In this document: positions 1 to 64,000 of the stretch, piece after piece
How positions within the stretch are numbered: position 1 is the first letter of the stretch
Layout of the letters: the number at the start of each line of letters is the position of its first letter
Source of the DNA: Peribacillus frigoritolerans
GTDB lineage: Bacteria > Bacillota > Bacilli > Bacillales > DSM-1321
Assembly (NCBI RefSeq): GCF_040250305.1
Contig: NZ_CP158190.1
Span: 3,318,001 to 3,382,000 of the forward strand
Length of the DNA: 64,000 bases
Direction: 5' to 3'
The notes under the pieces: generated by a model
Databases searched by the model: none
Seen by the model: only the letters and a program-made list of their open reading frames with translations
What the model was told of the DNA's origin: nothing
Program-made: the position numbers and the translations under genes

Positions 1-43
1 TTGCATTTTGAGTTCTAACAATTCTTCTATCCACTTTTGCCAT
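1..43 (-). CDS. Start of a TetR-like regulator (partial, runs off the window)
   Basis: Reading leftwards from an ATG at 43, the 14 visible codons give MAKVDRRIVRTQNA. This resembles the basic N-terminus that precedes the helix-turn-helix of TetR/AcrR regulators. The gene would be divergent from the SDR gene at 232, the usual layout for a regulator and its target. A competing frame (ATG at 55, MVLITWQKW) sits nearer to an AGGGAAAG ribosome-site-like sequence, so the call rests on a very short stretch and is tentative. Confidence 0.35.
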   Translation of the reverse strand, partial: MAKVDRRIVRTQNA

Positions 44-231
44 GTTATTAACACCATACTTTCCCTGAGATAGTCGACAATTTTTATTGATTTGTTGTTT
101 AAACATCAAAACTGATTAAATTAACGATTTATATGCCTTGTTTTGTTTATATTTATATTTTAAATTATAGACAGATGTCGAGAAAACATCAATTGTAGTT
201 TTATTTTAATTTGAAAGGATGAAAACTCGAA

Positions 232-978
232 ATGACAATTGAAAACAAAGTAATTATAATCACTGGAGCCTCATCTGGAATTGGTGAAGCAACTGCAAAA
301 TTATTGGCCAGTAAAGGTGCTAAAGTTGTTTTGGGCGCTCGTCGCGAAGACAAATTAAAAGCATTGACTGAGGAAATTCAAAAAGCTGGTGGACAAGCTG
401 CCTATCGCGTCACAGATGTTGTTAATCCTGATGATAGTCAGCAGCCTGTTCAACAAGCTAAAGAGACTTTTGGTGGTGCCGATGTAATCTTCTTGAACGC
501 TGGAATAATGCCTAATTCACCACTTTCCGAATTAAAAACCAACGAATGGAACAGTATGGTTGACGTTAATATTAAAGGTGTATTGAATGGTATCGCCGCA
601 GTATTGCCAACATTTACATCGCAAAAGTCTGGACATATCATCACTACTTCATCAGTAGCTGGGCTTAAAGCTTACCCAGGCGGTGCGGTTTATGGCGCAA
701 CAAAGTGGGCTGTTCGTGATTTAATGGAAGTTTTGCGTATGGAATCTGCCCAAGAAGGTACTAACATCCGCACAGCTACTATTTATCCAGCAGCGATCAA
801 CACGGAATTGTTGGATACGATTACTGATAAGAATATTTCAGAAGGTATGACTGATTTGTACGAAAAATATGGTATCGCACCTGATCGAGTTGCAAATATT
901 GTGGCATTCGCGATTGATCAGCCAGAAGATACTAACATTAATGAGTTTACAATTGGACCAACAAGTCAACCTTGGTAA
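232..978 (+). CDS. SDR family NAD(P)-dependent oxidoreductase
   Basis: A classical short-chain dehydrogenase of 248 residues, the usual length for the family. The nucleotide-binding motif TGASSGIG is at residues 11-18. Paired arginines in GARRED (about 36-40) favour NADP(H). The structural NAG motif is at 89-91, and the catalytic Ser141, Tyr154 and Lys158 (YGATK) are all present. A GAAAGGATG ribosome site precedes the ATG. The protein is cytosolic; the substrate cannot be read from sequence. It stands alone, followed by a 17-bp hairpin, and is probably controlled by the divergent TetR-like gene at its left. Confidence 0.93.
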   Translation: MTIENKVIIITGASSGIGEATAKLLASKGAKVVLGARREDKLKALTEEIQKAGGQAAYRVTDVVNPDDSQQPVQQAKETFGGADVIFLNAGIMPNSPLSELKTNEWNSMVDVNIKGVLNGIAAVLPTFTSQKSGHIITTSSVAGLKAYPGGAVYGATKWAVRDLMEVLRMESAQEGTNIRTATIYPAAINTELLDTITDKNISEGMTDLYEKYGIAPDRVANIVAFAIDQPEDTNINEFTIGPTSQPW

Positions 979-1020
979 AAATTACAAGATGAGATAAAAC
1001 TAAGAGCTATTCATTTTCTA

Positions 1021-1059
1021 AAGCTTAGGCTGTCGAGTAGACCTCGACAGCCTAAGCTT
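1021..1059 (+). terminator. 17-bp perfect hairpin after the SDR gene
   Basis: Arms 1021-1037 and 1043-1059 are exact reverse complements around a 5-nt loop (tagac). It lies 42 nt after the SDR stop. There is no good T-run after it, so it may work as a weak or bidirectional terminator. Confidence 0.6.
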
Positions 1060-1272
1060 TATACTTTGAAATTTATTCAGAGGCAGGAACAAAGAGGAGT
1101 TCAAAAAAACTGATATCGTTTAAAAGGTCTGGATATTAATGGAGAAAACAGCCAAATGAAAACTGTAATCACTTATTGAAAAAGTTATCTAAATGATAGG
1201 TAAAGGCCTTAAATAACTCCCCTTTTACGAAACTACAAAATGACACTGTACTGAAAGAAGGAGATCCATTTT

Positions 1273-1474
1273 ATGACTAAATGAAATAACTTGCTGATTT
1301 TCATATTGACCATAGGAGTTTTCGGCATCATAAATACCGAAATGGGGGTTATTTATATCAGGACTGGGTACACAATACGTCGTATTAGTGGGAATCCTAT
1401 CATTGATTCTAAGTTTGGCAACTATCTTACTTAGAAACTACATGTTTACTCCTACACAACAACTATCTAGATAA
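1273..1474 (+). pseudogene. MFS transporter remnant with internal deletion
   Basis: An AAGGAG site at 1258-1263 precedes ATG 1273. The first codons read MTK, then a stop, then NNLLIFILTIGVFGIINTEM, which looks like the first membrane helix of an MFS (drug/sugar efflux) protein. About 30 codons in, at roughly 1362, the reading moves to the +1 frame and gives LGTQYVVLVGILSLILSL...NYMFTPTQQLSR and a stop at 1472-1474, typical of the last helix and tail of the same kind of protein. The middle of the gene, about 320 codons in a normal MFS protein, is missing. The stop codon at position 4 and the frame change show that it is dead. Confidence 0.7.
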
Positions 1475-1600
1475 GCGATAAAGTAATTACTAGGAGCCAT
1501 TAAGATATTCTTTGTTTTGTTTTTGCAATCATTTTTTCCCACTTCATTATCTTTTATTAATATAAACAAGGCTAAATTTTTCTTCGATTAAGAAAATGAC

Positions 1601-1633
1601 AAAAAAAAAGATCTAGTACAAATGACTAGATTC
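1601..1633 (-). terminator. Terminator overlapping the end of the small CDS
   Basis: On the minus strand ATCTAGT pairs with ACTAGAT (1625-1631 with 1611-1617), followed by nine T. The TAG stop of the 75-residue gene (1626-1628) lies inside the stem. Confidence 0.75.
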
Positions 1634-1853
1634 TCTTTTTAATTTCTTCCCTTATTGATTCAATGATAGTACCTGATAAATTTGCTGGAAGAGATGAATT
1701 ATCCTCAAAAACCCATGTATTAATTACTTCAAGATCTTCTTTTTTAAAAGTAATGCTATAATCTTTATATTTGTGAGTAAAATCAGCTGTAACCGATTCT
1801 TCACCATCAAACTCGTCATCAATAATCATATTTTTTATTTCATATGGCTTCAC
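1626..1853 (-). CDS. Small hypothetical protein, 75 residues
   Basis: I do not recognise a family. The product is acidic and charged with no signal or membrane segment, so it is likely cytosolic. It is believable as a gene because an AAAAGGAGA ribosome site (1861-1869) stands at the right distance from a GTG start at 1853, and because the stop is embedded in a well-formed intrinsic terminator. It is monocistronic, between the MFS remnant and the lyase gene. Confidence 0.7.
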   Translation of the reverse strand: MKPYEIKNMIIDDEFDGEESVTADFTHKYKDYSITFKKEDLEVINTWVFEDNSSLPANLSGTIIESIREEIKKRI

Positions 1854-2091
1854 GATGTACTCTCCTTTTTATCATTCTTGTATATAGAATTGGCTTTATA
1901 TGATTGTTTATTCATTTTTTTCACGCTAAACCAATTCATAAATCAAAAAGTCGATACCATCATTAACTTTGTGGTTATCTATAAGGGAGTTAAGTAGGTA
2001 TAGTTGAGCATTCTTATTTTCTCTCCCTCACACTTCTTCATTATTCAGATAATAATACTTAAAAGGCGTCGTTTTTTACCCCTAGTTTCAG

Positions 2092-3510
2092 CTATTTATG
2101 TAATCTGGAGTTTAACAAATGTTGCATCTTTACAGAATCAATTAAGTTTGCAGGATTTAGTAACTCAGCCGCTTCCGCTTCACTTAAAAGTCCTTTTTCA
2201 ACTGCTACTTCTCTTACTGTTAGTTTTCTTTCGTATGCTGCTAAAGCTACTTCGTTTGCTGCTTGATACCCGAAAAGAGAAGAAATAACCACGGACAAAG
2301 ATAACGAACTTTCCGCATTATTCAAACAAACCATTTTATTTGCTTCAATACCATTTAGGCACTTTTCAGTAAACAGGGTAATGCATTTGGTCAAAATAGA
2401 AAATGAATCAAATATATTTTTTAAAATAATCGGTTCCCAGATGTTCAAATCCAGTTCGCCACGATCTACAGCGAAGGTAATTGCTTGATCATTTCCATAG
2501 ACATCAAAACAAACTTGCATCATCATTTCAGGTATACATGGATTGATTTTCCCAGGCATAATGGAAGAACCGGGCTGTACCGCCGGCAATATGATTTCAG
2601 CGAATCCCGCCCTTGGTCCTGATGAAAGTAACCTTAAATCGCTAGCCATTTTTGATAATCCACTCGATAATCCTTTTAAACAAGAAGATATCTTTATATA
2701 AATGTCTGCATTTTGCAGTCCATCGAAAAAATTATCCATTTTGATAACAGCTACCTGTGATATCTCTGGTAAATACTCGTACATCTTTTCAGTATAGCCA
2801 GGCGCTACTCCGATACCTGTCCCCACTGCAGTTGCACCTATTACAATAGACAAACAATCTTTTTGCCGTTTTTTCATTTCTATTATTTGTCTCTTGATAA
2901 AAGAATGATACCCGCTAAATTGCTGTCCTAGAGTAATTGGTACGGCATCTTGGAGACAAGTTCTTGCTATTTTTACAACACCTGAAAATTCATCCGTTTT
3001 ATTCGCCAATGTTCGTTCGATTTTATTTAAACTGATTAATAAATCATCTATATAGAAAAAGCAAGCCATCTTCATTGCACTTGCAAGCACGTCATTCGTA
3101 GATTGAGACATGTTAACATGTTCATTTGGATGTATACAATCATATCCTTTATAACCAGTGAGTAATTCATTTGCCCGGTTGGCTATTACTTCGTTTACGT
3201 TCATATTTATTGAAATTCCTCCGCCAGCGTGATAAATGTCAACAGGAAATTGATTTTCCATTTCTCCATTCACTATTTCGTCTATCGCTTGGCATATTAC
3301 ATCTTTCTTCTCAGGATCAAGAGCTCCTACACTATGGTTAGACAATGCAGCTGCTTTTTTTATATAGGCCATGCTTTTTATTAAGTGGGGGTATAATTCT
3401 ATCGTCAATCCGGAAATTGAGAAGTTCTGACAGGCCCGCGCCGTTTGTATTCCATAATAAACGTCTTCATCAATTTCCAATACTCCGATTAAATCTTTTT
3501 CAACTCGCAT
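2092..3510 (-). CDS. Aspartase/fumarase-superfamily lyase (second paralogue)
   Basis: At 472 residues it has the length and order of aspartate ammonia-lyase. It shows the N-terminal YYGIQT motif (18-23), the NMSQSTNDV substrate loop (133-141) and the flexible signature loop GSSIMPGKINP (314-324). Such enzymes cleave a C-N or C-O bond of an aspartate- or malate-like substrate to give fumarate. The conserved RTHLQDA motif of aspartases and class II fumarases reads RTCLQDA here (Cys185 for His), so the substrate may not be plain aspartate. AGGGAGT precedes the ATG. It lies behind a terminator after the alcohol dehydrogenase and may be a read-through member of that operon. Confidence 0.88.
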   Translation of the reverse strand: MRVEKDLIGVLEIDEDVYYGIQTARACQNFSISGLTIELYPHLIKSMAYIKKAAALSNHSVGALDPEKKDVICQAIDEIVNGEMENQFPVDIYHAGGGISINMNVNEVIANRANELLTGYKGYDCIHPNEHVNMSQSTNDVLASAMKMACFFYIDDLLISLNKIERTLANKTDEFSGVVKIARTCLQDAVPITLGQQFSGYHSFIKRQIIEMKKRQKDCLSIVIGATAVGTGIGVAPGYTEKMYEYLPEISQVAVIKMDNFFDGLQNADIYIKISSCLKGLSSGLSKMASDLRLLSSGPRAGFAEIILPAVQPGSSIMPGKINPCIPEMMMQVCFDVYGNDQAITFAVDRGELDLNIWEPIILKNIFDSFSILTKCITLFTEKCLNGIEANKMVCLNNAESSLSLSVVISSLFGYQAANEVALAAYERKLTVREVAVEKGLLSEAEAAELLNPANLIDSVKMQHLLNSRLHK

Positions 3511-3541
3511 TTTATAATACTCCCTTCATTAACTGTCAGAA

Positions 3542-3591
3542 CAAAAAGAAAGGTGTTTAAATAGATTAATAATAGCAATTTAAACACCTTT
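3542..3591 (-). terminator. Intrinsic terminator between ADH and lyase
   Basis: AAAGGTGTTTAAAT (3549-3562) pairs with 3578-3591. On the minus strand the hairpin is followed by CTTTTTG. It separates the ADH gene from the lyase at 3510 and probably reduces expression of the lyase. Confidence 0.75.
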
Positions 3592-3617
3592 CACTTATAT
3601 GGAATTAAGTATGAAAA

Positions 3618-4733
3618 TTAATCGTTAAACTCAATCACTGCTCTTCCCACGTTGACACAATTGCAGTCTTGGAAAGAGTTAAACGCTTGGTTAATATTTT
3701 CTAATTCAATTCGATCTAACACTAGCTCATCTAATTTAAATTTTCCATCTAAATACATTTGCGCAATCATTGGGAAATCGCGGAATGGCTGGGTATCTCC
3801 ATAAAAACTTCCTTTTAATACCTTACCGACTCTGTGGAATCCTCCAGCTGGAAGGTTCAATGTTTTTTCTGGATTAAATGCGCCAACGACAACCACGGTT
3901 CCACCTTTTCTAGTGCTCTTCCATGCACTTTCGGTCGCAACAGTATGACCCGAGCAATCTATAGCAAAATGAACACCTAAACCTCTTGTCAGTTCTTTCA
4001 GCGCAGCTTCGACATCCACTTCAGCTGAATTAATCGTATGGGTTGCACCAAACTGTTTGGCAATTTCCAAATTAGCAGATTTCACATCACAGGCAATAAT
4101 TTTAGATGCACCTGCTATATGCGCTCCTTGAATTGCATTTACACCCACGCCACCAATACCAAATATTGCAACAGTGGAACCAGGTGTAACACCTGCTGCA
4201 TTCACTGCGGCTCCAAAACCAGTTGCCACTCCGCATCCGATTAACGAAGCTTGTGCAAAAGGCATTTCATCTGGCAACTTTACACATGCCATTTCGGGAA
4301 CAACCGCAAATTCTGCAAAAGTGGATAATAAAGAGTTGTGGTAAACTTGCTTACCATCTTGACTAAGCCTTGTAGTGCCATCAAGCAGTGTTCCATCAAA
4401 CATTGGTCCAAATGCAGCCTCACATAAATGCACATCTCCTGTTACACAAAATTCACATTTCCCGCAATATGGAACCCAGCTTAAAGCTACTCTATCACCA
4501 GCTTTGACACTTGTAACATTAGAACCTACTGCCTCGACAATTCCTGATCCTTCATGACCAAGAATAGTAGGTGTTGGCGTCGATTTATCATTCAAAGCAT
4601 TTAAATCGCTATGACATACACCTGTTGCTTTGATTTTCACAAGTACTTCATTCGATTTTGGTTCACTAAGATTTACTTGTTGAATGGATAATGGTTTACC
4701 TACTTCAGTCATTATAGCTGCATTTATTTTCAT
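3618..4733 (-). CDS. Zn-dependent alcohol dehydrogenase (MDR family)
   Basis: A medium-chain dehydrogenase of 371 residues. Catalytic zinc ligands are visible as Cys40-His41 (GVCHSD) and His60-Glu61 (GHE). A full set of structural-zinc cysteines is at 90, 93, 96 and 104. The Rossmann segment GIGGVGVNAIQG lies near residue 195. It oxidises a primary alcohol to the aldehyde with NAD; aryl or alkyl substrates are both possible. I chose ATG 4733 because it has an AGAGGG site and begins with the family's usual N-terminus. The longer frame from 4820 would overlap the upstream aldehyde dehydrogenase. Placement 28 bp after that gene implies consecutive alcohol-to-aldehyde-to-acid steps. Confidence 0.92.
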   Translation of the reverse strand: MKINAAIMTEVGKPLSIQQVNLSEPKSNEVLVKIKATGVCHSDLNALNDKSTPTPTILGHEGSGIVEAVGSNVTSVKAGDRVALSWVPYCGKCEFCVTGDVHLCEAAFGPMFDGTLLDGTTRLSQDGKQVYHNSLLSTFAEFAVVPEMACVKLPDEMPFAQASLIGCGVATGFGAAVNAAGVTPGSTVAIFGIGGVGVNAIQGAHIAGASKIIACDVKSANLEIAKQFGATHTINSAEVDVEAALKELTRGLGVHFAIDCSGHTVATESAWKSTRKGGTVVVVGAFNPEKTLNLPAGGFHRVGKVLKGSFYGDTQPFRDFPMIAQMYLDGKFKLDELVLDRIELENINQAFNSFQDCNCVNVGRAVIEFND

Positions 4734-4761
4734 TGTACGATTCCCTCTTTTATGTGAATTT

Positions 4762-6282
4762 TCAATACGCGAACCAAATAGCTTTTGTTTTTGTGAAAGC
4801 CTGTAATGAATGAATGGCATATTCTTTGCCCCATCCGCTTTGCTTCAGACCTCCAAATGGGCTAGCAAAGTCATAGCAACCATATTTATTAACGAAAACC
4901 ATACCCGCCTCGAGCTGGTTTGCTACGCGATGAGCACGGGATGCATCACCTGTCCAAAGTCCTGCCCCAAGTCCATAAATAGTATCGTTTGCCTTCATGA
5001 CAACTTCTTCTTCAGTTTCGAATGGGATGATGCAGAGTACGGGTCCGAAAATCTCTTCCTGTGCAATTTTCATTTTATTATCAACATCAGCAAAAATAGT
5101 CGGTTGAACAAAATAGCCTTTCCCATTTGTTCCCGTTGTATCTCGTTCCCCTCCAGCTACGATTCGGGCGCCTTGATTTTTACCACTCTCAATGTAATTT
5201 AAGATAGACTCCATATGCTCCTTGGACACTTGTGCACCTTGATCGCTCCTAGGATCGAATGGGTCACCACATTTATAATTTTTAGCGTACTCGGCAATTT
5301 TCGTGACAACTTCATCATAAATTTCACGTTGGGCAAATAAACGGGTTGGTGCAGAACATTTCTCACCTTTATGTGTAAATAACCCATAAAATGAACGTTC
5401 GATTGCTGCATCCAAATCCGGGAAATCACTAAAGATGATGTTAGGTGACTTACCGCCAAGTTCTAACGTTACAGGTTTTAAATTGCTATCAGCTGAGTCG
5501 TGGATTAATTTTTTTCCGATATTCGTACTGCCTGTGAACGATAATTTATCTATATCCATGTGACGACTAATATAAGAACCAACCTCACCATCTCCGAGAA
5601 CTAAATTAATTACACCCTTCGGCAACACTCCTGCTTCATCAATAATTTCAAACAACCGAATAGCAGAATATGAGGTTTTATCCGCTGGTTTTAAAATAAC
5701 CGTGTTTCCCATCGATAAGGCAGGTGACAGTTTTAAAACAGCCATTTGAATCGGAAAGTTGAAAGGTACAATTTGTCCGCATACACCGATTGGATCTCTT
5801 GTGGTGACACTTAAGAAATTACCTTCAACCGGATTGTTTTCACCATAATATTTATCTGTCCACCCAGCGTAATATTCAAATAAATCTGCTGCTTCCTGTA
5901 CATCATCGTTATAGGCTTCTGTATATAATTTTCCGTTATCAAGCGCTTCCAATGTTGCAAGCTCTGCATGATGATCCTGAATAAGTTCGCTGATTTTCCG
6001 TAATGCCTTTCCTCTTTCCTTTCGGCTCATTTCTTTCCATGATCCCTGTTTTAAAGCAGTTTTGGCTGCTTGTATCGCTGTATCGACGTCCTGCACTTCT
6101 GCTTGTTGAAAGTCACCTAAAATCTCTCCATTAGCTGGGTTGATTGATTCGATCACTTTATTGCCTGTGCTATCTACCCATTTTCCATTTATATATAGTT
6201 TTTTCGTTGTTTTAAGCCATTCATGGGCCCACTCCAGCTTTGGCTGTTCAATTCCTTCAAACGGTTTGTTTTCTAGTGACAT
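4762..6282 (-). CDS. Aldehyde dehydrogenase (NAD(P)-dependent)
   Basis: An ALDH-superfamily enzyme of 506 residues. The catalytic Asn175 (PFNFP), general base Glu274 (LELGGKSP) and nucleophile Cys309 (GEKCSAP) are all in place. It oxidises an aldehyde to the carboxylate in the cytosol. It starts 15 bp after the upstream lyase and ends 28 bp before the Zn-ADH, so the three genes are co-transcribed. The exact aldehyde is unknown. Confidence 0.94.
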   Translation of the reverse strand: MSLENKPFEGIEQPKLEWAHEWLKTTKKLYINGKWVDSTGNKVIESINPANGEILGDFQQAEVQDVDTAIQAAKTALKQGSWKEMSRKERGKALRKISELIQDHHAELATLEALDNGKLYTEAYNDDVQEAADLFEYYAGWTDKYYGENNPVEGNFLSVTTRDPIGVCGQIVPFNFPIQMAVLKLSPALSMGNTVILKPADKTSYSAIRLFEIIDEAGVLPKGVINLVLGDGEVGSYISRHMDIDKLSFTGSTNIGKKLIHDSADSNLKPVTLELGGKSPNIIFSDFPDLDAAIERSFYGLFTHKGEKCSAPTRLFAQREIYDEVVTKIAEYAKNYKCGDPFDPRSDQGAQVSKEHMESILNYIESGKNQGARIVAGGERDTTGTNGKGYFVQPTIFADVDNKMKIAQEEIFGPVLCIIPFETEEEVVMKANDTIYGLGAGLWTGDASRAHRVANQLEAGMVFVNKYGCYDFASPFGGLKQSGWGKEYAIHSLQAFTKTKAIWFAY

Positions 6283-6297
6283 GAGTCTATACCTCCA

Positions 6298-7632
6298 TTA
6301 TTCTAGTAATTTTTTTATAGATTCCCGATCATGTTCAATCATTAATTTGGAAACTGCCGAATAACCCAATCGTTCCTTCAGTTCCGTGATCACTGGAATA
6401 AAGGTATTTGAAAGTTCTCTACATCTTTCTTCATTGGATGTAATGTCCTTTAGACATCGCTCCGTAAAAGAATGAGCAGAGTTTGTTAGCATAGTTAGCC
6501 CATTCAATATATTGGCGCCAGCCATTCCTTCAAAAACATTTAAGTCTAGTTCACCATGTTCCAATGCAGCTTGAACAACCCGGTCACAACCTAGGACTTG
6601 AAAACAACTTTGAATCATCGTTTCAGGAACGACTGGATTCACTTTTCCTGGAAAAAAGGAAGAGCCGGCCTGAACAGATGGCAGGTTTATTTCTGAAAAC
6701 CCTGCTTCTGGACCAGATGAAAGTAATCTTAAATCTTTAGCAACTTTAATTAGAGATGTTGCTAATAAACTTAATTGCTTTGACATATTGGCCAAGTCAT
6801 CGATGTTTTGAGCTGCATCAAATAAATTATCACGTAATTCTACATTCATATTGGTTACTTCACGTAATTTCCCAATGACCACTTTTTTATATTTTTCCGG
6901 TGCACCCACGCCATTTCCAATGACAGTTGCTCCAAGATTAACAGTAAGCAATGACTTGATGGATACTTTTAAAGAATGGTGACGTCTTTTGAGTACCGAT
7001 GCATAACCACTGAAAACCTCACCTAGTTGAACGCGCATTGCATCCTGTAAACAAGTTCGTGAGATTGTCGTGATTTCAATAAACTCTTGTGATTTTTTTT
7101 CCATCGTATCGTGCATCTTTGTTAATTCATGATCCAATCTTTCAAAACAGCGTACGATTGCCAGACGAATAGATGTATGACATACATCCGATGTGGACTG
7201 TGAAGCGTTTACATGTTCAATGGGATGAACAGGCGTATAAGAACCTAAAGCTACTTCTAAAGATTCATTTGCTAAATTGGCTAACACCTCATTTACATTC
7301 ATATTCGTACCTATCCCACCGCCTCCATGCAAAATATCTACAATAAAGTGGTCTTGATAGTCCCCTTGAATTAATTGATCACAAGCATTTACTATTGCAG
7401 TCCCAATAGAAGGGGCTAAAATACCAGCCTCCAGATTAGCTGATGCAGCCGCTTTCTTGACCATGGCTAATGACACGATATATTCCGGAAAATTCTTTAA
7501 TAATTGACCCGAGAAAGATAGATTTTTTACTGTTCTCAATGTTTGGATACCGTATAAAGCATTTTTGGGGATATCTAACTTGCCAAAGCAATCTCTTTCT
7601 ATACGTTTGTCAAACTTATCATTCTGACTTAT
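6298..7632 (-). CDS. Aspartase/fumarase-superfamily lyase (first paralogue) with non-canonical start
   Basis: Same superfamily as the gene at 2092, with the signature loop GSSFFPGKVNP. Two active-site positions deviate: RTHLQDA reads RTCLQDA and STNDV reads STSDV. The first usable start is TTG 7539 (413 residues), but the frame stays clearly homologous upstream (FGKLDIPKNALYGIQTLRTV). It reaches an excellent ribosome site, AGGAGGG at 7639-7645, followed six bases later by ATA (7632-7630). No ATG, GTG or TTG exists in frame between the preceding stop and TTG 7539. I annotate from ATA (444 residues); a weak rare start or a start-codon mutation are both possible. First gene of the lyase-ALDH-ADH operon. 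Confidence 0.82.
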   Translation of the reverse strand: MSQNDKFDKRIERDCFGKLDIPKNALYGIQTLRTVKNLSFSGQLLKNFPEYIVSLAMVKKAAASANLEAGILAPSIGTAIVNACDQLIQGDYQDHFIVDILHGGGGIGTNMNVNEVLANLANESLEVALGSYTPVHPIEHVNASQSTSDVCHTSIRLAIVRCFERLDHELTKMHDTMEKKSQEFIEITTISRTCLQDAMRVQLGEVFSGYASVLKRRHHSLKVSIKSLLTVNLGATVIGNGVGAPEKYKKVVIGKLREVTNMNVELRDNLFDAAQNIDDLANMSKQLSLLATSLIKVAKDLRLLSSGPEAGFSEINLPSVQAGSSFFPGKVNPVVPETMIQSCFQVLGCDRVVQAALEHGELDLNVFEGMAGANILNGLTMLTNSAHSFTERCLKDITSNEERCRELSNTFIPVITELKERLGYSAVSKLMIEHDRESIKKLLE

Positions 7633-7703
7633 TGAAATCCCTCCTACTATTTTAATAGCTTTTATCCATGTAGCCTCTATTCTACAAAGACGGATGCATA
7701 TTT

Positions 7704-7738
7704 GTTCACATAACGAACATTAAGTTCACATAAAGAAC
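7704..7738. promoter_or_regulatory. Tandem IclR-type operator upstream of the lyase operon
   Basis: Two 15-bp palindromic boxes, GTTCACATAACGAAC (7704-7718) and GTTCACATAAAGAAC (7724-7738), are separated by 5 bp, giving a 20-bp period (about two helical turns). The same block recurs at 8867-8901. It lies between the lyase operon and iclR. IclR regulators commonly bind such paired palindromes. Confidence 0.75.
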
Positions 7739-7851
7739 ATATCGCTATTATAGAACCAAGTACATTATCAGTCAATGATAATTAGTGAATTTTTAGATTT
7801 ATTTGATTATGGTGAAATCACTGATTTTTTTATTACAACAACCAGAAATGA

Positions 7852-7882
7852 TTGACATTCCATTATTCCGTTGCGCTATAAT
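7852..7882 (+). promoter_or_regulatory. Promoter of the iclR gene (leaderless)
   Basis: A perfect -35 TTGACA (7852-7857) and perfect -10 TATAAT (7877-7882) are 19 bp apart. Transcription would start about 7 nt after the -10, at or next to the A of the ATG at 7889. Confidence 0.7.
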
Positions 7883-7888
7883 AAATAA

Positions 7889-8683
7889 ATGGAAAATAAT
7901 AATCAGAACACAACAAAACAAACCAGTAATAAAGAAAGTTCTTCTGTACAGGCCGTTGAACGCGCTCTATTGCTTTTGAAGTTTATCGGAGAAAGTCCAT
8001 CACCCATTTCAGTCGGTGATTTGGCCAAAAAGGCAGAGCTGAACCGTACCACGGCCTGGCGTTTGATCGGAACACTTGAATATCAAGGCTTTGTGGAAAA
8101 GGATCCTGTTTCAAAAGGCTATCAGCTCGGATATGCCCTTTATCAATTAACTTCTCAACATGATCAATATGGAGCTCTCATACGAAGAGCTCGAAGAACG
8201 CTAGTAGAATTAAAAGAAGAAGTCGGTGAAACTGTACTACTTAGTGTTCCTAAGCATGATGGAACTCTAACTATTGATCAAATTGATACCGATCATAGTG
8301 TTAGGCTGGTTGACTATTCAAATACCACATCACCTTTACACTGCACATCCAACGGAAAGATTTTATTAAGTTTGCTACCTAAAGAGGAGTTGAACATTTT
8401 ATTAGAGCAGACTCTTAAACCATTTTCCAAATATACAATTACGGATCCAGAAGAACTGCGAAAAGAACTTGAAAAAATTCATATTCAAAAAGTTGGAACA
8501 TCAATTGGAGAATTTGATGAAAATGAAAATGCAATTTCAGCTCCTATCTTTGACAAAAAAAAGAATCTAGTTGCTTTCATCACACTAGGTGGACCGAGTT
8601 TTCGCTTAACAGAGGAAGCTTTATTACAATTAAAGGACCGGATGCTAGACGCTGCTAAAAAAATCGAAGACCAGTTAGAATGA
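7889..8683 (+). CDS. IclR family transcriptional regulator
   Basis: A 264-residue protein with the two-domain IclR layout. There is an N-terminal winged helix-turn-helix (about 20-80, with VGDLAKKAELNRTTAWRLIG) and a C-terminal effector-binding GAF-like domain (about 100-260, with the family's CTSNGK and IGEFDENENAISAP segments). It lies between the lyase operon and the MFS importer and is the natural candidate to bind the tandem palindromes before both. There is no Shine-Dalgarno sequence, and the -10 box ends only 6 nt before the ATG, so the message is predicted to be leaderless. It is followed by an intrinsic terminator. Confidence 0.93.
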   Translation: MENNNQNTTKQTSNKESSSVQAVERALLLLKFIGESPSPISVGDLAKKAELNRTTAWRLIGTLEYQGFVEKDPVSKGYQLGYALYQLTSQHDQYGALIRRARRTLVELKEEVGETVLLSVPKHDGTLTIDQIDTDHSVRLVDYSNTTSPLHCTSNGKILLSLLPKEELNILLEQTLKPFSKYTITDPEELRKELEKIHIQKVGTSIGEFDENENAISAPIFDKKKNLVAFITLGGPSFRLTEEALLQLKDRMLDAAKKIEDQLE

Positions 8684-8715
8684 GCTATAATATCTTATAA
8701 AACCGCATTTGAAAT

Positions 8716-8767
8716 AAAAAAACGATGCTGTCATTTTACGGATTGTAAATGATGGCATCGTCTTTTT
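8716..8767 (+). terminator. Terminator of the iclR gene
   Basis: ACGATGCTGTCATTT (8722-8736) pairs, with two wobble positions, with 8747-8761. CTTTTTG follows. Confidence 0.85.
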
Positions 8768-8828
8768 GTGTGTGGGTTCTCTACAACCACCTTATTTAAA
8801 CGGAAAATTTTAAATATTTTAAAAGAGT

Positions 8829-8858
8829 TTGACAAAAACTTAAATATACAATTATAAT
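8829..8858 (+). promoter_or_regulatory. SigA promoter of the MFS importer
   Basis: TTGACA (8829-8834) and TATAAT (8853-8858) are 18 bp apart. The operator block at 8867 begins just at or after the expected transcription start, as expected for repression. Confidence 0.75.
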
Positions 8859-8866
8859 TCAGTTAT

Positions 8867-8901
8867 ATTCATATAACGCACCTAAAGTTCATATTATGAA
8901 C
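8867..8901. promoter_or_regulatory. Tandem IclR-type operator upstream of the MFS importer
   Basis: ATTCATATAACGCAC (8867-8881), 5 bp, then GTTCATATTATGAAC (8887-8901). The 35-bp block matches the one at 7704-7738 at 27 of 35 positions with identical spacing. A further palindrome, GTTATATTCATATAAC (8862-8877), overlaps its left half. Confidence 0.75.
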
Positions 8902-8920
8902 AAACCACAATCCCCTATAA

Positions 8921-8934
8921 TGAAAACGCTTCCC
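8921..8934 (+). promoter_or_regulatory. Weak cre-like box
   Basis: TGAAAACGCTTCCC matches the CcpA consensus TGWAANCGNTNWCA at 12 of 14 positions. It lies between the operator and the importer start. Confidence 0.35.
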
Positions 8935-9016
8935 TCTATAAGCCGCTTCATATACCACTTTTAATTCTCAAGTAACCGTCACGGTCTAGCACAATTTTTA
9001 ATCAGGAGGAGATTCA

Positions 9017-10366
9017 ATGGGAAACAATAATGCAGCACTCAATGATAATGTCGGTGTAATTAAATTAGATGATGCACCATTAAACAAATTTCATATTAAA
9101 ATTGCAGGTCTTACGTTCGGGGCTCATTTCACTGATGGATATATTTTAGGGATTATTGCATTTGCTCTATCTTTGCTGACACCTCAAATGAATTTAACGC
9201 CATTTTGGATCGGGTTAATCGGAAGTTCTGCTTTAATAGGGCTTTTTCTAGGAAGTTTGGTTTTAGGATGGATATCTGATTATGTAGGAAGACAGAAAAT
9301 ATTTGTTTTTAGTTTTATCGTCATTACCGCTGCATCCATTTTACAGTTTTTCGCAGACAGCCCGATGGAACTTGTATTTTATAGAATTTTGCTTGGAATC
9401 GGACTTGGAGGCGATTATAGCGTAGGACACACGATGTTAGCTGAATTTTCACCGCGTAAACATCGAGGTGTGTTATTAGGATCTTTTAGTGTAGTCTGGA
9501 CATTTGGATACGTAGCGGCAAACTTGATTGGCATACTCGCTGTAGACTCCGCACCAGATGCTTGGCGATGGATGCTTGCTTCGTCTGCGATTCCAGCTGT
9601 AATCATTTTGATTTTGCGAATGGGTACGCCTGAGTCACCAAGGTGGCTGATTAGTAAAGGACGGATTGATGAAGCCCGAGAAATTGTCAAGAAGCATGTC
9701 GGCCCCAATATTGTACTTGATGATGAAAGACCAGTACAAACGAATAGCAGTATTGCAACTTTATTCCGAAAAGATATAAGAAAACGCACTGCTTTCAATT
9801 GTATATTTTTCGTTTGTCTCGTTATCCCATACTTCGCCATTTACACATTTTTACCAAGTATTCTCGATGCAATCGGACTGAGTGAAGGCTATGGCACAGA
9901 TTTCCTATTAAATGGTCTACTTATAGTAGGTGCAATTTTAGGTATTTGGTTAACGGTTAAATTTTCCCGTAGAGGATTCTTAATTTCCTCTTTTATTGTT
10001 TTGATCGTCACTCTTTCTCTATTAAGTGTTTTACCTAGCAGTGCAACAGTACTGATGATAATTTCTTTTGCCGTCTTTACCTTGATTATGTCTGCTGTCA
10101 GCAACTTGGTTGGGGTATTTCCAGCCGAGAGCTTCCCAACAGAAATCAGATCTACTGGTGTTGGACTTGCAACATCAATAAGTAGATTAGGATCAGCAAT
10201 CGGTACATTCCTACTGCCAATGGGGATAGCAAATTTCGGAATCCAATTTACAATGTTTTGTCTCACAGCTGTACTTATTATTGGAGCAGTTGTATCAATA
10301 GCTTGGGCTCCCGAAACTAAATCCCTTACACTTAGTGATGCAAGCAATACCGGAAAGAAAGTTTAA
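9017..10366 (+). CDS. MFS transporter, likely organic/aromatic acid importer
   Basis: A 449-residue MFS protein with 12 predicted membrane helices. The signature between helices 2 and 3 reads GWISDYVGRQK, and GIGLGGDYSVGHTMLAEF follows near helix 4. The layout fits the sugar/aromatic-acid:H+ symporter branch rather than drug efflux. AGGAGG lies 8 nt before the ATG. It shares the tandem operator with the lyase operon, so it probably imports the compound degraded by that operon. The substrate is not evident from sequence. Confidence 0.9.
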   Translation: MGNNNAALNDNVGVIKLDDAPLNKFHIKIAGLTFGAHFTDGYILGIIAFALSLLTPQMNLTPFWIGLIGSSALIGLFLGSLVLGWISDYVGRQKIFVFSFIVITAASILQFFADSPMELVFYRILLGIGLGGDYSVGHTMLAEFSPRKHRGVLLGSFSVVWTFGYVAANLIGILAVDSAPDAWRWMLASSAIPAVIILILRMGTPESPRWLISKGRIDEAREIVKKHVGPNIVLDDERPVQTNSSIATLFRKDIRKRTAFNCIFFVCLVIPYFAIYTFLPSILDAIGLSEGYGTDFLLNGLLIVGAILGIWLTVKFSRRGFLISSFIVLIVTLSLLSVLPSSATVLMIISFAVFTLIMSAVSNLVGVFPAESFPTEIRSTGVGLATSISRLGSAIGTFLLPMGIANFGIQFTMFCLTAVLIIGAVVSIAWAPETKSLTLSDASNTGKKV

Positions 10367-10400
10367 AGGAATGACGCATTTTTAAAAAACAACAGCAAGT

Positions 10401-10439
10401 GCCAGCTAGAGGAACAGATTGTGACTGTTTCTAGCTGGC
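10401..10439 (+). terminator. Hairpin after the MFS gene
   Basis: GCCAGCTAGA (10401-10410) pairs with TCTAGCTGGC (10430-10439), with an inner ACAG/CTGT helix. The T-run is poor, so terminator strength is uncertain. Confidence 0.6.
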
Positions 10440-10513
10440 TATTATGCTGCAGTACCTTTCCTCTATCATGCTTTCATGTACAAATGGGATACATATACAT
10501 AGCAACTGTTTAA

Positions 10514-10591
10514 CTACTCTTAAATGTCCTAACTCTTAAACAAATTCACTCTCTACTCTTAAATGTCCTAACTCTTAAACAAATTCACTCT
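10514..10591. repeat. 39-bp exact tandem duplication
   Basis: The 39-bp unit at 10514-10552 (beginning CTACTCTTAAATG) is repeated head-to-tail without change at 10553-10591. It is in the gene-free gap between the MFS and marR genes. Confidence 0.95.
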
Positions 10592-10595
10592 TTAT

Positions 10596-10643
10596 ATGCA
10601 TGCGCTTACATTTAACCACCAAAATGCATGCGAGTGCATTTAA
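10596..10643. repeat. Imperfect 20-bp direct repeat
   Basis: ATGCATGCGCTTACATTTAA (10596-10615) and ATGCATGCGAGTGCATTTAA (10624-10643) start 28 bp apart and differ at 3-4 bases. Each contains the palindrome ATGCAT, so a binding site is possible. The rest of this gap holds nothing recognisable. Confidence 0.7.
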
Positions 10644-10767
10644 ATAAGCTTAAACAACTTCTCAACCGATCAGATCTTATTTACCTTACTGGGCTAAAGG
10701 TATATTCCTATCTAAGCTATATAGAAATAACCGCCTTCACTTATCACTTAAAATTATAAGAACCATA

Positions 10768-11196
10768 TTATAATTTCTGGATTAAGGATTGTAATTCATC
10801 TTGAAGATTTCCTTTTGAAAGAGCAGAGTGTAGAATTTCATGAACAGTATTTAAGGAAATTTGTAGTTTTTCTTCACCTAATGTGGTTAAACGTGTGTAG
10901 ATGCCTCGTCGATCATCTTCGCATATTTGCCTTTGTAATACGCCGCAGCTTTTTGCTTCTAGCCTGACTACCAGCCTGGATATAGCACTTTGACTTAATC
11001 CTACCATCTCCTGTAATTGTTGTAGCCTCAATTGTTTATCGCTTGTTTTCGATAAAAAGTAAAGAACGTAAAACTCTTTTAACGACAGGTTATGCTTTTT
11101 TTGCAAAGCACTTTCCAGCTCATTCGTAATGCTCATTTGAATACTAGAAAGAGATAGCCAATTATCTAAATACTTCTTTTCTTGGTTGTTTTTCAT
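10768..11196 (-). CDS. MarR family transcriptional regulator
   Basis: About 142 residues, the usual MarR size. The winged helix-turn-helix is seen around residues 50-100 (LRLQQLQEMVGLSQSAISRLVVRLEAK), with the wing RQICEDDRRGIYTRLT. Start at the second ATG (11196), which is 7 nt from an AGGGTGGA site; ATG 11202 would be too close. It lies just downstream of the FAH-family gene, which reads the same way, and may control it. Confidence 0.88.
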   Translation of the reverse strand: MKNNQEKKYLDNWLSLSSIQMSITNELESALQKKHNLSLKEFYVLYFLSKTSDKQLRLQQLQEMVGLSQSAISRLVVRLEAKSCGVLQRQICEDDRRGIYTRLTTLGEEKLQISLNTVHEILHSALSKGNLQDELQSLIQKL

Positions 11197-11414
11197 GCAC
11201 ATTCCACCCTGTTCTATCCTATATAATTAAAATATGGCACTTTAATTGATTTTCATAAGGCATATAAATAGTTCTAAAATACTCCAAAGCCAGAATTTAA
11301 TGGTCAAACTTATTTGAAAAAGTGCGTGCCATATTGGCCGTTTCCATCTATGTTATATGGTTCTTCTCATTTTAGACGAGTTTCTTCTTTTTGTCTAAGA
11401 TTGAGTTATTCCAT

Positions 11415-11446
11415 AAAAAAAAGCAGTCAAAATGACTGCTTTTTTT
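11415..11446. terminator. Bidirectional terminator after the FAH gene
   Basis: AGCAGTCA (11422-11429) pairs with TGACTGCT (11433-11440), flanked by A-runs and T-runs on the two sides. It lies directly after the FAH stop codon. Confidence 0.9.
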
Positions 11447-11448
11447 CA

Positions 11449-12087
11449 TTAACGCATTGTAACTAAACAGGATCCTATTTCATTTCCACCCCAGTTAAGT
11501 GAAAGCTTGTCTTGATCTGAAAGAGGACCGACGCCACTTGGAGTACCGGTAAAAATTATATCTCCCTTCCCGAGCCCAAAATGCTCTGCTGTAAATTCTA
11601 TGATGGTTTGCAAATCAAAAAGTAAGTCTTTAATATTTCCGACTTGTACACGCTCTCCATTTTTTAAAAGGGAAAAGTCGGATTGTTCACAAGCTTCGAC
11701 ACCTGGAAACGGAATAAAATCACTAACAACTGCCGAATTTTTGAATCCTTTAGCCAAAAGCCAAGGATGCTGTTTTTGTTTTAACTGTGATTGAACATCT
11801 CTAAGTGTTAAATCCAACCCAATGGCCATGGAATCTACTATTTCATCTACTTTCATTCCTGAGTCGAACTGTTTTGCGATATGTATGACAAGTTCAGTTT
11901 CAAAGTGAACGGAACCCTGATTACCCGGCAACGTAATTGACTGACCGTTTGCTTCTACGAGCGAATGAGTCGGTTTTGAAAATAAAAAAGGGGAAGTTGG
12001 TATTTCATTATTCAATTCTTTTGCATGCAAGGCATAGTTTCGACCTACACAATAGATATTTTTAATGTCTTTCATCATAAAACTCAC
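11449..12087 (-). CDS. Fumarylacetoacetate hydrolase (FAH) family protein
   Basis: A 212-residue single-domain member of the FAH superfamily (acylpyruvase, HpaG/2-oxo-hepta-diene hydratase types). The N-terminal IYCVGRNYALHAKEL, the acidic metal ligands in VHFETELVI and GLDLTLRDVQ, and the C-terminal FTGTPSGVGPL are all family hallmarks. It hydrolyses or decarboxylates a 2-oxo acid with Mg2+ or Mn2+. GTG at 12087 is the longest start; ATG 12078 or 12075, behind AAGAGTGAG, are equally plausible. It is monocistronic with its own terminator, and the next gene in its direction encodes MarR. Confidence 0.9.
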   Translation of the reverse strand: MSFMMKDIKNIYCVGRNYALHAKELNNEIPTSPFLFSKPTHSLVEANGQSITLPGNQGSVHFETELVIHIAKQFDSGMKVDEIVDSMAIGLDLTLRDVQSQLKQKQHPWLLAKGFKNSAVVSDFIPFPGVEACEQSDFSLLKNGERVQVGNIKDLLFDLQTIIEFTAEHFGLGKGDIIFTGTPSGVGPLSDQDKLSLNWGGNEIGSCLVTMR

Positions 12088-12458
12088 TCTTTTCTTAATA
12101 ATTTAATGATTCGAAATGTAGTTGTTTTATAGTCTCCAAAATTACAATTTTATGATTGTTTCAGTAAATGAAAAAAAACTCTTATTTAAATACATTTTAT
12201 ATTTTTCTGATTTTTTATACAACCGTTATACTTATTATAAAGAAATCCAAATTGAAATGGTATACCCCTCAATCACTGCATTATCCTCTAATTTGGCAAC
12301 TCCAGATGCACTGCCAGACCAGTCAAATGGACTTTCTCCCCCAATTCTTTCATCGTGATTCGACTTTTTGGATAGTTAATGCAAGATACTCCTTTTTTAG
12401 AGAAATGCGCCATGATTGGTGAAGTAGAATAAATCCACATAATTATATTTAATTATGA
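12088..12458. other. Gene-free gap with a possible decayed fragment
   Basis: No intact gene is seen. On the minus strand between about 12420 and 12250, protein-like reading (HFSKKGVSCINYPKSRITM, then DWSGSASGVAKLEDNAVIEG in another frame) suggests a frameshifted remnant. I cannot assign a family. Confidence 0.3.
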
Positions 12459-12490
12459 CAAAAAAAGAGCCAACAAATTGTTGACTCTTT
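12459..12490 (-). terminator. Terminator of the azoreductase gene
   Basis: AAAGAGCCAACAA (12464-12476) pairs with TTGTTGACTCTTT (12478-12490) with one mismatch. The minus strand continues into a T-run. A copy occurs at 34961-35000. Confidence 0.8.
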
Positions 12491-12493
12491 GAT

Positions 12494-13129
12494 TTAAAAA
12501 GTAGAAGCTAAATCTTTTGAACGTGCTATAGCATTTTCTTTAATTTCTTGTGCTTTATCAGGCATTGCTGCATGTCCTTCAACGAATACACCTTCAAAGG
12601 AAGGCACTCCGAAGAATTGCATTATGATATTTAGATATCGGTGACCCATTTCCATTTCAGCTGCCGGTCCTTCTGAATAAATACCACCACGAGCTTGAAT
12701 ATGCAAGGCTTTTTTATCCGTTAAAAGTCCAACTGGACCTTGTTCGGTGTATTTAAATGATTTACCTGCAACAGCTACGGAATCAATATATGCTTTCAAT
12801 ACTGGCGGGAATGAAAAATTCCATAAAGGCGTTACAAATATATATTTATCGGCAGCTATGAATTGCTCACATAACTCTGAGAGCCGACTTACTTTCGCTT
12901 TCTCTTCCGACGAGAGTTCTTCAAAACCCTTGCCAGATTGAAGTTTCCCCCAACCACTGAAAACATCTACATCAATTTCAGGAATATTTTCTTTATAAAG
13001 GTCAATATTCACAATTTCATGGTTAGGATTTACTTCTTTATAAGTGTCAATAAATGCTTTTCCGACGGCCATACTGTAAGATTGCTTGTCATCATGAGGA
13101 TGAGCCGTGATGTACAATACCTTTGTCAT
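12494..13129 (-). CDS. azoR: FMN-dependent NADH-azoreductase
   Basis: A flavodoxin-fold quinone/azo reductase of 211 residues. The FMN-phosphate loop [15 protein letters not shown] is near the N-terminus. [20 protein letters not shown] (middle) and [20 protein letters not shown] (C-terminal half) are AzoR hallmarks. It reduces quinones and azo dyes with NADH in two-electron steps. ATG 13129 was chosen for the GGAAGG site at the right distance and the start VLYITAHP; a longer frame to 13165 adds 12 unlikely residues. It stands alone, with its own terminator. The 3' end has a damaged duplicate near 35 kb. Confidence 0.93.
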
Positions 13130-13388
13130 TTTGTATCCTTCCTTTCCTTTTACATATTTGATCATTTAAGTTTGCCTAGGATATTCAACATTTATACAAT
13201 CACTCGAACTAAAATATCTTTAATTGGTATGTATAAGATTAAATTGTTAAAAAGAAATTTGTTTGGAGGGGACTTACAAAACTTTTTTCATATTTCCTAG
13301 GCAATTGAAATTCAATTCGTGGGAAAGAGTGTGATTTTTGGATATGATAAAACAAAACAATCTGGTTCATTTTAGGAGGCTTAAGGAA

Positions 13389-14207
13389 ATGACGAATTCA
13401 ATAAAATTTGATCTGCACACTCACCATCAACGCTGTGGACATGCTATCGGTACAATTGAGGATTATGTAAAGAAAGCCATTGAATACGGCTTGCAATATA
13501 TTGGGATTTCCGATCATTCTCCATATTTTCACAGCGAGGACGATCATCTCTATCCGACGATTGCAATGGCAAAAAGTGAACTTGTCCCTTATATTGAAGA
13601 AGTACTTCGCTTAAAAGAAAAATATGAAGGCAAAATTCACGTGTTATTAGGAATGGAAAGTGATTTCTTCCCTGATCACATTGAGGTCTACCGTAATCAA
13701 TATCTTTTACACCCTTTTGACTACATAATTGGATCTGTTCATTATGTTCAAGATATTAGCATTTTTAAAAGAGGGCGTTGGAATGGTTTGACCTCTAAAG
13801 AACAGTCAAGAATAAAGGATGAATACTATGAATTAATACAGAAATCTGCAAAAAGCGGAGTGTTTCAAATCTTAGGCCATATTGATGCAATGAAAGGGTT
13901 TTACCCATCCTTTTCTTCCATTGAGACAGACAGTATTGAAAGAACGTTAAAAATCATTAGTCAAGAAGATATCGCCATTGAGATCAATACCTCTGGTAAA
14001 ACAAAAGATTGTGGTGGATGGTATCCAGCAGATGACATTTTAGAACGAGCTCTTTTCTATAATGTGAAGGTAACATTTGGATCAGATTCGCATACACCTG
14101 AACGTATTTGTGATGAATTTGAACTAGTAAAAAAAAGACTAAAGGAAATCGGCTTTTCTGAGTGGGCTTACTTTGTTAACAAGCAAAGGATTCTCACTCC
14201 ACTTTGA
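13389..14207 (+). CDS. PHP-domain phosphatase, HisJ-like histidinol-phosphatase
   Basis: A 272-residue PHP-superfamily protein. The first metal motif is at residues 8-18 (DLHTHHQRCGHA), followed by DHSPYFHS, the conserved GMESDF, GSVHYV and the C-terminal FGSDSHTPE. These are the metal-binding segments of HisJ-type histidinol phosphatases, which convert histidinol phosphate to histidinol. No other his genes are nearby, so another phosphoester substrate is possible. AGGAGG (about 13374-13379) sets the start at ATG 13389 rather than the upstream TTG at 13338. Confidence 0.88.
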   Translation: MTNSIKFDLHTHHQRCGHAIGTIEDYVKKAIEYGLQYIGISDHSPYFHSEDDHLYPTIAMAKSELVPYIEEVLRLKEKYEGKIHVLLGMESDFFPDHIEVYRNQYLLHPFDYIIGSVHYVQDISIFKRGRWNGLTSKEQSRIKDEYYELIQKSAKSGVFQILGHIDAMKGFYPSFSSIETDSIERTLKIISQEDIAIEINTSGKTKDCGGWYPADDILERALFYNVKVTFGSDSHTPERICDEFELVKKRLKEIGFSEWAYFVNKQRILTPL

Positions 14208-14281
14208 TCTTCTTTGTCAAAAGGAATAGAACTTTTCCAATAGCTTGAGAGTCCTGTAACAATGTGTATCGGAGGGAAGGA

Positions 14282-14407
14282 ATGATGTTTTTCAACCCTT
14301 TTGCTACTAAGAAGGGCGATGCACTAAAAAATAATGTACAGATTTCAATAATGATCCTGCTTGGAATTTCATTACACTTAAAGAATCGGTACCAATCTTT
14401 TTTTTGA
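14282..14407 (+). CDS. Tiny putative ORF, 41 residues
   Basis: ATG ATG at 14282-14287 follows GGAGGGAAGG. The 41-residue product has a short hydrophobic stretch (ISIMILLGISL), so it could be a small membrane peptide or the start of a truncated gene. I do not recognise it. The call rests mainly on the ribosome site. Confidence 0.35.
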   Translation: MMFFNPFATKKGDALKNNVQISIMILLGISLHLKNRYQSFF

Positions 14408-14572
14408 ACATAAAATAATCATTATGCATCCTAATAAACGATTGGTTACAAGTTTTACCCGTTCATTTCAACGAATCCCAGTCATCGCAATATTTTTTAG
14501 CATAAAATCAATATCTTTAGGGAATTAATAACTTACCATTCGTTAATCTTATTAAAAGGAGTTGATTTGGGT

Positions 14573-14740
14573 ATGATCGATAACCCATTGTATAAAAAGA
14601 ATGACGAAAACTCTGTAGAGTCAGATGAAGGTAAGCCTGTTTTCAACTCTTCAATAGGGCGATCCGAAGCCCCTCCAATAACTCCGTCAAAAGATCCTGA
14701 ATTCGATCTTTTTGGCACAGTATTAAATGGGTATCTTTAA
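14573..14740 (+). CDS. Small hypothetical protein, 55 residues
   Basis: A 55-residue acidic, proline- and serine-rich product (starts MIDNPLYKKNDEN, ends TVLNGYL) with no membrane segment, likely disordered and cytosolic. AAAAGGAG (14554-14561) is 11 nt before the ATG; TTG 14567 is an alternative start with 5-nt spacing. It is followed by a bidirectional terminator at 14830. Family unknown. The reading frame and composition look gene-like, but support is modest. Confidence 0.5.
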   Translation: MIDNPLYKKNDENSVESDEGKPVFNSSIGRSEAPPITPSKDPEFDLFGTVLNGYL

Positions 14741-14829
14741 TTTATACTTCCTTATTCAATATACCTTCAGAACATGGTTTAATGCATTAGATTTCAAGAC
14801 CTAAAACATTATAAATTCCTAAAAAGAAG

Positions 14830-14865
14830 AGCACATATTAGTCACGTCTAATATGTGCTTTCCTT
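14830..14865. terminator. Terminator between the small ORF and GH31
   Basis: AGCACATATTAG (14830-14841) pairs perfectly with 14848-14859. T-rich flanks on both sides suggest it serves both converging transcripts. Confidence 0.85.
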
Positions 14866-14917
14866 TTATTAAATTCAAGCGCCCTTTTCGTTAATGATAT
14901 TCCTTTGGCTCTTCAGG

Positions 14918-17900
14918 TTAGTCTATCTCACCAGGTTCTTCTGGAATTAACACTTCTCCAATTTTATCAATTGAGTCAAAAGCTGTATTAACCAGTAAGG
15001 ACCTTGTTATTGACATATCAAAATCAATATCTTTTTTAGCCTTAAGCCTTATGGTGGCTAATGTATTTCTACCCTCTAATGTTTGTTGAGATCCTTTATG
15101 GGAAAATGCCGCCATAATCCGCTGCTCTGTATTTCCTATACCTGCAAGTATAGAGTAATTTAACATACCCTTAGTTACATTGGTTGGTTGAACAATACTT
15201 GAATCACATGTACCTTCTGGTTGACATTCTTTAACCAATTCATACTTAGTGGGATCTAGCTTCAACTCTAAATTAAAGGCATTGATATCCTTCAATTCCG
15301 CTCCAATTATTTCCACTAAAAATTCTTCTCCTGCCTTTAACTGTTGTTTATTAGGTCTAATATCCAGTAAACCAGCAATTGACCTACCAGTTGGTATAAG
15401 TGGTGTTTTTCCTAGCTGTCCTGCTACATACATTAAATCATAAGCATCAATTACCCCATTGTAATTAATATCAACCTTCGATACCTGATTCCATGCTGTA
15501 TCTGTTGTATCAACACCCATGTAGCTAGCAAAGAATAGTAGATCTTCATCATCAATTGCACCATTTGGTATATTTTCACCCACAACCGTTCCAACTGTTT
15601 TATCTTTTTTATATGGTCTAAATTCTTGTGCAGAACCAAATTTCCCTACAGCATCATTAATTGTCAACTTGATGTATCTAGCTGTCACATTATCGTTAAA
15701 GGAAATGGTTTTAACATCTTTATTTCTTTCGAACGTTCCATTAGTGATAATATTTTTGTACGTTTTACCATCTAAACTGACATCTAAATTATATTTTAAG
15801 ATGGTTCCATTTCCAGCATCAGGTCTTGGAAGATACTCTAGCTTATCTAATTGGTAAGCTAACTTCATATCAATTTCATAGGTATGAGGCAATACATTTC
15901 CATCAGACCATTCAGTATGCCATAAAGTATTATCGTCACCATCCACAGCTTTAGACCCTTCACTGCCCGGTTGTTCACTACTTACTTTTGCTGTCATATT
16001 CTTAGGTACGTTTCGATATCGATCAAGCTTTGTTCTAGCTTTAACTTCATCACTCCAATTTGATACTCCCTTTGAATTTGCTGCTCTAACTCTGTAAGAA
16101 TATTCTGTATCAGCTGTTAAACCTGAATGAACATAGAAAGGTACTTGTTCACCATCGGTTGCCTTAAATACATTTGTATAGATTACACCATTAATCAATA
16201 AATCATAAGTATTGTTACCATCAACTTCATCCCAATTTAATTTGATACTTTTATCCGTAATATTTTCATCTTTTGCTCCCAGGCCTGTTGGAACATTTGG
16301 TACTGCTTCATCCACTACATCCTTAACTTCGGTATTATTGAAACCATCTACTATTAATTTAATGGTATTTGCTGAAACATTAGTTTTCCCAACCTTAACA
16401 TAGAGTTTAGGTGATGTAGTAATCTTCGTTTTTTCAAATTCTGAACCCTTTGTAGAAAATTTATTAAAGGATGGATTTTCATTAAAGAAATATACATTAT
16501 CAGAACTTTTGTATTCTTCTTCAGTTGTGACTTTTCTTAATACAACATCTTTACCTCCAACTTTAACAGATATTTTCTTTGGATTTTTACGTGTATTTAC
16601 AATGAATTCTGTACCTTTATTCCTGACTATGCCAGTATATCCTTTTCCTTTTGCCTTCCCAACAGTTATAACAACTCTTTCACCTTTAACATCTGAAGTG
16701 ATATTGGTTCTAGTGTTTTTATCCTTTTTATATTCATTGGTTTCCCCATCATCCTCATATAATGTGAATTTTGATTTACCCGATGGGTACACGTCAAATA
16801 TTCTATTATCAGAGCCATCCAATTGATTAATGGAATTGTTTTCAGGTGACATTGGAATAATAGCACCAGCCTTAACAAATACAGGGGTCTTCCATAATGG
16901 AGCACTAAAATTATTGATGACTGACCCACCCTTATACTGATCACCTGTAAAATAATCGATCCAAATTTGATTTTCATCTGGAAGGTAAATTCCGTTTCTT
17001 ACACCAGCTCTATGATCATTTTCATTATATACTGGTGCCACTAATAAATTAGGTCCCCACATATATTGATATTGTGTTTCTGTACCATACGTATTTGGAT
17101 CATCAGGGTATTCTAACATCATCCCTCTAATCATGGGCATTGATTTTGATGTTGATTCTTCTGCAATCGTATAAATATACGGCATCATTTGAGCTTTCAA
17201 TTTTAGATACATTCTATTAATGGATGCATATGGTTCTCCATAATTCCAAGGATTTTTCGATTTACTATAATCGTCACCTGACGATGCCCATCCATCCATA
17301 TCTATTTGAATAGGAGTGAATGCCTTCCATTGGTAATCTCGTGTCTGGATGACTTTATCTCCGCCAAATATACCATCCATATCTGAACCGACATTCGGAT
17401 TACCTGATAAGCCTGCTCCAATGTAAGTTGGGATATGCATCTTAATATATTCCCAATCTCCTCCATATTGGTCACCAGACCATAATGATGCATAACGTTG
17501 CGTACCTGCCCATCCATCAAGAGAAATGACGAAAGGACGTGCCCCTTGGGAGTTTTCTGCTTTTTGTATTCCTTCTGCTGCTTGACGAGTTGCATTTAAA
17601 GCCATTGAATAACCTTGTCCAACCCATGCAACATCAGTCTTTATTGCTCTTACACCAGCTTGAACTTCACCGTCAAGATCTCTGCGTAAAGGGCTATCCT
17701 CTGGTAATCCGGGATCTGGATATAGATTACTTTGTGTCCATAAACCTACCTCAACATCTTTCGCATTAGCTTCTTTGACAAAACTCTTTAAATTATCTAA
17801 TCCGCCATAACCGCAACCATACCCATCATTTGGTAAAAACCAACCTAAAGGCATATCATTACTGCCATATTCATTTAAATTATTTAGTCCATTTTTTAAT

Positions 17901-18847
17901 AGTGTTCTTTGGTCCTTATGACCATTATGAGTTCCATTAAAGCAATCCGCCTTTCCTAAATAAAACCCATATTTCGGCATAAGAGCAGCTTTACCGGTTA
18001 GCTCCGTATATTCACCAATGATCTCTGGAATTGAATCTTCGACAAAATAATAAGCATCAAATCTTTTTTCATCATGAGAAAAGGTGGCTGTCTTTGAAAA
18101 ATTATAAACTCCTGGCTTAAACGTATTACGCATTACACCATATCCTTCAGTACTTAAATAAAATGGAACTGGACTGGAAGCAGCACCTGCATCCCAACCG
18201 CCACCAATCGCAATATTTATTGAAGTATTTTTATGGGAATAGTATCCATTTTGTTGTCCGCCACCATAAAAATATTCATTCTCTTTTGTATCAAGAGTTT
18301 GCAATGTTTTTTCATCATTATATTTAAGCGGCTCTTTTTCACTCCAAAGAACTTGGGATTTTGTTTTATCATATAAGCTCATCTTTGAAGTAGCAATTTC
18401 AATTCTTAACTCTACAGATTTTGTAGAAATCTTATAAAAATTGGCATTGCTTTTATTAACCTTCACATTTATTTTTCCGTATTCTTTATTGTAATCGCGC
18501 ACACTTTTTTCAATTATTTTTGTGACGTGATCAGGTTTATTTGGAGTCGGATATTCTGGAAAATCTCCTGCTGGGTCCAAGTGCAATCTAAATAGGTTGT
18601 CCTTAAGGAAACTAATTTTTATTTTTTCACCTGTTGAAAAATCAAGATAAACATCATTTCCGTCTTTTAGGATTTTCGTTACCAGGCCAATTTTCTTATA
18701 CGTTTCATTAGCAACAGCCGAATTATTTAAGATTTTATCGTCCGAGGCTTTACCAGTTAAAGGAACTATTATTAAACATAAGATGACTAATAAAAACAAG
18801 CTTGCAAATTTTTCAAGATTAGCAATCTTCATTTTTCTTTTCAACAA
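14918..18847 (-). CDS. Secreted multidomain GH31 glycosidase, probable alpha-N-acetylgalactosaminidase
   Basis: A 1309-residue exported enzyme. There is a signal peptide in the first 35 residues (LFLLVILCLIIVPLTGKAS). The GH31 barrel has the nucleophile at Asp405 (AIKTDVAW) and the likely acid/base at Asp459 (LWSGDQYGGDW). Then come an FN3 domain (about 850-940), an F5/8-type C/CBM32-like domain (about 942-1075), paired dockerin-like repeats (NGAIDDEDL, DINYNGVIDAYDL, about 1085-1145) and a cohesin-like C-terminus (about 1150-1300). GH31 includes alpha-glucosidases, alpha-xylosidases and alpha-N-acetylgalactosaminidases. Position as last gene of a complete GalNAc operon favours the last. Start is TTG 18847 (or the next TTG) behind GGGAGG. 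Confidence 0.9.
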   Translation of the reverse strand: MLKRKMKIANLEKFASLFLLVILCLIIVPLTGKASDDKILNNSAVANETYKKIGLVTKILKDGNDVYLDFSTGEKIKISFLKDNLFRLHLDPAGDFPEYPTPNKPDHVTKIIEKSVRDYNKEYGKINVKVNKSNANFYKISTKSVELRIEIATSKMSLYDKTKSQVLWSEKEPLKYNDEKTLQTLDTKENEYFYGGGQQNGYYSHKNTSINIAIGGGWDAGAASSPVPFYLSTEGYGVMRNTFKPGVYNFSKTATFSHDEKRFDAYYFVEDSIPEIIGEYTELTGKAALMPKYGFYLGKADCFNGTHNGHKDQRTLLKNGLNNLNEYGSNDMPLGWFLPNDGYGCGYGGLDNLKSFVKEANAKDVEVGLWTQSNLYPDPGLPEDSPLRRDLDGEVQAGVRAIKTDVAWVGQGYSMALNATRQAAEGIQKAENSQGARPFVISLDGWAGTQRYASLWSGDQYGGDWEYIKMHIPTYIGAGLSGNPNVGSDMDGIFGGDKVIQTRDYQWKAFTPIQIDMDGWASSGDDYSKSKNPWNYGEPYASINRMYLKLKAQMMPYIYTIAEESTSKSMPMIRGMMLEYPDDPNTYGTETQYQYMWGPNLLVAPVYNENDHRAGVRNGIYLPDENQIWIDYFTGDQYKGGSVINNFSAPLWKTPVFVKAGAIIPMSPENNSINQLDGSDNRIFDVYPSGKSKFTLYEDDGETNEYKKDKNTRTNITSDVKGERVVITVGKAKGKGYTGIVRNKGTEFIVNTRKNPKKISVKVGGKDVVLRKVTTEEEYKSSDNVYFFNENPSFNKFSTKGSEFEKTKITTSPKLYVKVGKTNVSANTIKLIVDGFNNTEVKDVVDEAVPNVPTGLGAKDENITDKSIKLNWDEVDGNNTYDLLINGVIYTNVFKATDGEQVPFYVHSGLTADTEYSYRVRAANSKGVSNWSDEVKARTKLDRYRNVPKNMTAKVSSEQPGSEGSKAVDGDDNTLWHTEWSDGNVLPHTYEIDMKLAYQLDKLEYLPRPDAGNGTILKYNLDVSLDGKTYKNIITNGTFERNKDVKTISFNDNVTARYIKLTINDAVGKFGSAQEFRPYKKDKTVGTVVGENIPNGAIDDEDLLFFASYMGVDTTDTAWNQVSKVDINYNGVIDAYDLMYVAGQLGKTPLIPTGRSIAGLLDIRPNKQQLKAGEEFLVEIIGAELKDINAFNLELKLDPTKYELVKECQPEGTCDSSIVQPTNVTKGMLNYSILAGIGNTEQRIMAAFSHKGSQQTLEGRNTLATIRLKAKKDIDFDMSITRSLLVNTAFDSIDKIGEVLIPEEPGEID

Positions 18848-18900
18848 AATATGCCTCCCTTACAAATTAATGATTCTCTTATTTTTTTGTCTTCTTCATT

Positions 18901-20049
18901 TCAACCTCTTCTATACTTGACTACACCATCAACAGCTGTGGCTAGAACATCTAACTTCTCATTCAGGACTACGTAATCAGCTATTTTCCCACTTGATAGG
19001 CTACCGAATTCCATATCTTTTCCTATGCTTGCTGCTGGTGATAATGAAGCACTGTGCCATATTTTATATAGCGGCTCACTGCTCCAACTTTTTAAATTTT
19101 TCACTCCATCTATTAGTTTCAAAGTGCTGCCAGCTAATGATCCTGTTTCTGTTCGAGCCATGCCATCTTTCATTACAACAGTGAATTCACCTAGTTGATA
19201 TTCTCCATCAGGCATTAACCCTGCGCGCATACAGTCCGTAATTAGTACCAGCTTGTCCCCTTTAACACGTAACGCCAATGTTGCAATGTCTGGATGTACA
19301 TGAAAACCATCACAAATTAATTCAGCAAAAGTGTTAGGATTCGTTAATGCCGCACCTACCACACCTGGGTCACGATGATGTAACCCTGACATCCCGTTAA
19401 ATAAATGGACAAAGTTTTGGGCACCCGCATTAATGGCCCTCTTACAGCAAGCATGACTTGCGTCCGTATGTGCTATGCATACAAATACACCATCTTTACT
19501 TACATTATTAATAAACTCCAACGTGTTTTCTCGTTCAGGTGCCAGGGCAATTTTTACAATGGTTCCTTCTGAAAGTCTCTTTATTTCTTGAAATTCCTCA
19601 TAATCTGGATCTCGAAAGTAAATAGAATTTTGGGCTCCTTTATGTTGTTCAGAAAAGTAGGGGCCTTCCAGAAAAATTCCTTCTGATTGTGCGCCAGCCA
19701 GTCCTTGTCTGACCGCTTCTGTAATCGCTAAAATAGCTTGATTCAAATCTGTTTTAGACGATGTCAATGTTGTTGGCAAAAAACGCGTAACACCAAGTTG
19801 TAAAATCGCTTTCGAAATTTCATTAACTGCTTCCGCAGTTCCGTCCATTATGTCATACCCCTTAATCCCATGAATATGGGTGTCAAATAAACCCGGGGCA
19901 ATTATATGTCCACTCCAATCGATAACATCGGAACCTAAGGGAACCGTCTCTGAAAATCCACCAAATAATCCATTACACACTAGCAAATATCCACCTTGTT
20001 TTTCTTCATTCTCCATTAAATATCGCTCTGCTTTAATATAATATTTCAC
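18901..20049 (-). CDS. agaA: N-acetylgalactosamine-6-phosphate deacetylase (NagA family)
   Basis: An amidohydrolase of 382 residues, the NagA length. The metal-binding HxH is in DTHIHG near residue 57. The catalytic region LITDCMRAGLMPDGEYQLG and the substrate region HLFNGMSGLHHRDPGVVG are present. It removes acetate from GalNAc-6-P (or GlcNAc-6-P) in the cytosol. The family alone does not separate the two substrates; the aga PTS, AgaS and tagatose genes in the same operon point to GalNAc-6-P. GTG start behind a GGAAG site. It follows the PTS IIA gene by 25 bp and precedes GH31 by about 50 bp with no terminator. Confidence 0.88.
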   Translation of the reverse strand: MKYYIKAERYLMENEEKQGGYLLVCNGLFGGFSETVPLGSDVIDWSGHIIAPGLFDTHIHGIKGYDIMDGTAEAVNEISKAILQLGVTRFLPTTLTSSKTDLNQAILAITEAVRQGLAGAQSEGIFLEGPYFSEQHKGAQNSIYFRDPDYEEFQEIKRLSEGTIVKIALAPERENTLEFINNVSKDGVFVCIAHTDASHACCKRAINAGAQNFVHLFNGMSGLHHRDPGVVGAALTNPNTFAELICDGFHVHPDIATLALRVKGDKLVLITDCMRAGLMPDGEYQLGEFTVVMKDGMARTETGSLAGSTLKLIDGVKNLKSWSSEPLYKIWHSASLSPAASIGKDMEFGSLSSGKIADYVVLNEKLDVLATAVDGVVKYRRG

Positions 20050-20074
20050 CTTGAATCCGCTTCCTTTTTTACGC

Positions 20075-20491
20075 TTATATTCCAGCTACATCTTCTTCTG
20101 TTTGTTGCTGTATTTTTTTAAATTCCTTTATATTCTCTTTACCATCTTTTAAGATTTTATCGATAAATGCATCGAGACTGAGTTCTCGGTGAAAAAATCC
20201 GCTCAACAACATAGGTAAGTTTGTTCCAGCTACTACCCGAATATTATCTTTATCTGAAGCAATCCTAGAACACACATTAAATGGAGTTCCACCCGCTAAG
20301 TCTGTAAAACATACCACTCCTGCTCCTGTTTCTACATTGTCAATAGCTTTAAATAAAACTTGCTCTAAAATTGTTACATCTTCTTCAAATGGAATAACCT
20401 CTACTTGCTTTATTTCTCCAGCAATTAACTGGACCGACTCAAGCATTCCAGTTGGAAAAGAACCATGTCCTGTTAGCACAATTCCAATCAT
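20075..20491 (-). CDS. agaF: PTS EIIA, mannose family (AgaF type)
   Basis: A 138-residue EIIA-Man domain. The phospho-accepting histidine is His9 in LTGHGSFPTGM, and DLAGGTPFN lies in the middle of the fold. It passes phosphate from HPr to the IIB subunit. It is a free single-domain protein in an operon with IIB, IIC and IID of the same PTS family, matching the split AgaF/AgaV/AgaW/AgaE layout. Confidence 0.92.
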   Translation of the reverse strand: MIGIVLTGHGSFPTGMLESVQLIAGEIKQVEVIPFEEDVTILEQVLFKAIDNVETGAGVVCFTDLAGGTPFNVCSRIASDKDNIRVVAGTNLPMLLSGFFHRELSLDAFIDKILKDGKENIKEFKKIQQQTEEDVAGI

Positions 20492-20537
20492 TCATTTCAT
20501 CCTCTCTTATCAGTATTTTTTGTGTAAAATATTAAAA

Positions 20538-21353
20538 TTATAAGATATTAAAGTAAGATCCTATTAAACCGACTACAACAGTTAGGCCAATCAGCATTAA
20601 AGGAGAACGCCCCTTTTTAAGTAACCAGTACATTAGTAACGTATATAATAACGGCAGCATCGCTGGCATGATCATATCTAATACATCTGATTGGATATTT
20701 AATTTTGCGTCTCCGGATTTCCAAACATATTTAACGTTAAATGCAACATAAGTGGCAATTAATCCGCCAACTACTGTCAAACCTACAATTGATGCAGCGC
20801 GGGAAACGAATTTTGTACCATCTTTTAATTTCACAATTGCTTTAACACCTGTTTTATATCCATAGTTCATTAATCCGAACCGGACACCAAAGTGAATAAT
20901 ATTAAATGAGATTAGAAATACAATCGGTCCAAGGGGGTTCCCTTCTACCGCTAATGAAGCACCTATTCCCGCTGTAATCGGTAATAAAGTAAGATAAAAC
21001 AATGCATCCCCTATACCACCAAGTGGACCCATCATAGCAACACGAATACCACGAATAGCCTCTCTATCTTCTTTCTTTTGTTCCATTGCTAAAATCACAC
21101 CCATAATAAATGTTACTAAAAACGGATGCGTATTAAAGAATTCCATATGGTCTTTCATTGATTTACTTAAATCTTTTTTATTTTTATGGATATGCCTTAG
21201 ACCTGGTAAAATGGAGTAAAGCCATCCGGCCGATTGCATACGTTCATAGTTAAAAGATGCTTGTAATAGTAAAGAACGCCATACTAGGATTCGTAATTGC
21301 TTCTGTTGTAAATCCGGAGCTTCAGTTTCATCTTCATAGTGATTAGATGCCAT
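20538..21353 (-). CDS. agaE: PTS EIID, mannose family (AgaE type)
   Basis: The IID membrane subunit, 271 residues. The N-terminal segment (ILVWRSLLLQASFNYERMQSAGW) is the family signature. GPLGGIGDALFYLTLLPI and a hydrophobic C-terminus follow. With IIC it forms the sugar channel. ATG 21353 was chosen because GAGGAGG lies 7 nt upstream; this start overlaps the end of the IIC gene by 11 bp, implying translational coupling. The longer frame from 21443 would overlap IIC by 100 bp. Confidence 0.92.
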   Translation of the reverse strand: MASNHYEDETEAPDLQQKQLRILVWRSLLLQASFNYERMQSAGWLYSILPGLRHIHKNKKDLSKSMKDHMEFFNTHPFLVTFIMGVILAMEQKKEDREAIRGIRVAMMGPLGGIGDALFYLTLLPITAGIGASLAVEGNPLGPIVFLISFNIIHFGVRFGLMNYGYKTGVKAIVKLKDGTKFVSRAASIVGLTVVGGLIATYVAFNVKYVWKSGDAKLNIQSDVLDMIMPAMLPLLYTLLMYWLLKKGRSPLMLIGLTVVVGLIGSYFNIL

Positions 21354-22119
21354 CGGTGATTTCCTCCTCACTAGGCTGATATTTATCTGGACCTTGTTTT
21401 TCTTTGTTTTGGTAAAAATCATACAAGGCGATTGCCAAACCAATTAATGCGATTGCCAAAATTGGCATTTCTAAATAAGCTGCTGCGACAAATCCTATAA
21501 TAAAGAACATGATATATTCGACTTTCATCATAATTTTCAATAACATCGCAAATCCAATGGCTGGCATAATCCCTCCGGCTATGGACAATCCGCCAATAAT
21601 CCATTGTGGTACTGTTTCAACAAATCCTGATGCTTTTTCCGCTCCAAAGAAAATGGGTAAAAACGCTATAACTGCATAAAATGTAAACAGAATGAACAAG
21701 CCTAAATAATTTATTCGTTCAATCCCTTTATAATTTGCTTCTAGTGCATATTGATCGGCTTTGTGCATCATTGGTGCAAATAATGTGAAAAACAAGGTAA
21801 TTAACCCTTGTACTGCTACAGCAAACGGTATTGCCACCCCAACTGCAACTTTTGGGTCCTGACCAGCAATAATACCAAATGCTGTTCCAATCACTCCCCC
21901 AATAACAACGTTCGGTGGCTGTGCACCAGCAAGCGGCACCATACCCATCCATATTAACTCCAAAGTTCCTCCAACTATTAAACCAGTCTGAACGTCCCCT
22001 AAAATTAGACCAACTACAAGTCCCGTAACTACCGGACGGTGAATATGGGTTAATCCATTAAATAGATCGACACCGATAATCCCAGCCCATAAAGCAATTA
22101 ATAATGCTTCGACTAACAT
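21343..22119 (-). CDS. agaW: PTS EIIC, mannose/sorbose family (AgaW type)
   Basis: The IIC membrane subunit, 258 residues, with about eight hydrophobic segments. The conserved GGTLELIWMGMVPLAGAQPP (near residues 50-70) is typical of mannose-type IIC proteins. It forms the translocation channel for N-acetylgalactosamine with IID. It lies between the IIB gene (about 40 bp upstream) and the overlapping IID gene. Confidence 0.92.
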   Translation of the reverse strand: MLVEALLIALWAGIIGVDLFNGLTHIHRPVVTGLVVGLILGDVQTGLIVGGTLELIWMGMVPLAGAQPPNVVIGGVIGTAFGIIAGQDPKVAVGVAIPFAVAVQGLITLFFTLFAPMMHKADQYALEANYKGIERINYLGLFILFTFYAVIAFLPIFFGAEKASGFVETVPQWIIGGLSIAGGIMPAIGFAMLLKIMMKVEYIMFFIIGFVAAAYLEMPILAIALIGLAIALYDFYQNKEKQGPDKYQPSEEEITDGI

Positions 22120-22160
22120 AAGTTATCCCCCCCTAAAATTTACTTTAATCCGCTATTCTT

Positions 22161-22640
22161 TTAAAATAAATCTAATATATTTAGTCCCTTTTCGCTTGGT
22201 ACTCTTCTTAAATCTAACTTCACGCCTAGTTCTCCCAAACGTTTAAATGCAGCGATATCTTTTTCATCAACAGATACAGTAGAGGAAATCTGTTTTTTCC
22301 CTTCTTCATAATGCATATTTCCAATATTCAACTGCTCAATTTGCACTCCGCCTTCCTTTAGCGCCAATGCATCATGCACATCTTTTACAACTAAGAATAT
22401 TTTTTGACGAGAAGACGCTTTATGAATGACGTCAATCGTTTTTTGTAATGAAAAATAGCGTGATTGAATAACATCAGGCAATACCATATCCATTAAATTT
22501 TGTTGAATTTCATCTGTGGATACCTTGTCATTTGCAACGACAATTAAGTTTGCCCCCAGATGGTTGACCCATGTAACCCCCACTTGACCATGTATTAAAC
22601 GATTATCGATTCTGGTTAATAAAATATTTGGAGCTGACAT
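22161..22640 (-). CDS. agaV: PTS EIIB, mannose family (AgaV type)
   Basis: A 159-residue cytosolic IIB domain. The phosphorylated histidine is His17 in RIDNRLIHGQVGVTW. It takes phosphate from IIA and passes it to the incoming sugar. ATG 22640 was chosen because AAAGGAAG lies 6-7 nt upstream and the protein then starts just before the conserved LLTRIDNR. The longer frame to 22745 has no ribosome site. Confidence 0.92.
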   Translation of the reverse strand: MSAPNILLTRIDNRLIHGQVGVTWVNHLGANLIVVANDKVSTDEIQQNLMDMVLPDVIQSRYFSLQKTIDVIHKASSRQKIFLVVKDVHDALALKEGGVQIEQLNIGNMHYEEGKKQISSTVSVDEKDIAAFKRLGELGVKLDLRRVPSEKGLNILDLF

Positions 22641-23206
22641 AAAATTTCTTCCTTTCATAAATGAGATTTTACGACATTTTAAGATTTGAATTCCAATTGG
22701 CTTCAAAGTACGAATTCTAAGAGTTAAAGAAGAAAATTGCCTCAATACTTCCTGTTATAGAATCTACTAAACGCTCATCATTACCAATAATATCCCTTAA
22801 CAATTGAAAGCGTTTGCAATGCAAATGAAAAAAAGCAGTCAATGAACTCATGGAAATACTGGGTTGCAGACCCCGGATTCTGTAGATATATTTAATAAAA
22901 GGACGAGTGGCCATATACATTAATAAATTTCTTCACATCAAAATTATCTTTCATGATCCCTGAGCACACGCATGTTCAATCATTTTTCCTCGAGTAACTC
23001 AGGGATTTCACGGTAAGCCCCCTCGGCAGCTTCAACTTCGTTAAACTAAAGCAGGAGCGACAGGATTTGATTGAAGGCATTGAAACTTTCCTTCAATTAA
23101 TTGAGTGACAACCGCTTGATTCATTATTTATTGACCCAGTTGATGAATCACTTTTTTACCTCTAGTTCCTGTTTTCATTAAAAAACACGGAGCTTATATT
23201 GAATCC
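22641..23206. other. Long gap inside the aga operon
   Basis: This 566-bp gap splits the kinase/aldolase genes from the PTS genes. It holds a near-perfect cre box (22805-22818). Short protein-like stretches broken by stops also occur: on the minus strand EVEAAEGAYREIPELLEEK then stop (about 23035-22979). I see no intact gene. It may be a second promoter region and scar of a lost gene. Confidence 0.45.
22805..22818. promoter_or_regulatory. CcpA cre box before the PTS genes
   Basis: TGAAAGCGTTTGCA matches the cre consensus TGWAANCGNTNWCA at 13 of 14 positions. It lies 165 bp upstream of the IIB start, so carbon catabolite repression of the PTS half of the operon is likely. Confidence 0.65.
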
Positions 23207-24193
23207 TTATTTTACTTTCTCGAACCAGGAACTGGCTGTCTCTTTCAATACTACATTCAGTTCTTCAATATTTCTTTTACCTGTATCTTGTAACCAGGCA
23301 CGGCCTGCTTGTTCTCCACTAATAGCAAATGATGCCACACCATCTTTCCATGTTGCCCGGCCACATAACACACCGTTAAAGGTAGAACCGGATTCTCTGG
23401 CAAATTTCAATGTTTCTTGGAATAGTTTTGCACTTACACCTGCACTCAAGAAAATAAACGGCAGTTCTGTTGCTTCACTCTGTTCTTTGAAAAGAAAGGC
23501 AGCTTCTTCTTTACTATAAACAGTTTCGCCTTCTGCATAACCTTCCACAAAGTTCATATCTATCGGAACTTCAACTTTCAACACATCAACTTGATATTGA
23601 GGTTTGGAGAACTCCTTCATGGCCCTGATCACTTTATTCGGTTTCACTTTTGCGTACTCTTTACTTTTTACATCATTATTTTCCGCATCATAAGTGACAA
23701 TTTCCAAGAAAAATGGAAGATCCTCAGCCGCACACTCGGATCCAACACGTTCCATATAGACATGCTTATAGTTATTAATTTTCTCTTCTTCATCTACATC
23801 ATAATAAAGTAAGAATTTGATAGCATCAGCACCGGCTTCCTTCAAACGTTTTACTGAACATTCCGGTAATAAATCAGGCAACCGGCCCACTTCTGAGGCA
23901 TCGTAACCGGTTTTTTCATAGGCCACTAATAAACCTGCGTTCTTATCGCGGACCTTTGCTGCCGGCAGACCATATTCTGGGTCCAAAAGTATAGCGGTTG
24001 CAAATGGTGTTAATTCCTCAGAAACCAATTCTTTGAAACGGATGATACCATCATCTCCCACTAGATTTGCATCGCCAGACGCAATCATTTTTTTCAAAGA
24101 GCCACGTTGATCGATGGCTAATGCTCCAATCACGCCATTTTCATCCGATAAGCGTTTAAGAGCTTCTAATTTATTTTTGGTGAGATCTAACAT
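23207..24193 (-). CDS. lacD: Tagatose 1,6-bisphosphate aldolase (LacD family)
   Basis: A class I aldolase of 328 residues, close to LacD length. Family segments are visible: [14 protein letters not shown] near the N-terminus, [11 protein letters not shown], the Schiff-base region [15 protein letters not shown] and [13 protein letters not shown]. It splits tagatose-1,6-bisphosphate into DHAP and glyceraldehyde-3-phosphate. ATG 24193 is 7 nt from AGGAGA; the ATG two codons upstream is too close. It directly follows the kinase (13-bp gap), so both steps are made together. Confidence 0.92.
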
Positions 24194-24206
24194 TGGCATT
24201 CTCCTA

Positions 24207-25142
24207 TCAATCTATTTTTTTAACTTTTACGCAATCATAGTACTTTTTAAATTTTCTTATATTTACAAAACCAGTTACGGCTTCCATTGCATTCAACATT
24301 CCTGTGGTCATAGCCGTTTTCAGTACAGACTCCACCGTTTGATTTCGGTTCAGTGCCACAGCTAACCCAGCAACGGTCGCATCTCCGGATCCTACAGGAT
24401 TAACCACATCTATTTTTGGAATCGTAACCTGATAATAATCATCCCCATGCCTGACAAAGGCACCTTTATCACCCTCGGACACGACAATCCACTCAATCCC
24501 CTTAAAAATCTCATGGTTTAACGTTTGTTTCAAATCGATGTTTCCAGTTTCAGTTTCGAAGTCCAACAGCTGAGACAATTCCGCAGTATTCGGCTTGATG
24601 GCAAAAGGTTTTTTCTCATGTTTCAAGACTTGTTTTAACTCTTCCCCTGACGAATCAACAATTACGGGCTTTCCCTTATTACAACTGATTTCAACCATTT
24701 TACGATAAAAGTGGGTTGGTAACCCTTTCGGTAAACTTCCTGAAATCGTAACCAGGGAAGCGGTTGTGAGCAGGCATTCGAATTTCTCTAAAAAAGCTGT
24801 CCCTTCTTCTTTGGATAACGTCGGTCCAGATTCTAAAATCTCTGTTTGCATTCCCTCATGAAGAATGGCGATACAATTTCTTGATTCTTTTTCGATTCTC
24901 AAAAAGTCATTGGGAATATTACTATCATTTAATTCCTGAACAATGTAATCACCAATCGTTCCGCCTAACACACCTGTCGCCAAGACCTCGCCTTCCATTT
25001 GTGAAATCACTCGGGCAACATTCAAGCCTTTTCCACCAGCCGTTTTTCGTACCGTTTCCACCCGGTTGACATCATCAAACTTGAATGCATCAACCGGATA
25101 AGAAATATCGACAGATGGATTCATTGTTACGGCTAAAATCAT
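24207..25142 (-). CDS. lacC: Tagatose-6-phosphate kinase / 1-phosphofructokinase family (PfkB)
   Basis: A PfkB-type sugar kinase of 311 residues. It begins [16 protein letters not shown], contains the [11 protein letters not shown] motif and ends with the catalytic-base motif [12 protein letters not shown]. It phosphorylates tagatose-6-phosphate to the 1,6-bisphosphate with ATP. LacC and FruK cannot be separated by motif; the LacD gene 13 bp downstream and AgaS in the same operon favour tagatose-6-phosphate. ATG 25142 starts the standard N-terminus; the 13 extra codons upstream do not belong to the family. Confidence 0.9.
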
Positions 25143-25472
25143 CGTAATCACTCTTTCTGGTTGTTGTTTAGGCTTGACCATCCATGTAAGCCATGATTAA
25201 ATCAAGCTCAGGACTAACTCGATAAAGTCAGCAGCCTAAGCAATTTTCCACAATTGTTTTCGAACTGAACACTCCTAGCAAGTGCATTACATGCCATATA
25301 AATGGTTTTGCCGCAGTGGCATTACCTCATTGCCGACATCGGGTCTTTTCTCTTAATAAATATCGGCTCAAAACAGGAGCTACCACCTTATCCTCAAGAA
25401 AAAACCAAATCTGCAAAATACATATTGATATGCTTGTTTCCCCTTCATTACAAAGCGTTCAAATACCTTCTT

Positions 25473-26639
25473 TTACTTATATTCGTATAGGGTTACTCCC
25501 TTCACCACACGGTTAACCGTTCCTGTCGGTGAAGGTGAATCAGGTGTATTACCGACTTTTACGGAAGCTAGCAGTGAGACAGTTTGCCCAACCATGACAA
25601 AGGGTAATGCCAGGTAAACATCCGGTACGGATTGAGCATCACTGCCAAATAAAAACGTGTTCCCAACAAATCTGGATTTGCCATCGACTTCAATGGCACA
25701 AATATAGTTGGCAATGTTATCTCGCTGCAATTCATTTAACATATCCAAATCATATTGACGTGTATAAGGGTGATTGGAAACAAAAACAAAAACCAACGTT
25801 TTTTCATTGACAAATGATTTAGGCCCGTGTCGGAATCCCAATGGCGAATCAAATGCTGTAACAATTTTTCCCGCCGTTAGCTCTAATACCTTTAACTGCG
25901 ATTCTCTCGCTAAGCCTTCAAAACTTCCTGAGCCCAGATAAATGATCCGGTCAAAATCACGGTCGATGATTTTTTGGATATCCTCTTCTCTAGGAATAAC
26001 ACTTTCACCCATTTGGCGAATCTTCTGGACAATTAACCCTTTTTCCTCCAGTGGCAGCGGATCAAAAATGAGTAATGTTGTTAGTGTCATGCATGAGTAG
26101 CTGCCGGTCATGGCAAAGCCTTGATCATTGGCTTTTTCGGGCATCAATAACAAAAGATTGTGTTCATCACCTTTGGCCCTTTTCGCTAACTCGCCATCAT
26201 TAGCACAAGTAATCGTTAACTGGTAGAAGTTCGTTACGATTTGTTCTGCTAATTCAACGGCTGCTACACTTTCGGGACTATTGCCGCTTCGAGCAAATGA
26301 TACCAACAAGGTTGGGAAATCTGCTTTTAAAAATTCATAGGGGTTTGACACCAAATTGGTAGTCGGAACACTCAGCAATTCCCATTTTTTTTCATCCACT
26401 TTTCCTTTTAAATAAGGTGTGACAGTATCACCGACATAGGCAGAAGTTCCGGCACCTGTAAAAATGACACGTATTCGTTCATGTTGCTCAGCCAGTTTTT
26501 GCAAAAATGCTTGAATCTCTACGTGTTTCTTTCTATATAATGAATAGGTTTCATCCCATAAAACAGGTTGTTGCTTGATTTCCTCTGTTGTAATCGATGC
26601 ACCTAACGATACTAATTTTTCTTTATCAAGTGTAAACAT
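25473..26639 (-). CDS. agaS: Galactosamine-6-phosphate deaminase/isomerase AgaS (SIS domains)
   Basis: A 388-residue protein with two SIS domains. The first carries FTGAGTSAYVGD and SFARSGNSPESVAAVELAE (about 70-140). The second has YLGSGSFEGLARESQLKVLELT and FDSPLGFRHGPKSFV (about 225-285). AgaS converts galactosamine-6-phosphate to tagatose-6-phosphate and ammonia. ATG 26639 sits behind AAGGAG and begins at the usual N-terminus; the frame to 26696 overlaps the ROK gene. A 330-bp gene-free gap follows before the kinase. Confidence 0.9.
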   Translation of the reverse strand: MFTLDKEKLVSLGASITTEEIKQQPVLWDETYSLYRKKHVEIQAFLQKLAEQHERIRVIFTGAGTSAYVGDTVTPYLKGKVDEKKWELLSVPTTNLVSNPYEFLKADFPTLLVSFARSGNSPESVAAVELAEQIVTNFYQLTITCANDGELAKRAKGDEHNLLLLMPEKANDQGFAMTGSYSCMTLTTLLIFDPLPLEEKGLIVQKIRQMGESVIPREEDIQKIIDRDFDRIIYLGSGSFEGLARESQLKVLELTAGKIVTAFDSPLGFRHGPKSFVNEKTLVFVFVSNHPYTRQYDLDMLNELQRDNIANYICAIEVDGKSRFVGNTFLFGSDAQSVPDVYLALPFVMVGQTVSLLASVKVGNTPDSPSPTGTVNRVVKGVTLYEYK

Positions 26640-26658
26640 CTCCAACACTTCTCCTTTT

Positions 26659-27561
26659 TTATAATCTCTCGAAAACTCGTAAACCTGCACCAACAACGCC
26701 GTTATCTTGCTTCAATGTGCTGATGCTCATTTGCCCTAAAATATGTTGTTGTTCAGGTAATTGGTAGCTTTTTAGCTTTTCTTTCATTAACTTAAGCAGA
26801 AAAGGATTATTTACGATGACACTGCCTCCGAAAACCATTTTATGTGGATCCAATAAACAGGAAATCGAATAAAGTCCTTGAGCTAAGTTGTCAGTCACAT
26901 CTTCAATGATGCGATATTCACATGTCCCATTTGCATAGCCTGCAAAAACTTCTTTAGTGGAAATATTTTCAACTTGCAATTCCTTTTCCGCCAACTTTTC
27001 GATGGCAGGCCCAGCAGCCACTTTTTCCAATCGCTTAATTCCCTTATTGTCTGCCTTCGAAAGTACCGGTATCAACCCAAGTTCCCCGGCGAATCCTGCC
27101 CCCCTGAAAAATGAACCATTTTGAATGATGGAACAGGAGATTCCGGTACTAATAGTCACATAGACAAATGTCTCGTTCCGCTTTACCTGAGCTGCCTTCC
27201 ACTCGGCAAATGCCGCCATATAAACATCATTGTCAATACTAATTTGTTCGAGTCCGAATTGCTCCCGTAAACGGGCAGTGATGGGGAACTGTTTCCAAGG
27301 TAAATTATTTTGAAAAATAGCTACGCCATTTTCACAATCAACTTTACCTGGTACACCCACACCGATGCCCTCTATGTCATCTAGGGAATAAGATGATTTT
27401 TCAAGAACTTGTTCCACTGCTTCTAAAACTCTGGCAAACATTTTTTCCCGATCTGAAGGATCACTTTTTACATCCACGCGCTTCAGCAATTCTCCCGATT
27501 CCGTAATGATACCCGCTGCAATTTTTGTCCCTCCAATGTCAATGCCGATTGCATTTTTCAT
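26659..27561 (-). CDS. ROK family sugar kinase
   Basis: A 300-residue ROK-fold protein without an N-terminal helix-turn-helix, so a kinase rather than a repressor. The ATP-phosphate motif AIGIDIGGTKIAAGI starts at residue 4, ISIDNDVYMAA carries the catalytic aspartate, and GAGFAGELGLIP follows. The usual zinc motif CxCGxxGCxE after the EXGH-like segment is absent (sequence reads VLSKADNKGIKRLEKVAAG). It may phosphorylate free GalNAc or another hexose released inside the cell. First gene of the aga operon; its end overlaps the upstream region of agaS. Confidence 0.88.
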   Translation of the reverse strand: MKNAIGIDIGGTKIAAGIITESGELLKRVDVKSDPSDREKMFARVLEAVEQVLEKSSYSLDDIEGIGVGVPGKVDCENGVAIFQNNLPWKQFPITARLREQFGLEQISIDNDVYMAAFAEWKAAQVKRNETFVYVTISTGISCSIIQNGSFFRGAGFAGELGLIPVLSKADNKGIKRLEKVAAGPAIEKLAEKELQVENISTKEVFAGYANGTCEYRIIEDVTDNLAQGLYSISCLLDPHKMVFGGSVIVNNPFLLKLMKEKLKSYQLPEQQHILGQMSISTLKQDNGVVGAGLRVFERL

Positions 27562-27686
27562 TTTCCTGCACCTCTTATTCCTCTCCATCGTTTACTTTTT
27601 GAACAAACGATTCCGAACACTTCATAGTCTTTCCCCACTCCCAAAAATAGTCAACTAATTCAGAATTTTTATACCACCTTTATATA

Positions 27687-27707
27687 GTTGGGTTGTTGGT
27701 ACAAGTT
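27687..27707. promoter_or_regulatory. GntR-type operator candidate before the aga operon
   Basis: TGGGTTGTTGGTACAAGTT (19 bp, within 27687-27707) is repeated exactly upstream of lacI (33877-33895). It lies about 130 bp upstream of the ROK start and just downstream of a terminator, where the aga promoter should be. Confidence 0.6.
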
Positions 27708-27710
27708 TAT

Positions 27711-27750
27711 TTTAATAAAAACTCATAGCCAAAATACTATGAGCTTTTTT
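27711..27750 (-). terminator. Terminator after the ABC importer operon
   Basis: CTCATAG (27722-27728) pairs with CTATGAG (27737-27743). The minus strand then reads TTTTTATT, and the opposite side also has a T-run. Confidence 0.75.
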
Positions 27751-27834
27751 AAAACGTAAGTTCAGGATTAGAGTGTCTAAATAAGCCTGCCTTCCAAAAA
27801 CCATACTTACAATCTATACTTATTTATTTTACAC

Positions 27835-27872
27835 CATCACAACTTGTTGGGTCAACCCAACAAGTTGTGATG
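27835..27872. promoter_or_regulatory. 38-bp near-perfect palindrome
   Basis: Arms of 18 bp (27835-27852 and 27855-27872) are exact reverse complements around CA. Each arm holds ACTTGTTGGGT. The 2-nt centre is too short for an RNA loop, which suggests a protein-binding operator. The same TTGTTGGGT core occurs at 33994 and 34921. Confidence 0.7.
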
Positions 27873-27927
27873 TCCTAGAATTAATTTTAGGTTTAAGTCC
27901 CCTATTGAATCGTGTACATTTTTCTAT

Positions 27928-28761
27928 TTATTTTCCGCCTGTTACTGCAATTCCTTCAATAAATTGTTTTTGCAAGAAGATAAATAAAATCAGCATTGGC
28001 AGTATCGCTAAAAAGGAGCCTGCCATAAGTATAGGATAGTTTGTTAAATATTGACCTTGAAGCGATGACAATCCGACAGAAAGTGTCATTGCTTCAGGAG
28101 AACTATTTACGATCATTGGCCACATCAATTCATTCCAGCTCCAAAGAGTAGTGAAAATGCCCAAAGCAATCAACCCAGGTTTCGCGAGGGGAAGCATTAC
28201 TTTCCAGTAAATTTGAAAATGGTTACAGCCATCAAGTCTGGCTGCCTCTTCTAGTTCTTTTGGAAGTCCCATAAAGAATTGCCTTAACAGGAACGTACCG
28301 AATGCACTAAACAGACCTGGTACTATTACCGCCTGTAATGTATTTAACCAGCCAAGATCCACCATAATCATATATTGCGGGAGTAAAAACACTTGCCCTG
28401 GTACCATTAATACCGATAAAGCTAACATGAACAGAATGTTCCTGCCTGGAAATTCAATTCGAGCGAATGCATAGGCGGCTAACGAACACAAAAATAGCTG
28501 GCCTGCTGTCCGGACGATCGTAATTATAAAGGTATTAAACATAAATTTGAAAAAAGGCAGAAGTCCAAAAACCTCTATATAGTTCCCCCATTGGAAATCC
28601 TTAGGAATTATAACAGGCGGAACATGAATAGATTCAGCATAGGTTTTTAATGATGTTAAGATCATCCATAAAAAAGGCATGACCATTGCCACGGATCCTA
28701 TAATAAGGACGAAATGGATAAGGAATGTCTTACTTGTTACAAACTGTCTCGTTCTTTCCAA
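27928..28761 (-). CDS. Carbohydrate ABC transporter permease (MalG-like)
   Basis: A 277-residue inner-membrane protein with six predicted helices. The conserved EAA loop reads LPKELEEAARLDGCNHFQIYWKVMLPLAKPG near residues 180-210. It pairs with the upstream permease gene (14-bp gap) to form the channel of a sugar importer. TTG start behind GGAGGGAG. No ATPase gene is in this cluster, so a shared multisugar ATPase (MsmX type) is probably used, as is common in Bacillaceae. Confidence 0.93.
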   Translation of the reverse strand: MERTRQFVTSKTFLIHFVLIIGSVAMVMPFLWMILTSLKTYAESIHVPPVIIPKDFQWGNYIEVFGLLPFFKFMFNTFIITIVRTAGQLFLCSLAAYAFARIEFPGRNILFMLALSVLMVPGQVFLLPQYMIMVDLGWLNTLQAVIVPGLFSAFGTFLLRQFFMGLPKELEEAARLDGCNHFQIYWKVMLPLAKPGLIALGIFTTLWSWNELMWPMIVNSSPEAMTLSVGLSSLQGQYLTNYPILMAGSFLAILPMLILFIFLQKQFIEGIAVTGGK

Positions 28762-28775
28762 TGGTTCTCCCTCCT

Positions 28776-29732
28776 TTAGTCATAATGAACCCATTTTTTT
28801 TGTAAGACCATTTGGATTGCAGTGATAATTAGGATAACTATTAATAGTAGAACAGCGATTGCTGCTGCATATCCCTTATCGTTTAAAACGAAAGCGTGCT
28901 GATAGAATAAATAAACAACCGATTGAGTGCTTTCCAAGGCTGTACTACTTTTTCCAATCATCATGAAAATTAAATCAAACACCTGAAAAGCACCAATTAG
29001 AGAAGTGATGCTTACAAAGAAAATAACAGGAGAGAGCAGTGGCAGTGTAATTTTAAAGAACACACTGATCGGCCCTGCTCCATCCATTTCCGCCGCTTCA
29101 TAATAGGACTTTGGAATTCCTTGAAGTCCGGAAAGGAAAATGACCATATTATAACCAATTCCACTCCAGATTGCTACCACAATAATCGAATATAAGGCAA
29201 TTTTCGGATCACTTACCCACTGTGGACCCTTGATCCCAAATAAAGACAAAAGATAGTTTAGCAGTCCGTAATCAGAATTATAAAGCCATTTCCAAACCAT
29301 TGCGATGGCTGCAGGCATTGTAATTACGGGTAAGAAATATAATGTGCGATAAACGGATTTCCCTTTAATTTTCTGGTTTAGGAGTACCGCTATTATAATA
29401 GAGAAGAAAATCCCGATTGGCACAGTGATAATAATATAAATCCCAGTATTCTTAAATGATTTCAAAAGGTTAGTATCCTCAAGCATCCGCTTATAGTTAT
29501 CTAACCCCGTCCACTCATATTGACCAAATGCTCCCCATTCGGTGAAACTAAAATATAAGGTCTGAAAGATAGGCCACAGGTAAAAAATGAACAAACCGAG
29601 CATGGTAGGGGCAATCATGAGATAAGCCCAAAAGAAGTCTGAACTTTTCCTTGTCTTCGTTAAGTTGGAAACCTTAAGTTTTGCTTTCGTATTCACTTCA
29701 ACCTGTAGAGGATGTTCCTTCACTGTATTCAC
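28776..29732 (-). CDS. Carbohydrate ABC transporter permease (MalF-like)
   Basis: A 318-residue membrane protein with six helices after a cytosolic N-terminal tail of about 35 residues. The EAA motif reads IPKSYYEAAEMDGAGPISVFFKITLPLLSP near residues 210-240. It is the first of two permeases, between the binding lipoprotein (about 50 bp upstream) and the MalG-like gene. The sugar is not determined; the neighbouring GalNAc genes suggest a glycan fragment. Confidence 0.93.
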   Translation of the reverse strand: MNTVKEHPLQVEVNTKAKLKVSNLTKTRKSSDFFWAYLMIAPTMLGLFIFYLWPIFQTLYFSFTEWGAFGQYEWTGLDNYKRMLEDTNLLKSFKNTGIYIIITVPIGIFFSIIIAVLLNQKIKGKSVYRTLYFLPVITMPAAIAMVWKWLYNSDYGLLNYLLSLFGIKGPQWVSDPKIALYSIIVVAIWSGIGYNMVIFLSGLQGIPKSYYEAAEMDGAGPISVFFKITLPLLSPVIFFVSITSLIGAFQVFDLIFMMIGKSSTALESTQSVVYLFYQHAFVLNDKGYAAAIAVLLLIVILIITAIQMVLQKKWVHYD

Positions 29733-29783
29733 TCCTTTTAAGGAACGAAGAGAAGAATCATCTTCTCTTCTTCATTTTTTTTA

Positions 29784-31028
29784 CTACTTGGATAGCGCCT
29801 CATTTGCCTTTTCTGTTAACTCTCTTACAGCGTCGTCCACACTTTCTTCTTCACTCCAAGCCTTTTTAAGAACGTCCGTTTCATACTGCCAAATTTCTCC
29901 TGTCCTTATAACACTAGGCAGTGGAACAGAATAATCGACACCATCAATAAAGGCCTGAAGATTTATATTTGGAACGGCTTGTATCCAAGCATCCTGTGTA
30001 TCATTATAAGCTGGAATAACCGTCCCTGTTTTCGCAAATATATCTGCGGCTTCTTTAGATCCTAGGAACTGGACAAACTTCCATGAAGCGTCTTTATGCT
30101 TTGTGTTAGCCGCAATAACATTGGCTAGCCCATGAATGGCAACCGCGCGCTGTTTTCCTTTTGGTACTACAGCAACATTTATATCAGGATTATTCTTATA
30201 CTCTTGTACCATCCAAGGACCATCAAACATCATCGCTACTTTTCCTGAAGAGAATAATTCAGAAGCGGCTGTTTCTGTCATTTGAGCCTGTGTTGGAGAT
30301 AATCCCTCCTTAATGAAACTAATATTATAATTAAGCGCATCAATGGCCTCCGGCTGATCAAAACCTACAGACTTACCATCGTCAGAAATAATATAACCGC
30401 CATTTTGCCAGATAAAATCATAATAGCCACCTTGGTTGCCCATTAATGCAGCATAGCCCCAAATACCTTTGTCTTTATCTGTCAGTTTTTTAGCGACTTC
30501 CTTTAACTTACTCCAATCCCAAGTGTCATCTGGATATGGTACACCTGCTTCATCAAAGATTTTTTTGTTATACCATAAGCCCGTTGTATCAAAGTCTTTT
30601 GGAATACCGAATATTTCTCCTTTTACGGTATAAAGGTCAATTAAAGATTTCGGATAATTATCTAAGTCATAGTTTTCTTTTTTTGCAAGGTCAGTAAGTG
30701 GGAGGATTACCTTTCCTTCTGCATATTTCTCAACATGGGCACCATTCATCCACATAACATCTGGCAACGCCGCCCCAGTTGCAGCAGTTTCAAGTTTTTG
30801 AAAATACTGGCCATAAGGAGTCATCTCCGTTTTTACTTTAATGTCCGGATATTTTTCGTTAAATAATTTGATGACTTCATCAATGGCAGTGACTTGCTTC
30901 TTATCCCAAAATCCATAAGTAATTTCAACCTTTCCGTCCCCTGATGCAGTGTCATCATTACTACATCCAGCTAATCCTATTAATCCTAAAATTGTGGTTA
31001 AAAGCATTATTAGCCATTTTTTCATCAT
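29784..31028 (-). CDS. Sugar-binding lipoprotein of an ABC importer
   Basis: A family-1 extracellular solute-binding protein of about 414 residues. The signal ends in a lipobox, LIGLAGC, so the protein is anchored outside the membrane by its cysteine. The mature part shows ITYGFWDKKQVTAIDEVIKLFNEKYPDIKV, typical of multisugar-binding proteins. ATG 31028 (or the adjacent ATG) follows AAGAAGGTAAC. It heads the binding protein-permease-permease set, with a 270-bp gap separating it from the oxidoreductase upstream. Confidence 0.92.
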   Translation of the reverse strand: MMKKWLIMLLTTILGLIGLAGCSNDDTASGDGKVEITYGFWDKKQVTAIDEVIKLFNEKYPDIKVKTEMTPYGQYFQKLETAATGAALPDVMWMNGAHVEKYAEGKVILPLTDLAKKENYDLDNYPKSLIDLYTVKGEIFGIPKDFDTTGLWYNKKIFDEAGVPYPDDTWDWSKLKEVAKKLTDKDKGIWGYAALMGNQGGYYDFIWQNGGYIISDDGKSVGFDQPEAIDALNYNISFIKEGLSPTQAQMTETAASELFSSGKVAMMFDGPWMVQEYKNNPDINVAVVPKGKQRAVAIHGLANVIAANTKHKDASWKFVQFLGSKEAADIFAKTGTVIPAYNDTQDAWIQAVPNINLQAFIDGVDYSVPLPSVIRTGEIWQYETDVLKKAWSEEESVDDAVRELTEKANEALSK

Positions 31029-31317
31029 GTTACCTTCTTTCAAATAAAGTTTTGTAGATTTCTAACAAAATACTTCTTGAACACGAATGGTTTTGTGACA
31101 ATTTTCACCATGATAACCCTTACATTTATTTATTCCATGAAAACTTTTACTACAGCATAAATTAGAAATACGTACGAGTGCGATTTGTATTGGGCTTACC
31201 ACCTCCACAAAATAAAATAGGCTCGGAAAATAAAACCAGGATGTGAACAAATCTTCTTTGTTGAATATACACTCCAAAGAAAATGGTAGATGGTACCTTT
31301 CTCTTAATATACGGAAA

Positions 31318-32595
31318 TTACTTACCTCTTGGTTTTTCTTTTAAACTATTATAATAATCGTCAATATTAATGGATTGACCCTGTTTTAGCCTTGACTCTT
31401 CAGCAGCAAATGCCATTAGGTGACTTCTTACTGAAGCAAGTACGGAAGAAACGCTATCTTGTTTATTTCCATATTGAATTTCTCTCAAGAAAGTCCTAAT
31501 GATGCTGTTATCTCCACCACCATGTCCACCAATGGGATTGTCAAATCTTATTATCGTTTCATGCTTGGTGAGAAAATTAAAAATCGAAATACTATTTTCC
31601 TCCATATTCCCACGTATTTCTCCTTTTGTTCCCATTATTTGAACAATACGTGTTTGCTCCCTTGTGAACCCGCACATACTAAACGTCGCTGTTGCTCCAC
31701 CCTCGAATTCCATATTTACAACTTGATGATCCACCACATTATTATCTGAGCGATATACGCATTTTCCAAATGGTGTTTCATTTAATGCTTTTATTATTCC
31801 TTCATTTGTATAGTCCTCTGTAAATTTCCTTGCCCATCCTTTTCCTTCCCCTAGATAATACCTTCCAGCATGAAATGGGCATTCATGTTCAACAGGACAG
31901 CCATCTAAACATCTTTTCGGTGCTCCAATTGGTGCATTTTCTTCCTTAAAATGCATAAGCGAACCATATGAACTAATGCGTTTACACTCCTTGTCTATCA
32001 CGAAAGAAATAATATCCATATCATGACATGATTTTTGCAGAATCATCGGACTTGTTCGTTCTTTATTATTCCAATTGCCACGTACAAAGCTATGCGACAT
32101 ATGCATCACTTCTACATTTTCATTTAATTGAAGCGAAACTACCTCACCAATTTCTCCTGATGAAATGATCTTTTTAATTGTTGCCCAAAATTCTGTATAC
32201 CTCAATACATGGCATATTGTAAGATGTCGATTATACTTTTGGGCTGCTTGTTCCATCGCTATGCATTCCATTGGATCTGGGGACATAGGCTTTTCCAACA
32301 AAACATGATAACCCAGTTCCAATGCTTTCATGGTCGGTTTAAAGTGATTGCGATCAAGTGTACAAATAATAGCTACATCAGCAATTTTTCTTCCTGAATT
32401 GAATGCATCTTCCCAAGCTTCATAACTATTTTCGTTGGAAATATTATGTTCTTGTTGAAATTTAGTTCTTCTTTCTTTATTCGGCTCAGCCACACCTGTG
32501 ATCTTTAATTCATTAGGGTATTCTAAGGCATAAGGTGCATAAGCTCTTACCCCTCTGTCACCTGCCCCGATTATTATTGCTGTCATTTGTTTCAT
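31318..32595 (-). CDS. Gfo/Idh/MocA family oxidoreductase
   Basis: A 425-residue NAD(P)-dependent sugar dehydrogenase-type protein. The N-terminal Rossmann motif is IIGAGDRGVRAYAPYA. LLEKPMSPDPMECIAME holds the conserved EKP, and a cysteine-rich insertion (CLDGCPVEHECPFHAGRYY, about 230-250) is typical of a subfamily acting on glycans. It may oxidise or hydrolyse a glycoside by an NAD-assisted route. GGAGAG precedes the ATG. It lies between lacI and the ABC importer genes, with the same direction. Confidence 0.9.
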   Translation of the reverse strand: MKQMTAIIIGAGDRGVRAYAPYALEYPNELKITGVAEPNKERRTKFQQEHNISNENSYEAWEDAFNSGRKIADVAIICTLDRNHFKPTMKALELGYHVLLEKPMSPDPMECIAMEQAAQKYNRHLTICHVLRYTEFWATIKKIISSGEIGEVVSLQLNENVEVMHMSHSFVRGNWNNKERTSPMILQKSCHDMDIISFVIDKECKRISSYGSLMHFKEENAPIGAPKRCLDGCPVEHECPFHAGRYYLGEGKGWARKFTEDYTNEGIIKALNETPFGKCVYRSDNNVVDHQVVNMEFEGGATATFSMCGFTREQTRIVQIMGTKGEIRGNMEENSISIFNFLTKHETIIRFDNPIGGHGGGDNSIIRTFLREIQYGNKQDSVSSVLASVRSHLMAFAAEESRLKQGQSINIDDYYNSLKEKPRGK

Positions 32596-32643
32596 GGTTT
32601 ACTCTCCTATCTTCCATTTTTCCGATAGTTTTCCTGATTTACT

Positions 32644-32657
32644 CCAAACGTTTTCCA
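32644..32657. promoter_or_regulatory. LacI-type operator candidate
   Basis: CCAAACGTTTTCCA is an imperfect palindrome around a central CG, the usual LacI-family operator form. It lies 50 bp upstream of the Gfo/Idh/MocA gene and directly downstream of the lacI gene. Confidence 0.45.
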
Positions 32658-32680
32658 ACAAATTTCAAAAAAAGAACCGC

Positions 32681-33730
32681 TTAGGTTCGTTTTATATTAG
32701 ATGATTCCCGAAGGACTAATTCAAATGGCAATATGATTTTTATCGGAAGTTTAATCTTCCCTTCTACCATTTCCATAATAGTTTTAGCTGCAATTCTTCC
32801 CATTTCATATTTAGGGATGTCTACCGTCGAAAGCTGTGGAGACGAATATTTCCCCATTTCAATATTATCAACCCCAAAGAAAGCGATATCCTCTGGAATT
32901 CTAAGTTTATTTTCTCTGACAGCTCTCATGGCAGGGATGGCCATCAAGTCACTAGCACAAACCATTGCTGTTGGCATATGCAATGGATCACTTTTAATTA
33001 AAGTTTTCATTTTCTCATAGCTGTTTTCCATTTTCCACTGTGTATTCATTACCCATTCAGATTGGATGGCTAGCCCGGCTTCTTCCATGGCATATTGAAA
33101 ACCTTTAAAACGATGTTCAGCATACAAATTTTCAAAAGTTTCATTAGCACCTCCACCAATAAAACCTATGTCCCGGTGCCCTTGCTTAACTAAATACTGA
33201 ACCACCATTTTAATAGATTCCTCGCGATCGTAGTCTACGATTGCTATATTTTTATCTGTATAAAAAAAGTCCAATCCTACTAGAGGTATATTTTGTTGAA
33301 TATATTCAATAATGCTGTCATTAATCTTATCGATAAGAAGCAGTCCTTCAATCCCCGAATCATGTATAGTCTTAAGAAGTAGCGTCTCGTTCTCAAGTTC
33401 ATCCCTGGTAATACTAATCAAGTTGTAATCATGATCTGTTAATACATCACGAATACCTGTATAAATATTTGCAAAGTAAGGGTTAATTTCCGCCTGTTTT
33501 GGATTGGCTACCCATCCAATTTTCATTGTTCTTATCTTATTCTTTCCTTGCTTGTTTGCAACTAAATTTCGAGCATTTTGATTTGGTATATACCCTAACT
33601 CCTTAACAGCCTCCCAAATTTTCGCTTTTGTTTCCTGGTTAACATTTCGTGTCTGATCATTTTGAATTACTCTAGAAACAGTAGAAATGGAAACACCTAC
33701 ACGTTCAGCAATATCCTTTAATCTTATCAC
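32681..33730 (-). CDS. LacI family transcriptional regulator
   Basis: A 349-residue protein. The N-terminal LacI helix-turn-helix (IRLKDIAERVGVSISTVSRVIQ) and hinge helix are at residues 2-60, followed by a periplasmic-binding-protein-like effector domain containing GVDNIEMGKYSSPQLSTVDIP. GTG start behind GAGGTG. It is the first gene of the string that leads to the oxidoreductase and ABC importer, so it most likely controls them in response to the imported sugar. A 12-bp inverted repeat and a GntR-type site lie in its own upstream region. Confidence 0.93.
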   Translation of the reverse strand: MIRLKDIAERVGVSISTVSRVIQNDQTRNVNQETKAKIWEAVKELGYIPNQNARNLVANKQGKNKIRTMKIGWVANPKQAEINPYFANIYTGIRDVLTDHDYNLISITRDELENETLLLKTIHDSGIEGLLLIDKINDSIIEYIQQNIPLVGLDFFYTDKNIAIVDYDREESIKMVVQYLVKQGHRDIGFIGGGANETFENLYAEHRFKGFQYAMEEAGLAIQSEWVMNTQWKMENSYEKMKTLIKSDPLHMPTAMVCASDLMAIPAMRAVRENKLRIPEDIAFFGVDNIEMGKYSSPQLSTVDIPKYEMGRIAAKTIMEMVEGKIKLPIKIILPFELVLRESSNIKRT

Positions 33731-33767
33731 TAATAAAACACCTCTTAATTATGTACTTAAGCGCTTT

Positions 33768-33804
33768 CTTATAAAGGATAACAAATATTTTTATCCTTTA
33801 TAAG
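33768..33804. promoter_or_regulatory. Inverted repeat upstream of lacI
   Basis: CTTATAAAGGAT (33768-33779) and ATCCTTTATAAG (33793-33804) are perfect inverted repeats 13 bp apart, 38 bp upstream of the GTG start. It could be an operator or an RNA hairpin in the leader. A weak cre-like sequence overlaps the left side (about 33757-33770). Confidence 0.5.
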
Positions 33805-33876
33805 GAAAACATTTTGAATGTTTATAATGTTTTTAAGAGTAGTTTTATTTCGTTCACATTTCCGCTTAACACTTAA

Positions 33877-33895
33877 TGGGTTGTTGGTACAAGTT
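33877..33895. promoter_or_regulatory. GntR-type operator candidate upstream of lacI
   Basis: The 19 bp TGGGTTGTTGGTACAAGTT is identical to the site before the aga operon at about 27689. It suggests joint control of both operons. Confidence 0.6.
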
Positions 33896-33993
33896 GTATT
33901 AAAAAAAAGTTCCAATAAACTGTTTTGTCGACATAACCCTGTAGTTGACTGAAAATTATGACTAAATTAAATATATACCCCATCCGTTAACCT

Positions 33994-34008
33994 GTCAACC
34001 CAACAACC
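33994..34008. promoter_or_regulatory. GntR-type half-site
   Basis: GTCAACCCAACAACC shares the GTCAACCCAACAA core found at 34921 and in the palindrome at 27835. It lies between the gntR terminator and lacI. Confidence 0.5.
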
Positions 34009-34087
34009 TAAATAAATAAAAAAACTGATTCCTTTATATTGAAATGTAATTATCTCTTACATTTCATGTTAGCGGGTTTTTGGAACT

Positions 34088-34117
34088 TAAAAAACTCATA
34101 GACATAATGCTATGAGT
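34088..34117 (-). terminator. Terminator of gntR
   Basis: ACTCATAG (34094-34101) pairs with CTATGAGT (34110-34117), followed on the minus strand by TTTTT. The stem resembles that of the terminator at 27722. A separate hairpin (34041-34049 with 34057-34065) follows. Confidence 0.8.
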
Positions 34118-34127
34118 GATTCAACCT

Positions 34128-34859
34128 TCATGTTAGTTCGGTGTAAAAGCGGCAGCGATCTCCTCGTACAATGGATATACAAAACTCAACAGGCATTCCA
34201 TTAATATCATAGGCTGTCCGTTCAAGCAACAGTGCCGGAAGGCCTTCTTCCGTTTGAAGGTACTCACTTTCTTCAGCACGAATGAGGACGGGTTCAAATG
34301 CCTCTTTTGCTCTGGTTACTACGATATTAAATTGTTGTGAAAATAAATCATATAATGAAATTTCGCCAACTTTTTCAAGTTGCTCCGTATCTGAAACCAC
34401 GTTCTTCGGGATGAAAGAAGATTCCAGAATATACGGTTCATCGTCGGCACAACGAAGGCGTTTCATTTCAATGACATTCTCATCTTCTCCAAGCTGCAGC
34501 GCATCCCTGATTTTTGCCGTTGATTTAACTTCCTCTATTTTTAGAATGATATCTTTAGGGTTCATTCCTTTTTCTTTCAATACTTTGCTAAAGCTGTAAA
34601 AACCCATCAATGACTGTTGCAATTTTGGTTTTGCCACGAAGGTACCTTTTCCTTGAATTCGGTAAAGGATGCCTTCCTGTACTAGCTCCTCAATTGCTTT
34701 TTTAGCTGTGTTCCGGCTCACACCGAATTGGTCCATCAATTGATTTTCAGATGGGATTTTGTCACCATGTGTCCAATTCCCCTTTTCAATAGAACCCTTC
34801 AGCCTCTCCATCAATTGGTGATAAAGTGGAATTACACTTTCGTGCTGCAGTGGTTTCAT
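34128..34859 (-). CDS. GntR/HutC family regulator, probable Aga-module repressor
   Basis: A 243-residue regulator. The GntR winged helix-turn-helix (GDKIPSENQLMDQFGVSRNTAKKAIEELVQ) lies in the first 75 residues, followed by a UTRA effector domain (about 90-240). This is the NagR/YvoA type, which senses phosphorylated amino sugars. ATG 34859 fits the GGAAGG site better than the ATG at 34880. A GTCAACCCAACAAGTAC element sits at 34921-34937, about 60 bp upstream, suggesting self-control. Related elements precede the aga operon and lacI. Confidence 0.9.
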   Translation of the reverse strand: MKPLQHESVIPLYHQLMERLKGSIEKGNWTHGDKIPSENQLMDQFGVSRNTAKKAIEELVQEGILYRIQGKGTFVAKPKLQQSLMGFYSFSKVLKEKGMNPKDIILKIEEVKSTAKIRDALQLGEDENVIEMKRLRCADDEPYILESSFIPKNVVSDTEQLEKVGEISLYDLFSQQFNIVVTRAKEAFEPVLIRAEESEYLQTEEGLPALLLERTAYDINGMPVEFCISIVRGDRCRFYTELT

Positions 34860-34920
34860 TATAATAAGCCTACCTTCCATCCTTACTTACATTCTTTTAA
34901 CAAATTATATCACTTATAGT

Positions 34921-34937
34921 GTCAACCCAACAAGTAC
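34921..34937. promoter_or_regulatory. GntR-type operator candidate upstream of gntR
   Basis: GTCAACCCAACAAGTAC carries the same core as the palindrome at 27835-27872 and the site at 33994. Its place before gntR fits autoregulation. Confidence 0.6.
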
Positions 34938-34960
34938 AGTTAGGTTAGGAATTATTGCTA

Positions 34961-35110
34961 TATGATAAAAAAGGAGCCAACAACTTGTTGACTCTTTGTT
35001 TTAAAAAGTAGAAGCTAAATCTTTTGATGTGCTATAGCCTTTTCTTTTATCTCTTGTGCTTTATCAGGCATTGCTGCATGTTCTTCAACGAATACACCTT
35101 CAAAGGAAGG
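34961..35110 (-). pseudogene. Truncated duplicate of the azoreductase 3' end
   Basis: This 150-bp block is a near copy of 12454-12604. It includes the terminator hairpin and the last 37 or so codons of azoR (coding part 35001-35110), with a single-base deletion and several substitutions. The similarity stops abruptly at GGAAGG. It has no start and cannot make a reductase. It is a scar of a duplication or of a lost second azoR copy. Confidence 0.85.
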
Positions 35111-35173
35111 TTTCAAACTCTCATCACATTAATTAATAGGAGTAACGCATTTGCTCGCTGCAGCCCTGTCTGT

Positions 35174-36163
35174 TTAGTTCCCCGAGTTCGCCTCATTGCT
35201 CCGCTGCTGTACTTGTACCTTGTCCCCTATTTCAATGGACAACAAATCCTCACCTACTAAAACAGTTCCTCCATATGTTTTTTTAGTTCTTTCGAGCAAA
35301 TTAGCTTTTTCTTCTGTTAATCCACCCAATAATACTATATGTGAGTACACAGCAAGTTTTGGTTGTAATTGTCTAAAGACTTTACCTGCTTCCTCCGGTG
35401 TAGTGTGAAGATCAAGTATATTGGCGATTGATTCTGATTCATTATCAGGTTTTGCCGCTGCAACCTCATGAATAACTACGTCAGCACCTTTAGCAAATGT
35501 AATTAGATTTTCATTATAGCGGGTGTCACCTGAGATAACTACTGAATGCCCTTTGTAATTAACCCGATAACCAAAAGCAGGCTCAATTGATTTATGGTCT
35601 ACCTTGAAGGCTATTACTTCAATCCCCTTTTTGTTATAGACAACGCCCTCCTTGATATCATTTGCCATAATACTTGCTCCTTCAATGTTTCCATTTCCTG
35701 AGTCATCCCTTGCATCCAAATCGGCTTTAAATGCTTTATGCATATGTAACATCATTTTCTCGGTTCCCTTAGGTCCCCAAATGTTAAATGCTTGCTCCCT
35801 TTTCCCTCCTGTTGGTAAAGAACCTGTAAGCCATACGTCCGGTATGCCGATAGTATGATCCGAATGCAAATGAGTTAGAAATAACTTATCTACACTGCCT
35901 GGTAACATATTCGCTTTATATAATTGTAAAGCAGTTCCACGTCCAGCATCAAAGAGGAGTTTTTCATTACCAACTTCAACAAGAGTTGCTGGACCGGAGC
36001 GGGATGTACTTAAAAGTGGAGAACCTGTTCCTAATAGGGTTACTTTAAAGTCGGTTTGCTTTACAGCAGTTTGGCCAAAAGAAGGAAGTAATAATGATAA
36101 TGATAGAATTATTGATACCACCAACCAAAAACCAAAAGAAGTATACCTTATTCTTTTCTTCAT
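35174..36163 (-). CDS. Secreted MBL-fold metallo-hydrolase
   Basis: A 329-residue protein with an N-terminal export signal (FWLVVSIILSLSLLLPSFGQ). The metallo-beta-lactamase fold is marked by VTLLGTGSP, FDAGRGTALQL and the zinc motif LTHLHSDHTIG (about residues 98-108), plus VVISGDTRYNENL and HTTPEEAG. The pattern is that of the RNase Z/arylsulfatase-like branch. Because it is exported, an RNA-processing role is unlikely, and a phosphodiester or sulfate ester substrate is more probable. AGGAGG precedes the ATG. It is monocistronic. Confidence 0.88.
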   Translation of the reverse strand: MKKRIRYTSFGFWLVVSIILSLSLLLPSFGQTAVKQTDFKVTLLGTGSPLLSTSRSGPATLVEVGNEKLLFDAGRGTALQLYKANMLPGSVDKLFLTHLHSDHTIGIPDVWLTGSLPTGGKREQAFNIWGPKGTEKMMLHMHKAFKADLDARDDSGNGNIEGASIMANDIKEGVVYNKKGIEVIAFKVDHKSIEPAFGYRVNYKGHSVVISGDTRYNENLITFAKGADVVIHEVAAAKPDNESESIANILDLHTTPEEAGKVFRQLQPKLAVYSHIVLLGGLTEEKANLLERTKKTYGGTVLVGEDLLSIEIGDKVQVQQRSNEANSGN

Positions 36164-36436
36164 AACAAAAACCTCCTGTCAGATTATTGACTTTACACAA
36201 GAAAAAACTACTTGTTTCGAATATAAAACTACGTTTCAAAAAAACATTAACGCGAGCTAAATATTACAATATTTTTAATATTCAGTCAACGATAACCAAA
36301 ATAAAACATGTATGTTGTTTCAAGTTTCCATCCAAACAACAGGACTCAATTTGGGAAAGAAGCGGAAATTATCTTAGTGAATATTGGATTAATCGTTCAT
36401 ACTAAATAAAAAATAACTGTTCAAGAAGGAGTTTAT

Positions 36437-36601
36437 ATGCCAAAAGAAAAAAATAATCCAGCTCAGCTAAAAAGTCAGGTTAGTCGATTAAACGACGTGA
36501 TGGAAGTGGATACAGATGTCAATGAAGATCCTAATCGGGAAAAATTATTGGATGAATCCGTTGATGCTTTTCTAAAATCGAAAGAAGGACAGGAATATTA
36601 G
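36437..36601 (+). CDS. Small hydrophilic protein, 54 residues
   Basis: AAGAAGGAG (36424-36432) precedes ATG 36437. The 54-residue product is highly charged, without membrane segment or cysteine, and probably mostly helical (MPKEKNNPAQLKSQVSRLND...). I do not recognise it by name, but its ribosome site and composition resemble small conserved Bacillaceae proteins of unknown role. It stands alone between two divergent neighbours; the flanking 270-bp and 230-bp gaps hold nothing else I can name. Confidence 0.65.
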   Translation: MPKEKNNPAQLKSQVSRLNDVMEVDTDVNEDPNREKLLDESVDAFLKSKEGQEY

Positions 36602-36835
36602 GGGCGGAATTGTGGTCGCTATTGTCTTGTTTTAAAGCGTTTTTTATATTTTCTCTACTTTAAATGGGCCCCTCATGAAGCTTTTGAGCGGCGCGTTTTA
36701 TATCTTAATACATACAGTTTCCATGCAAGCATAACGCTGGATTATAATGATTTAATGCACAAAACTCCCCATTAGTCGAAAATAACGATACAATGTTAGT
36801 GGAATGATTGTATTCGAAAAAAGGAGGTCGTTTCC

Positions 36836-37456
36836 ATGAATATTTTAATTTTGGGTGCAACTGGACGAGTTGGGGGTCAATTAGTTATTTATGGTCTGCA
36901 AGACAATCATCATGTTACTGTTTTAGTTCGCACTCCAGAGAAGATTGGAATAAACAATGCCAATTTAACCATCATTCAAGGTAATGTTTTAAATAAAGAT
37001 GATATTGTACGTGCCATGCATGGAATTGATGTAGTTATTAGTGCACTGAATACTGATGGGACAACGACTTTATCAGCAAGTATGCCACTAATTATCGAAG
37101 CTATGGAAAACGAAGATATACAACGAATTATTACCATTGGAACGGCAGGTATCCTCCAAAGTAGAACAACCCCAAATTCTTTGCGTTATCAGACAAGTGA
37201 ATCAAAGCAGAAGTCTACTCGTGCAGCGAAAGAACATCATGAAGTTTTCGATTTGCTTAAACAATCAACACTTCAATGGACAATTGTCTGTCCTACGTAT
37301 TTGCCCGATGGAAAGAGAGTTGGTATATATCGTATAGAAGGCGACTTTTTGCCGGAGGATGGGGTTGAAATATCCGTTCCGGATACAGCAGAATTTGCAT
37401 TTAGCCAAATAAAAAGTAGCGATTATTTAAAATCACGGGTAGGCATTGCCTACTAA
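36836..37456 (+). CDS. NAD(P)-binding protein, NmrA/SDR-extended type
   Basis: A 206-residue atypical SDR. The dinucleotide motif GATGRVGGQ is at residues 7-15, and ALNTDGTTTLS and ITIGTAGIL follow. There is no classical Tyr-x-x-x-Lys centre, so it may be an NAD(P)H-flavin reductase or a redox-sensing protein rather than an oxidoreductase with a known substrate. AAGGAGGT precedes the ATG. It is monocistronic. Confidence 0.85.
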   Translation: MNILILGATGRVGGQLVIYGLQDNHHVTVLVRTPEKIGINNANLTIIQGNVLNKDDIVRAMHGIDVVISALNTDGTTTLSASMPLIIEAMENEDIQRIITIGTAGILQSRTTPNSLRYQTSESKQKSTRAAKEHHEVFDLLKQSTLQWTIVCPTYLPDGKRVGIYRIEGDFLPEDGVEISVPDTAEFAFSQIKSSDYLKSRVGIAY

Positions 37457-37544
37457 TAATTCTAATTCCCCTTTGAAAAAATTTGTTTAATCTAGGGCGA
37501 AGATTTCGCCCGTACCTTGTTCATGGACCTTCTATTCCATTATG

Positions 37545-38483
37545 CTATATTTCCTCGCCAAAAATAGCCACATTCTGCCGGTCAGGAGCAAATGCTTTCC
37601 CGTTCCATTTCAATACGGTCTGTACAAATCCCAGTGAGTCGGCATTGTACCTCCCTGCGATCCTCTGATACGCTTCGAGCTCATATATGCCATCCCTATT
37701 GAAATCAACCGGATATAAACCAGATAAAGGATTGACCCATCCTTCAATCGACGCCTTCAATATACCATCCTTGTTATAAATTTCAGATAAATATTCCTGA
37801 TCCTTATAAGTCAGGTCAAGAATGTACCTTTCTTTTAGGTAAGTACTGTTCACCTTTACTTTATATTGGTTTTCATAATGAACATCGTATTGAAAGGATT
37901 CATTGAATGAATCTGAATTAAAAATGGTCATGAGTTGACCGTTAAGGTAGGAAAAAACATACGCATAGATGGAACCCCCGCTTCCTCCTGTATCAATGAC
38001 CACTAAAATGTCATCCCCCTTATTACCTGTAAAATCACCAAGAAAAAGGGTCGGATTATATCCTGCGTTATTCTTCATCGGAACTTGTTGATATTGATTA
38101 GTCCTCCCATTTTGGATAACCAAAGTTATATTCCTCCAAAAGGGACTATCAGGGGTTTTGTTTGCGGTTAGAAAAACATTGTCCTTTATCCCGTCCCCAT
38201 CAATATCTCCCTGTTTTGAGGTCACTATGACTGTTCTGTTGGAGTTCATTTGTCTTGAAAGAACGGTTTGGAGGTTCAATTGTATGTCCAGCAGTTCCTG
38301 TTTGGAAGGATAAGGATTCTGAAACGACAAGGCGTTATCTATCGTTTGCAGTGCTTCATTTGTTAATCCGGCCCTACTTTGGGTCTCAGCCAAACAGTAC
38401 CAATAATAAGGATGATTCGTTTCTTGTATTTTTGTGTAATAGTAATGAATCGCATTTCTGATGTCATATGGTTCCAACTTCAT
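37545..38483 (-). CDS. FG-GAP/VCBS repeat-like protein, function unknown
   Basis: About 312 residues. The first 80 or so residues look like a TPR-type helical repeat (YYWYCLAETQSRAGLTNEALQTIDNAL). Two calcium-loop-like motifs typical of FG-GAP/VCBS repeats follow: GDIDGDGIKDNVFL near residue 95 and DFNRDGIYELEAY near residue 260. No signal peptide is present, so it is probably cytosolic. ATG 38483 fits an AGAGG site better than the ATG at 38507. The role is unknown. Confidence 0.75.
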   Translation of the reverse strand: MKLEPYDIRNAIHYYYTKIQETNHPYYWYCLAETQSRAGLTNEALQTIDNALSFQNPYPSKQELLDIQLNLQTVLSRQMNSNRTVIVTSKQGDIDGDGIKDNVFLTANKTPDSPFWRNITLVIQNGRTNQYQQVPMKNNAGYNPTLFLGDFTGNKGDDILVVIDTGGSGGSIYAYVFSYLNGQLMTIFNSDSFNESFQYDVHYENQYKVKVNSTYLKERYILDLTYKDQEYLSEIYNKDGILKASIEGWVNPLSGLYPVDFNRDGIYELEAYQRIAGRYNADSLGFVQTVLKWNGKAFAPDRQNVAIFGEEI

Positions 38484-38626
38484 CCCACCTGCCTCTTTAT
38501 TATCCATATAGAATTATATGCGGGAATTTTGTGAATAGCCTTGAGTGCATATCTATGTCCTTTTCAAATATAGCGCCATAATTATCAATGATTTCGGGAA
38601 TAATACCTTTTTATGAACATATTCGC

Positions 38627-38655
38627 TTGCATATATTTATGTAATTTGCTATTAT
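38627..38655 (+). promoter_or_regulatory. Promoter of the tetR-efflux pair
   Basis: TTGCAT (38627-38632) and TATTAT (38650-38655) with 17-bp spacing stand just before the ACGAACGTTCGT palindrome. Confidence 0.55.
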
Positions 38656-38660
38656 AACTG

Positions 38661-38672
38661 ACGAACGTTCGT
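38661..38672. promoter_or_regulatory. TetR operator candidate
   Basis: ACGAACGTTCGT is a perfect 12-bp palindrome, at the expected transcription start and 32 bp before the tetR start. AcrR-type regulators often bind such sites and repress their own operon. Confidence 0.65.
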
Positions 38673-38692
38673 TAAATTATGAGGTGATATTA

Positions 38693-39274
38693 TTGAAAAG
38701 TAATGAAATTAAGGACGCCGCTCTAAAATATTTCACGATTCATGGTTATGAAGGAGCGTCGCTTTCTCAAATAGCTGATGAAGTCGGCATGAAAAAGCAA
38801 TCCATTTACGCACATTTTAAAGGCAAGGATGATCTTTTTCTGCAAGTTTTACGTGATGCGAAAGAGACGGAGCTATCTTCGAAACTCCAATATTTCAGTA
38901 AAGTTGATTCAAAAAACCCTGAAAAAGATTTATTTGGATTCCTACAATTGGTCATCGATCTTTTCCAAGAAAATGAGCATATAAAGTTTTGGCTACGTAT
39001 GTCCTTTTTTCCGCCAGCGCATCTTGAAAAAGAAATCGGGCAGGAAGTGATAGATATTGAGGAAAAAGTGCAGGCGATCCTGGAATGTAAATTCCATGAT
39101 TGGATCAATGCCAAATTAATCGTCGAAGATGAAGCCATAACGCCGACCTATGCATTCTTGGGAGTCGTGGATTCCATTTTGCTTGAGCTTGTATACGGAA
39201 ATGATGAGAAACGGCTGAAGGATAAATTAGCAGCCTCTTGGAAAGTGTTTTGGAGAGGTATTTCACAAGAATGA
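38693..39274 (+). CDS. TetR/AcrR family regulator
   Basis: A 193-residue TetR protein. The N-terminal helix-turn-helix (IADEVGMKKQSIYAHFKGKDDLFLQVL) spans about residues 25-55, and a helical ligand domain follows. The TTG start at 38693 is 5 nt from GAGGTGAT; the GTG at 38684 lies inside that ribosome site. It is 25 bp upstream of an MFS efflux gene, and a palindrome overlaps its promoter, so it should repress both genes until a drug-like ligand binds. Confidence 0.92.
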   Translation: MKSNEIKDAALKYFTIHGYEGASLSQIADEVGMKKQSIYAHFKGKDDLFLQVLRDAKETELSSKLQYFSKVDSKNPEKDLFGFLQLVIDLFQENEHIKFWLRMSFFPPAHLEKEIGQEVIDIEEKVQAILECKFHDWINAKLIVEDEAITPTYAFLGVVDSILLELVYGNDEKRLKDKLAASWKVFWRGISQE

Positions 39275-39299
39275 TTCACAAAGAAAGTGGTGTTAAAAC

Positions 39300-40502
39300 A
39301 TGAATAAACCAATTAAAGATCAAAAGGCGGTATTAATTATTCTTCTAAGCAATATATTCATTGCTTTTCTGGGAATTGGACTCATCATCCCCGTTATGCC
39401 GTCATTTATGAATATCATGCATTTATCAGGAAGTACGATGGGCTATCTGGTTGCCGTATTTGCTGTTTCACAGCTTGTTATGTCTCCATTCGCAGGTCGT
39501 TGGGTTGACCGTTACGGCAGAAAGAAAATCATCATCATCGGCTTATTCCTTTTTGGTGTTTCGGAACTAATCTTCGGTGTAGGGACAAACGTGTCGGTGT
39601 TTTATTTATCAAGGATCCTAGGCGGAATCAGTGCCGCCTTTATCATGCCAGGTGTTACTGCATATGTTGCAGATATTACATCCGTTCAGGAAAGGCCAAA
39701 AGCAATGGGCTATATTTCAGCCGCCATTAGCTTGGGCTTTATAATAGGACCTGGAATCGGTGGCTTTGTTGCAGAATATGGCATACGCTTGCCCTTCTTC
39801 CTTGCGGCGGGCATTGCTTTTATAGCTTGCCTTTCATCAATATTCATTTTAAAAGAACCGATGACAAAGGAACAGCTTGCAAAAGTTTCTGCTAATACAA
39901 AGCAAACAAACTTTATGGGCGATTTAAAAAAATCACTAAATCCGCTTTACTTTATTGCGTTCATCATTGTATTTGTACTCGCTTTTGGCTTATCAGCATA
40001 TGAAACGGTTTTTAGCCTATTTTCTGATCATAAATTCGGCTTCACGCCGAAGGATATTGCCATTATCATTACAATAAGCTCCATTTTCGGAGTTGTTGTG
40101 CAGGTATTTATGTTTGGAAAGCTGGTAGATATTCTCGGCGAAAAGAAGCTTATCCAATTATGTTTAATCGTTGGTGCCATTTTTGCGGTAGCATCCACTA
40201 TGATTTCTAGCTTTTTGGCAGTACTAGTGGTAACTTGCTTCATATTCCTTGCATTTGACCTGCTTCGTCCGGCATTGACGACATTTTTATCAAAAGCTGC
40301 CGGGAAAGAACAAGGATTCGTTGCTGGAATGAACTCCACCTATACGAGCTTAGGGAATATCGCCGGACCATCTATAGGAGGATTGCTTTTTGACGTAAAC
40401 ATCCACTACCCTTATCTTTTCGCGGCTGTCATTATCGTCATTGGCCTTGGCATTACAGTCATTTGGAAAGAAAATCGATTGACAGAAAGCTTAGCGAAAT
40501 AA
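39300..40502 (+). CDS. MFS multidrug efflux transporter (DHA1, NorA/Bmr type)
   Basis: A 400-residue protein with 12 predicted helices. Motif A between helices 2 and 3 reads GRWVDRYGRKK. The antiporter motif C in helix 5 is ISLGFIIGPGIGGF, a mark of drug:H+ antiporters. It is co-transcribed with the tetR gene immediately upstream and is followed by a strong terminator. Likely substrates are lipophilic drugs or antibiotics. Confidence 0.92.
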   Translation: MNKPIKDQKAVLIILLSNIFIAFLGIGLIIPVMPSFMNIMHLSGSTMGYLVAVFAVSQLVMSPFAGRWVDRYGRKKIIIIGLFLFGVSELIFGVGTNVSVFYLSRILGGISAAFIMPGVTAYVADITSVQERPKAMGYISAAISLGFIIGPGIGGFVAEYGIRLPFFLAAGIAFIACLSSIFILKEPMTKEQLAKVSANTKQTNFMGDLKKSLNPLYFIAFIIVFVLAFGLSAYETVFSLFSDHKFGFTPKDIAIIITISSIFGVVVQVFMFGKLVDILGEKKLIQLCLIVGAIFAVASTMISSFLAVLVVTCFIFLAFDLLRPALTTFLSKAAGKEQGFVAGMNSTYTSLGNIAGPSIGGLLFDVNIHYPYLFAAVIIVIGLGITVIWKENRLTESLAK

Positions 40503-40574
40503 TTAAAGTCCCGGATTGTTATTTGTATCTTTCCTTTTCGAGCTGAAAAACTCCCAAACTTGAAAATGATATTC

Positions 40575-40617
40575 TACTAAAAAACCCCCTTGTCCATATT
40601 GGGCAAGGGGGTTTTTT
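40575..40617. terminator. Strong bidirectional terminator
   Basis: AAAAAACCCCCTTG is paired with CAAGGGGGTTTTTT around a short loop. It lies between the converging efflux and gntR genes. Confidence 0.92.
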
Positions 40618-40658
40618 AATCTTTTGAGGACGGGTTTATTAATACATTTTATTTTTGC

Positions 40659-41384
40659 TCATGATAACCGCTCCAAATTGATTTTGAATGTATATCGATC
40701 TGCCCGGTAGACGGATGTGACAAGCCCAAGTGGTTGATTGGAATCCAGGGTACTTCTTCGTTCAATCAGCAATACAGGGGCACCTTCGACTACCTCGAGC
40801 ATTTCCGCCTCTTTTTTTTGAGCGATGGCGGCTTCAATTACCTGGTCATGCTGAATTTTTAAGCCAAACGTTTTTTCTACATAGTCATGAATGGAAGTTA
40901 CGGCTATTTCTTCCGTTAGATCCAGGGCAAGATCTTTTGAGATAAATAGCCTTTCATATGCCATCGGCAATCGATCAGCAAGCCTAACACGTTTAAGCTC
41001 GAAAATAGGAGCACCTGCTTCAACCTCAAGCTTTGCAGCAAGATCATTATTTGCCTTGACCTCCGTAAAACTGATAACTCGTGTACTTGGTTCAAGTCCT
41101 CTTGAAATCATATCCTTCGAAAAGCTTGTTAAGCCTAGCATGGGTCGCTCCAATTTTTGTTGGGCAACGAATGTTCCTTTTCCGCGCTGCCTATATAAAT
41201 AACCGCCATTCACTAGGTTAGAAATGGCCTGTCTCACCGTCATCCTGCTTATTCCATATTTTTCAGTGTATTCTTTTTCTGAAGGAATCACCTCTCCTGG
41301 CACCAATTCAAGATTTTGTATCGCTCCTTTAATCTCCTCTTCAAGTTGATGATAAATGGGACTGGGAGAATTCTTTTGGATCAT
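40659..41384 (-). CDS. GntR/HutC family regulator (amino-sugar type)
   Basis: A 241-residue protein with the same layout as the regulator at 34128. A winged helix-turn-helix (YTEKYGISRMTVRQAISNLVNGG) lies in the first 75 residues, and a UTRA ligand domain (about 90-240) with LTSFSKDMISRG follows. HutC-type proteins of this branch sense GlcNAc-6-P or glucosamine-6-P. It follows the RpiR gene of the cell-wall sugar operon by 115 bp in the same direction, so it may add a second signal to that operon. Target sites were not identified. Confidence 0.9.
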   Translation of the reverse strand: MIQKNSPSPIYHQLEEEIKGAIQNLELVPGEVIPSEKEYTEKYGISRMTVRQAISNLVNGGYLYRQRGKGTFVAQQKLERPMLGLTSFSKDMISRGLEPSTRVISFTEVKANNDLAAKLEVEAGAPIFELKRVRLADRLPMAYERLFISKDLALDLTEEIAVTSIHDYVEKTFGLKIQHDQVIEAAIAQKKEAEMLEVVEGAPVLLIERRSTLDSNQPLGLVTSVYRADRYTFKINLERLS

Positions 41385-41499
41385 TCAGCGTACATCTTCC
41401 TTTCATCGTGATGAAATTTCACAAGGCATCCTGATTGGAAACATACCGTTCATCAATCTTATCCATGCATATGAACACGATAAGATATAACTCGCCTTT

Positions 41500-42366
41500 C
41501 TAAGTATCCAAATTCCTTTTTGTGAATTTCAACACCGATTCCCTTGAACGTTCAATTTCATTTTTATTTTCATTATAGAATTTAGAAACATATGCATAGA
41601 AAATGATGCTGACCGTTAGAAATTGTGCAAAAAGCGAACTTGTTGCAGCACTTCGGAATTTAGCCTCCGGTGCACGTACATGATTTAGGGACATATCAAC
41701 TTTTTTAGTTAGGCCATTGTTCCCCAATCGCGATAAGCCTATTGTTTTTATGCCATATGCTTTAGCAATATCAACGAGTTCCAGGACTTCTTCAGTTTCG
41801 CCACTATTGGAAATACAGAAAAAAACGGTATTCTTTGATGATGCAGCCAGTGCAGTTGCCGTAATATGCGGGTCTTGATTGGCACTTACAATCTTTCCTA
41901 ACCGTAACCATTTCTGTGTAATATCTTCAGCAACCAGCCATGATGCCCCTAAACCATAGACATAAATTACATCTGCACTCCTCATGGTTTCAATGATATT
42001 GTCAAGAACGGCCTCATCCAAATAATGTGCAGTTTCTTGTATAGCTTGGACAGAGTTGGACACTATTTTATTTTTAATGGACGCTATTGTTTCGTTAGGC
42101 TCAATGTCATGGAACCCTTTTTTCTCAGGTTGGGAAATCAGGGATGATAGGGATACCTTCAGTTCTGAAAAGCTGTTAACTTTTATAGAATGACAGAACC
42201 TCGTTACGGCCGAACTGCTGGCATTGGCATGATCAGCTAATTCATGTATCGTCATTCTTATAATGTCGTTTGGATTTTCTAAAATATATTGTGCAATTTT
42301 CCGTTCTGATTTAGGCAACTGGTTCAATAAGCTTTCAATTCTCAATATAATATTTTCGACGTGCAT
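41500..42366 (-). CDS. RpiR family regulator with SIS domain (MurR-like)
   Basis: A 288-residue regulator. An N-terminal RpiR helix-turn-helix (about 1-77, with MTIHELADHANASSSAVTRFCHSI) is joined to a sugar-phosphate-binding SIS domain (about 120-260, with VYGLGASWLVAEDI and FCISNSGETEEVLELV). MurR proteins of this type respond to MurNAc-6-P. It is the last gene of the run murQ-PTS-GH4-PTS-mupG-kinase. AAGGAGAG precedes the ATG. The likely operator is the palindrome upstream of murQ. Confidence 0.9.
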   Translation of the reverse strand: MHVENIILRIESLLNQLPKSERKIAQYILENPNDIIRMTIHELADHANASSSAVTRFCHSIKVNSFSELKVSLSSLISQPEKKGFHDIEPNETIASIKNKIVSNSVQAIQETAHYLDEAVLDNIIETMRSADVIYVYGLGASWLVAEDITQKWLRLGKIVSANQDPHITATALAASSKNTVFFCISNSGETEEVLELVDIAKAYGIKTIGLSRLGNNGLTKKVDMSLNHVRAPEAKFRSAATSSLFAQFLTVSIIFYAYVSKFYNENKNEIERSRESVLKFTKRNLDT

Positions 42367-42394
42367 ATGATTTACTCTCCTTGATCTATACTTA

Positions 42395-43288
42395 CTATAA
42401 ATGCTTCATTGCTATGTAATAACAACCCAAGGTAGCTGATACGTCTTCTAAAACAAATTTCACATTTGGGTTTTCAAGTTTAATATGATTGATGAAAGAG
42501 CTTTGCACCAATGGTATATTTGTCAAGATGCTACCTTTTATTGCAATTGTAACATTCTTACTTAACTTTAACTTCTTGATAACCTCAAGCGTTTGTTTTG
42601 AAAGGTGGTACCCAGCCTGATTTAGAATATTTTGCGAGAAACCATCGCCCTTAACCGCATGTTGAACAATCAGGGGAACAAATGAGGCAATCTCGGATTT
42701 CGTGGCAGAATAAATGAATTTCTTCAGTTCCATAACACTGTTGTAGCCAAGTTTTTGAAGTATTGACTGTGATAGCTGGCTATAGATATACCCCTCATCC
42801 TCTTCTTTCGTCATTTTTATAAAAGCCTGCATGGCGATCCAATAGCCACTTCCTTCATCCCCAAGGATGTGTCCCCAGCCACCTGCCGATTTCTCGATTC
42901 CTTTATGGATGCCGATACTTACAGATCCAGTTCCGGATATGGTCAAAATGCCATCATTTCCTTTAAGCAAAGCAGCATGAGCGATAATTGCATCATTTAC
43001 AATGGTGAACGGGGCCTTAAATGCCCTGCTTAATGCACTTTTTATGCCCTGCGGATTTTCAACTCCTCCATACCCGGCTAAGCCTAAGCAAATGTAATGG
43101 CAGCTTCCATTGTTAATGGGCATTACGCATTCTTCAATTGCCTGAATAATGTTAGCGATGGCTTTTTTTTCATTAATAAGCAGGTTTCCAAACCCCGCTA
43201 TGCCATCACTAATTTTATTTCCATCTAAATCATAAGCCACTGCTTCAGTTTTAGTGCCTCCGCCGTCAACTCCGATAATATAATTCAT
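42395..43288 (-). CDS. BadF/BcrA-type ATPase, probable MurNAc/GlcNAc kinase
   Basis: A 297-residue actin-fold kinase. The phosphate motif GVDGGGTKTEAVAYD begins at residue 5, and GTGSVSIG and the GWGHILGDEGSGYWIA segment follow. This is the N-acetylglucosamine-kinase-like family that includes MurK, which phosphorylates MurNAc and GlcNAc at O-6. Between mupG and murR in a recycling operon, it would capture the free GlcNAc left after MupG cuts a phosphorylated disaccharide. AGGAGA precedes the ATG. Confidence 0.88.
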   Translation of the reverse strand: MNYIIGVDGGGTKTEAVAYDLDGNKISDGIAGFGNLLINEKKAIANIIQAIEECVMPINNGSCHYICLGLAGYGGVENPQGIKSALSRAFKAPFTIVNDAIIAHAALLKGNDGILTISGTGSVSIGIHKGIEKSAGGWGHILGDEGSGYWIAMQAFIKMTKEEDEGYIYSQLSQSILQKLGYNSVMELKKFIYSATKSEIASFVPLIVQHAVKGDGFSQNILNQAGYHLSKQTLEVIKKLKLSKNVTIAIKGSILTNIPLVQSSFINHIKLENPNVKFVLEDVSATLGCYYIAMKHL

Positions 43289-43339
43289 ATTATTCTCCTA
43301 TTCAGTAAAAAAGGAAGGAATATCACCTTCCTTCCCTGA

Positions 43340-44425
43340 TCAATTAATATTGAATTGGAATTTCCCCCATGGTTCCAAATAATCGAGAAGAAAAATTTCC
43401 TCTTCTGTTATTCGGCCAACTACATTCGTTTTCCCCGAATTCTTCATTTCCTTTAATGCAATCTGCAATTCCCCTTTATATTGTCCATAGAGCTCATTTT
43501 CAATTAAAATATCACCGCGCCGAATATCAGGCGTATATGTTGGTTTAAATTCTTCGCTCTTATATTTCACGCGTGATTGAGTCGAGCGAATTAAATAATC
43601 GGAAACATCTCCACGGTAAAAATGGAATTCTTCCAATACTATTTTTTTCTCTAATGCTGTAATGGTTTCGTGAAGGTTAACATTAAATGTTAACAGACCG
43701 CTGTTTAACAGGCTAAGCTGCTTCAATTCATCTTCAGATGCGTAAGCATTTGCAATTATTACATCATCAATCAACCCTGTAGCATACAAATGTTTCGCTT
43801 GTGTTGTAATGGGCAATTCCCGGTGCATTTCTAAAGTACATAATCCTTCCGTTACAGGCCAAGGACCGTAAGTTGCTGCATGTGAGCTGATGAAAGCTGC
43901 CGTGCGGATATTATGCTTTTTGAATGACTCACAGCATTTTATAAAATGAGGATAGCTCAATCCTGCATAGCGATGCGGATAGAAGTTATGCGATCCAACT
44001 AAATTCTCTTTATTTGGTTTGTAATCCATAATATTATCTAAATATTTTGTTGCATTGCTCATGTTTATTTCAATTTTTAGATCATATGAATTATGTGTCA
44101 TAATCGACTCTTCGTTACCTGTAAAACCCATGTCCAGCCTGATTCCATATGCACCTAATTCTGCAAAAAACGATAAGTCATTATAAGAAATGCCTAGCGA
44201 ACCGAATACTCGGGGAGCAATATCGACCATCACTTCCATATTCAATTGATTGGCATAAACTATCGTTTCTTTAAATTCTTTTAATATCTTCTCTTTGTCA
44301 CCTTCGACAGAAAGCAAGCAAGTAAAGATCTTTTTGAATCCATATTTGTGTGCAAGTGCAATGTATTCCATGTCTTTTTCAACGGTTGAATGCTCTGGAT
44401 AGATAGATATACCAAGTTTACCCAT
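43340..44425 (-). CDS. mupG: MupG-type 6-phospho-N-acetylmuramidase (DUF871)
   Basis: A 361-residue DUF871 protein with a TIM-barrel N-terminal domain (LGISIYPEHSTVEKDMEYIALAH, ending about 240) and a cyclophilin-like C-terminal domain (about 250-361). MupG enzymes are cytosolic exo-hydrolases that split MurNAc-6-phosphate-beta-1,4-GlcNAc into MurNAc-6-P and GlcNAc. The context fits: PTS genes before it, the BadF kinase after it, and murQ in the same run. AGAGGTG precedes the ATG. Confidence 0.9.
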   Translation of the reverse strand: MGKLGISIYPEHSTVEKDMEYIALAHKYGFKKIFTCLLSVEGDKEKILKEFKETIVYANQLNMEVMVDIAPRVFGSLGISYNDLSFFAELGAYGIRLDMGFTGNEESIMTHNSYDLKIEINMSNATKYLDNIMDYKPNKENLVGSHNFYPHRYAGLSYPHFIKCCESFKKHNIRTAAFISSHAATYGPWPVTEGLCTLEMHRELPITTQAKHLYATGLIDDVIIANAYASEDELKQLSLLNSGLLTFNVNLHETITALEKKIVLEEFHFYRGDVSDYLIRSTQSRVKYKSEEFKPTYTPDIRRGDILIENELYGQYKGELQIALKEMKNSGKTNVVGRITEEEIFLLDYLEPWGKFQFNIN

Positions 44426-44440
44426 TATTTAATCACCTCT

Positions 44441-44770
44441 TTACTGTTGTGGGGCTAGCTTTTTTACAATGCGGATCATATGTTCAATTAGTTTTTGTTC
44501 GCTCATTGCCGTCATCAAGTGATCCTGAGCATGAATCATCAATAAAGTTTTCTCACTTGGAACTCCATTCAATTCTGCTTGAATTAGCTTGGTTTGTGTC
44601 TTATGTGCCAAGTTCAATTCTTCTTGGCCCTGTTTAATTAGTTCCTCTGCACTCTCAAAATTAAATTCTTCCGCTTCTTTCAGTGCTTCGAATGCTAATC
44701 CCCTTGCATTTCCGCTATGTGATATTATTTCAAAAATCTCCATTTCATTATTGTTCATTTCAGTTGACAT
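44441..44770 (-). CDS. PTS EIIA, lactose/cellobiose family
   Basis: A 109-residue three-helix EIIA. The phosphorylated histidine lies in MIHAQDHLMTAM (His80 by count), the hallmark of LacF/ChbA-type proteins. It relays phosphate from HPr to the separate IIB protein of the same operon. It is spaced 16 bp from mupG and about 70 bp from the GH4 gene. AGGAGTG precedes the ATG. Confidence 0.93.
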   Translation of the reverse strand: MSTEMNNNEMEIFEIISHSGNARGLAFEALKEAEEFNFESAEELIKQGQEELNLAHKTQTKLIQAELNGVPSEKTLLMIHAQDHLMTAMSEQKLIEHMIRIVKKLAPQQ

Positions 44771-44842
44771 ATCATTACACTCCTATTTTAAGTTAGATTA
44801 TGAAGGTTCATTGGTTTACTGTAATCCAAATTAATACACCAT

Positions 44843-46189
44843 TCACTTGATGTTCTGTACGGCACTTTCACTGAAGAATCGCGGTAAGTATTCTTTATGC
44901 GCTTTTAAAAGTTTTTGTAAAACAATTTCCGCCAGGTCATCACTTGGAATAAGCGGGTTAATCGTTAAAGCCAATAATGCTTTATCATAAGAACCTGTAA
45001 CGGCTGCCTCTGCACCAATTCTTTCAAATGATTTAATTTGTTGGATTAAGCCATGCACTTGTATGGGTAATTTACCCATCGCCAAAGGAATTGGTCCATT
45101 CTTCGTGACGATACAGCTTACTTCTACTGCTGAATCATAATCAATATCAGTAAGCGATCCTTTGTTTTGTACATTTAGCACTTGAATGTCTTTTTTATCA
45201 TTATAAATAGAAGAAATGACGTTACACGCTGCATCGCTATAGTAAGCTCCACCGCGCTGTTCTAATTGTGGAGGCTTGATGTCAAGGGTTTCATCCTTGT
45301 ATAGGTCAAACAAACCTTCTTCTAATCTTTTCACAATTTCAGCTCGAGTTTCCCCTGATTTGAATGCTTCCAATTCTTCTTCTAAAATCGTTTTCGTTTT
45401 GTAATAATAACGATGGTACGGGCAAGGCACCACTCCTAAGGATTTCAAAAATCTTCTGTTCCAGGCCAATGGGGCAATATTCTTCATCGTCAGCTGAATC
45501 TCAGGATTGCCAAGCATTTCAAGCACTTTATCTGTTACTTCTTGATCATCAACGAACACTTGCATCCCGAATACCATGTGGTTTAACCCGGCGAAATCTA
45601 TGTGCACTCTCTTCATATCCACACCAAGCATGCTAGAAATAGACATATGCATATTAAATGGAACATTGCATACCCCAATGACTTTTTTATGCTTACTGTA
45701 GCGGAGAAGGGCTTCCGTTACCATCCCCGCTGGGTTTGTGAAGTTAATTAACCAAGCATCAGGGCAGAGCTCCTGCATTTCTTCTGCAATTTCCAGAATA
45801 ATGGGTATAGTTCGTAATGCTTTGGACAATCCTCCTGCACCGTTTGTTTCTTGACCAATAAATCCTAATTCCAACGGGATGCGCTCGTCCTTGATTCGTG
45901 CATCAAGTAATCCCACTCTCATTTGCGTCGTGACAAAATCAGCATTTTGCAAGGCTTGCCGGCGGTCTAACGTTAGATGTATTTCCATTGGAAGTCCTGC
46001 TTTTTCAACCATCCGTTTTGCTAAGGTTCCTACAATTTCCAGTTTTTCTTTTCCTGCCTCAATATCCACTAACCACAGTTCCCTAATTGGCAACTCATCA
46101 TATCGTTTAATAAAACCTTCTATTAATTCTGGTGTATAACTAGAGCCTCCACCAATTGTGGCAATCTTCAACCCTTTTTTCATTTCCAT
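44843..46189 (-). CDS. GH4 6-phospho-beta-glycosidase (NAD/Mn dependent)
   Basis: A 448-residue family 4 glycosidase. The N-terminal NAD motif is IATIGGGSSYTPELIEGF, and NFTNPAG follows. The metal-binding cysteine (GVCNVPF) and histidine (LNHMVF) are visible. It cleaves 6-phospho-disaccharides after PTS uptake by an oxidation-elimination mechanism. In this operon the substrate is probably a phosphorylated amino-sugar disaccharide rather than cellobiose-6-P, but that is inferred from context. It lies between the PTS IIA gene and a small membrane protein gene. Confidence 0.92.
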   Translation of the reverse strand: MEMKKGLKIATIGGGSSYTPELIEGFIKRYDELPIRELWLVDIEAGKEKLEIVGTLAKRMVEKAGLPMEIHLTLDRRQALQNADFVTTQMRVGLLDARIKDERIPLELGFIGQETNGAGGLSKALRTIPIILEIAEEMQELCPDAWLINFTNPAGMVTEALLRYSKHKKVIGVCNVPFNMHMSISSMLGVDMKRVHIDFAGLNHMVFGMQVFVDDQEVTDKVLEMLGNPEIQLTMKNIAPLAWNRRFLKSLGVVPCPYHRYYYKTKTILEEELEAFKSGETRAEIVKRLEEGLFDLYKDETLDIKPPQLEQRGGAYYSDAACNVISSIYNDKKDIQVLNVQNKGSLTDIDYDSAVEVSCIVTKNGPIPLAMGKLPIQVHGLIQQIKSFERIGAEAAVTGSYDKALLALTINPLIPSDDLAEIVLQKLLKAHKEYLPRFFSESAVQNIK

Positions 46190-46224
46190 TCCCCAAACAC
46201 CTCATTGTTAGCTAATCTGAATTT

Positions 46225-46509
46225 TTATTTATATATTATTGCATAGCAAACCAGTGCGCTCACCGCTAATAAAGACAAGAATAATAGTGATGCATGTTTC
46301 TTGTTTTTAAACTTACCTTCAACAAAACAAACAACCATCGTCAATCCTGCGCTTATGGCAAAGGTATTTCCCAAGTACAGTGATAATTGTTTATTAATCT
46401 CAAAGGCATCCATTAATCCGTTAAAGATAAAATTAAAAACAAGAATGAAGCTAAAAAATAGAAAGGCACTTTTGTAACTAAAAAAGTGAATTCTGGATGT
46501 TGAATTCAT
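46225..46509 (-). CDS. Small membrane protein in the recycling operon
   Basis: A 94-residue protein with three likely hydrophobic segments (AFLFFSFILVFNFIF; LGNTFAISAGLTMVVCF; LLFLSLLAVSALVCYAI) and short charged loops. I recognise no family. ATG 46509 has a strong GGGGGAAAGG site, so it is probably translated. It sits between the PTS IIC and GH4 genes. A role as a PTS or cell-wall accessory factor can only be guessed. Confidence 0.65.
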   Translation of the reverse strand: MNSTSRIHFFSYKSAFLFFSFILVFNFIFNGLMDAFEINKQLSLYLGNTFAISAGLTMVVCFVEGKFKNKKHASLLFLSLLAVSALVCYAIIYK

Positions 46510-46579
46510 ATCCTTTCCCCCTCTCAATTTATAAAAGGAGTTTGGAGCATTTAGTCCCAAACTCCCTTTTAGGTATTCC

Positions 46580-47869
46580 TTATAAAGCGATATTTTTATT
46601 ATCCGTTGTTTCTACCACGTTTTCCTGCGCTAAAAGCTTTTTATCGTACATCTTAAAGAATGGCAGATAAATAAGGACCGAAATTGTTAAATTCACCATC
46701 ACGAGAACAACGGCTCTCCAATCACCGCCTGTTGAAAGGTAGGCACCTATTGGAGCGGGCAATGTCCAGGGAACCATTACATATGTCGGGTTCACAAGTC
46801 CAATGGACGTTGCTATATATGCAAGTGTTGCACCAATTAGCGGTGTAATGATAAATGGAATAATAAGTACCGGGTTTAGTACAATTGGCATCCCGAAGAT
46901 AACAGGTTCATTGATGTTAAAAATGCTTGGCACAATTGTTGCTTTCCCCATTGCTTTACTATAGGTAGATTTTGCCGTTAAGAGCATGGCTATTACTAAA
47001 CCCAATGTTGCACCAGACCCACCAATCCAAATAAACCATTGGAAGAATGTTTCAGGAGCTATGTGGGGAATTGCCTTTCCAGCTGCAACCGCTGCCGAGT
47101 TATTCCCCAAATATACTTCCCATACCGGACGAGCTACGGCACCTACTACTGATACGCCATGAATACCAAATGACCAAAAGAATGTAATCAAAAATACTGG
47201 AATTAATACACCTGGCAAAGTATCGCCTGCACTGATGAGTGGTGCAACCGCTTTATCAACAAGTGAATGTAAATCAACAGCAAAAACGACTGTAATTAAA
47301 GTCATAACAAGCAGTACAATTGAAACTGGTATTAATGCTTCAAATGAACGGGCTACTGAGGTTGGAACAGAATCCGGCATTTTAATTGTGATATTTTTTG
47401 TCTTACAAAGCCGTAAAATTTCGACAGCAAAAATGGATACAAGCATTCCTACAAAAAGACCATGGCCTCCGAGATTTGTCATTGGCAAAACAAACCCCAC
47501 ATCATCCATCATCTTTACACCAATTGTGAACAAGAAGGCTGCTAATGATAGTAAACCTCCAGATAGCGGGTCAAGTTTATAGCTTTGAGATAAACTGTAG
47601 CCTATACCAAAAGTAATATATAGCGTCATGATAAACATCGTTAATCGATATGGTATTAAAATTTCAGCGATATGTTTTGCAGACCATTCACCTAATGCAG
47701 TATCTGCTGCAACGGGCGGAAATGCAATGATCAAGAATAAACTTCCAAAGATGATGAAAGGTAACGCAGAAACCACACCATCCCGAATCGCGCGTAAATG
47801 TTTTTGCTCAGACAATTTAGCCATAGGTGTTGAAAGATTATTTTCTAAAAAAGCTACAAACTTGTCCAT
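46580..47869 (-). CDS. PTS EIIC, lactose/cellobiose family (CelB/ChbC type)
   Basis: A 429-residue membrane protein with about ten helices. It opens with MDKFVAFLENNLSTPMAKLSEQKHLRAIRDG and has the conserved FNINEPVIFGMPIVLNPVLIIPFI near residue 325. It transports a disaccharide that is phosphorylated on entry by the separate IIB/IIA proteins. Recognised MurNAc uptake uses a glucose-family PTS (MurP), so a Lac-family transporter here points to a MurNAc-containing disaccharide. AAGGGG precedes the ATG. Confidence 0.92.
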   Translation of the reverse strand: MDKFVAFLENNLSTPMAKLSEQKHLRAIRDGVVSALPFIIFGSLFLIIAFPPVAADTALGEWSAKHIAEILIPYRLTMFIMTLYITFGIGYSLSQSYKLDPLSGGLLSLAAFLFTIGVKMMDDVGFVLPMTNLGGHGLFVGMLVSIFAVEILRLCKTKNITIKMPDSVPTSVARSFEALIPVSIVLLVMTLITVVFAVDLHSLVDKAVAPLISAGDTLPGVLIPVFLITFFWSFGIHGVSVVGAVARPVWEVYLGNNSAAVAAGKAIPHIAPETFFQWFIWIGGSGATLGLVIAMLLTAKSTYSKAMGKATIVPSIFNINEPVIFGMPIVLNPVLIIPFIITPLIGATLAYIATSIGLVNPTYVMVPWTLPAPIGAYLSTGGDWRAVVLVMVNLTISVLIYLPFFKMYDKKLLAQENVVETTDNKNIAL

Positions 47870-47918
47870 TCGTGTTTTCCCCTTTTACGTTTAGTGAAAA
47901 GAAATAGTAATTAGTTTA

Positions 47919-48224
47919 TTATTTTGCTAGTTCCGTTACCAGTTTTAATAGTTTAGGTCCGCCAAGAGGGCTGTAAGCTTGGGCTGGAATGGCTTCACAT
48001 GGGACGCCCGCTTCATCTGCCGATGCCTTAAAGCCATCGAAACGATGTTTGACTTGCGGAGCTACCATTGCAACATCCCAGCCATTTCGTACTTCTGCAT
48101 CAAATTCTTGAGTGCCGACTGCCAATACTTCTATGGTTACACCCTGTTTTTCCCCTTCCTTTTTTAAAGCGCTTACAACGATTGCACTAGACATTCCACC
48201 TGAGCATACGAATAATACTTTCAT
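47919..48224 (-). CDS. PTS EIIB, lactose/cellobiose family
   Basis: A 101-residue IIB with the phospho-cysteine at Cys7 in VLFVCSGGMSSAIV. It passes phosphate from IIA to the sugar bound by IIC. ATG 48224 fits GGAGG at the correct distance; the ATG at 48239 lies within the ribosome-site region. It follows murQ by about 40 bp and precedes the IIC gene by about 50 bp. Confidence 0.93.
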   Translation of the reverse strand: MKVLFVCSGGMSSAIVVSALKKEGEKQGVTIEVLAVGTQEFDAEVRNGWDVAMVAPQVKHRFDGFKASADEAGVPCEAIPAQAYSPLGGPKLLKLVTELAK

Positions 48225-48265
48225 TCTTTGTTCCTCCAATTTTTTTATTTTTTTTATTAAAAGCG

Positions 48266-49150
48266 TTAAATCGTTTTTCTTATGAATCCTTGTGCTTTCA
48301 CTAAACGATTTGAGGCTTCTTCATATGATACATTCGTTAAAATCATGACAATTGCAATTTTAGGCTGGGCATGTGCCTTTTCTAAGTATTCATCTGCAAT
48401 TTCATAGCTACAGTCAGTAGCATCCATGATAATACGTTTTGCACGTTCAACCAGCTTTTCATTAGTTAACTGTAAATCTACCATTAAATTACCATAAACT
48501 TTTCCAACTCCAACCATTGAGGCGGTGGAAAGCATGTTGCATACTAACTTTTGCGATGTTCCAGCTTTTAAACGTGTAGAACCAGTCAGGACTTCAGGCC
48601 CGTTTACAACTTCAATCGCAACTTTTGCAATCTTACCTATCTCAGAACCTTTGTTACAGCTTATCGACACAGTTCCTGCACCAACATGATTGGCATATTC
48701 CAATCCAGCAATAACATATGGAGTGCGTCCACTAGCTGCAATGCCCACTACGACGTCCCTGTTTGTTAATTCGATTTTCTTCAAATCCTCAGGACCTAAT
48801 TCAAAACTGTCTTCAGCACCTTCAACCGCCTTAATGAAAGCCTTTTCCCCACCAGCTATAAGACCCACTACTTCACTCGGATCGGTATTGAATGTTGGGG
48901 GACATTCTACTGCATCCAATAAACCTATGCGCCCGCTTGTTCCTGCACCCATGTAAATTAATCTGCCGTTTTTATTCATGGCTTCAACGATCATCTCCAC
49001 GGCTTTAGAAATTTGCGGAAGTTCTTTTTTTACACAATGGGCAACTTTAATGTCTTCTTCGTTCATCACCTCTAAAAATTCCAGTGTTCCCATTTCATCT
49101 AAACTCATGGTCTTTTCATTACGACGCTCTGTCGTTAAATGCTCAAGCAT
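48266..49150 (-). CDS. murQ: N-acetylmuramic acid 6-phosphate etherase
   Basis: A 294-residue SIS-fold lyase. It begins MLEHLTTERRNEKTMSLDEM and carries the MurQ signature IYMGAGTSGRIGLLDAVECPP (with the catalytic Glu) and VGIAASGRTPYVIAGLEYA. It splits the lactyl ether of MurNAc-6-P to give GlcNAc-6-P and D-lactate. ATG 49150 is 7 nt from AGGAT and starts the standard N-terminus. It is the first gene of the recycling operon. A 21-bp palindrome lies 100 bp upstream. Confidence 0.95.
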   Translation of the reverse strand: MLEHLTTERRNEKTMSLDEMGTLEFLEVMNEEDIKVAHCVKKELPQISKAVEMIVEAMNKNGRLIYMGAGTSGRIGLLDAVECPPTFNTDPSEVVGLIAGGEKAFIKAVEGAEDSFELGPEDLKKIELTNRDVVVGIAASGRTPYVIAGLEYANHVGAGTVSISCNKGSEIGKIAKVAIEVVNGPEVLTGSTRLKAGTSQKLVCNMLSTASMVGVGKVYGNLMVDLQLTNEKLVERAKRIIMDATDCSYEIADEYLEKAHAQPKIAIVMILTNVSYEEASNRLVKAQGFIRKTI

Positions 49151-49251
49151 ACATATCATCCTTTTTTATTTCAGTGGTGAAAGTGGTGAAACTTTATTTG
49201 CTATAGAGAATATATCACTATTAAAAATTAATTTCAATATTGTATATACAT

Positions 49252-49272
49252 TTTTAAAATTTAATTTTAAAA
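49252..49272. promoter_or_regulatory. 21-bp palindrome upstream of murQ (MurR/RpiR operator candidate)
   Basis: TTTTAAAATT (49252-49261), one T, then AATTTTAAAA (49263-49272), a perfect inverted repeat. It is AT-rich like several RpiR-family operators. It lies between the divergent murQ and GHL10 genes. Confidence 0.4.
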
Positions 49273-49290
49273 TAAAAGTAAGATACCTAA

Positions 49291-49310
49291 ATTGATTGAT
49301 TGATTGATTG
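49291..49310. repeat. ATTG microsatellite, five units
   Basis: Five uninterrupted ATTG units. They lie between murQ and the GHL10 gene, so a change in unit number could alter promoter spacing. Confidence 0.9.
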
Positions 49311-49439
49311 AATGTTAGCTTTCTACTAAAAATAGAAAATGTAAACCGAGTAGCCATTTAGTGAACCAAACCTACGATTCTTTTTATTGTTAGATCTTAT
49401 CTAACTATTCATAGATGACAAATTCATATATTCATTATT

Positions 49440-49453
49440 TGTTAACGCTTACA
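49440..49453 (+). promoter_or_regulatory. cre box before the GHL10 gene
   Basis: TGTTAACGCTTACA matches the CcpA consensus TGWAANCGNTNWCA at 13 of 14 positions, 44 bp before the gene start. Catabolite repression of the secreted enzyme is likely. Confidence 0.6.
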
Positions 49454-49496
49454 AATAATTAAATATAAATATTAGTAATGAAATGAGGTTGTACTA

Positions 49497-51110
49497 TTGA
49501 TGAATGAAAGAATTACTAAGAAAAAATTGGGTTCATTGGCTCTAGCCGCTTTGGTGGGGGGATCACTTCTCCTTCCAGCTGATTTGAAAGCAAATGCAGA
49601 ATCTGGGACAATTCCTCAAACAACGACTTATGTAAAACAGGAACTTCGCGCAACTTGGATTGCAAGTGTGTTAAATATTGACTGGCCGTCCAAACCTGGT
49701 TTATCCATATCAGCACAGAAAGAAGAATTCATAAAATATTTGGATGAACAAAAAGCGATGGGAATGAATGCTGTCGTTATGCAAATTAAACCCACTGCGG
49801 ATGCTTTTTATCCTTCTGAATACGGTCTTTGGTCAAAATATTTAACAGGAGTCCAAGGAAAAGATCCCGGGTATGACCCTCTTGCATTCATGGTAGAAGC
49901 AGCACATGAACGTAATATGGAATTTCATGCGTGGTTTAATCCTTACCGCATTACTATGCCTTTAGGTAAAACCGCTGAAATATCGGATATTGATAATCTT
50001 CCAGAATCTCACCCTGCCAGAAAGCACCCGGATTGGGTCATACCATATGGACAACAATTGTACTTTGATCCAGGCATTCCTGGCGTACAACGGTTTGTGA
50101 TTGATGGAATAATGGAAGTTGTTAAGAATTATGATATCGATGCAGTCCATATGGACGATTATTTCTATCCTTACAAGATTGCAGGAGTACCTTTCCCAGA
50201 TGAAATTTCCTATCAAAAATATGGAGCAGATAGATTTACAAATGTTGAAGATTGGCGCAGGGATAATGTAAATAACCTTGTTAAGAATATAAATGAAGAA
50301 ATCAAGGCAGAAAAATCATATGTGAAGTTTGGTATAAGTCCATTTGGAGTTTGGCGCAACAAAGCAGTTGATCCCACAGGATCTGACACTGCCGCAGGAC
50401 AAACGAATTATGATGATTTATATGCAGATACCCGAACGTGGATCAATAATGGATATATTGATTATATTGCCCCTCAATTATATTGGAATATAGGATTGCC
50501 AGTAGCTGACTATGCCAAACTTCTAGATTGGTGGACAAAAGAAGTCGAAGGTAAAAATGTTCAACTCTATATTGGACAAGGAGACTATAAAATTAATACA
50601 GAGTCCAACGGTGTGCAAAACTGGTTCAATCCTGAAGAAATGCCAAACCAGTTAAAACTGAATCGAACATATAAGGAATTTGATGGAAGCATGCATTTCA
50701 GTGCCAAAGATTTACGGAAAAACCCCCTTGGGATAGCAGATCGGTTAAGCGAGGATATTTATAAGCATCCCGCATTGGTCCCAGCCATGCCTTGGATTGA
50801 TGATCAAGCACCAAAGGCCCCAAAGGTGATCAAGGCCACACAATCAGGAGATGGGATACAATTTGAAATTCACGATCAAAAGAAATCAGATGCATCTTAT
50901 TATGCCATTTATCGTTTTGATGGGAAGAAAAAAGGAAACATTGAAGATTCAACGAACTTACTTGCCACAGTGCATAAAGAAAATACAAGTCAATTGTTTA
51001 ATGATGGCAGTGTAGAAAAAGGCAAGACTTACACATATGTTGTGACAGCATTGGACCGTACCCACAATGAAAGTAAACAAACTAGGCAGATTTATATAAA
51101 AGTAAAATGA
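49497..51110 (+). CDS. Secreted GHL10-family glycoside hydrolase-like protein
   Basis: A 537-residue exported protein with a signal peptide (KLGSLALAALVGGSLLLPADLKANA), a GHL10/DUF187 TIM-barrel domain (about 45-400, with LRATWIASVLNIDWPS, MQIKPTADAFYPSEYG and HMDDYFYPY) and a C-terminal FN3-like domain (about 440-537). The YngK family to which it is similar is poorly characterised, with a proposed role on cell-wall glycans. Start is TTG 49497 or ATG 49500 behind GAGGT. It is divergent from murQ and followed by anmK, so it may release fragments from the wall that the operon recycles. Confidence 0.88.
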   Translation: MMNERITKKKLGSLALAALVGGSLLLPADLKANAESGTIPQTTTYVKQELRATWIASVLNIDWPSKPGLSISAQKEEFIKYLDEQKAMGMNAVVMQIKPTADAFYPSEYGLWSKYLTGVQGKDPGYDPLAFMVEAAHERNMEFHAWFNPYRITMPLGKTAEISDIDNLPESHPARKHPDWVIPYGQQLYFDPGIPGVQRFVIDGIMEVVKNYDIDAVHMDDYFYPYKIAGVPFPDEISYQKYGADRFTNVEDWRRDNVNNLVKNINEEIKAEKSYVKFGISPFGVWRNKAVDPTGSDTAAGQTNYDDLYADTRTWINNGYIDYIAPQLYWNIGLPVADYAKLLDWWTKEVEGKNVQLYIGQGDYKINTESNGVQNWFNPEEMPNQLKLNRTYKEFDGSMHFSAKDLRKNPLGIADRLSEDIYKHPALVPAMPWIDDQAPKAPKVIKATQSGDGIQFEIHDQKKSDASYYAIYRFDGKKKGNIEDSTNLLATVHKENTSQLFNDGSVEKGKTYTYVVTALDRTHNESKQTRQIYIKVK

Positions 51111-51227
51111 TCTTCAAGAAATAGCTTTATAGCTTAAGTGTTATATCTCAGTGAACAATGGCAGCATACACTGCTGCATATGATGCTAAGTCAGGATTAT
51201 AAAAGAATTGAAGTAGGTGGAATGACG

Positions 51228-52400
51228 ATGTACATAGTTGGATTAATGTCCGGAACATCACTGGATGGAATTGATGCTGCACTTGTTCGGGTGAATAATA
51301 GTGGACTCGAGACTGAAATGGAAATGATTGAGTTCATGACATGCCCTTTTCCAAAAGATATTGAAAAAGAAATTATGCAGTCTTTATCTGCAGAAACATC
51401 CAATGTGCAGTTAATATGCAGTTTGAATTTTAAATTAGGAAAATTATTTGCCAATGCAGTAAAGGAAGTTTGTCATAAAGCTGGATTTCCCATAAATAAA
51501 CTGGATCTTATTGGATCCCATGGACAAACCATTTACCACCAGCCTTTAAAAGAACAAAATTATATACCCTCCACTTTGCAAATTGGGGAAGCTGCAGTAA
51601 TTGCTCACGATACAAACACACTTGTAATCTCTGATTTTCGTACGATGGACATGGCTGCTGGTGGACAAGGAGCTCCTCTTGTTCCTTTTACCGAATACAT
51701 TCTTTATAGAAGTGAAACGAAGGGAAGATTACTTCAAAACATAGGGGGCATTGGAAATGTAACCGTCTTACCCAAGCAGGCATCTCTGAATGACATGTAT
51801 GCCTTTGATACAGGGCCTGGGAATATGATCATTGATGAAGTATGCCGCCAATTGTTCAATATTAGCTATGACGAAGGTGGTAACATAGCTAAACAAGGAC
51901 AAATTAATGACGAACTTTTATCTTATTGTATCAGCCATCCTTATATTATGAGCCCTCCGCCAAAATCAACTGGCAGGGAATTATTTGGCAAGCAATATGT
52001 AGTAAAACTATTAAAGATGTTTGAATCACTTCCCAGTCATGATATTTTAGCTACAGTAACGATGTTTACAGCAAAGTCGATTGTGGAGAACTATCGAAAA
52101 TTCATCTTTCCAAAAACCAATATTGAAGAAGTGATAATTGGCGGCGGAGGCAGCTATAACAAAACGTTATTAAATATGATGCAATCACTGCTTGGAAATT
52201 CTATTCAAGTTTTGACTCAAGAAGAGTTGGGGTACTCTTCTGAAGCGAAGGAAGCAGTGGCCTTTGCATTACTTGCAAATGAGACTTTCCATGGTAATAC
52301 GAGTAACGTCCCCAAGGCTACCGGTGCTGACTTCGATGTCATCCTAGGAAGCATGACCTTCCCTTCTTCATATCTGAAGGAGCATAAAAATACTTTTTAA
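51228..52400 (+). CDS. anmK: 1,6-Anhydro-N-acetylmuramic acid kinase
   Basis: A 390-residue actin-fold kinase. It begins [19 protein letters not shown], then has [31 protein letters not shown] and [10 protein letters not shown], all strong AnmK marks. It converts 1,6-anhydro-MurNAc (from lytic transglycosylases) into MurNAc-6-P, the substrate of MurQ. ATG 51228 is 7 nt from AGGTGG; the longer frame to 51138 has no ribosome site. It is paired with the GHL10 gene and ends at a bidirectional terminator. Confidence 0.94.
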
Positions 52401-52404
52401 CCAT

Positions 52405-52456
52405 TTAAAAAAGTGGAAGGCACATCGATATTTGATGTGCCTTCCACTCTTTTTTG
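52405..52456. terminator. Bidirectional terminator
   Basis: AAGTGGAAGGCACATC (52411-52426) pairs with 52434-52449, T/A-rich on both sides. It serves the converging anmK and aldehyde dehydrogenase genes. Confidence 0.93.
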
Positions 52457-52492
52457 AACCTGAAGAATCATCGCGGACTCTTCTGTTTTATT

Positions 52493-53932
52493 TTACTGGC
52501 CAAGCTGCATGGATACATACTTCACTTCTAAATATTCATCCATGCCATAGTGTCCCCCTTCCCTGCCTAAACCACTTTCCTTCATGCCTCCAAATGGTGC
52601 TTGGGCAGTGGATGGGGCACTGTCATTAATACCGACAATCCCATATTCAAGAGCATCCGAATAGGCAACTGCCTTATTTAGTGACTCGGTATACACATAA
52701 GCTGCCAAGCCAAAATTCGTGTTATTGGCTCGATCTATCGCTTCTTGATCGGTTTTGAATGTACTGACTGGCGCAATTGGCCCAAACGTTTCTTCCTGCA
52801 TGCACAGCATATCATCCGTTACATTGGAAAGTATGGCTGGTGCGATAAAATGGCCTTGTTTTCCATCGACTTTTGAGGTGTTATGGATGATGGCCCCTTT
52901 ACTTGCAGCATCCTCCAATTGAAGCTGAACCTTTTTAACTGCGGCTCCATCTATCAATGGACCAAGATCATTTCCTTCCATTCCATTTCCAACCTTCAAA
53001 GTTAAAACGGCTTCTTCAAATGCTTGTAAAAATGGCTGTTCGATTGTCTCATGGACGAATATTCGATTCGCACAAATACATGTTTGTCCAGCATTCCTGA
53101 ATTTCGATTGAATTAAACCATTTACAGCTTCTTCGATATTCGCATCCTCAGCAATGATGAACGGAGCCAATCCACCGAGTTCAAGCGAGACTTTTTTTAC
53201 TGTTTCTGCGGCTTTTTTCATTAGATGTTTCCCTACAGGAGTGGAGCCGGTAAATGTGATCTTTTTAACACGTGAATCATTCATCCACACGTCGGATACA
53301 TCTCCCGGTTTCTGTGTAGTTACAATATTTATCACACCTGCCGGAATGCCTGCTTCATGGGCACTTTCAACCAATAGCAAAGCGGTCAAAGGCGTTTGTT
53401 CCGCGGGTTTGATGACCACGGTACATCCTGCGGCAAGGGCTGGCGCCACTTTCCTCGTGATCATGGCAGCAGGAAAATTCCACGGGGTAATGGCAGCAAC
53501 GACACCGACTGCCTGCTTTTGCACTAAAATACGCTTTGATGCAACGGAGGCTGGTATGATTTCCCCGTAGTTGCGCTTTGCTTCTTCAGCGTACCATTTC
53601 ACGAAACTTGAAGCATATTTCATTTCACCTTTTGCCTCTGCCAATGGCTTTCCTTGTTCCAGTGTCATGATCGTTGCGATTTCATCCAGCCTGTCCTCAA
53701 TGATCGTGTACCACTTCTCAAGTAATTCCGCCCTCTGGTATGCACTTGTTTTCGACCAAGTCAGAAAAGCAGCTTGAGCTGCATCCACTGCAGCCTTTGC
53801 CTCTTTTTCGTTAGCGTCCGGAACATAGCCCACAGGCTCCAATGTTGCTGGATTTTCCACTACAAAATGACTTTCTGTATGAATAGGTGCGCCGTTTATA
53901 TAAATTGGCCATTTTTCCACTACTTTTTTCAT
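52493..53932 (-). CDS. Succinate-semialdehyde dehydrogenase-type ALDH
   Basis: A 479-residue ALDH with the SSADH pattern: ITPWNFPAAMITRK, general base Glu in LELGGLAP, nucleophile in GQTCICANRIFV and the C-terminal FGGMKESGLGREGG. It oxidises succinate semialdehyde or a related short aldehyde. Its ATG overlaps the stop of the upstream permease (ATGA, 53929-53932), so the two are translationally coupled. It ends the sigma-54 operon. With the Fe-ADH upstream, a 4-hydroxybutyrate to succinate route is the simplest reading. Confidence 0.92.
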   Translation of the reverse strand: MKKVVEKWPIYINGAPIHTESHFVVENPATLEPVGYVPDANEKEAKAAVDAAQAAFLTWSKTSAYQRAELLEKWYTIIEDRLDEIATIMTLEQGKPLAEAKGEMKYASSFVKWYAEEAKRNYGEIIPASVASKRILVQKQAVGVVAAITPWNFPAAMITRKVAPALAAGCTVVIKPAEQTPLTALLLVESAHEAGIPAGVINIVTTQKPGDVSDVWMNDSRVKKITFTGSTPVGKHLMKKAAETVKKVSLELGGLAPFIIAEDANIEEAVNGLIQSKFRNAGQTCICANRIFVHETIEQPFLQAFEEAVLTLKVGNGMEGNDLGPLIDGAAVKKVQLQLEDAASKGAIIHNTSKVDGKQGHFIAPAILSNVTDDMLCMQEETFGPIAPVSTFKTDQEAIDRANNTNFGLAAYVYTESLNKAVAYSDALEYGIVGINDSAPSTAQAPFGGMKESGLGREGGHYGMDEYLEVKYVSMQLGQ

Positions 53933-55317
53933 CCTGCTTTAATCTCCTCTTCTTCTTCATGATCTGTAAATGTCTTATCATTCTCTCCTTTGAAAAAGTC
54001 CTTGCCATATAAAAGGGCACATAATAAAATTCCTGCTGCAAACGCCATTCCAGCACCTTTTATAACAAGGATGGCAGCCACGACCCCTGCAATTCCCAGG
54101 TCGCGTTGGCTCTTCGCCTGCATCACGCCTACGCGTACGCTGACATATCCTTGAACCAAAAGCGTCAAGGCCAAGGCGACACCGAGAATTGGTTCCACCA
54201 GGCTGACTACCGGCAATAAGAATAATCCTGTATTCGTACCCCAACGGAACGAGCCGGCACCGCCGAAGAAAGAATCCATGGCTTTCTTGCCATTCTTGAA
54301 CCGTTCCACAACCACGACCTGCATGGCTGCCCACAACGGACCGCACATTGTTATATCGGGTCCGATAAAACTCATGATCACATTTCGGCCACCAAAAATT
54401 AAATGAGCTCTGTTTGGATTATAGTCCACTTTTTCATCTTCCCTGACCTCATCGGATTCAGAAAGCAGCGCTTTCGTTTTGAGCACATCCCCGAATACGA
54501 CTAAATAAGTAGCAAAAACAGCTGGGATCGCACTTAAAAAGAAGGTCAAGGCAGGAAAACCTAAACCGAAAACAGTATAGTCTGACCAAAGCGTAGCAAA
54601 ATCCGGACTGCTGAATCCCCATTGGATATCAGGCCATTTTGCTTCTCCAAAAATTGGGGCTACAAAGACCGCAAGCAAGATTGCTGGCAATATCCCTAAA
54701 TTGCCTATGAATATCCAAACTTTATTTCGCATTTTCAATTTTCCGAAACTTTTCGAAAAAAGCAGATAAAAGGCAAAGCCGATACAAATGCTTATTGTAT
54801 AAGGAAATAAATCAAACTTTCCACCCACTTCAAAAATGGAAACGACAGCACCAATACCCGCCCCTAAAATAATGCCTGATTTGATTGCGTTCGGCACTAA
54901 TCGCACGACCTTACTGGCAAGTCCGGTCATTCCAAGCAATATCGATAAAATACCTAATGTTAGTTGAAATGCAACGAGTGCATAGACCCGATCAGGTCCT
55001 TCGGGAAATTGCCCTACGAACAATACAAGCAATGGAACCGCAGGTGTAATCCAACCTGGTATAACCGGGTCCCCGAGTAAATGATGTGCCAAGTATAATA
55101 ATCCATTCAAGATAACGACGGCTAGAGCCACATCAAAAGGCATACCGAGATGGTCTGCAAGCAGTGTAATCGCTCCAAGATCAACTGCACACATCAATAA
55201 GCCTTGAACATAGTCAGGCCACTCAAAATGATAATGGACAAATGGCAGTCTAATTTTAAAAGGTCCCGCAGGTATATACGATGTCTCTTCTCCATAGCGA
55301 CGGTTTTTCCATTTCAT
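53929..55317 (-). CDS. NCS2-like (nucleobase/solute carrier 23 type) permease
   Basis: A 462-residue membrane protein with about 12 hydrophobic segments and the SLC23/UraA-like layout. The central IPAVFATYLVVFGDVLKT and GPDITMCGPLWAAMQV segments correspond to the family's substrate region. Known members move purines, uracil or ascorbate, but partners here are an alcohol and an aldehyde dehydrogenase. This suggests import of an organic-acid-like compound instead. GTGGAGG precedes the ATG. It lies 14 bp after the Fe-ADH gene. Confidence 0.8.
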   Translation of the reverse strand: MKWKNRRYGEETSYIPAGPFKIRLPFVHYHFEWPDYVQGLLMCAVDLGAITLLADHLGMPFDVALAVVILNGLLYLAHHLLGDPVIPGWITPAVPLLVLFVGQFPEGPDRVYALVAFQLTLGILSILLGMTGLASKVVRLVPNAIKSGIILGAGIGAVVSIFEVGGKFDLFPYTISICIGFAFYLLFSKSFGKLKMRNKVWIFIGNLGILPAILLAVFVAPIFGEAKWPDIQWGFSSPDFATLWSDYTVFGLGFPALTFFLSAIPAVFATYLVVFGDVLKTKALLSESDEVREDEKVDYNPNRAHLIFGGRNVIMSFIGPDITMCGPLWAAMQVVVVERFKNGKKAMDSFFGGAGSFRWGTNTGLFLLPVVSLVEPILGVALALTLLVQGYVSVRVGVMQAKSQRDLGIAGVVAAILVIKGAGMAFAAGILLCALLYGKDFFKGENDKTFTDHEEEEEIKAG

Positions 55318-55331
55318 ATTGTTTCCTCCAC

Positions 55332-56483
55332 TTAAAAGCCATAGGCTGAACGGTAAATTTTTTCGATATCCCGGACGCTTAATGCACGGGGATTATTGCG
55401 AAGTAAACGGACTTGTTTGATGGCCTCGGCAGCCATTTCACTTATAGCCGATTCAGGAATGTCAAATTCACTTAGTGACTGTGGTATATCAACATAACGG
55501 CATATTCTGGTCATCGCTTCTATAGCCTTTTCCGCTGCCGCATCATCATTTAAATGATTGACTTTCTCTCCAAGTGCTTCAGCAATCTCGCGGAACCTTT
55601 CCAAACATGCAATTTTATTCCACTTCATTACAAATGGCAGTAATAATGAATTGCTGACTCCATGTGATAAATGGAAGCGGCCTCCAAGAGGATAAGCTAA
55701 GGCATGAACAGCTCCAACACCAGCATTGCCAAAGGCTAACCCTGCCATTAGGCTTCCAGTGATCATCGCTTCCCGTGCTTCCAGATTATCTGGCGCAGCA
55801 TAAGCCTTTGGTAAATTTTTTGCGATTAACTTCATGGCCCCAATTGCCAAAGCATCCGTAACTGGCGAAGCAAATTTGGAAATATAAGCCTCGACCGCAT
55901 GAACAAGTGCATCCACTCCACTCGCAGCAGTCACACTTGGCGGGCAAGTCAGCGTCATGACGGGCGATACTATCGCTACATCCGGTAAAAGATACGGACT
56001 TACAATTCCCTTCTTAACCTGTTCTTTTTTGTCCGATAAAATCGAAATATTCGTCACTTCTGACCCGGTCCCTGCCGTCGTCGGTATGGCTATTAAAGGT
56101 AGACCAGGAACTTCAATCAAGTTCGTACCGAAATAGGTCTCGATGCTGCCCGAATTCGTAGCCATGACGGAAGAGGCTTTCGCAATATCCATCGCACTTC
56201 CTCCGCCTACCGCAATCAGTCCATCATGTTTTCCATCATTGATTGACCGTACACATTGCTCAACGATTTCAATTTCCGGCTCTGGATTCACATCCGAAAA
56301 AATACCGTATGCTGATGAAAGTAAATCCTCAACCATTTGCACAACCCCAGCACCCACTAAAACTTTATCTGTAACTATCAACGGATTCTTCATCCCTAAT
56401 CGCGTAACCTCATCAGTCAGCTGCTGTAAAGAATCTGCTCCTGTCACCAATTTGTTAGCCATAGAAAAAATAGAAATATTCAT
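55332..56483 (-). CDS. Iron-containing alcohol dehydrogenase
   Basis: A 383-residue Fe-ADH family enzyme. GGGSAMDIAKA (NAD loop) and GAVHALAYPLGGRFHLSHG with its metal-binding histidines are present. Such enzymes include 4-hydroxybutyrate, lactaldehyde and 1,3-propanediol dehydrogenases. ATG 56483 is 9 nt from AAAGGGGAG; the ATG at 56501 lies at the edge of the promoter and has no ribosome site. It is the first gene of the operon read from the sigma-54 promoter at 56513-56528. Confidence 0.92.
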   Translation of the reverse strand: MNISIFSMANKLVTGADSLQQLTDEVTRLGMKNPLIVTDKVLVGAGVVQMVEDLLSSAYGIFSDVNPEPEIEIVEQCVRSINDGKHDGLIAVGGGSAMDIAKASSVMATNSGSIETYFGTNLIEVPGLPLIAIPTTAGTGSEVTNISILSDKKEQVKKGIVSPYLLPDVAIVSPVMTLTCPPSVTAASGVDALVHAVEAYISKFASPVTDALAIGAMKLIAKNLPKAYAAPDNLEAREAMITGSLMAGLAFGNAGVGAVHALAYPLGGRFHLSHGVSNSLLLPFVMKWNKIACLERFREIAEALGEKVNHLNDDAAAEKAIEAMTRICRYVDIPQSLSEFDIPESAISEMAAEAIKQVRLLRNNPRALSVRDIEKIYRSAYGF

Positions 56484-56512
56484 GGTTATCTCCCCTTTCA
56501 TGTATTTACTAA

Positions 56513-56528
56513 TGCAGGAATCATGCCA
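56513..56528 (-). promoter_or_regulatory. Sigma-54 (SigL) promoter
   Basis: On the minus strand TGGCATGATTCCTGCA has GG and GC exactly 10 bp apart and matches TGGCACGNNNNTTGCW at all but two defined positions. It lies about 30 bp before the Fe-ADH start. A weak cre-like sequence, TGAAAACGCTTAAT (56534-56547), is just upstream. Confidence 0.85.
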
Positions 56529-56616
56529 AAGTGTGAAAACGCTTAATTCATAAGGGGGATAACCTTTTTTTCATGGGTAACAGTATAAATAATGAGTAGA
56601 AATCAAATCAAAAAAA

Positions 56617-58224
56617 CTAATTCGATTCGTTTTCTAATCGCATGTGAAATTTTTTCATTTTTTGCACCAGAGCGCTTTGACTGATATCCAAAGAGATGGC
56701 AGCGGCCCTTGTAGTCCCATATTTTTTCATCGCATTCAGGATCAGGGAACGCTCCAGCTCGGAAACGGCTTCCTTCAAAGAATGTGTTGTCGTTTTTTTG
56801 GATAAGACCGGCTGGATGAAAGATGGTAAATTAGGCAAATCGATCGTATCATCATAAGTCGTGACGACCAGTCGCTCCGCAAGACTCGCAAGCTCACGTA
56901 TATTGCCAGGCCACGAATAGTTCGTCAGCCATTCAAAGCATTCCGGTGTCATCTTTTTCTTTTCATTATATTTTTCATTGAATTTTTTCAAATACATTTC
57001 TAAAAGCGGGATCGTTTCTTCCTTTCGCTGGCGTAAAGGCGGGACTTCAAAGGAAACGATATTAAGCCGGTAATAAAGATCTTCGCGGAAAGATCCTTCT
57101 TGCACGAGGGAAGCCAGATCGCGATGGGTGGCTGTAATTAACCTGACATCCACTTCTTTCATTTCGGTAGAACCTACTCTCATAAACTTGTTTTCTTCTA
57201 CCACCTTCAAAAGTTTTACCTGTAACTCTAAAGGTAAATCCCCAATTTCGTCCAAAAATAACGTGCCACCATTCACTTTCTCAAAAATCCCCATTTTCCC
57301 ATTCTTAAGGGATCCGGTAAATGCCCCTGGTTCATATCCAAAAAGTTCAGATTCCACCAAGTTCGCCGGGATGGCTCCACAATTTAATTCCAGGAAAATT
57401 TTTTCCTTCCTGGAGCTTTTGGCATGTATGTACTTGGCAATTAAACTCTTCCCTACTCCCGTTTCCCCCTGTAACAAGATCTTCGCATCCGTTTTAGCTA
57501 CTTTATCAGCCAGTTTGAATAAAGGAGTTGTAGAGGGACCAATGATTATTTCCTGTAAATTCACCTGTTCCGAGCCAGGCAATAATTGAGAAATAGGTTG
57601 GAAAGATAACTTTTGGCTGTCAATCGTATACTTCATCCGGATTAATTCAGTAATATCCCTAACACTATTAATGACAAATATGACTTCATTCTGTGGCGAT
57701 AGAATAGGTGTGGCCGATACGATAATCTTTCTTCCATTTCGAATTCTCTGTGTCAGGGTAACTTGATTCTTCGTTCGAATGGAATCCAATGAAGCTGAAA
57801 CGGATATCATGCCTTGCTCAATTAAATAACTCATCGGTTTTCCGATGATTTCCTCTTCTCTTATTCCAGTAATACGCTGATAAGCTTGATTGATAAATAA
57901 TGTCGTTCCATCACCATCCGTGATATACACGCCATCATACAGGGCATTAAATACTACCCTGCATAAATCACCCTCAAAGAATGCTTGAAATTGTTCATAT
58001 GGTATTGAGTAATTCCGTAAATTTTGCAGCGGTGCATTCACAGTAATGAAATGAGAAATTGGCTTCGTCAAATCACTCTGCTGCACTGCCGCAGATAACG
58101 CCTCTATAGTCAAAAATCCGATGAAATCCTCTGAATCATCCAAAACTTCCACTTCAGTGCTTCCTATCGGGAAACATGATATCGCTTCCTCCACTGTCAT
58201 ATCCGAATAAAACTTAGTCATCAA
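56617..58224 (-). CDS. Sigma-54-dependent transcriptional activator with PAS domain
   Basis: A 535-residue enhancer-binding protein. An N-terminal CBS-like/unassigned segment (1-80) and a PAS sensor domain (about 92-195) precede the AAA+ domain (about 228-455). The AAA+ domain has Walker A GETGVGKS (253-260), sigma-54 contact loop GAFTGS (300-305; consensus GAFTGA) and Walker B GTLFLDE (320-326). A Fis-type helix-turn-helix lies at about 500-530 (TTRAAAISLDISQSALVQKM). It activates the sigma-54 promoter 90 bp downstream, in front of the Fe-ADH operon. The ligand sensed by PAS is unknown. Confidence 0.95.
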   Translation of the reverse strand: MMTKFYSDMTVEEAISCFPIGSTEVEVLDDSEDFIGFLTIEALSAAVQQSDLTKPISHFITVNAPLQNLRNYSIPYEQFQAFFEGDLCRVVFNALYDGVYITDGDGTTLFINQAYQRITGIREEEIIGKPMSYLIEQGMISVSASLDSIRTKNQVTLTQRIRNGRKIIVSATPILSPQNEVIFVINSVRDITELIRMKYTIDSQKLSFQPISQLLPGSEQVNLQEIIIGPSTTPLFKLADKVAKTDAKILLQGETGVGKSLIAKYIHAKSSRKEKIFLELNCGAIPANLVESELFGYEPGAFTGSLKNGKMGIFEKVNGGTLFLDEIGDLPLELQVKLLKVVEENKFMRVGSTEMKEVDVRLITATHRDLASLVQEGSFREDLYYRLNIVSFEVPPLRQRKEETIPLLEMYLKKFNEKYNEKKKMTPECFEWLTNYSWPGNIRELASLAERLVVTTYDDTIDLPNLPSFIQPVLSKKTTTHSLKEAVSELERSLILNAMKKYGTTRAAAISLDISQSALVQKMKKFHMRLENESN

Positions 58225-58704
58225 TCTTCACTCCTAACGTGTTCCCTGACTGGTCTTAACATTGATAGAAAACTTCTTCCTTGATTGAAGTACTCTTTGA
58301 TAGTCAAGTCTACTTCCTCTCCTTTTCATATTAAAGAAAGACAATGAACATCATTCTTATTAACTTATTTTGTGAGCATTATGTAATGTTTTTTCCTTTT
58401 TAATGATACTATGTACGACAATCAACGACACCAAGAATAAATGCTGCACCGGTAAAAACGATTCAATCTCAATATCCTATTTCTGATTAAAACGATAAAT
58501 AGCATTGGTATGTTACTTTTATCATATCAATGGTGTTTTTTATGCTCAAATCCATTTTCACTCATCACAGGAAAACTTGTCCTTTTGTTGCATAATAAAA
58601 ATGCCTGCGAAATGGCTCATTCCTTAAGATTGTTTAATTCTCAGTTACTTTAAGCTTAAGAACAATTTGTTAAGTGCTTTAAAAAGTTTCTCGTCAGTTT
58701 GAAA

Positions 58705-58732
58705 AAACCTAATCCGTATTTGGATTAGGTTT
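58705..58732. terminator. Hairpin in the intergenic gap
   Basis: AAACCTAATCC (58705-58715) pairs perfectly with GGATTAGGTTT (58722-58732) with a 6-nt loop. An A-run precedes it, so it could terminate leftward transcription. Confidence 0.5.
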
Positions 58733-58758
58733 CAGACTGTAGACAAATTGAACGTTGA

Positions 58759-58884
58759 TTTCCTCTCCAGGCACTCGCTTTCCGCGGGCGGTCCGGGAGC
58801 CTCCTCGACGCCTTTGCGCCTGCGGGGTCTCCCTTGGACGCGCTTTTCCCGCAGGGGTCTCGTACCTTCCGTTCCAATCAACTG
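58759..58884. repeat. GC-rich interspersed repeat, copy 1
   Basis: A roughly 126-bp GC-rich unit. It begins with TTCCTCTCCAGGCACTCGCT; its first 44 nt are identical to copy 2 and the rest is similar. The high GC against AT-rich flanks suggests a dispersed element of Bacillaceae genomes. Confidence 0.8.
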
Positions 58885-59094
58885 GAATTTTTTTTAGAAA
58901 AAATCTAAGTGAACTGACTTTTCTTCGAATTAGTTTATTGTCTGGCGGGGCCGAATGCTCTCACTCTGACCCATGGTTTTAAAAGAAAATTTGGTTATAC
59001 TACATGATTTTTTATTTTTTTATAAGTAATGAAACCTTACTGGATTTCTGAAATCATCTGGAACTTTTTTGAGGGTTTATAAAATCTGATCTGT

Positions 59095-59222
59095 TTTCCT
59101 CTCCAGGCACTCGCTTTCCGCGGGCGGTCCGGGAGCCTCTTCGGCGCTCTTTGCGCCTGCATTGTCTCGCTTGGACACGCTTTTCCCGCAGGAGACTCGT
59201 ACATTTCCTCTCCAAACAACTT
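59095..59222. repeat. GC-rich interspersed repeat, copy 2
   Basis: The same unit in the same orientation, 336 bp from copy 1, with more substitutions in the right half (TGCATTGTCTCGC for TGCGGGGTCTCCC). Confidence 0.8.
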
Positions 59223-59370
59223 TGATAGAACTCTTTTAGTAGGATTAAAGCTTAAGGTGATGAGTATGCTTTTTAAACATGATTCTATTCCGAGCAACTT
59301 GAAATGATTACTTTAGCCAGCGAACCTGCCATTGATTAACCTTGGACAAAATTTCAAAGGAAATTTCATA

Positions 59371-59399
59371 AGGGTGCGAAATTTTTCACTTCCGCACCC
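59371..59399 (-). terminator. Hairpin after the last ALDH gene
   Basis: GGGTGCG (about 59372-59378) pairs with CGCACCC (about 59393-59399), reading minus strand, about 50 bp after the ALDH stop. The T-run is poor. Confidence 0.45.
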
Positions 59400-59447
59400 C
59401 TTTGGTTTAATTATGGTAAGTAGTTTGTCTCCTCTCTAATCATATGA

Positions 59448-60941
59448 TTATTTTGGAAACCAGCCGACCGGTTTTACATCGAGATTAATGTTGATTTGTT
59501 TAATTTCCTGGTATTCATCCAAGCCGTATTTTCCTAAACTGCGTCCAATCCCGCTTTGTTTGTAACCGCCCCATGGCGCTTCGACATATGTTGGATGATA
59601 ATCATTTACCCATGTAATGCCTGCCCGTACCTTCTTGATCACTCGCAATCCTTTTGCCCCATCGTTAGTGAAGACGCCGCCTGCAAGCCCGTAGTCTGTA
59701 TCATTTGCAAGTTTAATAGCTTCTTCTTCATCTTTGAACTTTTGAATGACAACGACTGGACCGAAGATCTCCTCCTGTACGATGCGCATGTCAGGTGTTA
59801 CATCGGTGAAGACAGTCGGTGCAATGAAGTATCCTTTGTCAAGACCGTCATCAACAAGACGGTAACCGCCTGCTGCAAGTGTCGCACCTTCCTGTTTGCC
59901 GATTTCAATATAGTTCAAAATGCTATTCATTTGCGCTTCGCTGACAATTGCCCCCATGTTGCTGTCTTCCGCAAGGCCAGGTCCTACTTTGATTTTATTT
60001 GCGCGGTCCACATAGCGTTTTACATATTCATCATAAATACTTTCCTCAACCAGGATGCGGCTGCCTGATGAACATACTTGGCCGGCACCGAAAAAGATGC
60101 CGAATAATCCGTAATCCACGGCCGTCTCTAAATCTGCATCTGCAAAAACGATGTTAGGTGATTTACCGCCAAGCTCAAGGGAAATTTTCTTTAAGTTGCC
60201 CGCGGCCGCCTTCATGATTGTTCGGCCAACATCCGTACTTCCTGTAAATGAAACAATGTCAACATCGTTGCTTTCCGCAATGGTTTGACCGACAACAGTG
60301 CCGCGGCCCATCACCATGTTAGCCACACCTTTAGGGATGCCTACTTCCTCCAGGATTTCAAATAATTTCATTGCTGTTACAGGTGTCACTTCAGCCGGTT
60401 TATATACAATGGTGTTACCTGCCGCAAGCGCAGGTGCGATTTTCCAGACACTCATTAGAAGAGGGAAATTCCAAGGTACAATCAAACCGGCTACACCTAC
60501 TGGCTCACGAACAACCATCGCTTGCACGGGAGCGGGAACTTGATAAGTTTCCCCTTCTGGATGAAGGATCAAACCAGCGTAGTAACGGAAACACGCGGCG
60601 GCATCAGCAATATCGAAACCTGCCTCTGCTTTAAGTTTCCCGTTGTCCATTGTTTCAAGAATCGTTAACTCTTCGGCACGTTCATCAATTTTATCAGCGA
60701 TTTTATATAGATACGAAGCGCGCTCCTGTGCTGTTAGGCCTGACCAGATTCCACTTTCAAAAGCTGCCTTCGCAACTGAGATTGCCCTTTCTGTATCTTC
60801 CTTGGTGGCACGCGGAGCTCTTGCAATGATTTCCTGTGTTGCAGGATTGATTACAGGGATTACTTCATTTGAAGATGCGGTCTGCCACTTACCGTCGATG
60901 TAATTTTTAAGTTCCAAAACTGCCGTTTCTAAAATTGTCAT
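59448..60941 (-). CDS. Aldehyde dehydrogenase, betaine-aldehyde type
   Basis: A 497-residue ALDH with VPWNFPLLMSVWK, the catalytic LELGGKSP, nucleophile GQVCSSGSRILV and a C-terminal WVNDYHPTYVEAPWGGYKQSG that resembles betaine-aldehyde dehydrogenases. It oxidises an aldehyde to the acid. In this operon the aldehyde is probably formed when an N-alkylated amine is oxidatively cleaved by the upstream gene products. GGAGGAATG precedes the ATG. It is the last gene, 50 bp after the reductase gene. Confidence 0.92.
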   Translation of the reverse strand: MTILETAVLELKNYIDGKWQTASSNEVIPVINPATQEIIARAPRATKEDTERAISVAKAAFESGIWSGLTAQERASYLYKIADKIDERAEELTILETMDNGKLKAEAGFDIADAAACFRYYAGLILHPEGETYQVPAPVQAMVVREPVGVAGLIVPWNFPLLMSVWKIAPALAAGNTIVYKPAEVTPVTAMKLFEILEEVGIPKGVANMVMGRGTVVGQTIAESNDVDIVSFTGSTDVGRTIMKAAAGNLKKISLELGGKSPNIVFADADLETAVDYGLFGIFFGAGQVCSSGSRILVEESIYDEYVKRYVDRANKIKVGPGLAEDSNMGAIVSEAQMNSILNYIEIGKQEGATLAAGGYRLVDDGLDKGYFIAPTVFTDVTPDMRIVQEEIFGPVVVIQKFKDEEEAIKLANDTDYGLAGGVFTNDGAKGLRVIKKVRAGITWVNDYHPTYVEAPWGGYKQSGIGRSLGKYGLDEYQEIKQININLDVKPVGWFPK

Positions 60942-60992
60942 GTTTCATTCCTCCGGTTTTCATTATTTTTAAAATTTCACCTTACGAAATCG

Positions 60993-61958
60993 TTAAAGTT
61001 TTATTACAAGTCTGTCGTCCTTCGCACGTGAGCAGCATGTCAGGATTGAGTTGCGTGTTTGACGGTTTTCTTCGCTAAGGAAGAAATCCCGGTGATCCAC
61101 TTCACCTTCTGCAACATCCACCTCACAACTTCCGCACCCGCCAACTTTACAAGAATAAGGCGCATCGATTCCTTCCCTTAAAAGCGCATCAAGTAGTGTT
61201 TCACCTTCATGAACGTGGATGGACCGATCGCTGTCTGATAGGTCGACAATGAAAGGTTCTTGCGGCCCGTCATGTTTTGTCGCAAATAATTCAAAGTGGA
61301 TCGAATGTTCCGGATAACCATAGGAACTGGCAGCTTTTCGATACTCTTGCACCATATCGATTGGTCCGCAAAAATATACATGAGTGCCTATGCGATGATC
61401 CATCATCGTCTCAGGCACCATTCTGCGTTTGTCTTCTGCCTGCGAAAAATAAAAGGTGCATTGATCAGGGTATTTGGCTTTCAGCAGATCATAAAAAGCA
61501 CATAATTCCGGTGTTCGTGCTGCATAATGGATTTCGAAGGTTTGGCCTTCGGCAGCCATGTCTTCCATCATTGCCAGAAATGGGGTGATGCCGATTCCAG
61601 CTGCATAAAATGCATGATGCTTAGCTCGAAAGCTGAGAGGGAAGTTGTTTTTAGGGAAGCTGACTTCCAATCTGGAATCTATCGTTACATGATCATGCCA
61701 GAAAGCGGAACCTCCGCGTGACGCCTCATCACGCCGAATGGAAATTGCATATTTTTTACGGTCCCTTGGGTTGCTGATAAGGGAGTATTCTCTCTCGATT
61801 ATCGTATCCCCGGCCGGCATGAAAGTGGTCAAATGCGAACCGCCAGTAAAAGCAGGCAATGGTTTTCCATCAACTGGAATCAATTCGAACTGTTTTACGA
61901 ATGGAGTTTCTTGAATGATCTTGTTTACTTTCATTTGAATATTTCCTACTACCCGCAT
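60993..61958 (-). CDS. 2Fe-2S flavin reductase (PDR/VanB family)
   Basis: A 321-residue oxidoreductase. The N-terminal flavin- and NAD-binding reductase domain shows REYSLISNPRDR and AAGIGITPFLAMM. It is fused to a C-terminal plant-type 2Fe-2S ferredoxin (Cys270, 275, 278 and one of 308/309 in CKVGGCGSCEVD...LTCC). It passes electrons from NAD(P)H to an oxygenase. Similar reductases serve the oxidative N-demethylase/dimethylamine monooxygenase systems. GTAGGGAG precedes the ATG. It starts 5 bp after the DmmA-like gene. Confidence 0.92.
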   Translation of the reverse strand: MRVVGNIQMKVNKIIQETPFVKQFELIPVDGKPLPAFTGGSHLTTFMPAGDTIIEREYSLISNPRDRKKYAISIRRDEASRGGSAFWHDHVTIDSRLEVSFPKNNFPLSFRAKHHAFYAAGIGITPFLAMMEDMAAEGQTFEIHYAARTPELCAFYDLLKAKYPDQCTFYFSQAEDKRRMVPETMMDHRIGTHVYFCGPIDMVQEYRKAASSYGYPEHSIHFELFATKHDGPQEPFIVDLSDSDRSIHVHEGETLLDALLREGIDAPYSCKVGGCGSCEVDVAEGEVDHRDFFLSEENRQTRNSILTCCSRAKDDRLVIKL

Positions 61959-61963
61959 GATGA

Positions 61964-62482
61964 TCAGCTCCCTACTTCTTCTTTTCCGATTGGGATGAAT
62001 GGGTAACCAATATAACCTTCCCGTACGATTGAATAAAAAGGTCCTATTTCAAGACTGGCCCTGCAATGGTCACATTCTGCAATCTCTGCTTCTTCTGCGA
62101 TTTCCGACACTTCGAAACATTTCATGCAATATACGTACCGCCGTTTAGGGCCGATAATCACCGTCTGGATCTCAGCTTCAGATAGACCGGCTTCCACCCC
62201 GAGCGAGAAGATCATTACGGCATTGTTCCAAGCAGCCGCAATATAAAATTGGGTGCCCATCTTTTGTGACAAGATGACTCTCTTAATCTCCTCTTTATCT
62301 TCCATTCCATTAATGGAAAGACATTCAACAGGCACTGTTCCTGCGATTTCAGAAGTGAAACTTTTCGCCTTTTCATATCCGGCTAGATCAGAAATGACGA
62401 CGAACTTTCTTCGTTCATTCCGAGGAGTAAATTTATTTACGATCGTAATGGATTTATCAAACAATACTGGACTATTGTACAA
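61964..62482 (-). CDS. DmmA-like small subunit with zinc ribbon
   Basis: A 172-residue protein resembling DmmA-type proteins associated with dimethylamine monooxygenase. Two CxxC pairs at Cys119-Cys122 and Cys137-Cys140 (YCMKCFEV...CDHC) form a zinc-ribbon-like site. The N-terminal half has no catalytic motif I can name. It may couple the reductase to the heme subunit. TTG start behind AGGAGG. It lies between the heme subunit and the reductase genes. Confidence 0.75.
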   Translation of the reverse strand: MYNSPVLFDKSITIVNKFTPRNERRKFVVISDLAGYEKAKSFTSEIAGTVPVECLSINGMEDKEEIKRVILSQKMGTQFYIAAAWNNAVMIFSLGVEAGLSEAEIQTVIIGPKRRYVYCMKCFEVSEIAEEAEIAECDHCRASLEIGPFYSIVREGYIGYPFIPIGKEEVGS

Positions 62483-62498
62483 GGCCCTATCCTCCTAC

Positions 62499-63485
62499 TT
62501 ATTGTTTATCTTCGCTTTTTTGTTTTTCATCAATACTCCTCAAATATTCGACCGATTGCGGAAGAAATGGGGCAATTCCTTTGTATTCAGCCATAGGTTC
62601 CGGAATATCCTGCAGTACGCTATATGTCAGATCAAACCACTCCTGGCGCAATGCCAAATCCTCCAGCGGCAGGAACTGAGTATTCAATACGAATAGAATG
62701 GCGTTGCTTCGTGGCATGCGATAAAATTTTTGTTCTTCAACACGTAAACGAACAAGTTTACCTGCATTTTCCGGTGTTATTTCAGAACGCTGCGGTCCCC
62801 ATACATCCATCGTTTCATAGTTGACATCCCAACGGTCCGCCATCAGGTTCCAGTTAATGCGTGTCCATGGCTTTCCTGGCTCGATGGATAATAAAAACTT
62901 ACGAACGCGATCTGCCAGTTCATCACCTTTCCGTGATACAAATGGAACAGGAGCATGGATCTCATCAAAGGACATGCCTTTATTCCAGTTAGCCGAGAAG
63001 AGTGCGGCGTATGAAACTTGCCCCACTTCCAAATAGAAATTACTATCGCGATGAACCATTAAAACAAAATCATTATGGAAATGGCGGCCTATATAATCAA
63101 GCGGCTCATTTGGAAGCGTGCTGGCATCGCCATACACGAATGAATCGGATTCCCCGAAAATGTGGTTCTTGAAAGTCCAGTTGTCACCCTCTTTAATGAC
63201 CTCGAAATGCTCCGGATAGCGATCAGCTGCCATGTCGATGAGCATTTCCAACACTTCCCATTGCATTTCCATTGTGTGTGAAAAAGATTGAAACCTTATA
63301 TGCGGCTGTTCTTGAAGGAGACGACGCTTCGTTTCCACTTGGAGTTTGTATTCTGGTGTAACTTCAATACAGTTAACGTTTGAGAGTTTTTTCAAGTCGT
63401 TTGAATAACGATAGTTACCTGAAGTGAATGGAAATGGGAATGTATCTAAATCTGTTGTTTTGAAATCTAAACTTTGTGTAAACAT
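62499..63485 (-). CDS. Heme-dependent oxidative N-demethylase subunit (DUF3445)
   Basis: A 328-residue DUF3445 protein, the family of the heme-PAS subunit of oxidative N-demethylase. Typical segments are NDFVLMVHRDSNFYLEVGQV, ANWNKGMSFDEIHAPVPF and PWTRINWNL. It would bind heme and oxygen and cut a methyl group from a secondary or tertiary amine. The methyl-group acceptor or formaldehyde handling protein (GcvT-like) known from related systems is not in the window. GAGGAGA precedes the ATG. Confidence 0.85.
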   Translation of the reverse strand: MFTQSLDFKTTDLDTFPFPFTSGNYRYSNDLKKLSNVNCIEVTPEYKLQVETKRRLLQEQPHIRFQSFSHTMEMQWEVLEMLIDMAADRYPEHFEVIKEGDNWTFKNHIFGESDSFVYGDASTLPNEPLDYIGRHFHNDFVLMVHRDSNFYLEVGQVSYAALFSANWNKGMSFDEIHAPVPFVSRKGDELADRVRKFLLSIEPGKPWTRINWNLMADRWDVNYETMDVWGPQRSEITPENAGKLVRLRVEEQKFYRMPRSNAILFVLNTQFLPLEDLALRQEWFDLTYSVLQDIPEPMAEYKGIAPFLPQSVEYLRSIDEKQKSEDKQ

Positions 63486-63532
63486 TGAACAATCTCCTCT
63501 CGTTCCCTAGATTCTTTAAAGTGAGTTTTCTT

Positions 63533-64000
63533 CTATTTAGCTTCCTTTAATTCAACGGATGGACGCTCCTTGTCAACTTCAAAACGGAAAATGTATTTAG
63601 ATGAAACATAGTAGGTGACTAAAGCGACAAAGTATGTTGGAATTCCGGCAGCTGTATAAAGGAAAAAGTCACTTGCTTCAAAAGTCAATGGATTATAGAG
63701 TGCCCAGTAAACGATCGTTCCGATAACCACCGTGAGAACGGCCGACGGGTTAATGCCTTTCCAATAGGTATAAGAGCCTTGTGTGTCATACAAATCCCTT
63801 ATTGAAATGCGTTGGCGCTTTACAAAAAAGTAATCTGCAACGACAATCCCGCCAAGAACAGCCATAATAAAAGAAATGACAGCAATGAATGAACCAAAGG
63901 CATCGTAGAACGTTGAGCTTAGAAGTAAGAATATAGTCGGTACGGTTGTTCCCATCGCAATCATCCATGACTTTTTCGGGAATACAGTTTTAAAGCTGAC
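63533..64000 (-). CDS. NCS1-family permease, 3' part (cut by window end)
   Basis: The C-terminal 155 or so residues of an NCS1 (cytosine/allantoin/thiamine type) permease. LGGIVVADYFFVKRQRISIRDLY is the family's conserved segment, and WKGINPSAVLTVVIGTIVYWALY and further helices follow. The frame is open to the edge (SFKTVFPKKSW precedes ATG 63964), so the apparent start there is not real. It is about 48 bp upstream of the heme subunit gene and probably imports the amine substrate. Confidence 0.88.
   Translation of the reverse strand, partial: VSFKTVFPKKSWMIAMGTTVPTIFLLLSSTFYDAFGSFIAVISFIMAVLGGIVVADYFFVKRQRISIRDLYDTQGSYTYWKGINPSAVLTVVIGTIVYWALYNPLTFEASDFFLYTAAGIPTYFVALVTYYVSSKYIFRFEVDKERPSVELKEAK

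Follow-up and report, generated by a model that had tools for sequence, protein, structure and literature searches.

In the recycling of peptidoglycan by Escherichia coli, fragments are imported by a permease and are not phosphorylated on entry. The currency of this AmpG-NagZ-AnmK-MurQ route is GlcNAc-anhMurNAc, which is cleaved by NagZ. The mupG-murQ-murP-murR system of Staphylococcus aureus (Kluj 2018, PMC6262408) combines import by the glucose-family PTS transporter MurP with the GH170 6-phosphoglycosidase MupG, the etherase MurQ and an RpiR-type regulator; MupG, the only biochemically characterised GH170 enzyme, acts on MurNAc6P-GlcNAc. The chb operon of L. paracasei (PMC12791066) unites a cellobiose-type PTS with a GH170 enzyme (ChbE), and serves diacetylchitobiose; it has a DUF3284 protein and no sugar kinase. 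On the side of wall cleavage, Cwp19 of C. difficile (PMC6016235) is an exported lytic transglycosylase with a GHL10 catalytic domain, whose products have AnhNAM ends, and reducing NAM ends where the NAM carries no peptide.

Here we describe an island in the window (the whole stretch of DNA analysed, 64,000 nucleotides, contig positions 3318001-3382000), which has its nearest named loci in Peribacillus and lies in a host genome of 5.6 Mb on a single contig. All genes named in an earlier note on this DNA were found in place, with family-level support from Pfam and NCBIfam. The features are listed below; the starts of the EIIB, murQ, GHL10 and AnmK genes were refined from the sequence.

40578..40618, palindromic stem of 19 pairs past the GntR gene, terminator-like
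40659..41384, minus strand, GntR-family regulator of NagR/YvoA type (solved YvoA relatives), downstream of the putative operon
41500..42366, minus strand, RpiR/MurR-type regulator, HTH_6 and SIS (Pfam, NCBIfam)
42395..43288, minus strand, BadF-family sugar kinase, putative MurNAc/GlcNAc kinase (Pfam, solved relative)
43340..44425, minus strand, predicted GH170 6-phosphoglycosidase, MupG family, lac-PTS-linked clade (Pfam, tree)
44441..44770, minus strand, PTS EIIA, lactose/cellobiose family (Pfam PF02255)
44843..46189, minus strand, GH4, predicted NAD-dependent 6-phospho-beta-glycosidase (Pfam, solved relatives, motifs)
46225..46509, minus strand, small membrane protein of 94 aa, directly after EIIC and before GH4, previously unannotated
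46580..47869, minus strand, PTS EIIC, lactose/cellobiose family, with Gln277, in a clade of its own (Pfam PF02378)
47919..48224, minus strand, PTS EIIB, lactose/cellobiose family, ATG at 48224 (Pfam PF02302)
48266..49150, minus strand, MurQ, MurNAc-6-phosphate etherase, start at 49150 or 49159 (NCBIfam TIGR00274)
49209..49237, minus strand, promoter-like site TTGAAA-17-TATATT upstream of murQ, a consensus match only
49434..49459, 26-bp palindrome that matches the cre (CcpA) consensus perfectly, between the divergent units
49500..51110, plus strand, GHL10 enzyme, predicted secreted, start at 49500 or 49497 (Pfam PF02638, Cwp19 match)
51222..52400, plus strand, AnmK, anhydro-MurNAc kinase, start at 51222 (NCBIfam)
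52412..52448, plus strand, terminator-like stem 3' of anmK

Nine closely spaced genes follow each other on the minus strand in the order murQ-EIIB-EIIC-small membrane protein-GH4-EIIA-GH170 (mupG family)-BadF-RpiR. Gaps of less than about 75 bases between them point to a single operon; the GHL10-anmK pair, which faces this set divergently, forms a separate unit. The gene order is repeated in nine Peribacillus-type loci (L008-L014, L023, L045), so that clustering by chance was ruled out. The 26-bp palindrome is identical in all 10 Peribacillus-type sequences aligned and, going by the cre consensus, is presumably a CcpA site. The promoter-like site upstream of murQ sits in a block conserved among Peribacillus; promoter-like sites were not enriched overall (45 vs 40.7 in shuffled sequence) and no RNA family reached the gathering threshold in 38000-54000. 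The GntR gene, whose best solved relatives are YvoA structures (2wv0/4u0v, E 7e-59), is retained in the Peribacillus loci and possibly takes part in the control of the operon.

Pfam matched the RpiR, BadF, MupG_N plus MupG_C (GH170), EIIA, EIIB, EIIC, GH4 and GHL10 families. MurQ reached 406 bits with TIGR00274 (cut-off 302) and AnmK 625 bits with its NCBIfam model (curated cut-off 435) and 340 bits with PF03702. The island AnmK is the only match in the host genome; among solved structures a levoglucosan kinase scores highest with it (258 bits), and the best entry named AnmK reaches 225. All three PTS components belong to the lactose/cellobiose family, and the EIIC, with 417 bits, passed the NCBIfam lacE subfamily cut-off of 236 and stayed below the cellobiose equivalog cut-off of 434. 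The BadF protein is under the NCBIfam equivalog cut-off for NagK (108 vs 370 bits) and its best solved relative is 8zo3, named N-acetylmuramic acid/N-acetylglucosamine kinase (E 1.3e-35), and we propose that it may phosphorylate MurNAc/GlcNAc. The GH4 protein matches the solved 6-phospho-beta-glucosidases 1s6y/5c3m at about 690 bits and carries both Pfam domains and what we take to be the family motifs, GGGS (position 13) and CNVP (position 174). None of the island genes is ChbG-like by Pfam or NCBIfam. Neither the small membrane protein nor its Enterococcus/Carnobacterium counterpart hit a Pfam family over cut-off, and the two types could not be aligned as one family (hhalign probability 1.3%). 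E. coli ChbC was coded as having no small protein by assignment, without a scan.

The GHL10 protein belongs to the same family as DigH and is nearest to Cwp19 (5oq2, E 2.4e-128), and its N-terminus, judged by eye, is signal-like. On this likeness we propose a Cwp19-type lytic transglycosylase that would form 1,6-anhydroMurNAc ends. Unlike Cwp19, which has CWB2 wall-binding repeats (PMC6016235), the island protein shows GHL10 alone in Pfam, and its gene adjoins a recycling operon.

A complete canonical murQ-murR-murP-mupG-nagZ-namZ cluster was found elsewhere in the host genome, which makes the island a second system. MurQ and an RpiR-type regulator are common to the island and MurP-type clusters. 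However, the island has no glucose-family EIIBC (MurP), and its EIIC and EIIB are of the lactose/cellobiose family, in line with the difference from MurP systems claimed before. The host genome also contains two further EIIABC+GH4 operons, and each of its three GH3 proteins starts with a signal-like or hydrophobic segment.

We surveyed GH170 in 200 genomes of the class Bacilli, host included, of which 56 were positive. Out of 65 matches, 60 places were fetched, the others being two in the host genome itself and three left out (G178, G103:C59 and G199:C3). L084 has only a short frame, which leaves 59 scored. A gene counted as a neighbour when it lay no more than 8 kb away (6 kb in the EIIC and GH4 trees) and exceeded 40 bits against profiles built from the loci, and loci with MurQ or AnmK among them are called PG-linked. 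The 35 MurP-linked loci contained no AnmK, BadF, GH4 or GHL10, whereas the island has all four, and the 22 lac-PTS-linked loci contained AnmK in 8, BadF in 11 and GH4 in 9 cases (for AnmK, Fisher p 2e-4 with relatedness ignored). Fourteen of these 22 had neither MurQ nor AnmK nearby; the PG-linked ones numbered 8 and all had AnmK together with BadF. Among 40 named loci, which overlap with the survey (L014 is the contig of L077 and L036 that of L073), 25 had MurQ or AnmK beside the lac-PTS/GH170 genes, with AnmK in 25, MurQ in 22, BadF in 21, GHL10 in 14 and GH4 in 12. The set recurs over several bacterial families and is patchy: MurQ is absent nearby from 3/25 named and 2/8 surveyed PG-linked loci, GH4 from 13/25 (such as Enterococcus and Listeria) and 2/8, and GHL10 adjoins only 1/8 surveyed ones (L077, sharing its contig with the named L014).

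In the GH170 tree, the lac-linked clade stands apart on a branch of 1.89 (support 100/100). The island GH170 falls inside it, outside the MurP-linked type, and S. aureus MupG is in the other clade. The island protein (452 bits to 1x7f) keeps the family-wide invariants, e.g. D68, R96, D98, H146, N147, E199, R271 and D273, and has H-R-Y in a loop where the MurP type has R-P-E.

AnmK had been considered unexpected in Gram-positives. This did not hold, as 41 of the 200 sampled genomes have AnmK over cut-off (45 matches, 4 of them below cut-off and dropped; 10 of the remaining loci were already in the locus set and 31 were added). Nor does it look like an odd extra of the island, because all 8 surveyed and all 25 named PG-linked lac-PTS/GH170 loci carry AnmK of one lineage. 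In the AnmK tree, 34 PTS-linked sequences and L084, a short contig with AnmK adjoining GH170, split from all 31 others with support 100/99. The 31 other loci have the AnmK, BadF and MurQ endpoints in common with the island (MurQ in 24, BadF in 16), but 12 of them contain a NagZ whose N-terminus is not signal-like, and none has a lac PTS, GH170 or GH4 match within 8 kb. Transporter candidates from 6 of the 31 were examined, and all 10 proteins are ABC binding proteins or permeases. NagZ, in turn, was found in none of the 10 PTS/GH170-type AnmK loci. From this contrast GH170/GH4 seem to occupy the place of the signal-less NagZ. The MurQ tree mixes the systems, with 6 changes, which argues against co-inheritance of the whole gene set.

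The EIIC tree, from which the distant row L041_19779 was dropped and region L070 omitted because it overlaps L069, places 33 of 33 PG-linked EIICs in a clade of 46 rows (100/99) that excludes E. coli ChbC, 3qnq and the five other own EIICs compared. All 33 have Gln277, where ChbC, 3qnq and the five own EIICs have Asp or Glu; in ChbC, His250 and Glu334 are residues with functional roles. Gln277 was also present in 9 EIICs from lac-linked loci without MurQ and AnmK, so the clade is broader than the AnmK-bearing loci, and the EIICs of two loci of chb make-up (L095, L096) fall outside the PG clade. In the GH4 tree, 18 of 20 PG-linked enzymes lie outside the ChbF/1s6y group, but over the whole tree the context labels show no clustering beyond that of shuffled labels (10 changes vs a mean of 9.8).

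Gene content, locus survey and trees support the view that this is a cell-wall amino-sugar island built on a cellobiose-type PTS. We infer all its activities from homology and context, and consider it somewhat probable that the island is a second, anhydro-capable system for peptidoglycan disaccharides, which imports GlcNAc-(anh)MurNAc in parallel to the MurP system. The secreted GHL10 enzyme would cut wall glycan and leave GlcNAc-anhMurNAc, its hydrolysis of peptide-free strands would also yield GlcNAc-MurNAc, and other amidases would strip the peptides. The PTS would import the disaccharides and phosphorylate C6 of the non-reducing GlcNAc, and the resulting GlcNAc6P-(anh)MurNAc would be cleaved by GH170 and GH4, of which the N-deacetylated (GlcN6P) form may be the share of GH4. 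AnmK would convert anhMurNAc, a form more familiar from Gram-negatives, and the BadF kinase MurNAc, to MurNAc-6P, from which MurQ would produce GlcNAc-6P and D-lactate, so both halves would end as GlcNAc-6P. Control may be exerted by the RpiR regulator, CcpA through cre and possibly the NagR-like GntR. If MurNAc-GlcNAc were also imported, the BadF kinase could capture the free GlcNAc. The sequence evidence for this pathway is the contrast of the two systems, the GH170 survey, the AnmK and EIIC clades, the replacement of NagZ and the likeness to Cwp19. Against it stand the substrate of MupG, the requirement of E. coli ChbF, itself a GH4, for a deacetylated glycon, the patchy GHL10, GH4 and MurQ, the unclustered GH4 tree and the reach of the EIIC clade beyond AnmK-bearing loci; the mixed MurQ tree, the nearness of GH4 to 6-phospho-beta-glucosidases and levoglucosan kinase as best match also count against it.

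Part of the earlier proposal survived, namely that a disaccharide is taken up and both halves captured, but MurNAc-GlcNAc is not favoured as the substrate. That the PTS imports MurNAc-GlcNAc, GH170 splits MurNAc6P-GlcNAc, BadF phosphorylates GlcNAc, MurQ finishes, and AnmK and GH4 have side functions is quite unlikely in our judgement. It would fit the MurQ within the operon and the reaction of S. aureus MupG, and BadF would fill the GlcNAc step left open in S. aureus (PMC6262408). However, the host already has a MurP/MupG set, the island GH170 differs from the MurP type in the loop, and AnmK, useless in such a pathway, is the steadiest partner (25/25 named and 8/8 surveyed, one contig shared) and forms a matched lineage. 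The chemistry of GH4 points the same way: its reaction begins with C3 oxidation. A free O3 on the glycon would thereby be required, and the O3 of MurNAc bears the lactyl ether. GH4 should thus not cleave MurNAc6P, and the idea that it cuts MurNAc6P-GlcNAc was set aside. Import of both orientations, with GH170 acting on MurNAc6P-GlcNAc, GH4 on GlcNAc6P-/GlcN6P-(anh)MurNAc and BadF on either free sugar, is rather unlikely; it would explain why the locus holds a pair of glycosidases and a pair of kinases, and the name of the nearest solved relative of BadF, but a single EIIC would need unusual breadth, and in the 13 of 25 named loci without a GH4 match nearby the release of anhMurNAc would have to fall to GH170.

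An ordinary chitobiose/cellobiose PTS operon, the outcome that the earlier note had named as refuting its proposal, with murQ and anmK beside it by chance, is highly unlikely, as gene content and trees point away from it: the set recurs across several families, all 33 PG-linked EIICs are outside the ChbC and 3qnq clades, 18 of 20 PG-linked GH4s are outside the ChbF/1s6y group and two other EIIABC+GH4 operons are present in the host. In its favour are the GH4 score to solved 6-phospho-beta-glucosidases and the L. paracasei operon, where GH170 and a cellobiose-type PTS serve diacetylchitobiose (PMC12791066). The levoglucosan kinase match would agree with use of cellobiosan, the anhydro-disaccharide of burnt cellulose, where the AnmK-like protein would be a levoglucosan kinase and a cellobiose-type PTS with GH4 might suit Glc6P-levoglucosan. 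We regard this as extremely improbable, since MurQ, GH170 and the GHL10 enzyme are nearby and AnmK passed its equivalog cut-off.

Our reading that GlcNAc-(anh)MurNAc is imported would imply that Gram-positives process GlcNAc-1,6-anhydro-MurNAc by a phosphorylating route, in which a PTS clade with a small-membrane-protein partner takes up the GHL10 product and GH170/GH4 replace NagZ and feed AnmK/MurQ; for this general form we find the balance about even. In searches of the open-licence PMC literature we came across no account that links a lac-type PTS with AnmK or MurQ. The island unites an EIIA and a sugar kinase, both left open by the S. aureus work (PMC6262408). If true, the pathway would provide the lac-PTS-linked GH170 clade with a function, partly explain the presence of AnmK in a fifth of the sampled genomes (41/200) and give a complete Gram-positive anhydro-recycling loop that starts with the cutting of the wall and ends at GlcNAc-6P. 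The locus also makes it directly testable which disaccharide is recycled by Gram-positives.

The gene set described in the earlier note was borne out in the window, where we found one additional gene, for a small membrane protein, as well as control elements.

49150 to 41500, minus strand: murQ, EIIB, EIIC, a 94-residue membrane protein (46225-46509), GH4, EIIA, GH170 (MupG-family), BadF kinase and RpiR regulator
Plus strand, divergent from murQ: GHL10 and anmK
Beyond RpiR: GntR gene, NagR/YvoA-like
18901-20049: NagA-like deacetylase, in a distinct sugar cluster (14918-22745)

Intergenic gaps in the minus-strand run are below about 75 bases. In the divergent promoter region, a palindrome of 26 bp matches the cre consensus perfectly and does not vary among the 10 Peribacillus-type sequences aligned. 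A terminator-like stem lies 3′ of anmK. A stem-loop with a T-run between GH170 and BadF (43311-43337, minus strand) is possibly an attenuator or processing site. The distinct sugar cluster also encodes PTS subunits resembling the mannose family and a GH31-like protein that looks secreted, both judged by eye.

The genome around the window is one contig of 5.6 Mb with two murQ genes above the family cut-off. The non-island copy is the first gene of a canonical cluster of murQ, murR, glucose-family MurP, GH170, NagZ and NamZ, in which NagZ starts with a signal-like sequence. We also counted seven lactose-type EIIA matches and three GH4 genes, which include two EIIABC+GH4 operons other than the island. 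Given the canonical MurP cluster and these operons, the island should not be needed for MurNAc-GlcNAc recycling or cellobiose use. Its GH170 shares about 30% identity with the other GH170 of the genome, and its AnmK is the only one encoded.

We computed gene content, synteny, co-occurrence and clade structure. The survey covered 200 evenly drawn genomes of the class, this one included. GH170 was present in 56 genomes. The 59 scored loci comprised 35 linked to MurP, 22 linked to a lactose-type PTS and two linked to neither. All MurP-linked loci had MurQ, and none had AnmK, BadF, GH4 or GHL10. Among the 22 lactose-PTS-linked loci we found AnmK in eight, BadF in 11, GH4 in nine and MurQ in six; 14 lacked both MurQ and AnmK, and the remaining eight all had AnmK and BadF. 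The 40 named loci are biased, as they were selected by similarity to the window GH170; 25 had MurQ or AnmK nearby (AnmK 25, MurQ 22, BadF 21, GHL10 14, GH4 12), 11 were lactose-PTS-linked without either and four had no nearby PTS match. The closest to the window are of the Peribacillus simplex/frigoritolerans type, and in P. loiseleuriae anmK lies within the operon. Three Clostridiaceae loci (L020, L021 and L022) have a regulator of ~890 residues at the expected place of RpiR, with Sigma54-activation and PRD domains (Pfam) in L020 and L022.

In the GH170 tree, a lactose-PTS-linked clade of 64 rows is set off by a branch of 1.89 at full support. All 36 MurP-linked rows fall outside it, and a single lactose-PTS-linked row (L100) is placed among them. 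The deepest branches of the clade, as drawn, are two loci with lactose-type PTS, GH170 and a DUF3284 protein (L095 and L096), a make-up reported from genetics in L. paracasei to serve diacetylchitobiose (PMC12791066). Residues shared across the family are intact in the island GH170, but it has H-R-Y at the R-P-E of the MurP type; these positions vary in other lactose-PTS-linked GH170s (R-R-F and H-A-Y in the DUF3284-linked ones).

AnmK exceeded the cut-off in 41 of the 200 genomes. Ten loci belonged to the PTS/GH170 type: a PTS gene was visible at nine, and the tenth sits on a 5-kb contig that shows AnmK and GH170 only. The other 31 contained MurQ (24), BadF (16) and NagZ (12); none of these 12 NagZ proteins starts with a signal-like sequence, and none of the 31 loci gave a match to lactose-type PTS, GH170 or GH4. 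At six, all ten transporter candidates were ABC binding proteins or permeases. Loci L141-L171 present an alternative arrangement in the class: AnmK, MurQ, BadF, signal-less NagZ and, where tested, ABC transporter genes. NagZ of MurP-type loci had a signal-like start in 8/8 cases, by eye. A 100/99 branch of the AnmK tree parts 34 PTS-linked AnmKs and locus L084 from all 31 others. The MurQ tree showed no matching split between the systems. EIIC, GH170 and AnmK therefore appear to form the stable core, which MurQ seems to have joined more than once.

In the EIIC tree, 33 EIICs from loci with MurQ or AnmK lie inside a 46-row clade (100/99), and within its nested 43-row clade (97/91); E. coli ChbC, the solved structure 3qnq and the five other EIICs of the genome compared fall outside the larger clade. 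The 33 retain the residues aligned to 3qnq His250, Glu334, Trp245 and Trp382. Position 277 is Gln in all 33 and Asp or Glu in seven references; at 24 GH170 loci without nearby MurQ or AnmK it is Gln (9), Asp (13) or Asn (2). If residue 277 faces the pocket, we would expect loss of the acid to fit the neighbourhood of a carboxylated sugar. Loci L036/L073 (one contig), L083 and L086 combine a same-clade EIIC (Gln277) with GH170, without nearby MurQ or AnmK. Of the 43 clade members, 29 have a small membrane protein encoded no more than 260 bases after EIIC (type A 22, type B 7), against none of 23 scanned EIICs outside; that of the island matches no Pfam family. The two types at this place, in Bacillaceae/Listeria and Enterococcus/Carnobacterium, look unrelated.

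The island GH4 has intact GGGS and CNVP motifs and is near solved 6-phospho-beta-glucosidases. Eighteen of 20 GH4s from loci with MurQ or AnmK fall outside a nine-row group (100/98) with the solved GH4 1s6y, E. coli ChbF and the other two GH4s of the genome; over the whole tree, context labels clustered no more than shuffled ones. The earlier note proposed uptake of MurNAc-GlcNAc, which is possible by itself or alongside import of GlcNAc-(anh)MurNAc. GH4 enzymes are described as acting on 6-phospho-hexopyranosides by oxidation and elimination via a 3-keto form. By this chemistry a glycon with a 3-O-lactyl group should not react, and GH4 would be expected to act on non-reducing-end GlcNAc6P or GlcN6P. 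ChbF is reported to require prior deacetylation of its substrate, which suggests that the island GH4 may serve the deacetylated form. All three GH3 proteins of the genome have a signal-like or hydrophobic N-terminal segment, leaving GH170 or GH4 as candidates for intracellular anhMurNAc release. BadF is closest to MurNAc/GlcNAc kinase.

Regarding the secreted enzyme, E. coli DigH, which we take to be a GHL10 protein, is described as working on peptide-free glycans. The island GHL10, which is putatively secreted, matches C. difficile Cwp19 (E 2.4e-128), a lytic transglycosylase reported to yield GlcNAc-anhMurNAc-peptide and, if no peptide is attached to the terminal MurNAc, reducing ends (PMC6016235). 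These two end types pair with the two kinases of the island, AnmK and BadF. GHL10 adjoins 14 of the 25 named loci with MurQ or AnmK (Peribacillus, Listeria, Enterococcus and Fonticella) and none of the 35 MurP-type loci. Spore cortex lysis by SleB is described as a further origin of anhydro ends, and the genome has six Hydrolase_2 matches. While we infer every substrate and reaction, the simplest reading that accounts for every enzyme, judged from sequence, is that the island would import GlcNAc-(anh)MurNAc and convert both halves to GlcNAc-6P.
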